The translations under genes and the position numbers were made by a program. The notes under the pieces are model-generated. The model was given only the letters and a program-made list of their open reading frames with translations, was not told the DNA's origin and searched no databases. From NCBI RefSeq assembly GCF_008831285.2, contig NC_045148.1:17787002-17851001 (forward strand): DNA of 64,000 nucleotides, given 5' to 3'. This DNA is from Nymphaea colorata. Lineage: Eukaryota; Streptophyta; Magnoliopsida; Nymphaeales; Nymphaeaceae. Shown in pieces: positions 1 to 64,000 of this stretch (within the stretch, counting starts at the first letter, position 1; the number at the start of each line of letters is the position of its first letter).

Positions 1-1
1 C

Positions 2-2477
2 AAAGATAGATTAAGAGTTAAGTGCAATTATTGTAAGCAAATCATATCAGGAGGGATTTCTCGCTTTAAACACCATATAGCTGGTACACAAAGCGATGTG
101 GCTGCTTGCAATGGCTCCCAAGAGATCCCATTGCCAGCGTATGTAAAGCACCAGTGTCAGCAGCTTCTTGATGCAGTGAAAGCAAGTAGGATTGAAAAGG
201 ACATGGAAGATGCGGAGGAAGGATATGGGGACCCACATGAAGGAGAAGAAAGTGAAGGTGAATATGTTCAACTTGAACAAGAAGATGTTGGTGTCAGTTT
301 GGGAACAACTAAAGGGAAAGGCATCATGCATGGAGGTGGTTCTTCTGCAACTACAACCAGAAAAAGAAGAGGTGCAAGTATAAGTTCAGTTTCACGAGGA
401 CGTGGCAGAAGTCAGGGTCGTACTGGTGGTGGTAGAGTACCTACTATGAGGTCGAGCAATATGTCTGGTTCGATCAAGAATTTTTTTCCCAATTATACTG
501 CTGCTGGTGCTCAGCCTGAGATTCGTATAGCCATGCAATCAAAGGATATTATTGAAGCAGCAGATGAAACCATAGGAAGATGGTTCTATGATGCATCCAT
601 TCCCTTCAATGCAGCAAACTCTTATCATTATCAGCCTATAGCAGATGCGATTGCTAGTGTAGGGCGAGGGTATAAAATGCCCTCTTTTCATAAATTGCGA
701 GGTAAAATTCTCAACAATATAGTTAGAGATGTGAAGACATATTGTGATGAACTAAAATTGAGTTGGAAAGCTACAGGATGCAGTGTAATGGCAGATGGGT
801 GGACAGACATCAAGAACAGAACATTGGTAAACTTCCTTGTATATTGCCCTCTTGGTACTATGTTCTTAAAATCTGTTGATTTGTCTGATACTCCGAAGAC
901 TGCTGATGTGTTGTTTGGGATTTTTGATAAAGTTATAGAAGAAGTTGGGCCTGAAAATGTCGTACAATTTATCACTGATAATGCAACAAATTATAAAGCT
1001 GCAGGTGAAATGTTAGCAGCACGATATGGGACATTTTATTGGAGTCCATGTGCTGCTCACTGTGTAAATCTTATGCTTCAGGATCTTGGTGAAAGGGATG
1101 ATATGAAGTTGACAGTTCACAGATGCCAAGAAATCACGAAGTTTATTTACAATCATGCTTATGTCTTGAATTTGATGAGGAAATTCACAAATGGGGCTGA
1201 ATTGATTCGACCTGCACAAACACGGTTTGCTACAAATGTTTTGACTGTGCAGGGTATAGTCAAGCAAAGATCTTCTCTCAGGCAGATGTTTTCAAGTGAT
1301 GATTGGGCTGCATATCCACATGCCTATAAAAGAAAGGCTACGACAGTTGTGGATACCATCTTCGATGTTGACTTTTGGGAATCATGTGTGCACTTATTGA
1401 AGATTTGTGTACCTCTAGTGAAAGTCCTCAGATCAGTTGATAGTGAAGATAGACCTTCTATTGGATATTTATACGAGTCTATGGATAGAGCCAAGGAGGC
1501 CATTAGAGATAATATGAAGGGAAAAAAGAAGTTGTACATGCCTATATGGAAGATTATAGATGAAAGGTGGTCTGGACAACTTCATCGCCCACTTCATGCA
1601 GCAGCCTACTACCTAAATCCTGCCATTAGATATCTTCCCACTTTTAAGAAGGACAGAGAGGTCGAGTATGGCATGTTGGATTGCATTGATGTATTAGTAA
1701 GTGATAGTAAAGAACAAGACGCTATCCATATGTCGATCAACAAATATGATACAGCTTCTGGTACCATGGCGAGAGACACAGCAGTTCGATGCAGGACAAC
1801 TATGCGTCCAGGTATTAGAAAAAGAAACTTTATACTTTTTGTTCTTTAGCACTTATTCTACCTTCTCATATATTTATTTCTGACAACATTTTTACTTTCC
1901 ATCTGTTATTAGATTTGTGGTGGGAAAGGTTTGGGCCTGATTGCCCAGAATTAAGGAAGCTTGCAATTAGAATCCTCAGTCAAACATGTAGTGCAACTGG
2001 ATGTGAAAGAAATTGGAGTGTATTTCAGCACATCCATAGTAAGAAGAGGAATAGGCTGGAACATAAAAGGTTGAATGACCTTGTTTATGTTCGTTATAAT
2101 ATGAAGTTGAGACAAAGGTAAACATTTGTTTTGTTATACAAGAATATCAAATTCTAATATATATTTTAATCTCTAACAATTTGTTAATTTTTTCTCTTGT
2201 TAGGCAACTAGAAACAACATCTACGAGGAAGCATCACAATCAATATGATCCTATCTTCATTGACCATTTTGATATATTAGATTCTTGGATTGAAGAAGAA
2301 CCAGCTGCAATACTTGATGAGGACGATCTTGATTTTTTGAATGTTGAAGGAGCAGCAGAGATTGTTGAAGAAGGAGAGGCTGGGGGGGAGCAATGGAATG
2401 TTGGTGACATTCCATTTGCAACAGAGGGGATAGAAGAAGAAGTTAATGAAGGAAGTGAAGATGATGATGAAGAATGA
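2..2477 (+). CDS. hAT transposase (BED finger, DUF659, hAT C-terminal dimerisation), 5'-partial
   Basis: The frame is open from the window edge and reads as three exons: 2-1811, 1913-2117 and 2204-2477. Both introns (1812-1912, 2118-2203) have GT-AG ends and keep phase. A BED-type zinc finger is visible at the start (Cys codons 23 and 32, His codons 71 and 74). It is followed by an acidic linker and a basic Arg/Gly stretch near 375-440. The DUF659/RNase-H-like core has Asp in MADGWTD (794) and Asp in ITDNATN (977), and a CAAHC motif (1049-1063). The C-terminal dimerisation region carries CERNWS, whose Glu (2005-2007) corresponds to the third catalytic acid of hAT transposases. The tail is very acidic and stops at 2475. 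No internal stop is seen, so the protein could be functional, or it could be a domesticated gene. The true start codon is upstream of the window. Confidence 0.85.
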
Positions 2478-2847
2478 AGATGATGATGCAAATGACGATT
2501 GACGATGCTTTTTGTTTTGAGTTTTGAAAACTATGTCAATATGTTCTGAGTTTTGACTTCTGAACTTATGAATTGTGATGTAATTGAATACTCTTAGGTT
2601 GTTTAGACTTTAGTATGTTATTTTGTTTTTTGAATGTTTGATTTCTTATTTTGGAATGTCTTGTTCATATGCATAGCTCACAGGTCATACTTCATATACA
2701 TGAATGATGAACATTCCTTTAAATACATTTTTCTTGAATTTTTCTGATTTTTACTAGTTTTTTCAGATTTTTTTAGAATTTTTCTGATTTTTTTTCTATT
2801 TTTTTATAAATTTTTAATATTTTTTACAAATTAAAAAAATTAATTCT

Positions 2848-2939
2848 ACGATACGTTACGATACATTTACGATACGTTACGATACGGCGTATAGGTCGGC
2901 CCGACCGATACACGATACGATACGGCAGTGATAACATTG
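2848..2939. repeat. hAT subterminal repeat cluster and probable 3' terminal repeat
   Basis: Words of the form CGATACG and CGTTACGATACG recur at least six times in about 75 bp, in contrast to the AT-rich, T-run-rich DNA before it. The cluster ends with GGCAGTGATAACATTG. Dense short direct repeats next to the end are typical of hAT transposase binding sites. Confidence 0.55.
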
Positions 2940-4780
2940 ATATAGTCCTCAATCTATATTTTTAGAGTCAAGAGACTATGTTCAAGTGTACCGAGAGCAT
3001 GAGAAGATGAGATGATATTTTATGTTCATGCTTATATCATGCAATCTTTCCTTTTCATATCATCATTTTCCTCTTGTCATCTCCCCATGACCGTGCAAGA
3101 TAGCTCAAATGATCTTGAAGCAAGAGCTACTCTTGAGTGCATTGGGAGTATGAGCAAGATGGAACAAAATCCATATCTTCATTTATCTCCAAAAATATAC
3201 TTGATATATTGTCTTCATTCATCATTCATGCTTGAAATGATGCTCATGCATGATATTCTAATCTTCCATTTATATGACCCAATGCACGATGAAAATGAGT
3301 GTTTGGGGTTGGATTTCGTGTGATTTTTGAGGTTGGGACTTGTCCAACCCGGAAAAAACCTTCACGAAATATGTACATGTTAATATGCATTTGCATGTCA
3401 TTTTACGCTAGTTTCTTTCCTAATCACCCCATTAGGAAAACTAACGAGTTACTCGTTATATTGCTTGATTTTCTTCCATACCCAACGGTGGAAGAAATAT
3501 ATCCCTTGTGGCAAACCAAATCATAACATTCCATGTTTAGATATGAATCATATTTTCCAAAACACTTTCAAAAGAAACTTCTCTTATGCGGCCTTGGAGA
3601 CTTAACTTAGGTTCTTGCATGAGCCTAAGTTTCCCTCCGGCCTATATCAAAAATTGAAGTTGGCTATTTTTAATTCATTTCTTGATTTTAGTTATCATGA
3701 AGACAAGCACGTATATACATGTTATTTATGTATATGTGTACATGACTATTTCTTTTTGTCATTTTCTTTTTATGATTAAACATATTCTTTTACAAACTCT
3801 CATATACGTATATATAAATATATATACGTGTATTTCATTTTTAAATCTCTTTCTCTTTCGAAAATGATATTTTCTTCTCTATTTGATTTAAACATCATTT
3901 TTTACAAGCATTCATATACGTATCTATACACATATATATATATGAATACATATCTCTCTTTCTTTTAAATCTTTGATTTTATGATTTTCAAGATCTCTTT
4001 CTCTATATCTCTCTTGAGATGTTGTCTTTCATATTTTCCGTTCTTTCAATATCTTACCATTTAAGATTTTAATTTTTCATTTGCCTACTTCATCAAGACC
4101 ACAAACCAAGTAATGACCCAATATTGGATTCATGCTTGATAGGTCTACAATCCCAATCCATTTTCAAAAACTTTTCTTTCATAATTTACAAAAACAAAAA
4201 TCTTAAATGTATGTTGTGGTAGGAATGACTTTAGATGAATGTTGTGGTAGGAATGTTTTACATTCTTCCAATCATATAGGATAAATGCATCCATGCATTC
4301 TCACCCACTTTATTTCACTTATGATCACAAGGACATCTCCAAAAGAACTTAAGTAAGTGGGGATGAAGTTCTAACTAGGTGGTAACCGAATTAGAGCAAA
4401 ATCTCAAACCTACTTAAAGTCTTAAGAGAACACTAAAGTGATTTCACAAGCTTTTCAAATGATATTTACTAATTCCACTTTTTCCTCAAAATATTTCACA
4501 TTTTCAAGCAACTCTTCAAGAATCTTTTCAAAAGTTTGAAACATCAAACTTTCAATAGTTTCTACACCTCATATAGAATCAAAATGATGTTTAAGTTAAA
4601 ATGAAATGCATCAATGATGAACATAGCCCTTGGATTGATTACCCCCGGTAAAGGCGCTAGGAACGGTCAATCCTCGTACCGACAGGCGAGTCCCTTTTCT
4701 TTCCTATTTCAAAACAAACCTCATTTTTCTAGAGCATTCCAAAACCAATGAAAATTTTGAGATGGAAACAGATAGGCACT
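2940..4780. other. AT-rich non-coding stretch with a diverged Tat-type LTR fragment near its end
   Basis: No convincing gene was found; the short ORFs here lack family resemblance and sit in T-rich, ATG-poor DNA with (AT)-rich words. At about 4617-4705 the sequence resembles the 3' ends of the two large LTRs at 25985-26065 and 39425-39505. Shared features are a TTACCCC..GTTAAAGGCG-like block, AGGAACGGT, TCGTACCGA, and a ggtgGATCCC-like ending here seen as gcgaGTCCC. It is probably the remains of an LTR from a related Ty3/gypsy element. Confidence 0.4.
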
Positions 4781-6533
4781 GCCTGACATGGTGTATTGAG
4801 GCACAATGCCTTCTTCGTTTAGAAATCGTGCTAATGGTCCCTCCCTTTGTCCTATCTAAGTCAACCTATCATAATATTCACCATCTCTATCTGATCTGAC
4901 TATCTTGATAACTTCACCGGTTTGTTTATCTACTTCTTTCTTATAGTCCTTGAAAACTTGACACACATCGGATTTTTCAAAGATTAAGTAGAGATACAAA
5001 TACCGAGAATAGTCATCTATAAAGGTGACAAAATACTTTTCGCCTGTGTAACAAGAAGGGAAAGGTTTACAAACATCTGTGTGAACAATTCCTAATCTTT
5101 TAGTACATCGCTCGGTACCTTCTTTATATATGTTAGTTTGCTTTGCCTTTATGCAATCTACACATATGTCTTTATCTGTAAAATCAAGAGATCGTAAAAT
5201 CCCTTCATTTAAGAATCTCCTTATTCTCTTTTCAGAGATATGACCCAAACGACGGTGCCATAGCATGTACGAATCATCTTTTATGGTACTACGCTTACTA
5301 CCACTTGTACAATGACTAAAAACCAACAATTCAGGAGATTGGAACTTCACATTCAATTTGTATAAACCATCACACAGAATAGCAGAACCAATTTCAACAA
5401 GATCTTTATAAATGAACATCTTTGAATTCTCAAACTTTAAGCATAAATCAAATTTGTCCAGTCTTGATACAGAAATTAAGTTTCTACTATATGATGGAAC
5501 AAAGAAAATATCATGAATATCCAAAAGAAAGCCAGTATCAAGCCTAATCTGGCATTCTCCTACAGCTTTCACATGTGAGCGCATTTTTTTTCCTGATGAA
5601 ATGCTCATCTCATGTAGTGTTGGTTCCCTTTTGCTCAGAAAGTCCTGTAAAAGATTGACAATATGCACAGTAGCACCAGAGTCAATCCACCAGCTATTAA
5701 TAGGAACATGTAACATATTACTTTCAAGTGAAACAAATGACATATTACCTTTCTTCTCTAACCAATTCTTGTACTTGATGCAGTCTGACTTCTTATGCTC
5801 TTTTTTCTTGCAAAAGAAACACTTTATAGGAGCTAAGTTAGTCTGTGCAGTTTGACCTGTTGACTTCTTCTTGGCACTCATTTTCATTGAACTTTTCTTT
5901 ATGCCAATTTTACCAGCCCCAGAGTGAGAAACTATATGTGCGCTTTGCAACTTCTCACCCTTCATTCTTTCTTCCTCTTCAACACACTTAGACATCAATT
6001 CATTGAATGTCCATTCAGTATTATGTGTGTTGTAACTGATCTTAAAAGGAGTATAGTCAGCTGGTAAAGAGGTTAAAGTAAAGAATACTAAGAATGATTC
6101 AGAAATAGTCAACTTTCAAACATATGCTGGCGAATGTTACCCCCTCCTTGATATTTCATAGATATTAACTTTGATATTAGGGTACTGGCTCTGGCTTTAT
6201 GAGAGCTTACAAACTAAGCTTCAACTGCATCCAAGAACTCTCTCACCGTTCTACAAGGTGGGATAGCACCACGTATGTTCTTAGCGACCCTTGATTGCAA
6301 AAGCAACAAGCTTAGTCGGTTAAGACGCTCCCACTTGTCAAAGTACACTGTTTCATTATGTGTACTTTGTAGTGTAAGAGGTGGTGGCTCAGGTTGCCTC
6401 AAAGGCATATCCAGATCCATATATCCCAATGTAAACACAATATTTTCTTTCTATTCAACATAATTTGAAACATCAAGTAAAGGAATAGAATTTGAGTCAT
6501 TAAAATAAATAGAACCAGGCACTGTAGATCACA
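4780..6533 (-). pseudogene. Ty1/copia gag-protease-integrase relic
   Basis: Reading the minus strand from 6533 downward gives a copia polyprotein in several pieces. Gag begins near 6530 (a TAG replaces an expected Trp codon near 6453) and includes the FTLGYMDLDMPLR block (6438-6400). The 6112-4856 frame holds the rest. It contains a CCHC zinc knuckle (CFFC..EH...DC, about 5822-5780), the protease WWIDSGA active site (about 5690-5670), and the GAG-pre-integrase LWHRRLGH...C..C. It then enters the integrase core with HTDV and FVTFIDDYSRY. A TAG at 4856-4858 ends that frame, but recognisable integrase sequence continues to about 4785. Integrase C-terminus, reverse transcriptase and RNase H are absent, so the element is truncated at its 3' side as well as mutated. 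Confidence 0.85.
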
Positions 6534-6539
6534 AAAGAT

Positions 6540-7130
6540 ATCAATAAGTTGACATGTATTATATAAGACAAACCATATGGAACAGTAAACTAAATAAAAG
6601 GCTCTTTATGTCTATCATTTCCAAGACAAATACCAGGGGTCATTAGGTTACTACTTTGGTAATATACCTAATACGCACATTTATTCCGTCTTAACTTTAT
6701 CTAGTAAAACTAAGAAATGTAAATCCAAACTATAGTTAATCATAACACCTTTGGGTGTAAAATGACAGAACTATGTAAGGATCTATTTTCCTATTTTACT
6801 CTACTTATTCTCTTAAACATAACACACTACCTTTGGGTAATTGTGTTATTTCAAATGAGAGTAAGTACAATATGAACACTAATGTACCTTTAAATCATGC
6901 GTAGTCACTTTGGTGATGTATGACATGATTTAACTAATCATAGGCTCTTTACATTAGCATTATCATATAAACTTTATGATCATGCAACAAAATTAACTTT
7001 AGCATAATCCTAAATAAAACATGATACAAGAATATAATATGTCATAATAACACATTTAAAATCAAACACACGAATCATTTCTGCATAATCAACTTAATGC
7101 TATCTAATTGTTCATTAGTACTCCATAAAA
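6540..7130. other. AT-rich non-coding DNA upstream of the copia gag
   Basis: No ORF of recognisable family occurs here. It lies directly 5' of the copia gag on the minus strand and could be its untranslated leader. I found no initiator-Met-type primer binding site (TGCTCTGATACCA on the plus strand) in or beyond it. Confidence 0.4.
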
Positions 7131-7260
7131 CATAATGAATCGGTCCCGTATCGATCTAAAATGATTGAACCAATTCATTAAGCACCTGAAATGGACATAC
7201 GACAACATATACCAGCTTCCTCAAGCTTAGAACCGGTCCCGTATTAGTCCTAAGTGGACT

Positions 7261-7455
7261 GAACCAGTGGAAAACTAGGTGAACCGGTCAGTAAAGGAAA
7301 TGAACCGGTCTCAAACAACTCTGAATCGGTTTGAAAAAGCCCGAATCGGTTCTGACACTGAATGAACCGGTCTGAAAATCAACTCAACCGGTCCAGAAAA
7401 GGTCCGAATCGGTCCCCAAAATGTATGAATCGGTTCTGAAACGAACCGAATCGGT
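7261..7455. repeat. 21-bp-period GAAYCGGT minisatellite
   Basis: The octamer GAACCGGT/GAATCGGT (or a one-base variant) starts at 7261, 7281, 7302, 7323, 7343, 7364, 7385, 7406, 7427 and 7448. The spacing is 20 or 21 bp throughout. The rest of each unit is divergent and mostly A-rich. Two further matches at about 7139 and 7231 lie outside the strict period. It is not part of any long ORF. Confidence 0.8.
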
Positions 7456-7489
7456 TATGTTTTAAAAAATCAAGCCGTATGGATACGGG

Positions 7490-8284
7490 TCAGGGTGACA
7501 GGACCCGACCCGATCCAAAATGAAATAAAAAACGGACGGGCAGAAGTCAAGCGGCAACAAAGATTTTTTTTTTTTAAATTTTTATGGATCCGGATCGGGT
7601 CAAGACTGACCCGACTCGGGTCCGACCCGACTCCCCGCCTTCCGCCCGACCGGCTCCGACTCGACCTTGCGAGCGGTTTCGGGGAAAAACGAAACGCCTC
7701 CCGCCATCGATGGCTGGGGGCGTTTCATCCGGCCCTCCCACCGGCCACTCCCTGTGGCTGGTGGATGAGGATGCCCTCGCCCCTCTCCTATTGAAGCGGT
7801 AAACGGAAAAAAGGGGAGGGACGGTTCGGCGGTCGGACGCCGCAGGGCTTCGAGCGGTCCTCACTTACCGCCGCCTGAGGATGGTGGCCGGACATCGCAT
7901 GAGCACAAGGATTGAACTCGCCTAACGCCCATCCTTCTTCCCGTTTCCCCCTTTTCCCTTTCCCTGTTATTCTGTCTCTCGCTGCAACAGACGATAGTTT
8001 CTTTTTCCCAACATAGTGGGTGGGCGCCGGCAAGCGGCTGCAAACGGGAGCCCAACGCTTCCATCGCCCATTATGCAACAGAGGAAGGAACAGGCATGCC
8101 AGTGCCCTATTCTTCCACGTTTCTTCCTATTCCCTTTGCATAAAAAACATAGTATGCAAAGGGAAACGCGCAGCGAAAGCGTGGTAGTGGGCCCATAACC
8201 CATTGTTGGAGCTTTGCGACGAATCAAGATAGCGCACAAACGAAAATGCAAAAATTGAAAGACATTCATTGATCCATGTTTTTC
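7490..8284. other. GC-rich left flank of the FHA-carrying LTR element
   Basis: This stretch is markedly richer in GC than its surroundings. It opens with repeated GACCCGACCCGATCC-like words (7500-7640) and an oligo-T run at 7565. Several short overlapping ORFs exist on both strands, but none shows a recognisable domain. It joins the right flank at 18803 once the LTR element is mentally removed, so both flanks were one locus before insertion. The function of that locus is not recognised. Confidence 0.35.
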
Positions 8285-11200
8285 TGATACGGTCAGACCT
8301 ACAACACTGCCGAGAGAGGACACAAATGTGGCCAAGAGCAGTCGTCATGGGCAGGGCCAGCCCGTTATGCAGAGCACTATGGACGACCAAGGCCAAGTTG
8401 ACCCGAATGTGGGTCAAGAGGGAGGAGTGGGTGGCACGAACCAGGTCGGAATCACCTTGGAAGAGGGTAAAGACACACTTAGAGTTGAAGCAGAGGGTGG
8501 AGAGGGCGGAGTTGCCAAGGCTCTAAGTGAGGAACCAGAAGAATCAGTTGGAGATCCAAGTGCGGTACTTGAAGACCAAGGCGGTGGATCTAGTCCCGGT
8601 TTAGATCAGGTCCAACCTAGGGTCGAGCCCAAACCGGTCACTTAGGGTCAGCTTAGGGCAACGCCTAGGCAAGCCGGGATCCAAATCGAAGCCCGAACAC
8701 ATGCGGGCAAGAAGAGGATCCGTTTAGGATTCGAGGCACTAGGCCTCAAACCTTTTGTTACGCGCATTTTTGCTTTTCTCTTTCCTTTTGCGCCATTTGT
8801 TTTTGGATTCAAGTTCTAATCTGGATCAAGTGTTAGATCCGTTTTTTTTAGTCCAGACTATATATTCTTTGTATTCTTTGGTTTTGGTATGCAATCAAGA
8901 ATATTGGAATTCATTTGTCAAGTTCCTCTCTCTCTCCTCACGGATCTCTCTCTCCCTTGCGCTCCTTCTTTCCCCACGGCACCTCTTGTCTTCCTCGTCC
9001 CCACATTTGGGTGAAACCGACAGCCATTGCCGATTCCAACCAAGCTTCCCCAAACCCGAGGGCTTCTTCTTCTCCTTGCCTTATTCTCTTTCTCTCTTCT
9101 CAAACACTCGCCCAAGGTTCGACGGCTAGAAGATCTCCAAGTGCTCCGGCGAGAAGAGTCTCCTTGCCCACGTTTTTCCCCACTTCAACATCCGGCTGTC
9201 GAAGGTGCAATCTTCCTTGAACACAAGGGATGATTAAAGGACAGACCCGCCCATGGGAGGACCTCATTCCGGCTAGGCAACTAGGTGGTGTAAGGTGTTG
9301 ACATTGAATCAAACGGCGGAAGGTTACTACAACAACTTGGCTTCGCGAATTGTGAAGTTTTGTTGGACTGTTTTGAGGTAAGATTCGGCCTTAGAGACCT
9401 GCTCTTTTCCACGGTGTAAACCCGTGAGTTGGGGCTGAATTCGACGGTGAAAGTTTGCTTCAAACCTGTTTTTACAAGTCACAAGGAATCCTTGAAAAGT
9501 CCGTGCTATACCCAAGCTATTTGGAAAAAGTTCACCGGCGTAATCCATCATAAAACTCAGTTTTACGCTTCGGTTTAGGCCTGAGATTCTTACCGAAAAT
9601 CAGTGAGAAAAGTCTTGGAAAAACATTGATTTGGACGGTGGAAAAAGGGAAAAAGCATTAAAGAATTATCGTCCAAGTAAAAGGAAGAATTTGTCCAAGT
9701 TTGAAGCGATTCCGGCTTGAAACGGAATAGCTTTGGGCTTGCCAGAAAACTGAAATTCCGGCAGCCGCTGCTCTCTTTCCGGCCAACATTTGGGTGCTCT
9801 GGCCAAAGGATCAGATCTCCTACAATCATACAAAATATCAGCCACATTTGGTGAAGGCGCAAGTGGGAAATCAGGAGGATCTCCTAGACGAGTACACCTA
9901 GCCGCCGGTGCATTTGGGATCATTTGGTCGGTCCTACTCTTGAGGTAACTGAATATTCTCATTTGAACCTTTCGCCACCTCCACCCTTCATCCTCGCCAC
10001 GTGGCGGAGATCTAGTGCATTAAAGAGATCTTTTGGAGAGAGCTCGCCCCTTGCTTCCAAGATCTTAGGAAGTGCTCCACATTTGGTGGGATCGATCCAC
10101 TTTTGGGAGATCTTTTTGGTATTCAATCCCAAGTTCTTAGGTAGTGGCCTTCATTTTAGGATCTAGAAACCCCAAGCCTTGCCACTTGTCCTAGTCCCTT
10201 GCTCGTTCACACTCATATCATGTTCCAAGCCCTTGGGTGTCGCCAATGCCCTAGCCGATCCACATTTCTTGGCCTTAATCTTAGCCTCTCTTCCAAAAAT
10301 CGTGGAAGATAGCCTCTACACTCCTAACAGCTAAACCTACGTTTTAGCTAGCCTAGTCCAGCCGTCATTCTCCTACATTTCTCGCCATCCTTTGCCTTAC
10401 TCATCTCTAGCCAGCCGCCGCTACCATTTGGTGACTTAGCCTTAGCCCATTTCCATTCCCATTTAGTGTTTCAGCCCTAGACCTACCCTTCCTAGATTTT
10501 AGGAGTTGGCTTTTGACCAACGAGTCCACATTTGTTTGAACCTAGACTTGAACCTTTGAACCTAGCTCACCTAACCTACCTCGTGTCCAATTCTCAGCCC
10601 AATTCAAGCTTAGTCAATAGTTGACCCACCTAGCCTGAGCCTAGCTTAGATTGCCCGAGCCCACCTTGATCCACCACATAGGCGGCCACAGTCTTAGCCC
10701 CCAAGGCAGCCCGTGAACACTATCACAGCCTTGGACTTCTCGTGGCCGGTGGATCCTAGCCAGCAGCCACCTCTTTGCTGTCGGCCTTCTGCGCTGCATC
10801 AGTCCAGCGCGTGGCCAGGCAGACGGCGCCAGTCGTCCAACTCCCTACCGCGCTCGGGCAGGAGGGCCGAGCCTTCGCCTTTAGCAGCGGCTAGGAGGGG
10901 CGCCTCGTTTGCCTCTGCCGGTGCCTGCCAGCGATCTGTAGCCAGCGCCTGCTGCCAGCTCCTGCCTGCGTCCTGCAGCCAGTCCTTGTCTACGGTTTAG
11001 TCCAGCCCGCCTGCCTTATTGCTGTCGGCTGTCTACACCAGAGTTCAGGCCATTGGAGCTAAGGACCGAGTCATCTACAGCAGCCTTTTTGGACTGGGAC
11101 TTCACCTACCTGGTCGATGCAATACCCAAGGGTCGGTTATCACCTCGTGGTTGATCTTGCCGCTTAGCCAAGCTAGATTTGGCTGGTAACTCCTCTGAAC

Positions 11201-11655
11201 CCCCTATAGCTACGTGGGAGGTTGTTTTGCTTTGGTTATTTGTTTTTAGCCCGGCCTTTGGCCCTTGTTGCGCATTGAGGTAGCTCGGAGGCTCCACGCT
11301 GAAGACACGACCTCGTGGCAACTTAGCCTCCTACGGGTGGGTGTGGTTTGCTCGATTAGGATTGGTTGGTGGTTTGCTTGAGTGAGTTGTGAGAGTTTTA
11401 TTCATTGTATCGTGCGCGCATTGTATTGGTCTCACATCTCTTAGTAATTTGTAGTATGATTGCTTTTTGGGATTGGGTTAACCACTCTTGTAATCTTTAA
11501 ACCTATTGGGATTTTGAGTCGGGGTTCCTGTCTGACTGGGTAGTGTCATTGTATTTGTTTTCTTTAGGTTTAGTCTTAGGTTGCTCCAATGTGATCTTGG
11601 GGGTAGGCGCGACCGTCGGCGTGGAGTTTGGTCGACGTCGGAACAGATCCTACCA
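8285..11655 (+). repeat. 5' LTR of the FHA-carrying element
   Basis: It is a direct repeat of 15437-18802, with TG...CA termini. A possible TATA box (CTATATATTC) lies near 8857-8866. The ORFs inside (for example 8328-8645, 10713-11000) occur in the right LTR too, simply because the sequence is duplicated, and show no protein family resemblance. Confidence 0.9.
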
Positions 11656-11658
11656 ATT

Positions 11659-11671
11659 TGGTATCAGAGCC
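11659..11671 (+). other. Primer binding site, initiator tRNA-Met type
   Basis: TGGTATCAGAGCC lies three bases after the left LTR end. This is the standard plant LTR-retrotransposon site complementary to the 3' end of initiator methionine tRNA. Confidence 0.9.
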
Positions 11672-11786
11672 TCCTTGGGCGCAGCCAGAAGTTTTCAGTT
11701 TATAGTTGTTGCAGTTTTCAGTTTGTAGTTAATCAGATTTCTGTGGTGCAGCCACCTTGGACCGACTGATACCAAATCTATCAATT

Positions 11787-11799
11787 TGGTATCAGAGCC
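11787..11799 (+). other. Second copy of the primer binding site
   Basis: The same 13 bases TGGTATCAGAGCC, preceded again by CAATT, recur 128 bp downstream of the first copy. Both are followed by a similar C-rich word (TCCTTGGG versus GCCTTGAA). A tandem or template-switch duplication of the PBS region is the simplest reading. Confidence 0.75.
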
Positions 11800-12749
11800 G
11801 CCTTGAAAAGCAACATTGGATTTCAGATTTGGTTTTGGAGTTTTAAGTCAGATTTCAGTTTTCAACAGTGTTTGAATTGATATTAATTTTAAGAGTGGCA
11901 GTTTAGTATTCAGTGTAGCAGATTAGTAGCTTATTTGTGTGCCACAGAGCTAGCACATAGAGCCCTGAGAGCTTTCGGCAGAATTGCATTTGGCTCAAGG
12001 CAATGCTGTTTACTGAGCGCGATCATAGTCCTACCTGATCTAAACAGTCGAATCTGTTGATTTCCCAATGATCTGAGAGTGGATCCTACACGAACGCATT
12101 CATAATCATCCAGGACACAATCTGTCCAATTTTGGTGCGAAACGGAGTTCATTTGAGTCTGCAAAAGTGAAGATTTTACACGTTCAGCCCGCTGACTACA
12201 GATTCTGTGAAAACAGAACCTTCGTCGAATTTCGGCAACCGGCGCTCTCAGATCAGTTGTCAGAAAAGGTCGAGCATTGGCTCACTGGAAGCGCCTATGT
12301 GTTGAGAATCTTAAGTTCAAATTTCAGAATTTTTGGAGTTATAGATCAAAAGTTATGATTTTTTGAGTGGACCCCTGTCGCTGGAGAGTTTCCTGCGCAA
12401 ATGATAACAGACAACGTCTGAATTGAACCTGTCCAGACGTGAATTTCAGAAAAACGAGTGCAGCACTGGAGTGGAGTTAGGAGCTGAAATTGGTAGCGTT
12501 GGATTGCCTATTGAGTCTAGTATTTTACCACCAAATTTCAAGATTTTTGGAGATCTGGTTAGAGAGTTATCGAATTTGCAAGCAGAACCAGTTTTCTGAA
12601 AAATTCCTGCGACCAGTTCAGAGACCACAACACTTGGCATTCTAGTTAGCAGATTTTCTAATCTTTTAGTTGGCTTCAGCAGTATAACAGATTTTGAGTA
12701 GGTTTGCTTCAGAAGTAGGAGTTGTTCTCGTAGTGTTTTGGTAGAGTAA
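11800..12749. other. Untranslated leader of the FHA-carrying element
   Basis: About 950 bp lie between the second primer binding site copy and the first long ORF. Short ORFs on both strands lack recognisable features. I see no gag-like sequence here. Confidence 0.5.
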
Positions 12750-13301
12750 ATGACGGATAAGGGTGCCCGTCTTGAGAATTCAAAGATGGATCTAGTTTTT
12801 AGCACCTACAAGAACGAAGGATTCGTGAAGGATACATTATTGATCCGAGGGGTAGACATGGACCAGGGCCTAAAGAGCGTTTATATCACAAATTTTAGAA
12901 AACCTAGTTGTGATTTGGTCTTCCAACACCCTAGTGTACAAATGTGTCATTTTCGGTTGGCAATCGATAAGGTTGCTCGTAAAATTTGGATCATCAATGA
13001 CACAGACACGGGTAGACTTAGTTTTGCTGGTCATGGGGAGATATTTCAACATTGGGTGCAAATCTATCCTGGAGAAGTCATCAAAGTGGGATCTATGGAC
13101 CATTATTTTATGTTGGCAAAAAGAACCTCTTATTTTGCCACGGAGCAAAGAGAGCTTCACATGGAACCTAGTGAAGAACGAGAAGAAGAAGAGGAAACCT
13201 CCTCTAGGTCTGATGAAGAAGACAGCAGCTCTGAGTCTTCAAACAAAGATAAAGAGAGTTCAGGTTTACAAAGTGAAGCATATACCATTCCTCACAAGTA
13301 G
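12750..13301 (+). CDS. FHA-like domain protein encoded by an LTR element
   Basis: A 183-codon ORF starts ATG at 12750. Residues 41-125 follow the forkhead-associated (FHA) layout. The FRKPSCDLVFQHPSV block corresponds to the GR...cDIvl..psV region, with Arg50 kept and Gly replaced by Phe. QMCHF sits where SRRHa normally is, so the His67 is kept but the phosphate-binding Ser/Arg are changed. INDTDTG matches the DLgSTNGT loop, and YPGEVIKVG matches the vpLxPGDxIxlG strand. The rest, residues 137-172, is an acidic Glu/Asp/Ser tail. FHA domains normally bind phosphothreonine peptides; the altered Ser/Arg pair suggests that binding is weakened or different. The frame closes with TAG at 13299. The following frame, shifted by one base, continues in similar composition, so this is probably the first part of a longer, broken protein. 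The FHA assignment rests on pattern matching by eye. Confidence 0.6.
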   Translation: MTDKGARLENSKMDLVFSTYKNEGFVKDTLLIRGVDMDQGLKSVYITNFRKPSCDLVFQHPSVQMCHFRLAIDKVARKIWIINDTDTGRLSFAGHGEIFQHWVQIYPGEVIKVGSMDHYFMLAKRTSYFATEQRELHMEPSEEREEEEETSSRSDEEDSSSESSNKDKESSGLQSEAYTIPHK

Positions 13302-15158
13302 GCACACCATATAATGAGAAAGACTCGACCAACGTGAAAGAAATGCATCAAACGAGTCATGAGTGGGAGAAGCATAATCAAACACTCAAGGAAATGCTCA
13401 AAGCCTTGACCCCTACTAAGGAAAGAGGAAATCATGTAAAGGCGCAACCACCTCCATGAAAAACGGGCAATGCTCAAACTTACAGGAGGGCCTATTCGAA
13501 CAAAGGTCTCCTTCCAAAGTCCGGACCTTTTCAAGGAGAAATGCACTTGGAACCTTACCATACTACGACTACACGGAACGTCATTTCAACTTCTAAGGTT
13601 GTAGTCCATCCAAAAGGGACTAAACCAAACGTCCAACCAAAGCCAGCAGAGGAAAAGGTTGAGAGAGTGGGCACTATAGAGCCCAAAGTGGATGATGAAG
13701 CATTGTGTCAGGTTCTATCAAAGGGATGTGAAGGAAACGGCAATCTTGACAAATTACATCGTGGTAAGATGACGCACAATACCAAGGACGATGAGTCAAT
13801 AGCATCATGGACCACCCAGGAAATATTGGATGAAATTGATCGCATATGTCAGGATTTCGATCTAAGTGAGGAACCCTCACCTAGTGTGATCCAGTTGGTA
13901 CCACAAGAAGATCGACTTAAGAGTGAAATGCAGGAATCCAGTCCTAAGTCCCCACCAGCCCGAAAACAGGATGAGTTTTTAAGGTGTCAAGCTCTAGCTT
14001 CACCCATGGGAAAGAAGGAAGAACCTTATGAGCTTGAACCCATTGAGAGCATACTTCCAGATGATAAAGTAGAGCTGATTCGTTGTCAACTACAGGAAGA
14101 GCTCATCATCAGTAGCAAAGTGGGCCGTAAAGAGGAATCACTCGATGCTCTAAGTATAGGGTCCAATACCCTTGACACCGTCCAAGATCCGGCGATAAAG
14201 CAAGAATACATGTCCAATGTCTCAGTTACCACAACCCGTCCCTCTTAGAGATATGGCAGAATCTAAGGAGGGTGGTATGGATTCACTTGTTGTCATTCAG
14301 CCCAGGAAAGAACTCCAAATACGGGTGACTCAAGAACTAGTAGATGTGGTACTAGCTCCCAAGAAGGATGAAGCAGAAAAGAGAGAAACATGTGAAGTAT
14401 CTCTCCAATTGCAAACGACAAGAACAATTAAGGTGAAGCAGTTAACCTATGTGAGGAAGAATGCTTTTCCCAACATGCAAAAATGGAGTAGTTCGAAGCA
14501 ATGTGCATTCTCTTCTAGAAGATTGACTAGGCATGGATGTAAGCAGAGGACTAAGCCCCTCAACGTTCAAGAAATGTTAGAAGAAGAGCAGTTGGCTGAG
14601 TGTGATGGAATCCTCCCTGAATCCGAAGAGGATAGTATAAGTAGCTCAGAGGACCTCCATGGATCCACTTCAAAAGGGAGTCCATTCCAAAATAAAGAAA
14701 GGGAAAATCCAGCCAATTACCATAGTGCACGCCAAGTAAACAAAGTGGACCAAGGAGTTATCAGTTCACAAACTAAACCATACAAGTTCAAGGGATCTCC
14801 TCTAGCCACCTTGGAAATGACACAACGGCGGCTTGACCTTCAAAGTGGTGACCATACTACGTCACAAACAAGATCGAAAAGCTTTACCCGGAAAGATGGA
14901 GAGCCTATCAGTTTCCAGACTCTCCAAACTGTACTCGCGAGCTACGTGAAGACTTTGGGTCTCTTATGCCCACATAAACTGGAGTCAGCGGTACTTCATG
15001 ATTCCAAGAAGAGTAGCACAATGAAAGCGCAACAGGCCCTGAGCAGTAAAGGCCGGCAAGTTCTTCGAGCAAAAAGCAGACAATGGCAAGCACATGACCG
15101 TGGGAGAGCCAGTCCACAACTAGAGGACAGTAAAATGGGCAAACAACTGACAAGGTAG
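13280..15158 (+). pseudogene. Continuation of the unfamiliar ORF of the FHA-carrying element
   Basis: After the TAG at 13299 the reading frame that is open lies one base over. It runs from about 13280 to 14248 with one TGA at about 13457 and encodes 13541-14248 as a 235-residue piece. The frame then changes back near 14217-14248 and runs to a TAG at 15156 (313 residues). Beyond that stop the frame still encodes LPRDYGP twice and a basic PKRKRKRES cluster, to about 15350. The product is hydrophilic, rich in Glu, Lys, Ser and Gln. It lacks a zinc knuckle, protease, reverse transcriptase or integrase motif, and I do not recognise a family. It could be a highly diverged gag or a captured host gene. 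The lesions suggest one ancestral protein of roughly 850 residues including the FHA-like N-terminus. Confidence 0.55.
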
Positions 15159-15420
15159 CATAGAGTTTTGATTGGACAGCTACCTCGCGACTATGGCCCA
15201 GGGCAACTGCAAATCAGCCGAGTAGAACAAAGGGAAAGAATGACTCAGGTGATTACTAAGGTCTACACAAGAAGACCAAGAAGATGTTTCCTTTTCCTAA
15301 GAAACTCCTAAGAAGCGTTACCTAGAGATTATGGACCAAAGAGGAAACGAAAAAGAGAGAGTGACTGTGAACAGACCCACCAAAGGAAAGGTTTACTAGG
15401 AGCTTGGGGAGAAGCTCATT

Positions 15421-15436
15421 CTAAGGAGGGTGGATC
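15421..15436 (+). other. Polypurine tract of the FHA-carrying element
   Basis: CTAAGGAGGGTGGATC immediately precedes the right LTR and is the usual plus-strand primer type sequence. Confidence 0.75.
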
Positions 15437-18400
15437 TGATACGGTCAGACCTGCAACACTGCTGAGAGAGGCCATAGATGTGGCCGAGAGCAGTCGTCAT
15501 GGGCAGGGCCAGCCCGTTGTGCAGAGCACTATGGCCGACCAAGGCCAAGTTGACCCGAATGTGGGTCAAGAGGGAGGAGTGGGTGGCACGAACCAGGTCG
15601 GAATCACCTTGGAAGAGGGTAAAGACACACTTAGAGTTGAAGCAGAGGGTGGAGAGGGCGGAGTTGCCAAGGCTCTAAGTGAGGAACCAGAAGAATCAGT
15701 TGGAGATCCAAGTGCGGTACTTGAAGACCAAGGCGGTGGATCTAGTCCCGGTTTAGATCAGGTCCAACCTAGGGTCGAGCCCAAACCGGTCACTTAGGGT
15801 CAGCTTAGGGCAACGCCTAGGCAAGCCGGGATCCAAATCGAAGCCCGAACACATGCGGGCAAGAAGAGGATCCGTTTAGGATTCGAGGCACTAGGCCTCA
15901 AACCTTTTGTTACGCGCATTTTTGCTTTGCTCTTTCCTTTTGCGCCATTTGTTTTTGGATTCAAGTTCTAATCTGGATCAAGTGTTAGATCCGTTTTTTT
16001 TAGTCCAGACTATATATTCTTTGTATTCTTTGGTTTTGGTATGCATTCAAGAATATTGGAATTCATTTGTCAAGTTCCTCTCTCTCTCCTCACGGATCTC
16101 TCTCTCCCTTGCGCTCCTTCTTTCCCCACGGCACCTCTTGTCTTCCTCGTCCCCACATTTGGGTGAAACCGACAGCCATTGCCGATTCCAACCAAGCTTC
16201 CCCAAACCCGAGGGCTTCTTCTTCTCCTTGCTTATTCTCTTTCTCTCTTCTCAAACACTCGCCCAAGGTTCGACGGCTAGAAGATCACCAAGTGCTCCGG
16301 CGAGAAGAGTCTCCTTGCCCACGTTTTTCCCCACTTCAACATCCGGCTGTCGAAGGTGCAATCTTCCTTGAACACAAGGGATGATTAAAGGACAGACCCG
16401 CCCACGGGAGGACCTCATTCCGGCTAGGCAACTAGGCGGTGTAAGGTGTTGACATTGAATCAAATGGCGGAAGGTTACTACAACAACTTTGCTTCGCGAA
16501 TTGTGAAGTTTTGTTGGACTGTTTTGAGGAAAGATTCGGCCTTAGAGACCTGCTCTTTTCCACGGTGTAAACCCGTGAGTTGGGGCTGAATTCGACGGTG
16601 AAAGTTTGCTTCAAACCTGTTTTTACAAGTCACAAGGAATCCTTGAAAAGTCCGTGCTATACCCAAGCTATTTGGAAAAAGTTGCGTAATCCATCATAAA
16701 ACTCTGTTTTAAGCTTCGGTTTAGGCCTGAGATTCTTACCGAAAATCAGTGAGAAAAGTCTTGGAAAAACATTGATTTGGACGGTGGAAAAAGGGAAAAA
16801 GCATTAAAGAATTATCGTCCAAGTAAAAGGAAGAATTTGTCCAAGTTTGAAGCGATTCCGGCTTGAAACGGAATAGTTTTGGGCTTGCCAGAAAACTGAA
16901 ATTCCGGCAGCCGCTGCTCTCTTTCCGGCCAACATTTGGGTGCTCTGGCCAAAGGATCAGATCTCCTACAATCATACAAAATATCAGCCACATTTGGTGA
17001 AGGCGCAAGTGGGAAATCGGGAGGATCTCCTAGACGAGTACACCTAGCCGCCGGTGCATTTGGGATCATTTGGTCAGTCCTACTCTTGAGGTAAGTGAAT
17101 ATTCTCATTTGGACCTTTCGCCACCTACACCCTTCATCCTCGCCACGTGGCGGAAATCTAGTGCATTAGAGCGATCATTTGGAGAGAGCTCGCCCCTTGC
17201 TTCCAAGATCTTAGGAAGTGCTCCACATTTGGTGGGATCGATCCACTTTTGGGAGATCTTTTTGGGATTCCATCGCAAGTTCTTAGGTAGTGGCCTTCAT
17301 TTTAGGATCTAGAAACCCCAAGCCTCGCCACTTGCCCTAGTCCCTTGCTCGTTCACACCCATATCCTGTTCCAAGCCCTTAGGTGTCGCCAATGCCCTAG
17401 CCGATCCACATTTGTTGGCCTTAATCTTAGCCTCTCTTCCAAAAATCGTGGAAGATAGCCTCTACACTCCTAACACATAAACCTACGTTTTAGTTACCCT
17501 AGTCCGGCCGTCATTCTCCTACATTTCTCGCCATCCTTTGCCTTACTCATCTCTAGCCAGCCGCCGCTACCATTTGGTGACTTACCCTTAGCCCATTTCC
17601 ATTCCCATTTCGTGTTTCTGCCCTAGACCTACCCTTCCTAGATTTTAGGAGTTGACTTTTGACCCACGAGTCCACATTTGTTTGAACCTAGACTTCGACC
17701 TTTGAACCTAGCTCACCTAACCTACCTCATGTCCAATTCTCAGCCCAATTCAAGCTTAGTCAATAGTTGACCCACCTTGCCCGAGCCTAGCTTAGATTGT
17801 CCGAGCCAACCTTGATCCACCACATAGGCGGCCACAGTCTTAGCCCCCAAGGCAGCCCGTGAACACTATCACAGCCTTGGACTTCTCGTGGCCGGTGGAT
17901 CCCAGCCAGCAGCCACCTCATTGCTGCCGGCCTTGTGCGCTGCATCAATCCAGCGCGCGGCCAGGTGGGCTGCGCCCGTCGTCCAGCTCCCTACCGCGCT
18001 CAGCCAGGAGGGCCGAGCCTTCGCCTTCAGCAGCGGCCAGGAGGGCCGCCTCGTCTGCCTCTGCCGACGCCTGCCAGCGATCTGTAGCCAGTGCCTGCAG
18101 CCAGCTCCTGCCTGCGTCTTGCAGCCAATCCTTGTCTGCAGTTTAGTCCAGCCCGCCTGCCTTATTGCTGTCGGCTGTCTACACCAGAGTTCAGGCCTTT
18201 GGAGCTAAGGACCGAGTCATCTACAGCAGCCTTTTTGGACCGGGACTTCACCTACCTGGTCGCTGCAATACCCGAGGGTCGGTTATCACCTCGTGGTTGA
18301 TCTTGCTGCTTAGCCAAGCTAGACTTGGCTGGTAACTCCTCTGAACCCCCTATAGCTACGTGGGACGTTGTTTTGCTTTGGTTATTTGTTTTTAGCCCGG

Positions 18401-18802
18401 CCTTTGGCCCTTGTTGCGCATTGAGGTACCTCGGAGGCTCCATGCCGAAGACACGACCTCGTGGCAACTTAGCCTCCTACGGGTGGGTGTGGTTTGCTCG
18501 ATTAGGATTGGTTTGGTGGTTTGCTTGAGTGAGTTGTGAGAGTTTTATTCATTGTATCGTGCGCGCGTTGTACTGGCCTCACATCTCTTAGTAATTTGTA
18601 GTAGGATTGCTTTTTGGGATTGGGTTAACCTCTCTTGTAATCTTTAAACCTATTGGGATTTTTAGTCGGGGTTCATGTCCGACTAGGTAGTGTCATTGTA
18701 CTTGTTTGCTTTAGGTTTAGTCTTAGGTTGCTCCAAGGTGATCTTGGGGGTAGGCGCGACCGTCGGCGTGAAGTTTGGTCGACATCGGGACAGATCTTAC
18801 CA
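15437..18802 (+). repeat. 3' LTR of the FHA-carrying element
   Basis: It is near identical to 8285-11655, with scattered single-base differences and small indels (for example three bases missing around 16684). The first 120 bp carry several differences, while long stretches after that are identical by eye. The high similarity suggests a fairly recent insertion, but divergence was not measured. Confidence 0.9.
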
Positions 18803-19300
18803 GTTTCATAGGGCAGAAGTAGAACCTGTAGAGCCGACCGCCGACATCGGCGGCTGTTGGTTGAATGGCTACAGTCCCCATAGAGTCGTTCCCCTGCGGA
18901 GGTAGCGGCGACGGCAACGGCAATGGGTTTCTCTCCTTAGCCATAGCAGCCCAGTGATTGGGACAAGCAATTCACGTATGGCTAAGGGTACCGATTACAC
19001 AGACGGTAAAACTGAATGTGTCTCACACCATCACAAGACACAAATATTTATACTTAAGGATCCAAAACGGATATGGACCCGTATCGACGCAGGACTCTCC
19101 AGATGGGTAAATCCCAACACGAGTATCAAGATAGCCGTTTCTCTGGGTGTGTGAGAAGATTGAGACTCATTGCTCGAAAAAAAAAAAACCCAAAGCCCCC
19201 TTGTGTAGTCATGGAGCAACATGCCGCAATGGCGAAGCCACATTCTGGCTGGTGTGGGCAATTGCCCACACCAGCCCATGAAATTTGTTTTACTCACATA
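18803..19300. other. Right flank of the FHA-carrying element, with a minus-strand promoter-like motif
   Basis: On the minus strand a TATAAATATTTG word (plus coordinates 19041-19052) lies about 100 bp upstream of an ATG at 18944. That ATG opens a GC-rich frame (MAKERNPLPLPSPLPP...) which runs into the LTR insertion point. The frame does not obviously continue on the other side at 8279 when one target-site copy is removed. It may be the 5' part of an unrecognised gene or of the copia element leader. Confidence 0.3.
19247..19276. repeat. Perfect 30-bp palindrome
   Basis: Fifteen bases starting GGCTGGTGTGGGCAA are followed directly by their exact reverse complement, with no spacer. It could form a cruciform or hairpin, or mark the end of an unrecognised inverted-repeat element. 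Confidence 0.85.
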
Positions 19301-20405
19301 TAAACTTCATTAATTTTCATTTTTCACATATAACTACCCCTTAAAGTTTGAAATTTAATGTAGCATTACCCTTAAGCCAAAAAATTCTCTGTCTGCTACA
19401 ACCACATGGTGCTTACAAGAGATTCATAAAGTACCTTTATTTTCACATTCATGCATTGATATATTTGATTGTTTATATGCATAGGTGCCCCTAACAACAT
19501 TAAAGTTATTAAATTAGTGCTCCTTGGACCAAAATTTATCGTTTTGCCAGTGTCCGACTCCAATCCCTCCAAAGTTATATCGATATAACTTCAAAATAGT
19601 GTTAGATCGATATTGTAATTTAAAAGGTACATCAGGTTAATCCCCTATCATTTTCCTCTGATAAAGAAGCTTGCCAGATATTCAGCATTGTTAGATTAAT
19701 ATGATAATTAATGGAGTAATGTGTTTCTTGAGCATCTTTTGCTTTGGTCCTTGATGGGAGAGAGGAAGATTTTACTTTGAAGGAGAATAGTGGGCTGAGA
19801 AAGGAAGATCCCTTCTCCAATATTGCGATGATACATATTTATATTTATATTGAATTAAAGTTTATAAATAAGTTAGGATGTTCACATTTTGTTCACAATA
19901 TTTATACATGGTGTAATTGAAGAATGCCAGACCACTTAGGTAAGAGACAAAAACCAAACCTCTTAAATTTGTTATAAAAAAATATTTTAAACAAAATGTG
20001 AACATTTAACTTAATATAAACCATGTTTTAATTACAATTATTTTTGCAAAAAGTTGATTTTTCTCAAAACTTTGATCTCATATGAGCGGTTCCTTTTTTT
20101 GTTATTAAAAAAATACTCTTCAAACAAAACTTGACTAACTTAATACATGTTACTCATCAAAAGACTCTTAACATCATATCTATAATAGATTACCAAAAAA
20201 AAAAAGATCACTTCAATATTTAATTTTAATGGGTCCGGTTTCCATCTCTTATTCAAGTAGTACCATATTTGTCAATTCATATATATCCATGTATGTACGT
20301 GTGTGTGTGCCAATGCCATGCTTGGGGCTGTGTGCTATGAGAGGCTGGAAAAGAAATCCACGAAACAATTCCCATTTCCGTCGTGGATGTCTTTTCCAGT
20401 CATGA
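19300..20405. repeat. AT-rich dispersed repeat with internal inverted arms
   Basis: No gene is seen. The stretch at about 19455-19556 (GTGCCCCTAACAACATTAAAGTTATTAAATTAGTGC-like words) resembles 50745-50850. The 'aacatcatatctata...agattac' block at about 20170-20195 resembles 51278-51306, pointing to a dispersed repeat family present twice in this window. Inside, 19868-19892 and about 19991-20014 are inverted copies of a TTAGGATGTTCACATTTTGTT-like arm about 100 bp apart, as in a MITE or fold-back. Confidence 0.45.
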
Positions 20406-20408
20406 ATG

Positions 20409-20429
20409 GATATATATATATATATATAG

Positions 20430-20457
<28 letters not shown>
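20409..20457. repeat. (TA)n microsatellite
   Basis: Two runs of alternating TA, broken once by AGTA, span about 48 bp. Confidence 0.95.
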
Positions 20458-20459
<2 letters not shown>

Positions 20460-20460
<1 letters not shown>

Positions 20461-22106
20461 CAATGCTACGGTGTGTTGAATGGTTAAAATTTAAAAATTT
20501 TGTACTACAAAAAAGTTATTAAATTAATATTAGCCACAGTTTGTGTTGTAATGACAGTTTATTTTGGTTTTAGCACCGATTTATAGTCTTTTTAGCAATT
20601 TTTTTTTTATTTAAGCCATCCGGTCAAGTTACTTTTCATGTGTTCGTTAAAAGGTTGTACCATGAGAGCAGAAGGTGGGCACGTCTCCCTAAAATTTTAA
20701 ACATTTTTCATGAGATCAAAAGCAACCCTAAAGTTTATATAAGTTTTCATGAAGGCTGTTATGATTTTGAATATCTTCTCTCGCCTCATTTTTCATAAAG
20801 TTAATTGCAGAAAGGGGTTCTCTGTACCTTGCATTGCAAAAATTCAGAACTTCACATGCTAATAATTCTCAAAATGGGGTTCAGAGATTTAAAAATTGTG
20901 TTGGCCTCATTTGAAGTCTTACTAGTTCTAGAAAAATGCTTCCCGAGTCCCGACCTGCTTTAAGCAAATTTGGACATGTATGGTTCTTTTAAATTCGAAC
21001 AAAGGGTTTCAATGTCTGTGAAATTCGTTGGCCCCTAAAAAAAATTTGAAAATAGTTTCTAGACCACCTTGTTTTGCAATCTCAAAGACTTTACATGGTT
21101 ATAAACTTTGGAATGAGGTTTCAAATTATGGTGATTCAATTTCACCCTACTTTTTTTCAAAAATTTAACAAAAGGTGGTTTCTAAACCAGATTTATGTAG
21201 AATGAGAAATACAATTTTCGCTATTGGTTCCGAAAATTTACTATATCATGTACATTTATTAGAAATTCCACAAAGTGAGCTTTTGACTAGCTATTTCCAT
21301 TAGAAAATCATTTTTTTAAATGACTTTTTGTACATTTATTAGAAATTCCCCAAAGTGAGCTTTTGACTAGCTATTTCCATGAGAAAATCATTTTTTCATC
21401 ATTTGCAAAAGAAACATTCTAATTCTGAATATTGTAATTGGTCTGGCTTCGAGACCAACTTATTTAAAAAGAAAAAGCATATATTAGTCGTTTTAAACGG
21501 ATTTGCATAAGAATTGGCTTACCTGGAAAATATATGTTTTGGATCTTCTAACAGAATTTGAATTTGGATCCAGCCTGCTTTAAAAATAGGGTGGTCATAG
21601 TTTAAAGATATTTCAATTACTGTCAGTTAACATGGATTTACGTCTAATTTGTTTGTACAATAAATATATATAGTTTACTTGTTGAGAAGATTTGGATATG
21701 GATCCAACATGTTTCCATAACATTTTATATCTTATGAATTAATTTCACATATCTATTTTTTAAAAAAAAAAACAAATAGCACATTAGAAATGGTAAACTA
21801 ATTTTTGGATTTGGATTATTTGAACTACATATGTTTAACTATGTTAATTGGCTAAGGGGATCTGGACCTCGACGTAGTCTGTTTTTTATAATTAAATCAA
21901 ATGGATTTCAATGTACTCTTTCATGTTTCTTTGTAAGTTATTACTTCAAAATAAAAAATAATTTTGAAAATATAAATTATACTTAAAATATATTGGTAAG
22001 TACGGATATGGATCTTATTGGGGTTTGACACTTTAAATGCATCCAATTAATTTGGATCTAATTCAAATTTACATGTTTACATATTGGTTATTGTGCATAC
22101 ATGTAG
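20460..22106. repeat. Diverged tandem repeats left of the large Tat element
   Basis: No gene is seen. A GGATCTGGACC/GGATATGGATCC-like motif recurs near 21543-21560, 21695, 21857 and 22006, at 150-160-bp steps. On the other side of the 17.5-kb insertion it recurs near 39645 and 39780. At 21247-21320 and 21326-21395 a ~70-bp segment is duplicated in tandem with a few differences. These are old and strongly diverged, so repeat unit limits are uncertain. Confidence 0.4.
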
Positions 22107-22351
22107 ATATGTGTTAACACCCCAAATTTTTTCACATTAAAATTGAAGCAATATGAAAATTTTACAAAAGAGTTGTGGAATTTTGCAATTTCAAAGCCAA
22201 TTTCGAACCTAAATGTATTTTGGATTTGAATTATGAATTTAACCCATGGCATGAATCCCAATGCAGGATTACGAGTCCAAATTATGTCCAAATTGTCGTT
22301 TGACATTCAAATTCAATTACACCCAATGCAGGATTACGAGTCTAAACTATG

Positions 22352-22505
22352 TCCAAATTGTCATTTGACATTTAAATTCAATTACAAATGTCATTTGACA
22401 TTCAAATTCAATTACAAATGTCATTTGACATTCAAATTCAATTGGAAATGTCATTTGAAATCCAAATTCAATTGCAAATGTCATTTGAAATCCAAGTCCA
22501 ATTGC
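22352..22505. repeat. 30-bp tandem repeat in the 5' LTR
   Basis: Units beginning CAAATGTCATTTGACATTCA start at 22385, 22415, 22445 and 22475, with a partial earlier unit near 22352. Just before it, a ~65-bp block beginning CCCAATGCAGGATTACGAG is present twice (about 22257 and 22322). The 3' LTR has one copy of that block and fewer 30-bp units. Confidence 0.85.
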
Positions 22506-23610
22506 AAAATTCAAATTTTGACTTAGATCCAAGAATTGGATCTAATTCAGTCTAGAAAGCTACGTGGGACCCACGTGTGGCCCCACCTAGCCCGTGTGGT
22601 CAAGAGCCCCCCCAGGGTTCACACCCCCCATTTAAAAATAAATAAATAAATAAATGTTTTCTCCCAATTAAATGAAAAAGCCATTTTCAAGGAGAAATGA
22701 ATGATATCATAACTAAAAACCTAGGAAAAGAGAAACATTTATGCATCTCTTCTTTAACTAGGTCCTCTTTAAAGAGTTTTCAATCTTCGAAAAGGTTCGA
22801 CCCTAGTGCACCCAAGTCTTAGCTAGGCTTAGTCAACATGAGGTCAGCTTGGTCAAAAAGTAGGTCTGTCTCACGATCCAATTAATGGACGGAAATAGAC
22901 TTTGACCAAACCAAACCCACTTTGACTAAACCCAGTTAAAGTACAATTTAACTCAACTAAGAGCTTTCTTATATCAAATTTATCAAATTACCTCAAACAA
23001 AGTCAAACTATTCGCAATTGAGCTTTGACTTTGGTCAATTGGTCGAAATAGACCAATGCGAACAATTTTGCCCCTCTATGATCTTACAGAGCCTAAATTG
23101 GCATATGAAAGGCAAATAAATATTTGGATTTGTCAACTAGATAAATCAAATGCCAAATTAAAATTCAATTTTTCAAACGAAAGTTTGATTCAGTTGAAAT
23201 CCATCCTCAATCAAATTATGGATGAAAATACCCTTTTCGAGATAAATTTGATAGAATTTTCAAATTTTATTCAAATTTAAATTGGATTATCATAATTCAA
23301 TGGCATTTGGAGCTTAATAACTAGGTTTTAACCTAACAAACTCGATTTCAAACAAAATAAATAAATAAATAGCACAAAATAAGGCAAAACCCTGGGCAAG
23401 GGCATTTTCGTCCAAAATTTGGTCAATGTTGGTCAGCTAGGTCTGAACCAAGTTGACCAAACCTAACCTAGCCCACCTAGCTCGTGCAATTGGGATAAGA
23501 ATGAGTAAGTAAAGTCATTAAATCTCCATTTATTCCATTTTTCATCTCTCTAAACCTTGATTAATCTTCCAAGGCAAATTTAAGGAGGTGGTTGAACTCA
23601 CCTCCTCCTC

Positions 23611-23618
23611 TATATAAA
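23611..23618 (+). promoter_or_regulatory. LTR promoter TATA box
   Basis: TATATAAA follows a CT-rich tract (CACCTCCTCCTC) and precedes a transcribed-looking leader. The same box occurs at 36933-36940 in the 3' LTR. It is the best candidate for the element's core promoter. Confidence 0.6.
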
Positions 23619-26160
23619 CATCCCCTTGGCCACGAAAGGGGGGGGGGAACGAAATTTTGAGGTTTTCCATCAAGTGCTGCAACCAAGGAGCTAGGAGGGA
23701 GAAGCCAAGGAAGAGAGGAGAGATTCGTCCAAGTATTCTTCCCTCTTTTCTCTTACTTTCTTCTTCATTTTCTTCTATTCTCTCCATTGATTTTGCTAAG
23801 TTAGGGTGCTTAAGTGAACCCTTACTTAGGATTTTCGTGGTGAGAAACCTTCTTTTCTAATACAAATTCCAGCAATCAAGCTATTCTACTTCTAGCTTTG
23901 CTAAGCTCGAATCCAAGCTTGGATTCTTGCTTAGGATTGGTCGATTTAGAAAACAAGTGAAGGCGAAGATCAAGTATCAAGACCGACCACAAGGTAGGTG
24001 ATTTTAACCATTTCTCATCTATTTTGTCTTCTCATTAGTTCATTTTAATTCCAGCAATTCGTGGGAGGGTTTATTTTCATTTGTTTCATGGTTGGGAATG
24101 ATGTCCAGCTAGGGGAAACCTACGATTAAATGTATATGTTAATGCATCATGCATGCATACGTCGGTTTTTCTTAAAGATGAACCCATGTATCAAATTTTG
24201 AAAAGGGCCCCAAGGCCACTTCCCTTTCAAAATAACCAGCTTAAAACCATTTTGAACTCCCCACCATAAGAGAATATCACGGTGAGAAAGTGATCTTGCT
24301 GCAATATATATATGACGAAAAAGCCTATTAAGGATGGATGCATTCTCATGAATGTAATCCACCTTTGCATGGCGAAATTAAGGATGAACTAGCTTGAGCG
24401 TTCATTTATTCCTTTCTATTTAAAGTTATTTTGTTTCATGCTTTATTTAATTGATCAAGGGTAGTAGGGGAGATTTGGAACAAGTTTTTAATTTTCCCAC
24501 GTAAAAGAATCCAGCCATGAATCTTCATGATTTGTGAGTTATGTGGTCCCTTCATGAAATTTCATTTTGAAGAGTAAAGTATGTATATGTATAAATTGTT
24601 ATATGTATACATGTGCGTGTTCAATCTCTTGTTAAAAATTGTTTTCCTCTCTTAAAACTAGATTGGAACACGTTTCCAAACTGGTTTTAAGAAGATGGTT
24701 CATTTTGATTTTCATATACCAAGTTATGAAATCACTTTCATTTCATTTTAGAATTTGATTAATTTCAGCAATCCATACGTAAGATGTATGTATGTTGTTG
24801 AAACCAGACCATGTTTTATAGGAACTGGTTTAAGAATGTCAAATTTTACATATTTGAAATGCCAACTATCCTAGAACCATCCAAAGAAGTTGACGATTTC
24901 ATGAGTACGAAATCTGAAATTTGATCAAGGACTTCTCATTTCTATCTAAAAAACAAACTCTTTATTAGAATCAATGTCCATAATTTTCAGCTATCTAAAT
25001 CAACAAAAGGTCTGATTTTTTTTAGCTATCTTGAGACAAAAGTGGATGTCATCCACGTCTCCCATCTATTTCAAAAAAAAAAATTGATTTTGACATCATT
25101 TATATTTTTCAACATTTTATAGTTTTATATCAAGTCTCAAGCTTATGGACTACATCTCTAATTCTTGTGCTTAATCATATAATAAGTACATTTAGAGAAA
25201 GTCCTTCATTTTAATTAAAATCATCTTTATGTGCAGATTGCATGACATATATTTACAATATGCACGTTGAGAGATTGTGAGAGAGTGAAAAATGTATGTT
25301 TCATATGAATGAACTTTGAGAGATTATGAGAGAGTGAAGAATGTATGTTTCATATGAATGAACCTTGAGAGATTATGAGAGAGAGAAGAATGAATGTTTC
25401 ATATAGTTTCCATTTTCATTTCATGCATTCACTTTCACTCAAAATCAATAGTACCACATGCACATTCTTAAGAAGTTAAGTTACTCAAATTCGAGTTGCA
25501 AAAAGTGACCAAGTCATGTTGCAACAAGAATTTGTAAACTTCTCTTGACTTCAAAAGAAAACACAAACAATGCATTCATAATCTTGGCCAAAGTATGTTT
25601 GGAAAACAACACGTTTTCTAACAATGTTTTGAACTCTTCCTAACTAAATTACACGATTTGGCAAAAGAAAAATTCAAAAATCAAGTTTCTTTGCTAAGGA
25701 AACTTAGCTATTTTCCAAAAGTTGATCATAATTTCAACTCATGAACCATCTAGAGTTCACAACAAAGAACTCAATTTCAAATTTTCAAAATCCTCAAGAA
25801 TTTCCAATTGCAGATCAAATGACACCAAAACAAAGGTTTTTAAATCAACTTGAAAGCTCTCCAATTTTCAAATTCATTTTCGAAACAAGTTCAAATCACT
25901 TATTCAAAATTAATTTTGGTTCTTGAATCCAAAACGTCAATACATAAGCATATAGGATTTGCATCAATAACTCGTACATGATCCAAATGATCCTTAGTCA
26001 TTGGTCTAATTACCCCTGTTAAAGGCGGCAGGAACGGTTGGATCTCGTACCGATGGGTGGATCCCTTTCTCTTGAAATTTTTTTTGAAAACCTCAATTTT
26101 AAAAGAATTTTGTTGATTCGCAATTCACACCCTTCGAGAAAGGGGTGGGGTGTGAAGAGA

Positions 26161-26178
26161 TGGCACACCCGGTGGGAC
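26161..26178 (+). other. Putative primer binding site of the Tat element
   Basis: TGGCACACCCGGTGGGAC begins two bases after the 5' LTR end, the expected position. It starts TGG, as tRNA-primed sites do, but is not the initiator-Met type. I cannot assign the tRNA without a tRNA set. Confidence 0.6.
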
Positions 26179-26179
26179 C

Positions 26180-26939
26180 CATCATTGTTTGTCTAAGGAC
26201 CTATTTGAATCATATACAAGTTCTTTTACGTTGCCGGATATCAATTGCACAAAATTTTTCATAAACATGCATACCGGCATCATGTAGTATACAGTGAGGA
26301 GATTCCATGAACCTCTTCCATTTCAATTTATCCTACCCCTCCTCAGTTTAGGGATTGTATGCAGCTCATGTATGCTCTCAAATTTTCAAATCTATCTCTT
26401 AGGAATGTATGCAATAGAGCCATCTATTTCGCATCTTCTCATGAATTTTGAAAAACAAATCCTTACCTATATCATGTCTCGGTCATCACGTTGCCGAGCT
26501 ATCTCTAGGACATTAGTCCAAGATGTAGCCTTACAACTGGACCACCCAATTGGACTGAGAAGTCCCCCCATTAGTATCGAAACAGACAATAGTCTTGGTA
26601 TATCGATGGGTGAACAAGGAGAATTGGAGAGCCCAAATCTAGAAAACCCTTGGAGGAGTTTATGCCAGTACCATAAACTTGGTATATAGGCATACCTTAA
26701 ATTATTGGATAAATCGAAAACGATTCACCCATTTATTCTCCATAGGTTTCAAGACCAGTTTTCAAAACAATGCATATAGGCAAGAGTCCTAGGGAATACA
26801 TTATCAATTTTTCGTTAATTGCTTGTTTGGATGCATATGATGTTTGCCTCTAAGTCCATGTCCAAACACAATGTCAAAACTCTTCTCGAGTCTCTATTGG
26901 GTAAATTCATGTCAAAGTCTAACACCTTCTCTTGTCTAG
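26180..26939. other. Leader region upstream of the PMD ORF
   Basis: A 131-codon ORF (26294-26689) is open here; its second half (from a Met near 26474) is Ser/Arg-rich, but it has no recognisable domain. I treat it as an uncertain small ORF or leader sequence. Confidence 0.35.
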
Positions 26940-28142
26940 ATGGACTCAGAAAGCATTTTCTCATATGGCCACATCCTATTCGGGTCGTGTCAAGGTCGAT
27001 CCGGACTTCGCATCATCTCAAGTGGTGTCTACCTACCTCAGTGGTATCTTTCATGGTACCCAACTTTTCGGTGTATGTTTTTGGACCACTTAGAAGATTG
27101 CGGTCTCGAAGAAGCTATTAGTCTTGCCATGCAACCTATCAATGACAATCTAATCCATGCAGTTGCCGAAAGATGGAACCCAAGGACCAACACATTTTGG
27201 TTCCCATGGGGTGAAATGACAATCACTCTTGATGAGTTCTCCAGCATTATGGGCTTGCCAGAACCAAAAGGTGACCCAAGAGGTCCAATGGAAGACCAGT
27301 TCCTTGTAAACCAAGGTCAAGTGAAAACTCTAGAAGTGATTCGTAAACTCACAGGGAAACAGAGTTGGCCTTTTCTAGAGAAAGATGTACATCAATATCT
27401 TCAACTACAAGAACTTGGTGAAACATATTCCCAATTTGTCAACCCTACGTCACTATCTAGAAGTGTTGCAGACAAGTACAAAAACTCCCTGGTGACTTGT
27501 ACCGCGGGTCTTATATTCTTCAACAATGAAGAACACATAGTGGATTTCCGCATAGCCCACCTCTTCAGAAAATGGGGGCATGTCAAAGTCCGTCACGTAT
27601 CCGTAGCCTTGGCATTTCTTTACAGAGGACTGACCAAATTTTCAATTGGAGATGCAGACTCGATAGAAGGATGTGTCTTCACACTACAAGCATGGTTCTA
27701 CAAACATGTGGGGCCACAATCATGTCATTTTCAGAATACCGATGACCAGTTATCCAGTATGGAACACTACCGTAGGAGGATGGAGGAAGTGGATGACTCC
27801 ATCATCAATTGGGACTTCTTTGATCGAGAAGTCATCAAGTCAAGATACACCTACAACCCAGTCAGAGGAAGTCTTCTATTGGGACCATTCTTCATAGTCG
27901 AATACCATCCGGAGCGTTGCCGCAGACAGTTATCACTGCGTCAAAGAAAAGCATATCCAATTGAGTCAGAAAGAGCCATTGTAGAGTGTGAACTAGATAC
28001 CGAAGAGTGGTCCGGAATATACACCTACGCCCAACAACGTTGGGAATCATTTGCTCACTTGTGTCTTATCCTTGGTCCAGGAATGAGTCCTGAATATGTA
28101 AAATGGTGGGATGAAGTCCGCCCATCTATCCTTCTGTCCTAG
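26940..28142 (+). CDS. Plant mobile domain (PMD) protein in the Tat element
   Basis: A 400-codon ORF without internal stops begins ATG at 26940 and ends TAG at 28140. It matches the aminotransferase-like plant mobile domain. Typical blocks include LIHAVAERWNPRTNTFWFPWGEM, split here as LIHAVAERW and TFWFPWGEMTITLDEF, followed by IMGLP. Further C-terminal blocks are VSVALAFLYRGL and YVKWWDEVRP. PMD proteins are known as plant nuclear factors (the MAIN/MAIL family), and PMD-bearing ORFs are also known in plant transposable elements. Its place between the PBS and gag fits the extra ORF1 described for Tat/Ogre elements. It is the only long coding part of this element without a visible lesion. Confidence 0.8.
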   Translation: MDSESIFSYGHILFGSCQGRSGLRIISSGVYLPQWYLSWYPTFRCMFLDHLEDCGLEEAISLAMQPINDNLIHAVAERWNPRTNTFWFPWGEMTITLDEFSSIMGLPEPKGDPRGPMEDQFLVNQGQVKTLEVIRKLTGKQSWPFLEKDVHQYLQLQELGETYSQFVNPTSLSRSVADKYKNSLVTCTAGLIFFNNEEHIVDFRIAHLFRKWGHVKVRHVSVALAFLYRGLTKFSIGDADSIEGCVFTLQAWFYKHVGPQSCHFQNTDDQLSSMEHYRRRMEEVDDSIINWDFFDREVIKSRYTYNPVRGSLLLGPFFIVEYHPERCRRQLSLRQRKAYPIESERAIVECELDTEEWSGIYTYAQQRWESFAHLCLILGPGMSPEYVKWWDEVRPSILLS

Positions 28143-28325
28143 ATTGTCATGTCTGGTACATTATTGTTAAGCCAAAATTTGTCAAGTTTTGTCAAGTTGT
28201 GTTGAACTTTGTCAAGTTTTGTCATTTTCATCTTTCTTTTAATATGCAATCAAAATTCGTCATCTCTCGTCAATTCAAATCCTGATATTTTCAACTTTTC
28301 TTCTTGCAAAGTGAACATTCGCTTT

Positions 28326-29510
28326 ATGGTCGAAACCAGAAGCCGACAAAGAAGAATGATTGAAATGGAACTAGAGCAAACTTTTGTGGGAGACAAGGGA
28401 GAAGAATCCTCCTCAGAAACACCTCCCAAGCTAGAAATGAATGATCCAGAATTTGAAGAATAAAGAAGATTTCGGAGGTACATGATTATGTTCAATGAAG
28501 AACAAGCTCAAGCAGAAAAGGCTAAAAAGAAAGGGAAGAAGACAAAGAAGTATTCATCAAGTAGTTCCGACTCTTCTGAAGATACTACAACAGAATCCAG
28601 TAGTGAGGAAGAACCAAAAACTCCCAAGAAAAAGAAAAAGGGAGAATCTTGGAAAACAAAAATTCAGGAAGTTGAAAAGAAGTTGAACGCAGTTCAACTC
28701 AAAGGCAAGAATAACAGGAATTTTACGTGCGAAGATTTCTATAAAAGTTTCGAACACGACAAGCATATAAAAAACTTGCCTAAGAAATTTATCAAATTTG
28801 ATGGCCATGGAGACCCAAAGGCACATTTGGCCATGTTCTTTGCTGAATGCTACAAATTTCACCACAATCAGAGGGCCCTCTTTCAATGTTTCCCAAGAAG
28901 TCTAGAAGGAATTGCCGCACAATGGTATCGGGAAAACCCAGTCGAATTGAAGAATTTTGACAAGTTAATCAACATTTTCATTGAAAAGTTCATTCAAAAC
29001 GTCGAAACTGCACCAACGATCACCACACTATGCTATCTGAAGCAGAGGTCAGGTGAAAAGGTGAGAGATTTTATTCAAAGATGGAGGTCTTCTTGCAACA
29101 AGATGAGGGACTCAATCTCTCAATCCCATGCATTGGGACTCATCGTAAACAATTTGACACAACCATTAAGGAGCCTCATTTCCAATGCTCCAATCAAGTC
29201 TTTCATCGATCTCACCGAGAGGGCAGAATGCATTGAAGCAGGAATTGAAAATGGAGCTTTTGATGTTGTCATCCCGGTAAAGTTTAGGGAAGATACAAAG
29301 AAGAATAGCAGGAGTCAAAATGCTCCAGCCAACGTCGTAGCCAACGCCGCCACCTTCAAGAAAGAGAAGTCAGAATATCCCAAGAATAAAGGGCTAATGG
29401 ACAGAGCTAGTGGCAGTAGCAGTGCACTAAAAACAAACATCCTGGATGGGGATACGATAGGAAATTCACCCCATTACAACAGAGTTATGAAGAGGTCATG
29501 CACATGTTGA
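28326..29510 (+). pseudogene. gag of the Tat element, interrupted
   Basis: The frame starts ATG at 28326 (MVETRSRQRRM) and is cut by TAA at 28461, then resumes in the same frame to 29510. The body has a Lys/Ser/Glu-rich N-terminus and then the retrotransposon gag core: KFDGHGDPKAHLAMF, AAQWYREN, FIQRWRSSCNKM, ECIEAGIENGAF. Near 29450-29510 the frame shifts by one base, and gag-related sequence (FCKFHHAPRHDTEDC, a CCH-type motif) continues in the next frame. Confidence 0.85.
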
Positions 29511-30370
29511 TCGAAAGAGCTACTTTGTTTCTCCCAAAAGTCTCCAACCCCCCACCGATGATGGGGAAAAACAAGGAGCAATTTTGCAAATTTCATCATG
29601 CTCCAAGACACGACACAGAAGACTGCCTTGTACTTAAAAATATTGTGCAAGATGCAGTTGATAAAGAAATCATCAAAGAAGTTAGCGAACAACCAGACAT
29701 TCTCAAAAACTTTTTTCCTAAACATGGGAAAGGAATAGTTTCGATGGTTAGATTTTCAACAGGTCCTCAAATTATGGTGACAAACAAAAGGGATACAGCG
29801 TCCATGGATTTCTTTGGATTACTTTTCAAACATGATAAAGGATCCATCAATGCACAAACTGGACTGGTTAAACAAGACCATCTGACAGAGATTGATCAGA
29901 AGTCACAAGTGTGCGACCCTGAACCATTGGAATCTATTTTCAAGGAATTGGACCCCTTATCCGAAGTCAGGAAGGGAGGATTTAGCCCTAACCAAGGAAA
30001 TGGATGGGCATTTGAATTATGTGAAAATGGTCTGATCATGTTCTTTGATAAAGATCTACCACTTGGAGGTGCATCGCATAATGATGTCTTGCACATAGTG
30101 GTAGAAACAAGGGGAACCAGAGTTTCTCATGTTTTAATTGATGGTGGAGCAAGCCTGAACATCTGTCCATAACAAACAGCTCGTGAGTTAGGCATAAGAC
30201 ATGTTGACTATACACCGTCGTCGATTTTCATCCATGGATATGACAGAAGAGGACAACCATGCCTAGGATGTATATGTCTAGATCTGAATATCTCTGAGAC
30301 GTATCATCGGGTTTTATTTCATGTGGTGGATATAGAACCCTCATTCAACCTATGGCTTGGCAGACCGTGG
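29498..30370 (+). pseudogene. gag 3' end and aspartic protease of the Tat element
   Basis: An open frame from 29498 includes FCKFHHAPRHDTEDC. It reaches the protease active site IDGGAS (Asp codon 30140-30142), then NICP and a TAA at 30170, where related elements have a Leu codon. Protease sequence continues in the same frame (TARELGI, FIHGYD, FNLWLGRPW). A frameshift follows near 30370. Confidence 0.8.
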
Positions 30371-30888
30371 ATCATGCTACCAATGCAGTTCTTTCCACTC
30401 TACATCAATGCATCAAATGGACTCACAACAGGAATACTATAACCATCTACGTAGAGGATAGACATAGTCGGCTTGTGCAACCAATGATTCCGGTACCAAC
30501 ATATACAATTGAGGTACCCAGTATTCGAGTATGCAAAGAGGAAGAAATATCTCAAAGTCTTAGCAGATTAGCCATTCAGATACCAAAGAAACAGGTGTGG
30601 GTGAAAAAGGGTACCAAACCTGAAACAAGTTACAAAAGTCATCTGTTATTCAAGAAATTCTGCCAGAATGAGAAATGATTGGATTTACTCCTATGCCATG
30701 GCTACCAGCCATTTACTGGTCTTGGCAAACATGAAAATGGAATCTTGGAACCAGTTACCTTGACAGGACAACGAGGCACTCAAGCCTTAGGATGCCAAAG
30801 CTATAAAAAAGTGGATGCCGAGGAAGAATTCAAGCCAATACCTTTTGTCAAGAGCAATACCATAGGTGGATGTTCACCATCAATCTGA
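30352..30888 (+). pseudogene. protease-to-RT linker with a G-patch-like motif
   Basis: The frame 30352-30678 continues the polyprotein (CIKWTHNRNTITIYVEDRH, split across the linker). A TGA at 30676 separates it from GYQPFTGLGKHENGILEP, which resembles the G-patch-like linker often found between protease and reverse transcriptase in this group. The end at 30886 is followed by about 170 bp without recognisable coding sequence. Confidence 0.6.
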
Positions 30889-31066
30889 ATCAATAAATTC
30901 GCTATCATTTTGTCATCCATTCATCATTTTGTCATTTTGTTATCATTATACTCCAAATAGACCAAGTGTCTTCATTTTGTAATACCTTCAAAGATGCAAT
31001 GACATATGCAATTTACTTCCATGTACAATGTCTCAAATGTCATCTAACTTCTTTATAATCTTTAGG

Positions 31067-33197
31067 ATGACATCTGAGGATCAAACAACAAAAGCCTTTA
31101 AGGAGGTAAATCTAGAATTCATTGAGACAGAGTGTCCAGAGTTCATCCAAATAAGAAAGCAAGATCAACTGTCACCTTTGATTAATGATCCAATTGAGGA
31201 AATTAATATTGGCACGGAAGAGAACCCAAAGATTTTGCAAATCGGAACAAGTCTTTCAGCAGGTGAAAGAAAAGAGTTGATAGACTTCTTCAAAGAGCAT
31301 CAAGAAGCCTTTGCATGGACTTATGAGGACATGCCAGGACTCGATACAAAATTAGTCGAGCATCGACTACCATTGAAACCAGAATGCAAGCCAATCAAAC
31401 AAAAGTTGAGAAAACTTGACCCTCGTCTTGAGGGGCAAGTTAAGGAAGGCCTAGAAGACCTACTAAAGGCATGGTTCATCCGAGCAATCGACTATCTTGA
31501 ATGGTTAGCAAACATTGTGGTAGTCTCAAAGAAAAATGGCAAAATTCGACTCTGCATCGATTTCAGAGATTTAATAAAGCCATACCAAAGGACGACTATC
31601 CACTTCCAAACATCGACTTGTTGGTTGATAGTACTGCAGGCCACGCTATGTTCTCCTTTATGGATGGATATTCTGGCTATAATCAAATTAAACTGGCTGC
31701 TCAAGATCAAGCCAAAACATCGTTTACAACCCCATAGGGCACTTTTTGCTATACGGTAATGCCGTTTGGTTTGAAGAACGCTGGGCAACATATCAAAGAG
31801 CCATGACAGCTATTTTTCATGATCAAATGCATCAAATCATGGATGCATATGTAGATGATCTACTAATTAAGTCAAAAACAAGGGAAAATCACATCAATAT
31901 TCTTTCTCAAGTTTTTGATAGACTCTTACAGTATAATCTTATGTTGAATCCACAAAAATGTGTATTTGGTGTGGAATCTGGTAAGCTTTTGGGATTTATG
32001 GTTAGCAAAAAGGGAATCGAAATGGATCCCTCCAAAGCAAAGGCGATCATCGAAATGCCACCGCCAACAAATCTTAAAGAGCTACGCAGCTTGTAAGGTA
32101 GAATTCAGTCAATTAGAAGGTTTATATCTAATCTTGCCATGAGATATGAACCCTTCAACCATTTACTACGGAAAGGAGTCAAGTTTGAATGGGGACATGA
32201 ATGTCAAGCCTCATTTGAAAAGATCAAGAAGTATCTTCTTTGTCCACCAATTTTAAAACCTCCAATTCTGGGGAAGCCTCTACTTCTTTACATCACAGTC
32301 AACAATTCAGCCTGTGGTGGATTTTTTGCTCAATATGAAGAAGGATGTCGAATAGAACATGCCATTTATTACATTAGTAAGACATTTGTACAGTATGAAA
32401 AGAACTACTCGCACATGGAAAAAACTTGCTTGGCCTTGGTATGGATGTGTCAAAAACTAAGACATTACCTATTGGCATGCGAAGTTAAAATTTTATCCAA
32501 ACTTAATCCACTCAAATATATCCTTGAACAGCCATTTCTGAATGGAAGGATAGCAAAGTGGCAGGTTTTGTTGATGCAATATGATTTAGAATATGTGTCA
32601 CAAAAATCAATCAAGGGGCAAGCCATCGCAGATCAATTGGCAGATTTTCCTCTATCCGAAGAAATCAAAACAGATGATGATTTTCCAGATGAGCAAATCC
32701 TAACGACTGAACCAGAGCCAATTTGGGAGATGTATTTTGATGGATCTAAAAGCACAGCGGGGGCAGGCATTGGGATACTTTTCACTACACTAGAAAAGGA
32801 AATGATTCCTTGCTCCGTCAAATTGAATTTCTCTTGCACGCATAATATGGCAGAGTACGAGGCCCTAATCCAAGGACTCAAAATGCTGCTCAAATTTAAA
32901 GTGTAGAGGGTTCGCATTTTTGGAGATTCTCTCTTAGTTGTCAGTCAGGTCAATGGAGATTGGCAAGTCAAAGATCAGAAATTGATCCCATACCAGGAGT
33001 TAGCAACTTCCCTCTTAAGACAATTCGAGGAATATCAACTCTTACATGTCAAAAGAGAACTTAACCCGATTGCAGACGGTTTGGCCAGTTTAGGCTCCAC
33101 CATTGCATTCAAACCTGGAGAATCTATCAGATCTTTTGAAGTCGGAAGACTCGAACAACCTTCTTTTGTCATACCAGAACAGATATTACAAGTATAA
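31067..33197 (+). pseudogene. reverse transcriptase and dual RNase H of the Tat element
   Basis: Reverse transcriptase starts in one frame (EGLEDLLKAWFIRA, KKNGKIRLCIDFRDL) and shifts near 31575. It is cut by TAG at 31735 where a Trp codon is expected, and shifts again near 31790. The catalytic YVDD is at 31848-31859. TAA at 32094 and TAG at 32904 interrupt the following connection and RNase H parts. The second RNase-H-like domain shows YFDGSKSTAGAG near 32730 and NMAEYEALIQGL, as in the extra archaeal-like RNase H of the Tat lineage. A further TAA lies at 33195. All essential motifs are recognisable, but the frame is broken. Confidence 0.85.
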
Positions 33198-34673
33198 AGC
33201 AGAGAAACACCATGGTATCAGAACATCAAAGATTTTCTCCGAACATGAACACTTCCACCTGAAATGTCTCGAAAGGAGTGAAGGGCCTTGAGGCATATGT
33301 CATCAAGATATTTCATTTTAGTAGACATCCTATACAGGAGAGGATTCAGTACAGAATATGCTAGATGTCTCGATGTAAATGAGGTACTAGAAGTCATTCA
33401 AGAAGCTCATGAAGGAATTTGTGGAGGACATGTAGGGTATCAGACCCTCGTCAAACAGATAGTCAGAGCATGATATTATTGGCCTACAGTGCAAAAGGAC
33501 TGTCATCAATTTGTCAAGAAATGCATCAAATGTCAGTTGCATGCACCATCAATTCATGCTCCAGCAGCATACCTTCATTCGGTCAGCTCACCCTGGCCAT
33601 TCTCTATGTGGGCCTTCGACGTGGTCGAACCAATCAATCCGCCTGCCTCAAATGGACACAGGTATTTTCTTGCAGCTACAGATTATTTCACCAAATGGGT
33701 CGAAGCAATCACCTTAAAAACAGTCGAAGGACGACATGTACTGTCCTTCATCCACAAAAAACTTTTGTGTAGATTTGGCATCCCGCACGATATCGTTTCT
33801 GACAATGGTACTCATTTTAAAAATGAGAAAGTGCGCAATCTTTGTCACAAACACAAAATACAACATTACTTCTCTGCCCCATATTACCCTCAAGGTAATG
33901 GTCAGGCAGAAGCAACCAACAAGATATTGATTCGTGTCTTACAAAGGACTGTTGAAACAGGCCAAGATTGGCACGAGAAAATGCACAATGCACTTTGGGC
34001 GTATCGAACCACAATTTGGACACCCACCAATGCTACACCAGCGGAGTTAGTATATGGAACGGAAATTGTCCTTCCATTACATGTCCAAAAACTAGCAATG
34101 AAATTTGCTGCTCTCATTGAACTCCCAATTAGCAAGTATCAAAAAAAGAGACTTGCTCAATTAGACCTCTTAGATGAGAAAAGACTACAAGCGGCAGAGC
34201 ACGCTGAAGTCTATCGCAAGAGAGTCGCCCGATATTATGCTAAATCAGTCACTGAGAGAAAATTTCAAGTAAATGATCTTGTACTAAGATCTATAGTTCC
34301 ACTCAGGAGTAGACCTAAGGGAAAATGGGCACCGAACTGGGAAGGACCTTATGTCGTCAAGGAGGTTCTACCTCACAATTCTTATCGGCTGATTGACGCC
34401 GATGGAGTTGAAATCCCAGATCCGATTAATGCTTTGCATCTCAAGAAATTCTATACTTTAATTTGCAAATCAATGATTTCGAAACAATTGTGCTTTAATG
34501 CACATTTTTACCAATTTTCAAACCAACTAAGGGGCATAGTATCCCTTAGTTTCAAAAAAAAAAGTGTCAAAATTTTCAAACTCAGCCCATGTCTTGAGGA
34601 CAACAGCAAAGGCATTGACTTGAAATATACAAGAAATTTCAATGAAATTGAGGGATTAATGTATAGAAATTAA
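33198..34673 (+). pseudogene. integrase of the Tat element
   Basis: The zinc-binding region (HEGICGGHVGYQTL ... CIKC) is interrupted by TGA codons at 33246, 33279 and 33471, while the core from 33489 is open for 394 codons. Catalytic acids are visible as Asp 33618 (AFDVVEP), Asp 33801 (VSDNGTHF) and Glu 33909 (GQAEATNK), giving the DD35E spacing. The C-terminus includes the GKWAPNWEGPYVVKEV block typical of plant gypsy integrases and no chromodomain. The frame stops at 34671. Confidence 0.88.
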
Positions 34674-35504
34674 CGTTGGTCCCAACAAGTGGCACTTGTA
34701 AAGGTCAAGCATGAGATGCCACAAGAAAAGGCCCTTGTAACCCAAAAGGCCTTAGCAGGATGCAAGAAAAAACTATCAAGCAAAATGAGTTGAGCGATGA
34801 GCTCGGGGTGAGTGTAGTTGTTCCTCTGGTTCAAAGCTCTGCAGGTGCGGGTGGGCATATGACCTATGCTTACACCGTGAAGCTAAAAAGCAATCCATGA
34901 ACATTTTGCTTATATTAAGTCTCCTAAAGTCTTCTGAATTCGAGCAAGTAAGTCCGAGGAGTGTTCTATACTTGGTACCCGAAGGCCAACTGGTCTAGGA
35001 GTTACCGGCCCAAAGCTTGTTACAAGGGTTCAGAAGAAAGCCCGATAGACTTGATATCACACAAAGCAAACTACACAAAACCGCCAAAGCGGTGGAACTT
35101 CGTAGTAGCTTTTGGGGGGATGAAGAATTTTCCCCAAGAGTGAAGGGTGGCTCAAAAAAGAGAAAATCAAAATTCAAAAGCAAAAGTGAATAGGTGCAAA
35201 ACTAAGTAAAAGGAGAGAAAAATCACTTGCCAATGGCTTAGAAGGCATCAAAGGCTAAGTTCTCCAAGCATCAAATGCAAAAACATTCACAATTGCAAAA
35301 TTTTTCAACCAACATTAATTCCTCTACAAAGTCTCCAGTGAGATAGAAGAAAATCTTCTTATTTCAGGTCTACGCCTATCATTTCCCCTTAAATGAAGAC
35401 GCTTAAACGTCATTTGAAAAATGAATTTTCTTCAATTTTCAGTTGCAAAAAATTTTGGTGCATAAATCTTTGCTATTAAGCAAATTCTTCAACTTGCTTA
35501 ACAG
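34674..35504. other. 3' untranslated region of the Tat element
   Basis: About 830 bp between integrase and the polypurine tract contain no recognised coding sequence. They include a G-rich TTTGGGGGGATGAAG patch near 35110. Confidence 0.6.
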
Positions 35505-35518
35505 CAAAGAGGGGCATC
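35505..35518 (+). other. Polypurine tract of the Tat element
   Basis: AGCAAAGAGGGGCATC ends at the first base of the 3' LTR and is the canonical plus-strand priming sequence in this group. Confidence 0.85.
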
Positions 35519-38500
35519 TGTTAACACCCCAGATTTTTCCACATTAAAATTGAAGAAATATGAAAATTTTACAAAAGAGTTGTGAAATTTTGCAATTTCA
35601 AAGCCAATTTCGAACCTAAATGTAATTTGGATTTGAATTATGAATTTAACTCATGGCACGAATCCCAATGCAGGATTACGAGTCTAAACTATGTCCAAAT
35701 TGTCATTTGACATTTAAATTCAATTACAATTGTCATTTGACATTCAAATTCAATTGGAAATGTCATTTGAAATCCAAATTCAATTGCAAATGTCATTTGA
35801 AATCCAAGTCCAATTGCAAAATTCAAATTTTGACTTAGATCCAAGAATTGGATCTAATTTAGTCTAGAAAGCTACGTGGGACCCACGTGTGGGCCCCACC
35901 TAGCCCGTGTGGTCAAGAGCCCCCCAGGGTTCACACCCCCCATTTAAAAATAAATAAATAAATAAATGTTTTCTCCCAATTAAATGAAAAAGCCATTTTC
36001 AAGGAGAAATGAATGATATCATAACTAAAAACCTAGGAAAAGAGAAACATTTATGCATCTCTCTTCTTTAACTAGGTCCTCTTTAAGAGTTTTCAATCTT
36101 CGAAAAGGTTCGACCCTAGTGCACCCAAGTCTTAGCTAGGCTTAGTCAACATGAGGTCAGCTTGGTCAAAAAGTAGGTCTGTCTCACGATCCAATTAATG
36201 GACGAAAATAGACTTTGACCAAACCAAACCCACTTTGACTAAACCCAGTTAAAGTACAATTTAACTCAACTAAGAGCTTTCTTATCTCAAATTTATCAAA
36301 TTACCTCAAACAAAGTCAAACTATTCGCAATTGAGCTTTGACTTTGGTCAATTGGTCGAAATAGACCAATGCAAACAATTTTGCCCCTCTATGATCAAAT
36401 TGATTTTACAGAGCCTAAATTGACATATGAAAGGAAAATAAATATTTGGATTTGCCAAAAAGATAAATCAAATACCAAATTAAAATTCAATTTTTCAAAC
36501 GAAAGTTTGATTCAGTTGAAATCCATCCTCAATCAAATTATGGACGAAAATACCCTTTTCGAGCTAAATTTGATAGAATTTTCAAATTTTATTCAAATTT
36601 AAATTGGATTATCATAATTCAATGGCATTTGGAGCTTAATAACTAGGTTTTAACCTAACAAGCTCGATTTCAAACAAAATAAATAAATAAATAGCATAAA
36701 ATAACGCAAAACCCTGAGCAAGGGCATTTTCGTCCAAAATTTGGTCAATGTTGGTCAGCTAGGTCTGAACCAAGTTGACCAAACCTAACCCAGCCCACCT
36801 AGCTCGTGCAATTGGGATAAGAATGAGTAAGTAAAGTCATTAAATCTCCATTTATTCCATTTTTCATCTCTTTAAGCCTTGATTAATCTTCCAAGGCAAA
36901 TTTAAGGAGGTGGTTGAACCCACCTCCTCCTCTATATAAACCTTCCCTTGGCCACGAAAGGGGGGGGGAACGAAATTTTGAGCTTTTCCATCAAGTGCTG
37001 CAGCCAAGGAGCTAGGAGGGAGAAGCCAAGGAAGAGAGGAGAGATTCGTCCAAGTATTCTTCCCTCTTTTCTCTTACTTTCTTCTTCATTTTCTTCTATT
37101 CTCTCCGTTGATTTTGCTAAGTTAGGGTGCTTAAGTGAACCCTTACTTAGAATTTTCGTGGTGAGAAGACTTCTTTTCTACTACAAATTCCAGCAATCAA
37201 GCTATTCTACTTCTAGCTTTGCTAAGCTCGAATCCAAGCTTGGATTCTTGCTCAGGATTGGTCGATTTAGAAAACAAGTGAATGCAAAGATCAAGTATCA
37301 AGACCGACAGCAAGGTAGGTGATTTTAACCATTTCTCATCTATTTTGTCTTCTCATTAGTTCATTTTAATTCCAGCAATTAGTGGGAGGGTTTATTTTCA
37401 TTTGTTTCATGGCTGGGAATGATGTCCAGCTAGGAGAAACCTACGATTAAATGTACATATTAATGCATCATGCATGCATACATCGGTTTTTCTTAAAGAT
37501 GAACCCATGTATCAAATTTTGAAAAGAGCCCCAAGGCCATGTCCCTTTCAAAATAACCAGCTTAAAACCATTTTGAACTCCCCACCATGAGAGAATATCA
37601 TGGTGAGAAAGTGATCTTGCTGCAATATATATATGACGAAAAAGCCTATTAAGGATGGATGCATTCTCATGGATGTAATCCACCTTTGCTTGGAGAAATT
37701 AAGGATGAACTAGCTTGATCATTCATTTATCATTTTCTATTTAAAGTTATTTTGTTTCATGCTTTATTTAATTGATCAAGGGTAGTAGGAGAGATTTGGA
37801 ACAAGTTTTCAATCTTCCAACGTAAAAGAATCCAGCCATGAATCTTCATGATTTGTGAGTTATGTAGTCCCTTCATGAAATTTCATTTTGAAGAGTAAAG
37901 TATGTATATGTATACATTGTTATATATATACATATGGGTGTTCAATCTCTTGTTAAAAATTGCTTTCCTCTCTTAAAATCAGATTGGAACACGTTTCCAA
38001 ACTGGTTTTAAGAAGATGGTTCATTTTGATTTTCATATACCAAGTTATGAAATCACTTTCATTTCATTTTAAAATTTGTTTAATTTCAGCAATCCATACG
38101 TAAGATGTATGTATGTTGTTGAAACCAGACCATGTTTTATAGGAATTGGTTTAAGAATGTCAAATTTTACATATTTGAAATGCCAACTATCCTAGAACCA
38201 TCCAAAGAAGTTGGCGATTTCATGAGTATGAAATCTGAAATTTGATCAAGGACTTTTCATTTCTATCTAAGAAACAAGCTCTTTATTAGAATCAATGTCC
38301 ACAATTTTCAGCTATCTAAATCAACAAAAGGCCTGATTTTGTTTAGTTATCTTGAGACAAAAGTGGATGACATCCACTTTTGTCTCAAGATAACTAAACA
38401 AAATCAGGCCTTTTGTTGATTTAGATAGCTGAAAATTGTGGACATTGATTCTAATAAAGAGCTTGTTTCTTAGATAGAAATGAAAAGTCCTTGATCAAAT

Positions 38501-39592
38501 TTCAGATTTCATACTCATGAAATCGCCAACTTCTTTGGATGGTTCTAGGATAGTTGGCATTTCAAATATGTAAAATTTGACATTCTTAAACCAATTTTTC
38601 AAAAAAAAAAATTGATTTTGACATCATTTGTATATTTTTCAATATGTTGATAGTTTTATGTCAAGTCTCAAGCTTATGGACTACATCTCTAATTCATGTT
38701 TTTAATCATATAATAAGCACATTTAGAGAAAGTCCTACTATGAATGAACTTTGAGAGATTATGAGAGAGTGAAGAATGTATGTTTCATATGAATGAACCT
38801 TGAGAGATTATGAGAGAGAGAAGAATGAATGTTTTATATAGTTTCCATTTTCATTTCATGCATTCACTTTCACTCAAAATCAATAGCACCACGTGCACAT
38901 TCTTAAGAAGTTAAGTTAGTCAAATTCGAGTTGAAAAAAGTGACCAAGTCATGTTGCAACAAGAATTTGTAAACTTCTCTTAACTTCAAAAGAAAACACA
39001 AACAATGCATTCATAATCTTGGTCAAAGAGTGTTTGAAAAACAACACATTTTCTAACAATGTTTTGAACTCTACCTAACTAAATTACACGATTTGGCAAA
39101 AGAAGAATTCAAAAATCAAGTTTCTTTGCTAAGGAAACTTAGCTATTTTCCAAAAGTTGATCATAATTTCAACTCATGAACCATCTAGAGTTCACAACAA
39201 AGAACTCAATTTCAAATTTTCAAAATCCTCAAGAATTGCCGATTTCAGATCAAAGACACCAAAACAAAGGTTTTTAAATCAACTTGAAAGCTCTCCAATT
39301 TTCAAATTCATTTTTGAAACAAGTTCAAATCACTTATTTAAAATGAATTTTGGTTCTTGAATCCAAAACCTCAATACATAAGCATATAAGATTTGCATCA
39401 ATAACTCGTACATGATCCAAATGATCCTTAGTCATTGGTCCAATTACCCTTGTTAAAGGCGGCAGGAACGGTTGGATCTCGTACCGATGGGTGGATCCCT
39501 TTCTCTTGAAAATTTTCTTCAAAACCTCAATTTTAAAAGAATTTTGCTGATTCGCAATTCACACCCTTCGAGAAAGGGGTGGGGTGCGAACA
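35519..39592 (+). repeat. 3' LTR of the Tat element
   Basis: It is near identical to 22112-26158 apart from single-base changes. It has fewer 30-bp units, a single copy of the CCCAATGCAGG block, two instead of three ~52-bp units (38744-38840), and the large inverted duplication at 38144-38596. The TATA box is at 36933-36940. Confidence 0.93.
38144..38596. repeat. Perfect 453-bp inverted duplication (226-bp arms, 1-bp spacer)
   Basis: 38144-38369 and 38371-38596 are exact reverse complements by base-by-base reading, around the single base 38370. The 5' LTR has only the left arm (24830-25058 region) and continues with different sequence (GTCTCCCATCTATTTC). The resulting transcript would fold into a long perfect hairpin. 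Confidence 0.9.
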
Positions 39593-40188
39593 ATCTGAAA
39601 TTCATTTATTAGGAATATATACCTTTGTGTATGATCACAGGCAAATTTAGATATGGATTTGACTTGTTTTCACATACATGTGCATATGATTGTAATTATA
39701 CTGGTTTAATGGCCATACCATAATGATATATTTGCTTTGATCAAGTATATACATATATCAATATTGCAATGCGAATATTGGATCTGGACCTAACTTACCT
39801 TGACACATATATGTCTCATGTGCTTGTATTGAATGTGTTGAGTGCATGCAATAAATGAACAATATGAGCAAAACAGTACATGCATCAAAGGTATGCTCAA
39901 CCGGTTGTTGCCATGATCTTGAACTGCCGACGACTTGATCCTTCCGCGCAGACTCTGCAAATCGACATGCCAATCCAGGTAGATCCATTTCTCATTAACT
40001 TTTGCCGTTGATCAAGTCGGCCGGCCGCTAAAAGGATCAGTTCATATCGGCAGACTAATCTGAGCGGCAGCCAGTCAAAACTTGGCATGTGAGAATCAGA
40101 ACTCACGCGGAAATGACGCAGAGTTCATCCGGACGACGGCAACGCAGGACCGGCGAAGCGAATCTCTCTTCTCGATCGGTTTTACCGC
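39593..40188. other. Right flank of the Tat element, non-coding
   Basis: It continues the diverged ~150-bp repeats seen left of the element to about 39830, then changes to more complex sequence. No gene is recognised. Confidence 0.4.
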
Positions 40189-41618
40189 CAGCCATTGCAA
40201 GCTCTCCCCCAAGCCATTCCCTTTTACGTATCCCACATCAGCAGAGTGAGGCCTGATTACCAAGCATTAAGAAGACCCCAGAGAGAGGCTGCGGAGAGAC
40301 CTAGTTATGATTTGATCCAAAAAATTTTACTTCTCAGATTCTCAACCCCTGACATCTAACCCATCTATTTTCAACTTTCGCCTTAACCCTTCCATTTTCT
40401 GCCTGTCCGACCGTCAACTCTGTTTTCTCCCTTTGTAGTTCTTACTCTTTTTCAGTTGGTAGGTGAACAAATAGCAGAAATATAAGTGTGAGCTGAGAAC
40501 CAAACTGGAGCTTCTTTGACATCAATTTTGAGAAGTGTATGGCAGATGCAATGGAGGCAATAGCCGACTCCAATCCCTTTCTGTGTTTCTTTCAGTAATG
40601 GAGATGCATTCTTCGCATTAGCCTTGTCTAGCTAGCGAGATATCATTGCATTGCATACAGACTTTGCATTACAACCAAAACATGGTGTTAGCAAGAATGG
40701 CTTCCACATATGAGCAATAAGCAAGACCAACTTAGAAAACCTCAAAAAAATATGTACTGGATTAAGTGCCCTCTAATGCCTGGACGGTCGAAGCCTCTAC
40801 CACTTTCACGGTAAGCGACATCCCAAACAGTAGTGCAGTCTGTTTCAAGGGTTTTCTCCCCCTGAAGTTTACTTAGAGGCACAGAATAGAGACAAAGGTA
40901 GCAAATTAATGAGCTTCGAACGCCGACTGAACTTCACGCAATAAAGAAATGCAAAGACAATACTGAAATCCTAGAAATGTCAGCACTTTCCCTTTCACTA
41001 TAGAAAATTATACTTCTTTGATCATCAAGGAGGAGTGAAGATGTCAAAGAAGCTGTATCACATGGAGACGACTGAAGATATGGGGATGTTACAATCTTTT
41101 TGAAAAAAAATGCTAAACAAAAAAATGCGAAAAAAGTGTTTTTTGGCATTTTTTCCATTTCATTCATTTTAGGCTTCTTTTTATGTTTTTAATGCCAGAT
41201 TGTGTGTTCCTATTTTCTAATTTTTATTTGTTTTTATCTACTTACTTTTTTGGCCTTGTCTTATTAGTTTCTTATTTATTTTATGTTTTCCTAATTTTTA
41301 AGATTGTTTAAATTTTGAAAAAATTTACCCTACTTTTCCTATTTTTGTGTTTTTTTTCAAGTTCATAGTATTATACCCAAAGGAAATCTCATTGGATTAT
41401 AAGAAAAAGAAACCTCACCGTAACGATAGTTGTGATCATGGTTTTACAAGCTGAATTTGTATTATGAGAACTTATAGCAATTCATCAGTGACATTGTCTT
41501 TTGTTGTTATAGAAGGAATCAACATGTAGCACTTGGTAACATATTGACCATGCTACTGAAGATCTACAGTTGTGCACTTTCCAACGTCACCTCATGCTTG
41601 AATGGATCAGAAACACAG
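40189..41618. other. Non-coding part of copy A
   Basis: It is homologous to 56529-58250. The ORF open in copy B at 56432-56659 is not maintained here: the start is missing and indels occur. No other gene is recognised. Confidence 0.5.
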
Positions 41619-41619
41619 G

Positions 41620-41621
41620 TG

Positions 41622-41677
<56 letters not shown>

Positions 41678-41679
41678 CC
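41620..41679. repeat. (TA)n(GA)n microsatellite
   Basis: About 35 bp of TA dinucleotides are followed by about 19 bp of GA. The paralogous site at 58276-58323 has the same TA-then-GA structure. Confidence 0.95.
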
Positions 41680-41723
41680 GATAAAATGAAAATGTATATC
41701 AAAACTTGGGGACAAGAAGTCTC

Positions 41724-42494
41724 CTAATTACAGTAACAGACCGCAAAATAGAAGCAAAAGAGAAAATATACAATACAACTCACAAAAAACGAAATAAGAG
41801 GGGTGGGAAGAGAGTGGAAGGACGGAACGACACCATCACCCACGCCGCCGCAACCGAATGGTAAAATGAACATCTCCCTGCACAAGACGAGCGACAAACT
41901 CCGGCGAAGAGAAGGTGCCCCTGAAATGCACCACCAAGCTGAAATGAGCCACCAATCTGAAATGAACCACAACCTCCAAACACGACCCCAAAAAACAGCT
42001 AAATTGGAGGAATGACATAAGAGAAAGAAAAGACGAATGCAAGGTGGGTCTGAAAGGCTACTAACAAGGGAATGCCAGATAGAGGTAAAGACACTAAAGA
42101 AAAAAGAGCAAGAGGTAAAAAGGTGAACCTGAGACTCAACCGCGGCGAGACAGAAGGGACACTGGTTACCTAAACTGATGCCAAGGCGCTGTAAGTGGTC
42201 AAAAGTGTTGATGTGGTCAGTAAGAAGAAGTGATGCAAAAGCAATGGCACGAGTAGAAGGGCCAGGGGACCAAAGGGATCGAGGTGGGAGCGACGCCATG
42301 GAAGAACCAAAGGAAGCCAGGTAGCAAAAAGAAAAAGTGAAACTCCGGGAAGGTGAAAGAGGCCAAGAAGGGGGTGCAAACGATGGGAGGTCAGCAAGGC
42401 GAAGGAAAAGAGGAAGGGCGGAAAGCAGGTCGCACCAAAAGTGAGATGGAGAGGTGCGAGAGATGGAACCACTCCAAACACTAGGGGAAGGCAA
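41724..42494 (-). pseudogene. LINE C-terminal zf-RVT region
   Basis: A 256-codon frame has TDHINTFDHLQRLGI, then CPFCLAAVESQVHLFTSC, a zf-RVT type zinc-binding pattern, and then hydrophobic sequence to the 3' end. It follows the reverse transcriptase in another frame. Confidence 0.75.
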
Positions 42495-42554
42495 GTCAAA
42501 TTTGGAGCAAATGAATAGGATGATGGGAGAGTGCTAAGTTGCCAGACGCCACCA

Positions 42555-44058
42555 CTAAGAACACAGAGAAGACTCACAAGCCCGACTAAAGTTGGTAATC
42601 TCAACACCTCCAAGAAGACGCAGAAAGACAACCATATCCCAGCGCGCAAAGCGATCCAAAGGCCGCTCATCATCCCAGATGAAATTACGAATGATTCTGT
42701 CAAACCTATTCAGAACAGGCACAGGTCGAAAGACTGACAGAGCATGGACGGAGACAGACGGAAGACAGTGTTTAGCAAGAATAATACGACTTGGGAGAGA
42801 AAGCAGCTTTCTCTGCCAACACTGAAGGCGATCAACAAGCTTCTTCTCCACTCCATCCCAAAAGGAGGGCACAGGAGGCGACAACGAAATCTGAAGACCT
42901 AAATAGTCCATAGGTAGACCAACAGCCTTACACCCAAAGCAAGCTTCTGCAAGAAGTACCGTGGCCGGATCCGCGTGGATGAGGGAAAGATGACACTTAG
43001 AAGAATTAATAGAAAGACCCGATATGAGCTCAAAAAACCGAAGGATGAGCCAATTTCTCACAATCTGTTGGCGAGTAGCGGTGCCAAACAGGAAAAAGTC
43101 GTCAACATATTGAATGGTGGAGAAGGTCTGTAAGTGGGGGAGTGAATGTAGTGTGAGGAAGCCAACGACCGCCGCGTGATGGAATAAAGCAGAAAAGTAC
43201 TCGGGAACCAAGTTGAAAAGTAAAGGTGATAACGGACAACCTTGACGAAGGCCACGACCGAGACACAAGAAATCACCATGCAACCCATTGAAGGAGACTG
43301 CAAGCTGGGCCTAGTAACAAGCGAAAGGATCCACTGCCTAAACGATGGACCAAAAGCAAGACGGGTATGGACGTCAGAAAGGAACTCCCAACTAACTGAA
43401 TCAAAGGCCTTAAGATGTCCAACTTCAGGATGAAGAAAGGAAGACGCAGACAGTATAGAGAGTGAACAAATTCATTGGTGAGGACAACCGCGTCATGCAA
43501 ACGCCGACCCTTGATGAAAGCAACCTGGAAGGGGTTAATGACAGAAGGCAAAACAGGCGCAAGCCGTAAGGAAAACAACTTAGCAATAATCTTATAAGGT
43601 GTGCCTAAGATGGAGATCAGATGAAAGTGGGTGACGTCCGTAGGGTTAGGACACTTAGGCACCAAGACGCAGGTGGCTCGATTAAATTCTTTAAGAAAGA
43701 TGGAGTTGTAGGCAAATTCATCATAAAACGTAAACACATCAGCGCTACAAGCCTCCCAAATAGTGCGAAAAAATTCAATAGGGAAACCATCAATGTCGGA
43801 CGCCTTACCAAAACCAAGGGTCCAGACAGCGTTTTTTATCTCTTGATGCAGAAAAGGCCGCTCAAGAGAGATCACACACGAGACAGAGAGGGAGGAGAGG
43901 TGAAAGTCTGGCAACGGAGCACGAAAGCGAAGAGGCTTAGAGTAGAAATCTCGAAAATGAGCAGTCAAATCCGGGAGAATGTCATTACCAAGAATAACCC
44001 TTTGCTCGATAACCATTGACTGTAGCAACGCCGGGTGACGCCTTTGAGAGGCGGCCAA
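42555..44058 (-). pseudogene. LINE reverse transcriptase, frameshifted
   Basis: The frame 44058-43273 contains KASDIDGFPIEFFRTIW and FIKGRRLHDAVVLTNE. The frame 43283-42555 contains GLRQGCPLSPLLF, the catalytic YVDDFFLF, and the thumb region with YLGLQI and IIRNFIWDD. The switch near 43280 is a frameshift, so the protein is no longer made as one piece. Confidence 0.85.
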
Positions 44059-44160
44059 GTGGAAGAATCTAGAATTCTGGTCTCCATTGGAAAGTCAACC
44101 CAACCTAGAACGCTGCTGCCAATGGATGGACTCCCTAACCCGCCACTCCTAAGCAAGACA

Positions 44161-45053
44161 CTAGAGGCAAAAAAGACGGGAAGACTGATCTGCAGAAATA
44201 TTGTCAGAAGACTGAATGGACAGGATCTCCTCATCCCAAACGGTCACATCAGAAAATTTGCCACTCCAAAAAATGTGTTTCCAGACGAATACCTCCTTCC
44301 TGATGGAGTGTAACTTCCGTGAGAGCCTAAAAGCAGCCCACCTACCATTGATGATGCGAGCCCACCATTTAGGGACGACAGCCATAAAGAACACATCACG
44401 GAGCCACCAAAGCTCAAAACGGAACCTGGCGCGCCCGGTACCATCCCTACCCTGAAGAAGGAAAAAGAGCAACGGAGCATGATCAAACAAGTGCCTCGGT
44501 CCTAAAACCAAGGAGAACAAAGGAAAAGCAGAGAACAACTCAGGCGAGAGGAAGACACGATCCAACCTACGTAGAATGGGAAGATTCTTATTGTTGGACC
44601 AAGTAAACTCACCACTATTCAAAGGCACGTCAAAAAGACCGAACTCCTCAACGAACGAATGAAAAGCAGACATAGACGGACTAAAAGTGATAGGGGAGGA
44701 AGAATCAGTAGAGCTAAGCAAACAATTGAAGTCTCTACCAAAAGCCAAGGTGAAGGAGCAAGCTGACGAGCATGATGCAGCTCATCCCACAGCTGGTCTC
44801 GCAAAGCCCCAACGTAAGGGCCATAGACCGCGGTAACTAAGACCAAGCCATTGAGCCAGAGACCGTTGAAAGAGGCAGAGATAGAGTACCTACCAACATG
44901 CACAATCACTCCTGTAAGAGGCAGAGACCAAGCCAGCAGGATGCCGCCAGCGGCCCCATTAGCAGGCAGGAATCCAAAGGACCGTTGACGCAACAACGTA
45001 CGAACACAAGCATGAGAGATCACCGACAACTTGGTCTCAACCACGATAAGCAC
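44161..45053 (-). pseudogene. LINE endonuclease domain, frameshifted
   Basis: Two overlapping frames (45053-44619 and 44748-44161) together encode an apurinic-type endonuclease. VVETKLS carries the metal-binding Glu, then VTAVYGPY. GRDFNCLL marks the usual GDFN block with Gly-Asp changed by an insertion/substitution nearby, then FTWSNN, RLDRVF and the catalytic His in DHAPL. The frame change near 44700 breaks the ORF. Confidence 0.8.
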
Positions 45054-45376
45054 TGAAGGTCCATGTTGGTGAACCTAAGATGAGAGATACCTACGCCGAT
45101 AACGGGCACTGTACATTCCAGCACGCAACCGACATGGGGAAACCACGCGAAGAGACATACGCCTGGCTGTCCTAGCCGCACTGGGGGGGAGGATGGAGGC
45201 TGCAGAAACCCCAATCCTGCGCAATTCCCTCCGCAACCTAGCGAGGCTGGAGTGGGAGACCGGCGCAACAACAACAACAAAAGAAGAATGTAGGAAATCA
45301 AGTCGTTCCTGCGGGAGAGAGACCTTAAGAGCGGCAAGCGCATCTGGAAGGGAGATGTCTAGCTCAACATCTAACA

Positions 45377-45378
<2 letters not shown>

Positions 45379-45417
<39 letters not shown>

Positions 45418-45428
45418 AAGAGAGAGAA
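45379..45428. repeat. (GA)n microsatellite at the LINE 5' side
   Basis: GA dinucleotides with a few AAAG interruptions. With 41661-41679 it flanks the LINE and probably includes the target-site duplication. Confidence 0.9.
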
Positions 45429-45904
45429 ACAGGGAGAGATGAGCATATGAATACATACCTCTGGAAATTTTCTTAGTACATGCTTACCTTCGCCGGTCGC
45501 AAAGCATGCAGTCTGCTAATTATTGAGCATTTCTTTCATGTTACAATTCAAAAGCACTTATTGGCATGCCGAGTATTCCCAAATTGAACGGAGGGAGAAG
45601 TATTGCCTTCTCGACTAATTGAAATCTGAGGCATTAATGCAACAAGTGTTTCCAGCAGAACAGCAGTCCTCTTATCAAAGAGTCCAAAATAGGCAATGCT
45701 CCACAAAGATTCACCAATTGCTCACAAAACTAACTGTTTCAAAAGCTAATCTTATAAATAAGACTATAAGTACACAGCATAACATAGATGAAGTTCTATG
45801 GACAGACTCTCTTCTTAGATCTAATAATAACGTGCAAACTTTTCTAACTTCAAATTCAAATGCAGGCCTTCTTTTCAGAAATTTTATATAACAAAATGAA
45901 ATAT

Positions 45905-46193
45905 TCATTCCGAAGAGAAATATAATAGTGGCCCAAATGTAGGTGTTGACAGCGCCCCAAAATGGACGAATTTGAGGATGTTGCCCAAAAAGATTTGAAG
46001 AGGATGAACCAAAAGGCGAGATGAAAGAGGAAGCAGATGATATGATACCAAAGGAAGCTGGTTTGGAACCAAAAGCCCCAGTAGAAGTAGTACTGGAAAA
46101 TGGATTTGAAGCGGTCTGGCCAAACAGAGATGTCGAAAAGTTGTTGGCTAGCAGGATTTGGGTCCCCGGAAAACGATAAATTATGAAGTTCAA
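45905..46193 (-). pseudogene. NUP98-like FG-nucleoporin fragment, copy A
   Basis: The minus-strand frame contains SLFGQTASNPFSSTTSTGAF, FGSKPASFG, ISPFGSSSSNLFGQ. This FG/GLFG pattern resembles the N-terminal repeats of plant NUP98. Only about 60-70 residues are recognisable, with no introns or neighbouring exons seen. It is presumably a captured or retro-copied fragment. The assignment is by pattern only. Confidence 0.5.
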
Positions 46194-46269
46194 GCAGTCG
46201 ACTGTGAGCAGACTATCTCCACATTGCCTAGTCAGTGAGCTCCAAAACTCTCTTTTAATGATAGATAAT

Positions 46270-48360
46270 ATATTAATCTAGCTCAAATCTCCGATTAAGA
46301 CAATGGACCAAAAAAGAATGGCATACAAATATATGGAACTTCTCGACTTGCACATAGAGAGACAAAGTATTTGATTTAGGAAAAAACAGAGAAAGTGGAG
46401 AGTTTTAGCCATCCTTCACAATAATCTATCTGTAATCCTCTGTAATTCTTCATTGCTTCTGCAATTAAATTAACAGTGGTGACTGGAGGCTGCACATGTA
46501 TACTTGAGAATTTTCCTCAAACGTTGACAGCCTTAAAAATTGTTCACCCTCAGAATTGAGTGGTGATTTAAAGTTTTTTTTTTTTTTTATTAAGTTGTTG
46601 GTTCTGAATCCTGAAGGACCAGAACCTCTGCTCTTCTTCTGCCAAATTGGTGCTTGTTCTGGTCGCTTTCAAATGTGCCTTGAACTACTTGGATAAGGCT
46701 TCAACTTTGAATCACAGTGTTGAAACACCACTTACACTACCTCTGGTGGTCTCCAGCACAAACGGGCTCAATCTCAGGTTCTGTTTGTTCTCGCTGGGCT
46801 CTAGTACTGTCCAAAGTTTCTACCCTTGCTACTTCGTTTCTTTGCGGGAACGCCGGCTCTTCTGTTATAAAAGCAGCTTTCTTCATGTGAAGGGACAGTT
46901 TCCTCACCTGATCTTCCCATGCTTCAATCGGCCTTGATTTTTTTTTTTTAGATTTGTTTTTTTCCTTTAGAAAGAGAAGAAATGAAACACAAAAAGTGGA
47001 CGGGTGCTCTTAATTCTTTATCTTTTCCTTTGTTTTTACATTCTCACTTCGTCAGTATATTACGTACAGTCTAAAATCAGGACAAGGAACTGCCATGCAC
47101 TCTCTTCTGCAGGATACATGACTAGGTGAACATTTGGCCATATATGACGTCTGTGAATTTGGTTTGTTCCTCGCTTGCATCTTTAGCTCGTACTGGCATT
47201 AACAACTCTCTTGACAAAAACACAAAAGAATCTCATAAGTGCTACGAAGCGGCGGCCACCAACTTTGAATATAGGCTTCATTGCCTGAGTTCCGGATACG
47301 TGATACATTAATCTCAAATCTCCATGTAAGTGAGACGGTCGCACAAGAAAAAGGGCATACAAATATATGTAACTTCTGAACTTACACACGGAGAGACATA
47401 AAGTATTTGATTTGGGGAAAACCAGAGGGAGAGGGAGTGAGCTTTAGTCATCTCCACAGTAGTCCATATGTCATTCTTCACTGCAGCAGTTAAACCAACA
47501 GTGGTGACTCGAGGCTGCTGCACATATTTGAGAATTTTCCTCAAATATTGAGCGCCTAAATTGTTCACCCTCAGAAGTTGAGTGGTGATTGTTGTTCTAC
47601 CAGAAGTTAGGCAGTGATTTATAGTTTTTTCTTATTAATTTGATGATTCTGAATCCTGAAGGACCAGAATCTCTGCTCTTCTTCTGCCAAATTGGTGCTC
47701 CTTCCGGTTGCTTGCTAATGTGCCTTGAAATACTTGGATAAGGCTTCAACATTGAATCGCAGTGCTGAAACACCACGAACACTATAACCTCTGGTGGTCT
47801 CTAGCACAAGCAGGATCAGCCTCAGGTTCTCTTTATTCTCGCTGGGCTCTAGTACTGTCCAAAGTTCCTACCCTGGCTAATTCGTTTCTTTGCGTGGACT
47901 ACGGCTCTTCTGTTATAAAAAGAAGCTTTCTTCAAATGAAGGGACAGTTTCCTCACCTGATCTTCCCATGCATCAATCTGCCTTCTCTTTCAGATTTGTT
48001 TTTTCCTTGAGAAACAAAAGATGTGAAAATACAAAAGACGGACGGGTGGTCTTCATTCTTTTATCTTTTCCCTTGTTTTTTCACTCTCACTTCGTCAGTA
48101 TATTACGTACACAGTCTAAAATGAGGACAAGGAACTGCCATGCACTCTCTTCTGCAGGATGCATGACTAGGTGAACAGTTGGCCCTATATGACGTCTATG
48201 AATTTTTGTTTTGTTCCTCGCTTGCATCTTTTAGCTCGTACTAGCATTAAGAACTCTCTTGAAACAAAAGCACAAAGGAATCTCCAGAGTGCTATGAAGA
48301 AGCAGCCACCGACTTTGAATATAGGCTTCATTGCCTGAGTTTGGGCAGAGATATTTGTCA
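46270..48360. repeat. ~1.03-kb tandem duplication inside copy A
   Basis: 46270-47305 and 47306-48360 are diverged tandem copies. Paired landmarks are GAATCCTGAAGGACCAGAA at 46607 and 47651, GTCAGTATATTACGTACA at 47053 and 48093, and GCCATGCACTCTCTTCTGCAG at 47092 and 48139. Copy B carries the block once (about 59205-60130). No gene is recognised in either unit. Confidence 0.8.
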
Positions 48361-49270
48361 TCTTCCTTAGTACCCATCGAACTACAGATCAAGCTGTGAA
48401 ATTAGAAATAAATCACTCCTTGATGGACAACTTACGTGCAGTCAGATCTGTAATGAAGTGAGAGACAAATGATGCATGTAGTTGGAACATTCATCATCAA
48501 ACTATAGGAATGGTGCAGATCTTTTAATTATCTCCGATGAGGGCGCATCTAAGCATCAACAACGATGATAAGGAACCCAATTTCCATACACCACGTCCTA
48601 CAAATTTATATTTGGCAAAATCTATTTCCATGGCAGCTCTACCTATGCTGTTACTAATATTAAATCCATTTCATTAATTTATTATAGTTGGGATCCCTAA
48701 GAGAGTGCATGGCATCTCCAATCATATCCTGAAGAATTTTCTTGCCAAATATTTATTTCATCGACAACTTGGTACCAATTGACAATAAAAAGGCCATGAA
48801 CAAAATACTGTTTTGGCTTATTACAATTGAGAGAATAACAGGACATATGACAGTCAATGGTTGAAGGGGTTGTTTGGGAACGATAATACTGTTATGTATA
48901 TTTATATAAAAATTGGGGCAGATTCACAAACATTTTAACAGGGCCCAAAAAGATCCGACTACTGAGCCTACTTTATCTTGTCACAATAATCATGTCATGG
49001 CAGCAAAAGGATGCTGTAGGTAGGTGGTGATCGGACTAACTAAATTAAGAATTTTTAGGGATCGCAGATGGGCATATGAAGGCCTTACCGATATCTGCAT
49101 CTGAAAATACTATGCCAACTAAAGTTCTTAATATCTGCTGGGGGCTTGGAACTATCCTAGATTCTGTGCCTGAAATCCACGTAGCCACATAATGACATAC
49201 TTCTCGCATCATTCTAGTAGAAGATGATAGTACTTAAACGGTCATACCACCATTCTTGCGTCTTCTCTCT
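48361..49270. other. Non-coding DNA upstream of the bHLH gene, copy A
   Basis: It is colinear with 60130-61045 in copy B. It contains no convincing exon; an upstream PIF APB-motif exon was looked for and not found. It ends with a splice-acceptor-like pyrimidine tract (CTTCTCTCTTCCAG) just before the ATG at 49278, so it may be a 5' intron. Confidence 0.5.
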
Positions 49271-49277
49271 TCCAGCC

Positions 49278-51831
49278 ATGAACTACCATGGCAGCAGCTG
49301 GGGTTCTCCAACTGGACGGAATGAGCCCATCCCAGAATGCCCACCGCCATCACCAAGGACAGTTCAGCGACGGTATCCTGCCATGGTCTTCCCCGGTCCA
49401 AAACAGTCTTTCTACCATGATGGTGAGCCCTCTTGCTCAAAAGCTACTCCTCGGTTTGGTACTGAAACGAAAACAGCACACCCTGTCGGCCAATCTACTG
49501 TATCTGCTCGCAGCCAGATGGTCTCGGAGGTGAATGATCGGTGTACTGAAGATCTATCATGCGAAAGCATCTCTAGCTTTGAGGACTGGGCAAATCTTAC
49601 CGATTTGTCATGGTCACCAGTCAACAAGTATGACAGTATTGGCAGAACTAACTCTAGTTGCCCGACCAGATACGGTGAAGAAGATGGTTCGTTCAGCGGA
49701 AAACAAATCGAAAGTATGGAAACGAAGAGTCAGGTAAGCATTTTTTTCACAGTGTAGTTAATACATAAAATAACAGATAGGTGATAAAGAGTATGTTTCC
49801 GATCACAGGCGGCTGCTCATGAAAATCTGAGAGTTGCCAAGAAGCCCACTGATTCTAGGAAAGGTCATTGCACCTCAAACACTCGCTATGAGGTGGAGAG
49901 AGTAAGTATGTCAGACAGGACGAATATGTGAGGTCGTTTGATAATAAGTTTTTGACATGATAGTAAGCATGGAGCTCTATATCCCAACAAACTGCTGAAG
50001 TAATTGTAGCAACTATGAATGACAATTGTAGAAATCTGTTCACTGAGTTGTCCGCTGTCGGCAGAAACGAAGGCACAGGATCAGTGAGAAGGTTGCAGCT
50101 CTCCATGACCTCGTACCCAATGCAAGAAAGGTCAGTTACATATACACACCCATATGGAATCATGAACACAAACATGCATCCACTTCCTCTTCCACCCACC
50201 ACTGGGTGATCAGTCTCCTTTAGCTAGAGTTTGTGGTCACTGCCTCTTTGAAAAACCACTTAACAGGCTTCATATTTAAGAATGTTTTTCAATTAGATCG
50301 GGAGAAAGTCACATAAAAAAAATTCAATCAGTTCATCCCTTCTAATGAACAGCTTGCAGACATGTTAACTAAAGCTCTACTGGAGCTAGGTTCACTTTAC
50401 TTTGAGACAAGCTTTATCTCCATCCAATGGAGATTCGCTTGTGGGGACGTGTTAGGATAAGAGATCACAATAACATCTCCGACGATGTACTCGGCAAAAA
50501 TGGTTACATGATAAAGAAAGAGTTAATCGAAGAGATACTCTTGCCAAATCCAAAGGTGAAAATCAGCTACCATATATGGAGGCAAGAATATCTATCCAAA
50601 TGTAGTCCCACTTAATACATTGGAGAACCCACAACTCTCTAAACAATTAAGAGAAATTGCAGCATTTGTGGAACAAGCCAAAAAGGCTGAACCACGTTAA
50701 GACTGGTGTGCATAAAAAATATGGTTATTTTATATTATTATTTTGAAATATTTGATTGTTTGTGTGTACAAATGCCTCTAAAAAAATTGAAGTTATTGAA
50801 TTAGTGCCCTTTCAACCAAATTTTTTGGCTCCGCCGATGCAATACACCCTTTTCAATTGAAACGAAGACATACCAATTTCTCTTCGCCCCATCTTAACTG
50901 GATCTTAAACAAATTTAGATGGAAACGATAAAAATGTATTGAACATACGAGCAAAACTTGGGTCAATCATAGAATTTGAAAGTCAGGATTATAATTGAAA
51001 ATTGAAATTACGTCCAAAGGAGTAGGATTTTAAGCAAAAAATCTATATATATATATATATATAAGGGTTTAACGACAGGAAGTTGATACTTTAAATTTTT
51101 GTTAATTTTTTTTATACAAAATATGAATATTCATAAATGTCAATTTAATATGAAGCACGCTTTCACTAGAGTTGCTTTTATAAGAAATATTGATTCTTCT
51201 ACTACCAAAAATTTAACGTCATACAACCATTAATTATTCAAAAATGATTAAAACTAATATATTTATCAAATCACACCTAACATCATATCTATAGAGTTAG
51301 ATTACACAAAAGGGTATTCAATAGTAAATCTTAAGGTGTCTGGTATTTGTCATAAATTAAGTGGTCTGGATTAATATACCAATATATATATATCCCACTC
51401 TTTTCTGCCCCTCTCCACCTCCTTCTGCCTTTTGTGTTCTTCCCAGGATGCTAAAATTGGACCATCTGAATCACACACTCTGTTTCTTTCCCCTCTTTAT
51501 CTTTCCTCCTCTCTTTTTTGTATTTGTATTTTTAACGGACGATGCTACAATTTTTTTTTTGTCAACATTGTTGAAAGCAATCAATTCTGCAGCGTGATAT
51601 GGCCTCCATGCTGGATGACGCGGTTAAGTACATGAAATCACTGCAGCTGCAACTTCAAGTAAGCCACCTAATTACTTTAAATTTATAGGCTCAGGCTTAA
51701 GACTTCTGAATTGAAGGTGTGAAAAGTTCAATACTCGTGGATGCATACATTTGCTTTAACTTATGGGGATTCATGAACAGGACAGTCATACTACAAAAAA
51801 GAAAAACTTCAGCCATTTAGCAACATTTCAT

Positions 51832-51870
<39 letters not shown>

Positions 51871-52238
51871 TAACTTGCAAGTCTTTTCGTATCGATGAAT
51901 ATTAGGCCATGCAGAGGAGCCTAGAATGCAGCGCTTGGATTTCTGCAGGGTTCACCGTCCAAGGGTACCTCCGGCCTCACCTTCAGTCAACACCACCACG
52001 CCAATTAGGACCGATCCAAGCATTCAATTTTGGCGGTGGACCGGTGGATCCATTCCTTCCACAGCGCTACCCAATTACTAGTTCAACACCTGCGCATAGC
52101 CAGTCTTCATCATCATCACCTTTTCTAATGCTGCCCAATCCTTCACAGCCATATCATGTCACCAACAGCATAAACTATGCACCGCCTTCGCATCATCATC
52201 ACCGAATGACGCAGACGCAATCCGGCCAGGTGCTTTAA
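49278..52238 (+). CDS. PIF-like bHLH transcription factor, copy A
   Basis: Five exons keep one open frame: 49278-49733, 49809-49901, 50065-50130, 51593-51658 and 51906-52238 (TAA). All introns are GT-AG. Exon 3 (66 bp, KRRHRISEKVAALHDLVPNARK split at its middle) encodes the basic end and helix 1. Exon 4 (66 bp, RDMASMLDDAVKYMKSLQ then LQLQ) encodes helix 2; two 66-bp exons here are typical of PIF/PIL genes. The long first exon is Ser/Pro-rich and resembles the middle region of PIFs. The basic region reads RYEVER-KRRHR where PIFs have EVHNLSER-RRRDR: Glu and Arg are kept, but the E-box-contacting His is replaced by Arg. No N-terminal phytochrome-binding motif was found; an earlier exon may be missing. 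bHLH proteins of this group bind E/G-boxes as dimers in the nucleus. The last exon could alternatively splice at 52230. Confidence 0.75.
50265..50845 (+). mobile_element. Copia 3' end plus dispersed repeat inserted in the bHLH intron, copy A only
   Basis: Copy B runs directly from sequence like 50260 to sequence like 50845. The extra DNA includes the copia RNase H C-terminus FIPSNEQLADMLTKAL (about 50331-50378), a purine tract (TGTGGGGACG) and a TGTTAGGATAAGAG LTR start at 50450. From about 50740 it contains words also present at 19455-19556. It is in the same orientation as the gene. Confidence 0.7.
51040..51870. other. Repeat-rich end of the third bHLH intron and (CT)n in the last intron
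   Basis: Short (TA)n at 51047-51063, a T-rich stretch before the acceptor of exon 4, and a pure (CT)n run at 51836-51864 upstream of the last exon. The corresponding (CT)n in copy B (63751-63764) is much shorter. Confidence 0.8.
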
Positions 52239-52239
52239 T

Positions 52240-52918
52240 TTGATTTGTTCAATCTTGTTTCCAGCTAATTTTATCTAGGCTAGCTCTTGATTTTCTGTAG
52301 TCCTCCGTGTGTTTTATATATCATACAAATCTACGGCGTCTACTTTTCCTAGCAAATATACTGTAGGTTATGGATCCTCAATTTTTTATTGAAATGGAAG
52401 AACTTTCGATGGGTTAGTTAAAAGGTGTGAATTCAGAAATTTCTGTTGTCATCCATAATTAATTGATAGTTATTCTAGTTGTCATGATCTCTAACTCTAT
52501 AAGCATGTAGTACATTATCAGCAAAAAATGCGCTTCTCTGTGTCTGGCATCGGCAGATGAAATTTGGCGTTTCATCCTCATTCTCTCTAGTTGCCCAGGG
52601 TTCTCAGTAATGGTGGGTCTTACAAGCAGAGGACACTCCGACATGTCAAGGCTCCACAAGCCCCAAATCCTCATGAGAAGTGGGATTCATCCGCAGCCTA
52701 TAGCATGTAAAGCAATCAAGGTGTTTATAATTAGACATGAACTCTGAGACTCATAAGCTTTTCCTGTATATTTCATATGCAGTAAAGGGACTTTATGACC
52801 AACATCAAGACTATCTCAACTCAATGTTTCAGTCGGGCCTCGCCAGCTTCAACTGTTTTTAAGCAGAAACAGAGCTGGGGGATCACCCCTATTCCATTGA
52901 AGCTAAAAGAATGAACAA
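52240..52918. other. Region 3' of the bHLH frame, possible extra exons
   Basis: Two acceptor-like sites (GGCATCGGCAG at about 52557, TTCTCTCTAG near 52589) precede short open stretches. A further stretch near 52785-52860 encodes GLYDQHQDYLNSMF then FQSGLASFNCF and a TAA. These may be alternative 3' exons of the bHLH transcript. No EST evidence is available, so this is weak. Confidence 0.3.
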
Positions 52919-54580
52919 ATGAGTCTATATCGGCAGCACGGACAATCAGCCCACCCATCCCACTTGCCCAGAGAGCAAGGATACAACTTCTACAGAAAAG
53001 AAACCATTACAGGGAATGCTGTTCTGAATCCACCTAGAAAAACCAGAGACTACCTCAATGTGAGCAGGCAAATGATGGCCCGTTGCAATTTTCTGGAACC
53101 AAGATTTCCATGCCACACCCTTAGATTTCAAGAATATACAAGAACTTTCCTCAGCTATCTCATGAAGCACCCAAGTCAAGTGAACTGTTTCCGGAATGGC
53201 CCTGCTATGATTGTCCACCAAGAGTTTCCTCCCTTTCAACAAACCATCTTTAAAAAGAATCTTCTTTGCTTCTTTTTCATGAAGGCCAATTTGAATGATC
53301 CAGCCTGACAAATCCTTAACGAGCCAACAAGGAGTAAAAATAGTATTGCGCAGCCACACCTTAATTGATCACTCACCATCCAAAGGCCAATCTTGCTTTA
53401 ATATCACTTCAACACAAGCATGCCAAACCTCTTTTTGCCTCTCTCGACTTCCTCCACACATTCTGATGTTTGGCCTAATTTCTAAAACACCATATTTTTC
53501 ACATTACAATATTAAAAAAACCAGACCCCAACATTTCTTCCTCTCTTTGCCAAGCAAGGCTTTTGTTAAAATACCACACCAGCTCTGCACAAATGGCCCT
53601 AACCGGCTTCCGACCGATGCCAAACCATCCATCACATAAGCCCAGATATTAGCAGCAAAGGCCAGAGGGGCAATTCAACAGCACATGGTCTTGAGTTTCT
53701 ACATGTTTTTTACGTTGGAAACAGATCGAGGCCAAGTTTAGGCCAAAACGCTTGTCTTCCGGAAGATTTTTGTTTAAGAAAGAGTGCCACCACAGGGCCC
53801 TCGGAGATCACAGTGAATACATCTGCTGCACCCCAACTTTCGTAAGAAGCCTCCAAAACCTACCAATATCGACTACCTAACAGCCAGGCCAGATTTTCTT
53901 CCTCCAATTGACTATTGTACTCTTCATCCGAATCCTCTCCCAAATTTGGATCCTGGATTTGATTGGAGAGTTGCTATTTTGCCAACACAAGGTTTCCTGA
54001 CCCTGGGTCAGATTAACTCTACAACTTTCTCTGATAGGAGCAAAAACATTCCTTCTAGTTCTAGAGTCCCCATTATACTGCAGTACCGCACCTTCGCTAG
54101 CTTCACCTGTGGGCGGCAAGAAACTCAACCACAATCCACTGCGCAGGGCAAGGGCGCCTTCCCTCCATAACGCCTCTAAATCTTCTTTTCAAATAAACAT
54201 TACACAGAGCAAGACCAAACAACCAACAAGTTGTTGGAAGATAAACCAGGTACAAGATCACACCAGAAAAAAGAAAAGAAATAGGAGAAGCCTAGTATTA
54301 GTGTAACAATAAATTCAGTTTAGAGGGGCTTTCCCTTCCCCCATAACAAACTCTTGAAAAGCCTGCATTGAAGAGGAGGAGGCCACGGCTTGGTTTGAGC
54401 CGGCTGTGAAAAAGCATGCAATTGAAATCACCAGCCAATATATGGGGGTGTGGAAAAGAGAGAAACACCATTGAGAGATCAGACCAAAGGGAGGGATCCC
54501 TATACGCGTAGACGGGGCTATGGACTGCAGTAAAGAACCCATCAGCCTGTTGGTTTATAACAGAAATTGGCATTCCTCCA
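52919..54580 (-). pseudogene. Internally deleted LINE relic
   Basis: At 54573-54298 the minus strand encodes an endonuclease piece (VHSPVYAYRD, HILAGDFNCM). At about 53745-53650 it encodes a zf-RVT-like pattern (CFQRKKHVETQDHVLLNC). Only about 550 bp separate them, too little for a reverse transcriptase, so the core has been deleted. The 53359-52946 frame downstream is open for 137 codons, but I do not recognise it. Many stops interrupt the whole. Confidence 0.6.
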
Positions 54581-54599
54581 ATTACGATTGACGGTGCGG

Positions 54600-54603
54600 G
54601 GGT

Positions 54604-54641
<38 letters not shown>

Positions 54642-56430
54642 GACAGAGAGGGATTGGACTCTTATGTTTGGATGATCCTTAATCTATGTAATCGTATCTG
54701 CCTATCTGGTGGGAGTCTGCCTAATTAACGCCATCTAGCTAATCAACCCAAACGGTAGAGACAGAGGGGGAGCGCTTACCTTTCATGACCAAGATCGCCC
54801 ATTCACTTTAATAAACTCTTCTCTTGTTGCTTGTTCCCCTGCACGGAAAGTAATCAGCAAGAACAAGAGCAGGAATTAAAATTTGCATTTGTCTAGATGT
54901 ATAGTTGCCCAGTCTGCAAAAGAACTTAAAGAAGTACTTGCAAAAACATAACACAAACGTTTGGGTGATTTCGCAAGTGACACCACATCATCTAGATCTT
55001 GGTTGGGAACCAGAGGTGAGATCATGGGAGGGACATAGGTGTGAAAATGGAAGCGCAGATAGAAGAGGAGGGTGAGTACTTGTAGCTGAAAATCTGGAAG
55101 AGATTGCCATCTTCAGTCCCATTTGTTTCTTCAATGAGAAACTGTTTTCTTTTTTTTTTTCCTTTTTGGGAGTCGAACGGGGTACAGGCATGAATAAGAA
55201 GTTAATAAAAAGAGATTCTGGTTCTTGGTCTGCATCTGGCAGAATGACTCTGATCATTGGTCTGTCTATGATGATGTTGATTTCAGCATCAGAATTCAAC
55301 TAGTTTTAACTTTGAGCTAACTAAAGTCAGGTTCAAAATACCGTCACGCAGAAACCGACCACAGATCTTATCCTCTGACGCCTGCGCACCAGTTATAAAG
55401 AAAATGTGTGCCTTTTCTGTCATTCTAATCACCACCCACCTGTTCACTTGGTCTTATCGATCAAGGAAATGCCTACATGCAGCGTTGGTGCCAGCGCCTG
55501 ATTGGAGGGCTCGGAAGGCATCACGAACGAAGAAGCAACTGCTTCCACGTTGAAGCTTATGGCAGAGGCATGAGTTCATCCGGTACTTGGCGTCTGTAAT
55601 GGTGAGAATTCAAGAGCTGGGGAGCTTGAAGCCAGGGGCTGAGGCTGAGTAACTAGGAAAGGAATTTTGAATATTATTGGAGCTTCGAAGATGCAGGACT
55701 CTTCAATGCATTTTGTGTTTATGGGTATTTCAATGCATCAGGGATTGGCACTACAAAACTGCATATTTTTACTGACTTGTGTAACGCATTATCAACGTTA
55801 CTGAATCCATAACATCCTTTTACAACATCACATATGCAACACTTTCTATTGCTAAAGCATGGGTAAGTGCTTTCAATGTCGCATAAATGTATCTGACATA
55901 CATTCATTTGTCATCCATAACGCGGTGGTGGTATTTTAATAAAAGTCATCCGTAACGTCGTTTACAGGTTACAAAAAGGTCATTAGTATAACATGACGCC
56001 ATGAAAGCATTGATGAATTTTTGCGTCGCACTTGCTAAAATGGAAACCGCCTTACCAAAGATTTTTCTTTATGTGTTTTCAACGTTACTAAATGTTGAAA
56101 TTCTTGCAGCGCACATTGTTAAACTGCGAGGGACGTTTTCAGTTTGTTTAATTTAAGGCCATTTTTTGTTTTGTCTCAAATATCCTTGTTGGGAAATCGC
56201 TTTTTTTTCAGTAAGTTTGTTTTCTCTTGTATTAGACGTGAACTATGTTTAGATGATAAAATTATCTATCACTTTTTATTTTTATTTTTTATTTTCAATC
56301 ATTCATTGTAATTAATTGATTCTTGATTAGATGACTAGTAACTTTTAAAAAACCATTTATTTTTCTATATCAACTAACTATTGTTTGAGACGCCTGTCAA
56401 ATTTGTTTGTCTATTTCTTAATTAAAAATG
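54600..56430. other. Spacer between copies A and B
   Basis: It starts with (GA)n/(GACA)n (54602-54651). A minus-strand ORF (55299-54988) has no family resemblance. At 55749 CACTACAAAACTGC begins a stretch with repeated GTAACG/AACGTTACT words that resembles a CACTA-element end, but no matching TTGTAGTG end was found. Otherwise AT-rich non-coding DNA. Confidence 0.4.
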
Positions 56431-56431
56431 A

Positions 56432-56659
56432 ATGGGGTCTGTCCCTGCTCCGCCTCCAACTTCTCTACCTCTACCCAGCCCTATCGGTCTTTTGAAAGAC
56501 TTAAACTCGAAAGCCGAAGAAAGAGCCCAGCCATTGCAAGCTCTCCTCCAAGCCATTCCTCTTGCGTATTCGGCGTCGGCAGAGGGAGGGAGGCCTGATT
56601 ACCGAGCGTTAGAAGTCGACCCCAAAGAGAAGCTGTGGAGTGACCGAATTAAGACTTGA
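56432..56659 (+). CDS. Possible short ORF or first exon, function unknown
   Basis: A 75-codon frame begins MGSVPAPPPTSLPLPSPIG and contains LKDLNSKAEERAQPLQALL; codon use and the Pro-rich start look exon-like. The paralogous DNA at 40189-40320 keeps the central part (CCAGCCATTGCAAGC, GCCTGATTACC) but not an open frame. I do not recognise the protein. It may be the first exon of a gene whose other exons have been lost. Confidence 0.3.
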   Translation: MGSVPAPPPTSLPLPSPIGLLKDLNSKAEERAQPLQALLQAIPLAYSASAEGGRPDYRALEVDPKEKLWSDRIKT

Positions 56660-58250
56660 TCCGAAACTTTCGACTTCTCAGATTCTCAACCCCTTGACAT
56701 GTAAGCCATGTATTTTCAACTTTCGCCTTAGCCCTTCTATTTTCTGCCTCTTGGAGCGAACTCTGTTTTCTCCCTTTGTAGTTCTTACTCTTTCTCACTT
56801 TGTAGATGAACAAATAGCAGAAATATAAGTGTGTGCTCAGAACCAAACTGGTGCTTCTTTGACATCAATTTTGAGAAGTCTATGGCAGATGCAATGGAGG
56901 CAATAGCCGACTCCATTCCGCTTCGGTGTTTCTTTCAGTAGTTAGTGGAGATGCATTCTTCGCATTAGCCTTGTCTAACGAGATGTCATTCTATACAGGT
57001 TTTGCATTACGACCAAAACGTAGTGTTAGCAAGAAAGACTTCCACATATGAGCACTAAACAACGTGAACTTGGAAAAGATCAGAAAAATATGGGATGTAT
57101 TAACTGCGCTCTCATGCCTGGACGGTTGAAACCTCCACCACTTTAGCAAAAGTGACATCCCAAACAGTACTGCAGTCTGTTTGAAGGTCTTTCTCCTTCT
57201 ATTTGGTGTTAATGCAGTTAATTTAGAGGCACGAAACAGAAACAAAGGCAACAATTGAGTGAACTTGGAACTCTGGCTGACCTGCAACTATAAAGAAAAT
57301 GCACATACAATGCTGAAATTCGAGAACTGTCGACATTTCACCCTTTACTGTAGAAAATTATGATTCATTGACCATCAAGAAGGAGTGAAGATGTCAAAGA
57401 AGCTATATCACATGGAGATGGCTGAAGATATGGAGATCAAAAAAGTTCCAACATAATTTCTGTTGGAGAATATGCAACAAGAGTTCAGAGCAACTTTTGA
57501 TACAGCAAAACAAAAAGTAAGATGCAGAAAAAACACACTGGTGGGACTATTCAACCCATGAAAATTTGGCTTCGCTACGACACCATGAATATACTTTTAT
57601 CCTATCCTAAACTAATAGAGATGAAATGAATGCATAACGAGTATCCAAGCGCGGTCAAGAAAGGAAATAACTCAGATATATCAAGAACGCAGGATGCCTT
57701 CAGTCTTCACGTCTGCATGGCATCAAAGAGGAATTTTCATTTTATTGTTTTTCCACTAAACCAGACAACAGACGCGATCCACAAGTTTAAAAACCCAAGA
57801 AAAATTACATCTAATGCATGTTTTATGCCGTATAAATTGGCTTCTTTAGGATCTAAAAACGAATCTTTTAATCTTTCTCTGTTTATAACATAGTCATAGA
57901 GAACAACTTTTTGCGGAAAAAACACATTAAGAACGTTCAGCCGAAAAAAGGAAAAAAAAAACCTTTTTTTTTAAAAAAAAGCCAAAACAAAAAAAATATG
58001 AAAAAAATCCCATAGTGCTTGTTTCTATTTTTCAATTTTTATTGTTGCTTATCTAATTGTTTTATGTTGTCTTATTAGCTTCTCATCTATTTTATTTTTT
58101 CTTAATTTTTAGGATTTTTAAAATTTTATAAAATTTTACGGTTTTCCCCCTTTCTCTAAAACCTGAAAATGATATTTTTGACTATCGTTTACAAGATAAA
58201 TCTGTATATCATCAGGATATTCTCATAGCAGTTCACAAGAACCAAGAACA
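56660..58250. other. Non-coding part of copy B
   Basis: Homologous to 40320-41618. It includes a ~130-bp A/T homopolymer-rich zone near 57940-58010. No gene is recognised. Confidence 0.5.
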
Positions 58251-58257
58251 TGTGGGG

Positions 58258-58262
58258 TGTGG

Positions 58263-58324
<62 letters not shown>
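58258..58324. repeat. (GT)n(AT)n(AG)n microsatellite
   Basis: Three adjoining dinucleotide runs, followed by CATATGAATACATG, which in copy A lies just beyond the LINE's 5' side. It is the empty-site counterpart of 41620-45428. Confidence 0.95.
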
Positions 58325-58849
58325 CATATGAATACATGCCTATGTAAATTTATGGTCTCTGTACATGTACCTTCGCCAGTCGCAGAGCTTGCTGTTTGCT
58401 AATTATTGAGCATTTCTTTCATGTCACAATTCAAAACCACTTACTGGTATGCTGGATATTCCATATTGGACTAACGGAGTAGCGACTAATTGAAATCTGA
58501 GGAATTAATGCTAGGAGTGTTCAAGCAAAAGGATTTTCCAAACTTGGTTGCATGATTGCAACACTCTGAACAGCAGTCCTCTTTTCATAATAAAGAGTAA
58601 AAAATGGGCAAAGCGCCACAAAGATTCAGCAATTGTTCACAAAACTAACTGTTTCAAACGCTAATCTTATTAAGTACACAACATAACATACATGAAATTC
58701 TATCGACAGATTCTCTGCTTAGATTTATTAATGACGTGCAAATTTTTGTAACTTCAGATTCAATTCAGGCCTTCTTTTCAAAAATTGTCTTTAACAAAAT
58801 GAAATATTAATTCCGAAGAGAAATATAATAGTAGCACAAATGCAGATGT

Positions 58850-59095
58850 TGATGGTGCCCAAAAATGGGTTTGAGGAAGTTGCCTTAAAAATAATTGAAG
58901 AACGATGAACCAAAAGGCGAGATGAAAGAGCAAGCAGATGATGTGATACCAAAGGCAGCTGGTTTGGAACCAAATACATCAGTAGAGGTAGTACTGGAAA
59001 ATGGATTAGGTGTGGTCTGGCCAACCATAGATGTAGAATAGGGATTTCGAACGAGTGAAATGATTGTCCGAGCATTGGTTGGCTAGCAGGAACTT
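58850..59095 (-). pseudogene. NUP98-like FG-nucleoporin fragment, copy B
   Basis: The minus strand encodes NPFSSTTSTDVFGSKPAAFG then SFISPFGSSF, parallel to copy A. A stop (TAA) and base changes replace the SNLFGQ end. It is more damaged than copy A. Confidence 0.45.
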
Positions 59096-61050
59096 AGGCC
59101 CCCAGGAAATGATAAATTATGAAGTTCAAGCAATCAACCGTGCACAGACTATCTCGACATCGCCAAGTCAATGAGCCAAAATTCTCTTTTGATGATGGAT
59201 GGATTGAGCTTTAGTCATCCTCCACATTAATCCAACTGTCGTTCTTCACTGCTGCTGCAGTTAAACTAACAGTGGTGACTGGAGGCTGCACATATTTGAG
59301 AATTGTCCTCAAATATTAAGCGCCTAAATTGTTCACCCTCAAAAGTTGAGTGGTGATTGTTGTTCTACCAAAAGTTAGGTAGTGATTTGAAGTTTTTCCT
59401 TATTACTTTGATGATTCTGAATCCTGAGGGACCAGAATCTCTGCTCTTCTTCTGCCAAATTGGTGCTCTTTCCGGTTGCTTGCTAATGTGTCTTGAACTA
59501 CTTGGATAAGGCTTCAACTTTGAATCGCAGTGCTGAAACACCACGAACACTATAACCTCTGGTGGTCTCCAGCACAAGCAGGATCAGCCTCAGGTTCTCT
59601 TTATTCTCGGTGGGCTTTAGTACTGCCCAAAGTTACTACTCTGGCTACTTCGTTTCCTTGCGTGGACTACGGCTCTTCTGTTATAAAGGCAGCTTTCTTC
59701 ATACGAAGGGACAGTTTCCTCGCCTGATCTTCCCATGCATCAATCTGCCTCGATTTATTCTCTTTCAGATTTGTTTTTTTCCTTGAGAAAGAGAAGCTGT
59801 GAAAACACAAAAGATGGACGGGTGCCCTTAATTCTTTTATCTTTTCCATTGTTTTTACACTCTCACTTCGTCAGTATATTACGTACACAGTATAAAATGA
59901 GGACAAGGAACTGCCATGCACTCTCTTCTGCAGGATGCATGACTAGTTGAACAGTTGGCCCTATATGACGTCTGTGCATTTTTGTTTGTTCCTCGCTTGC
60001 ATCTTTAGCTGGTACTAGCATTAAGAACTCTCTGGAAACAAAAGCATAAAGGGGAAACAAAAGCATAAAGGAATCCCAGAGTGCTATGAAGCAGTAGGCC
60101 ACCGACTTTGAATATAGGCTTCATTGCCTGAGTTTGGGCAGATATATTTGTCATCTTCTTCAGTACCCATCGAAGTACCGATCAAGCAGTGAAATTAGAA
60201 ATATATCACTTCTTGGCGGACAACTTAGGCGTAGTCAGATCGTTAATGAAGTGACAAATAAATGATGCATGCAGTTGAACCATTCATCATCAAACTATAT
60301 GAATGTTGGAGTTCTTATAGGTATCTCCTTGAGAATATAAATCTATGTATTTGATCTGCTCATATTAGAGCCGACATGAAAAGCACTTGTAATCCGGCGT
60401 TTGGGGGCATATCTGAAAAACAACAACGATGATAAGGAACCCAATTTCTATACGCCACGTTCTGCATATTTATGTTTGGCAAAATATATTTCCATGACAG
60501 CTCTAGCTATGCTTTTCTAATGTTAGATCCATTTCATAAGTTTATTATAGTTGGGATCCATCTGCAACGTATATATCTCCAACCATATCCCGAAGAATTT
60601 TCTTGCCAAATATTAATTTCTTCGACAACTTGGTATCAATTGACAATAAAAAGGCCATGAACTAAATACTGTCATAGTTTATTTTACATTTGAGAGAATA
60701 TCAGGACACGTGACAGTCAAATGCTTGAAGGGGTTGTTTGGGAACAGTAATACTGTTTGATGTATCTACCCAAAAATTGGCACAGGACTACTTATCATGT
60801 CGTGGTAGCACAAAGATGCTGTAGGCGGTGATCGGACAAACTTAAGTATTTGTAGGGATCGCAGATAGATATATGAAGGCCTTGCCGAAAGTGCCATGCC
60901 AACTAAACTTTTTAATATTTGCTGGAGCTGTCCTAGATTTTGTGCCTGCAAGCCACGGAGCCATATAATGACATACTCCTCGCATCCTTCCAGTAGCTGG
61001 CACTGGTAATTAAACGGCCATACCAGCATTCTTGCGTCTCCTCTCTTCCA
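59096..61050. other. Non-coding DNA upstream of the bHLH pseudogene, copy B
   Basis: Colinear with 46200-49270 but with one unit of the ~1-kb block. At about 60034-60071 a ~19-bp word (GGAAACAAAAGCATAAAGG) is tandemly doubled. No gene is recognised. Confidence 0.5.
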
Positions 61051-62675
61051 GCCATGAACTACCATGGCAGAAGCTGGGGTTCTCCAATTGGACGGAGTGA
61101 GCCGCCATCACCAAGGACAGTTAAACGATGGTATCATGCCATAGTTCTTCCCAGTCCAGAACAGGCTCTCCACCATGAGGGTAAGCCTTCTTGCTCAAAA
61201 CCTTCTCCTTGGTTTGGCACCGAGGCGAAGCCAGCACACCCTACCGGCCAATCTACTGTATTGTATCTGCTCTCAACCAGATGGGCTCGGAGGTGAATGA
61301 AAGGGTCTATAGGTTTGAGGACTGGGCAAATCTCACCGATTTGTCATGGCCACTAGACGGCAAGTATGACAGTACCGGTGGAACTAACTCTAGTTGCCTG
61401 GCCAGATTCGGTGAAGAAGATGGTCCGTCCAGCGGAAAACAAATCGAAAGTATGGAAACGAAGAGTAAGGTAAGCACTTTTTTCACAGTGTAGTTAATGA
61501 ATAAAAAGGTAGGTACGTGATAAAGCAGGTGCTTCCGATCACAGGCGGCTCCTCATGAAAATCTGAGAGTTGCCAAGAAGCCCACTGATTCTAGGAAAGG
61601 TCGTTGCACCTCAAACACTCGCTATGAGGTGGAGAGACTAAGTATTTCATACAGGACGAATATGTGATATAGTTTGTATATCTCAAACTGATTAAGTACA
61701 TGAACGACCATGAATGACAATTGTAGTAATCTGTTCATTGAGTTGTCTGTTGTTGGTAGAATAGAAGGAACAGGATCAGTGAGAAGGTTGCGGTTCTCCA
61801 TGACCTCATACCTAATGCAAGAAAGGTCAGTTAAACACAGACACGCACACAAGGAATCATGAACATGTACATGCATCCACTTCGTCTTCCACCCACCACT
61901 AGGTGATCAGTCTCTTTTAGCTAGATCAGTTTGTGGCCAGTTTCTGTCTGAATAATCATTAAGGAAACAAGAAACGTAGGGAAGGATGAACTATAAGAAG
62001 GTTCCCTTTCTTGCCATATACCTCAAATCAGTTTTCAGATTTAGGAATCCACAATACGCCCCCAAGTTTTGCTTATAGCTATCGAATGAGGGCCTGATAA
62101 TGAAGGTTTGACATCTTAGAACGTGTGTAAACTTGTTATCATGCAATGTACCCTTTTAGGTTGGAAAGAAGAGATACCACTTTCTCTTCTCCCCATATTA
62201 ACTGGATCTTAAATAAAATTTAGGAGCCAAGGGTAAAAGATGGGCTTCTACTGAATAGTTGCGAGCAAGATTTGGGTCAATCATGGTTTGTAATTCAGCG
62301 CTATTTTTCAAAATTACGTCCAAAGGAGTAGGATCTTAAACAAAAATTGTATACATATAAAAGGTCGACAGAAGGCAGATCCCTTAATTTTTTGTTAAAT
62401 ATGAATACTAATACGTTCATAAATAGCAACTTAGTATGAAACATGGATTAACTGAAGTTGCTTTTATAAGAAATATGATTCTTCTGCTGCCAAAAATTTA
62501 ATGTCGTAAAAGCCATTAATTATTCAAAAAAATGGTTAGATTAATGCATATTTCTTGTCAAATCACATTTAAGATCATAACTACAGAGTTAGATTGCACA
62601 AACAATTACTTTCATGGTAGATTTTAAGGTGTGTGGTATTTTGTCACAAATTAAGTGGTCTTGGATTAATGCCCA

Positions 62676-62677
<2 letters not shown>

Positions 62678-62747
<70 letters not shown>
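62678..62747. repeat. (AT)n microsatellite, about 70 bp
   Basis: Uninterrupted AT dinucleotides lie in the third intron of the copy B bHLH gene. The same intron in copy A has only a short run at the corresponding position (51385-51393). Confidence 0.95.
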
Positions 62748-62750
<3 letters not shown>

Positions 62751-62913
62751 GGCGATATTCCAATCTATGAGTTGCATGATCTTATTTACATGTGTGTGCG
62801 TGTGAGAGAGAGGAAGAACAGTTTTTAACAAATCAAACAACTACTTTGTTTTTCTCTTTGGTTATGAAATGTTCAAGAGATGAGCATTTATAAGAACAGA
62901 GTTGTTAGGATTA

Positions 62914-62924
62914 TATATATATAC

Positions 62925-62961
<37 letters not shown>
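62914..62961. repeat. (TA)n(GT)n microsatellite
   Basis: Short TA run interrupted by CATA, followed by 13 GT units. Not present in copy A. Confidence 0.95.
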
Positions 62962-62962
<1 letters not shown>

Positions 62963-64000
62963 TCCTCCCAGCCTTCTTGTGCTTTTTGTATTTGTACATT
63001 TCTCTGCCAATCTATGCTAAAATTGGACCAGCTGACTCTCTCTCTCTCCCCCATCTTTCTCTTTCCTCCTCTCTTTTTTGTATTTCGTACTTTTGTAGAC
63101 GATTTGCTCCAATTTTGTGGTCAATACTGTTGAAAACATTCAATTCTGCAGCGTGATATGGCCTCCAAGCTGGATGATGCGGTTAAGTACATGAAATCAC
63201 TGCAGCTGCAACTTCAAGTAAGCCACCTAATTATTTTAAATTACTCAAGACATCAGTTGTATTTTTAAATGTTCGTTTGAATATTCAGTTCGTTTTACTA
63301 GCATCAGTCACCATGCGAATATGTGATACGCCAATTAATTTTTCTTACGTTGCTCTTAGGCTTTCTATATTCTGTGGCGGTTTTCATGACAACCTTAATT
63401 GATATTAACACGTACAATTCCTTGACAAGATGGAATTAAATTATATTAACAGGCGTTGGAAGACTTTTGAACTACTTATTTCGTCATTTCCTTATCTTCT
63501 GGTTCCTTTTCTTTTTCCAACTAACAAATTCGAAATGATCTTTAGGTTCTTGGACTCTTAGATGTCTATATTTTTTTAATCCGTATGCTATTGCTTTACC
63601 ATCCACCCCCTGAATTGAAGGTGTGAAGAGTTCAATACTCGTGGATGCATACATTTGCAAAAGCTTAATAGTTAGTAGGGATTCATGAACAAGCCATAGT
63701 CATACTACCCAAAAAAAAAGCCATTTAGTAACCTTTTCTTGGTCTCTCATTCTCTCTCTCTTTCAACTTGGTAACTTGTAGAAGTCCTTTCGTCTCCAAG
63801 AATATTAGGCTATGCGATTGCAGAGGAGCCTAGAATGCTGCGCTTGGATTTCGGCTGGGTTCACCGGTCAAGGGTACCTCTGGCGTTACCTTCAGTTACC
63901 GTCACCACTGGGCCAATTAGGAACGCTCCAGGCATTCAATTTTGGCGGTGGACCGGTGGATCCATTCCTTCCACAGCGCGACCCTATTTCTGCTTCAACA

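Follow-up and report, generated by a model that had tools for sequence, protein, structure and literature searches.

Has a plant LTR element without pol taken an FHA domain from its host, and how would such an element spread? The question is raised by positions 8285–18802 of the window (the whole 64,000-nucleotide stretch of Nymphaea colorata DNA analysed here), which the initial annotation read as an element with LTRs, primer binding site, polypurine tract (PPT) and target duplication but no pol. We find the same structure; all stranded features of this element are on the plus strand. The 5′ LTR (8285–11655, TGATAC...TACCA) and the 3′ LTR (15437–18802, placed by BLAST to the 5′ LTR) are 96.6% identical, with 8283–11659 aligned to 15435–18806 over 3378 columns. 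The flanking 5-mers, TTTTC at 8280–8284 and GTTTC at 18803–18807, differ by one base and thus agree at four of five positions. Both whole LTRs are visible in two of eight related loci checked, L018 and L021, which have the same termini (TGATAC at the start; TACCA at the end in L018 and the window, TATCA in L021) and are flanked by perfect 5-bp duplications, ATGTC and AAACC respectively. A primer binding site identified by sequence match, TGGTATCAGAGC, lies at 11659–11670 and is presumably of the initiator tRNA-Met type. A second TGGTATCAGAGC-like site is seen at 11787–11798, 128 nt downstream of the first. The 3′ PPT, AAGGAGGGTGG, is at 15423–15433 and is preceded by AGCTTGGGGAGAAGCT. No Pfam gag or pol family matches any of the three internal window ORFs, so pol is absent here as claimed.

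These three ORFs (12750–13301, 13541–14248 and 14217–15158) match aa 1–162, 236–435 and 453–738, respectively, of a single 872-aa ORF in the related locus L011, which indicates that the window copy is broken. The first carries the FHA domain (core at about aa 50–114) followed by an acidic Ser/Glu tail. An FHA-like ORF at 12750–13301 therefore exists as first described, but it is not a separate first ORF: judged against its relatives, this 183-aa frame forms the beginning of a single disrupted ORF whose intact counterparts measure about 870 aa.

The element belongs to a large family. At least 150 rows in the window's own genome match the 183-aa ORF (150 of 166 candidates scored), a figure in which the exon of a host gene, PS1, is included and a few elements are counted twice, as two rows; many of the rows carry internal stops. 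Twenty ten-kb loci were fetched, picked partly for long open frames and so not a random sample. In 16 of these 20 picked loci the frame opened by the FHA domain runs, from stop to stop, for 600 aa or more (916 at most). Of the other four, L015 is masked, L020 has a stop within the domain, and the frames of L027 and L028 are shorter, at 423 and 452 aa. The proposal of a family defined by this domain is borne out by these counts. A search for LTR pairs around relatives, also proposed in the initial annotation, found flanking direct repeats at least 98.9% identical in 10 of the 20 loci, which points to recent movement. No Pfam gag or pol family matches the ORFs of 10 relatives, and neither the gag-protease nor the RT-integrase frames of L049, a Ty3/gypsy element described below, match any of the 20 loci by tblastn (E ≤ 1e-4). 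The family is non-autonomous, being without gag-pol in the ORFs tested. Its members encode an FHA domain and a long, apparently disordered tail; the C-terminal half has no confidently predicted fold (mean pLDDT 39.7 from an 11-sequence alignment, whose shallowness may contribute), and tail length varies among relatives. The remnant of an FHA element at L028 adjoins a PPR gene, and a fragment of a plant mobile domain also lies beside it. It should also be noted that C3 beyond 28.4 Mb (its last 2.5 Mb) is dense in FHA elements, with 17 of the at least 150 rows, and also in gag-protease rows, with 14 of at least 67; this clustering may just reflect an LTR-rich region.

Taken alone, the window ORF is only suggestive of an FHA domain because its Pfam score, 19.1 bits against a cut-off of 20.7 (0.8–1.6 bits short), falls just under the curated threshold. 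The family settles the assignment at the level of sequence, since Pfam FHA (PF00498) matches 37 of 39 family domain sequences (E ≤ 0.01) and five of 10 relatives' ORFs exceed the curated cut-off. A profile built from the 39 domains retrieved 24 PDB sequences (E ≤ 1), led by 2n84, NIPP1, DDL, CHFR and Ki-67, all of which are FHA-bearing proteins. The predicted structure of the domain (pLDDT 70.9, pTM 0.65) gave 398 Foldseek matches, 18 of them at E ≤ 0.001, the best being the kanadaptin FHA domain (1.9e-5), with Arabidopsis DDL third; the best 50 of the 398 are either FHA proteins or complexes with an FHA protein among their subunits. Sequence profiles and model together support a real FHA domain with a beta-sandwich fold, and the FHA layout first noticed in the letters has thus come through the profile and structure checks suggested for it. 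A chance FHA-like motif is ruled out by the PDB profile, the Foldseek matches and the 37 of 39 Pfam matches.

The initial annotation also pointed to altered phosphate-contact residues. In Rad53 FHA1 the key residues are Gly69, Arg70, Ser85, His88 and Asn107 (PMC5549992), and PSL proteins retain the Gly, Arg, Ser and His (PMC3071787). By equivalences read from the alignment, the contact Ser is replaced in all 39 element domains and the contact Arg in 30 of 39, confirming the alteration, while the Gly is kept in 34, the His in 37 and the structural Ser in 37. L069 and L075, which are closer to L051 (discussed below), keep both Arg and Ser. With these losses canonical phosphothreonine binding is unlikely to have been kept, and the element domain is best described from its sequence as FHA by fold, not as a proven phospho-reader.

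Where did the domain come from? Capture of a host module had been proposed, and the window's own genome offers a source candidate. FHA and PINc together in one protein define PARALLEL SPINDLE 1 (PS1), which has a meiotic role (PMC2581889, PMC3071787). Searching this genome with PF00498 yielded 107 rows, and a PIN_4 row (C1:21448097) lies 2.7 kb downstream of one FHA exon (C1:21451170) on the same strand; PIN_4 has just one more row in the genome, on C9 and not near any FHA row. The C1 gene (L052) is therefore likely the PS1 ortholog. We compared 22 FHA loci (L051, L052 and 20 chosen from the PF00498 rows) with the element-FHA profile. L052 matched as two pieces with scores of 60.2 and 25.2 bits, which give the best sum of the 22. 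Other PS1-type sequences scored 64.4 (L051, which itself lies in an element), 57.7 (L073), 42.6 (L063), 41.7 (L077), 39.4 (L075), 38.4 (L069) and 33.2 bits (L059), and the next FHA locus, L060, scored 20.3. The closest non-element gene to the element FHA among these loci is thus likely the PS1 ortholog, and the capture proposal is supported to that extent.

The likeness between L052 and the elements reaches into the stretch N-terminal of the FHA core, so the elements have the same N-terminal extension as PS1 (AtPS1/PSL). They differ from PS1 in being LTR-flanked and in the contact-residue losses given above, and none of 10 element ORFs matches a PIN family. An apparent GT...CAG intron separates the two FHA pieces of L052; the elements lack it, as they would if the domain had been captured from spliced RNA. 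From these comparisons we infer that the direction of capture was from PS1 to the elements. The immediate donor may have been another copy, because the intronless L073, L063 and L077 score near the first piece of PS1. Further intronless PS1-type FHA sequences are found at L055, L063 and L059; L063 and L055 have in common a different upstream coding stretch and are perhaps other captures or element families.

L051, on C11, contains a canonical FHA domain (49.9 bits) followed by a weak protease remnant (17.4 bits, below cut-off), a helper-type C-terminal remnant and a PPT. A gag-pol element (L057) comes next, and we considered whether FHA might here be ORF1 of an autonomous gypsy element. Two adjacent elements are more likely, since the remnants and PPT end the FHA element before gag-pol begins and a 195-bp repeat (79%) precedes both. 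No primer binding site was found at L051/L057 within two mismatches. The same protease-like match occurs 2.2–2.3 kb after an FHA row at two more places, C11:4944985 and C12:5821813. Another locus, L078, shares the body of the L051 ORF (29–67% identity by part). Compared from about residue 80 onward (1374 of the 1454 aa of its frame), it begins with a stretch that resembles the L057 gag frame in its N-terminal part, and no FHA domain was detected in those 1374 of 1454 aa, nor is there a PF00498 row at the locus. This one sequence comparison suggests an exchange of FHA for the Gag N-terminus in a pol-deleted derivative, in which case FHA may sit where gag would otherwise have its N-terminal part.

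A family without gag-pol would be expected to need another element to supply these functions, and the non-coding parts of the window element indicate which kind. Its leader segment (12113–12616) is 73–74% identical to that of L049, which has gag, protease, RT, RNase H and integrase domains (rve under its cut-off), with RNase H preceding integrase and with its frames separated by stops. In L049 the leader stands directly before gag, and the primer binding site lies 2 nt past the LTR. The PPT contexts run in parallel as well (GAGCTTGGGGGCAAGCTC...TAAGGAGGGAGGATCTGATGC in L049, AGCTTGGGGAGAAGCT...TAAGGAGGGTGGATCTGATAC in the window). Immediately upstream of the PPT, both L049 (GAGCTTG...CAAGCTC) and the window element (15400–15420) have a short inverted repeat. 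Searching with the leader DNA returned at least 43 rows at no fewer than 40 places (40 of 111 candidates scored). Among the matches listed, an FHA row was nearby at 10 of these places, a gag-protease row at 14, both at none and neither at 16; L050, one of the last group, does hold gag. Cis sequences are thus common to the FHA elements and a Ty3/gypsy gag-pol element. Across 21 elements (the window and the 20 loci), the PPT block is matched in 18 (in L019 near its left end), the 3′ segment of the LTR in 11 and the leader over at least 300 nt in seven; the leader match is shorter or not detected in the other 14, so several helpers may exist. Gag-protease relatives number at least 67 rows (62 of 3763 candidates scored), and frames of up to 1780 aa are found in more distant relatives (50–62% identity). 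We conclude from the shared leader, primer binding site, PPT block and LTR termini that a Ty3/gypsy gag-pol element of this type is the likely helper. Calling it a chromovirus is our assumption, taken from a reading of the integrase C-terminus of L049; no Pfam chromodomain match was found in the L049 C-terminal frame.

The 3′ PPT sequence also recurs inside the ORF, in frame (K-E-G-G). In the window an exact copy of AAGGAGGGTGG at 14265–14275 is a candidate central PPT. Among 20 sequences, 18 hold a total of 31 internal sites, of which 23 are the exact 11-mer. The third codon of the site is GGT in 31 of 31 cases versus 150 of 763 other Gly codons, and the fourth, also Gly, varies (18 GGT, 8 GGA, 5 GGC). 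For 19 sites in 11 chosen representatives, the probability of this by chance is 3.8e-14 if sites are independent, which they are not fully. The L049 3′ PPT likewise has an internal copy in L049 and in L050, with A at the position that is T in the FHA elements. This concerted change with the 3′ PPT argues that the internal copies are functional, and they probably act as additional plus-strand primers.

Central PPTs occur in lentiviruses and Ty1, in which the 3′ PPT is likewise repeated internally. Here, in contrast, one to three copies lie in an ORF other than pol, in a plant element that is non-autonomous, and the likeness is one of conserved sequence. A literature search by title found nothing on topic for central PPTs in plant LTR elements. 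Conservation of the internal copies at the DNA level suggests that central priming takes place in plant elements.

Taken together, these data make it probable that this is a non-autonomous family with an FHA domain captured from PS1, and that a Ty3/gypsy element, probably of the chromovirus group, provides copying and integration in trans. The domain would have been captured from spliced PS1 mRNA and would now open the main ORF; its beta-sandwich would no longer be a canonical phosphothreonine reader; a helper with the same leader, primer binding site, PPT block and LTR termini would do the copying and integration; and the internal PPT copies would prime extra plus strands. Non-autonomous LTR families are usually thought to require just cis signals. 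An active role for the protein is indicated here by the way FHA defines sub-lineages, by purifying selection and by the near-identical LTRs of some copies. What that role might be is more tentative. The leading candidate, though on its own less likely than not, is that FHA is a protein-protein adaptor that replaces the N-terminal part of Gag and links element RNA or protein to the helper particle. The fuller scheme, in which a PS1-derived FHA domain replaced the Gag N-terminus, lost phosphothreonine reading and became an assembly or packaging module of a family that parasitises a chromovirus with central PPTs aiding reverse transcription, is rather doubtful as a whole.

LARDs spread with cis signals sufficing, and the ORF might be a functionless passenger on signals of that kind. 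Its many rows with internal stops, the broken window copy and a tail of variable length and no confident fold would fit such an ORF, but we consider this quite improbable given the dN/dS values, a comparison across copies that the initial annotation had suggested. In the FHA domain dN/dS is 0.10–0.45 in 15 of 18 pairs (not independent, and some near saturation); it is undefined in the remaining three, one saturated and two with dS of 0 (L016/L017 and L016/L018, dN 0.013 and 0.003). In the tail it is 0.22–0.64 in 14 of 16 defined pairs, the others being 0.87 and 2.25 (8 codons). The element FHA is, by these substitution patterns, under purifying selection, and the fact that 16 of 20 loci have kept a long open frame, although these loci are not a random sample, also speaks against a passenger. 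A protein that acts as a regulator or host-targeting factor, not as a particle component, would be under selection too. It would have kept a surface of the PS1 FHA in order to contact a partner in the nucleus, at the spindle or in RNA decay, with activity favoured in meiotic or pollen cells. The PS1 origin and the meiotic role of PS1 are in keeping with this, as is retention of the His and structural Ser in 37 of 39 domains each while phospho contacts changed; the loss of Ser in every domain and of Arg in most makes it unlikely that the known binding mode was kept, and we think this reading unlikely. That the region is a diverged Gag, named in the initial annotation as a finding that would count against FHA, is extremely improbable. 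The ORF does start directly behind the leader, the position at which gag begins in L049, but three methods (PDB profile, Foldseek and Pfam) identify FHA, no gag family matches the ORFs of 10 relatives and the C-terminal half has no confident fold. We therefore favour the trans-mobilised family with a PS1-derived domain.

LARD and TR-GAG elements are non-autonomous plant LTR elements. Like them, the FHA family has LTRs, primer binding site and PPT without pol and is expected to depend on a helper; unlike them, its ORF consists of FHA and a tail, with no recognisable Gag, and is conserved across sub-lineages. The initial annotation knew of no plant LTR family with such a domain, and our literature search by title agrees, with no report found of an FHA-bearing LTR retrotransposon. 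Ty3/gypsy elements with extra domains are known, with the plant mobile domain (PMD) in Ogre (PMC6317226) and an AlkB-like 2-ODD domain in orchid elements (PMC9289625). As in the FHA family, a cellular-type domain is kept by a plant LTR element, but those elements carry pol. In a survey that covered 121 angiosperm genomes, FHA is not named in the passages that deal with additional domains (PMC9289625); the term is also absent from the main text of PMC6317226 and PMC7264820. Because reverse transcriptase was its marker, the survey (PMC9289625) would miss elements without pol, as would any screen that starts from this enzyme. Since one genome holds the element together with its likely helper and its likely host source, capture, loss of phospho-binding and helper dependence are directly testable.

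The window also contains a second LTR element, of the Ty3/gypsy type, at 22109–39590. This element has a plant mobile domain ORF (PF10536, 3e-28) at 26940–28139, upstream of gag, RNase H and integrase, an association known from Ogre (PMC6317226).
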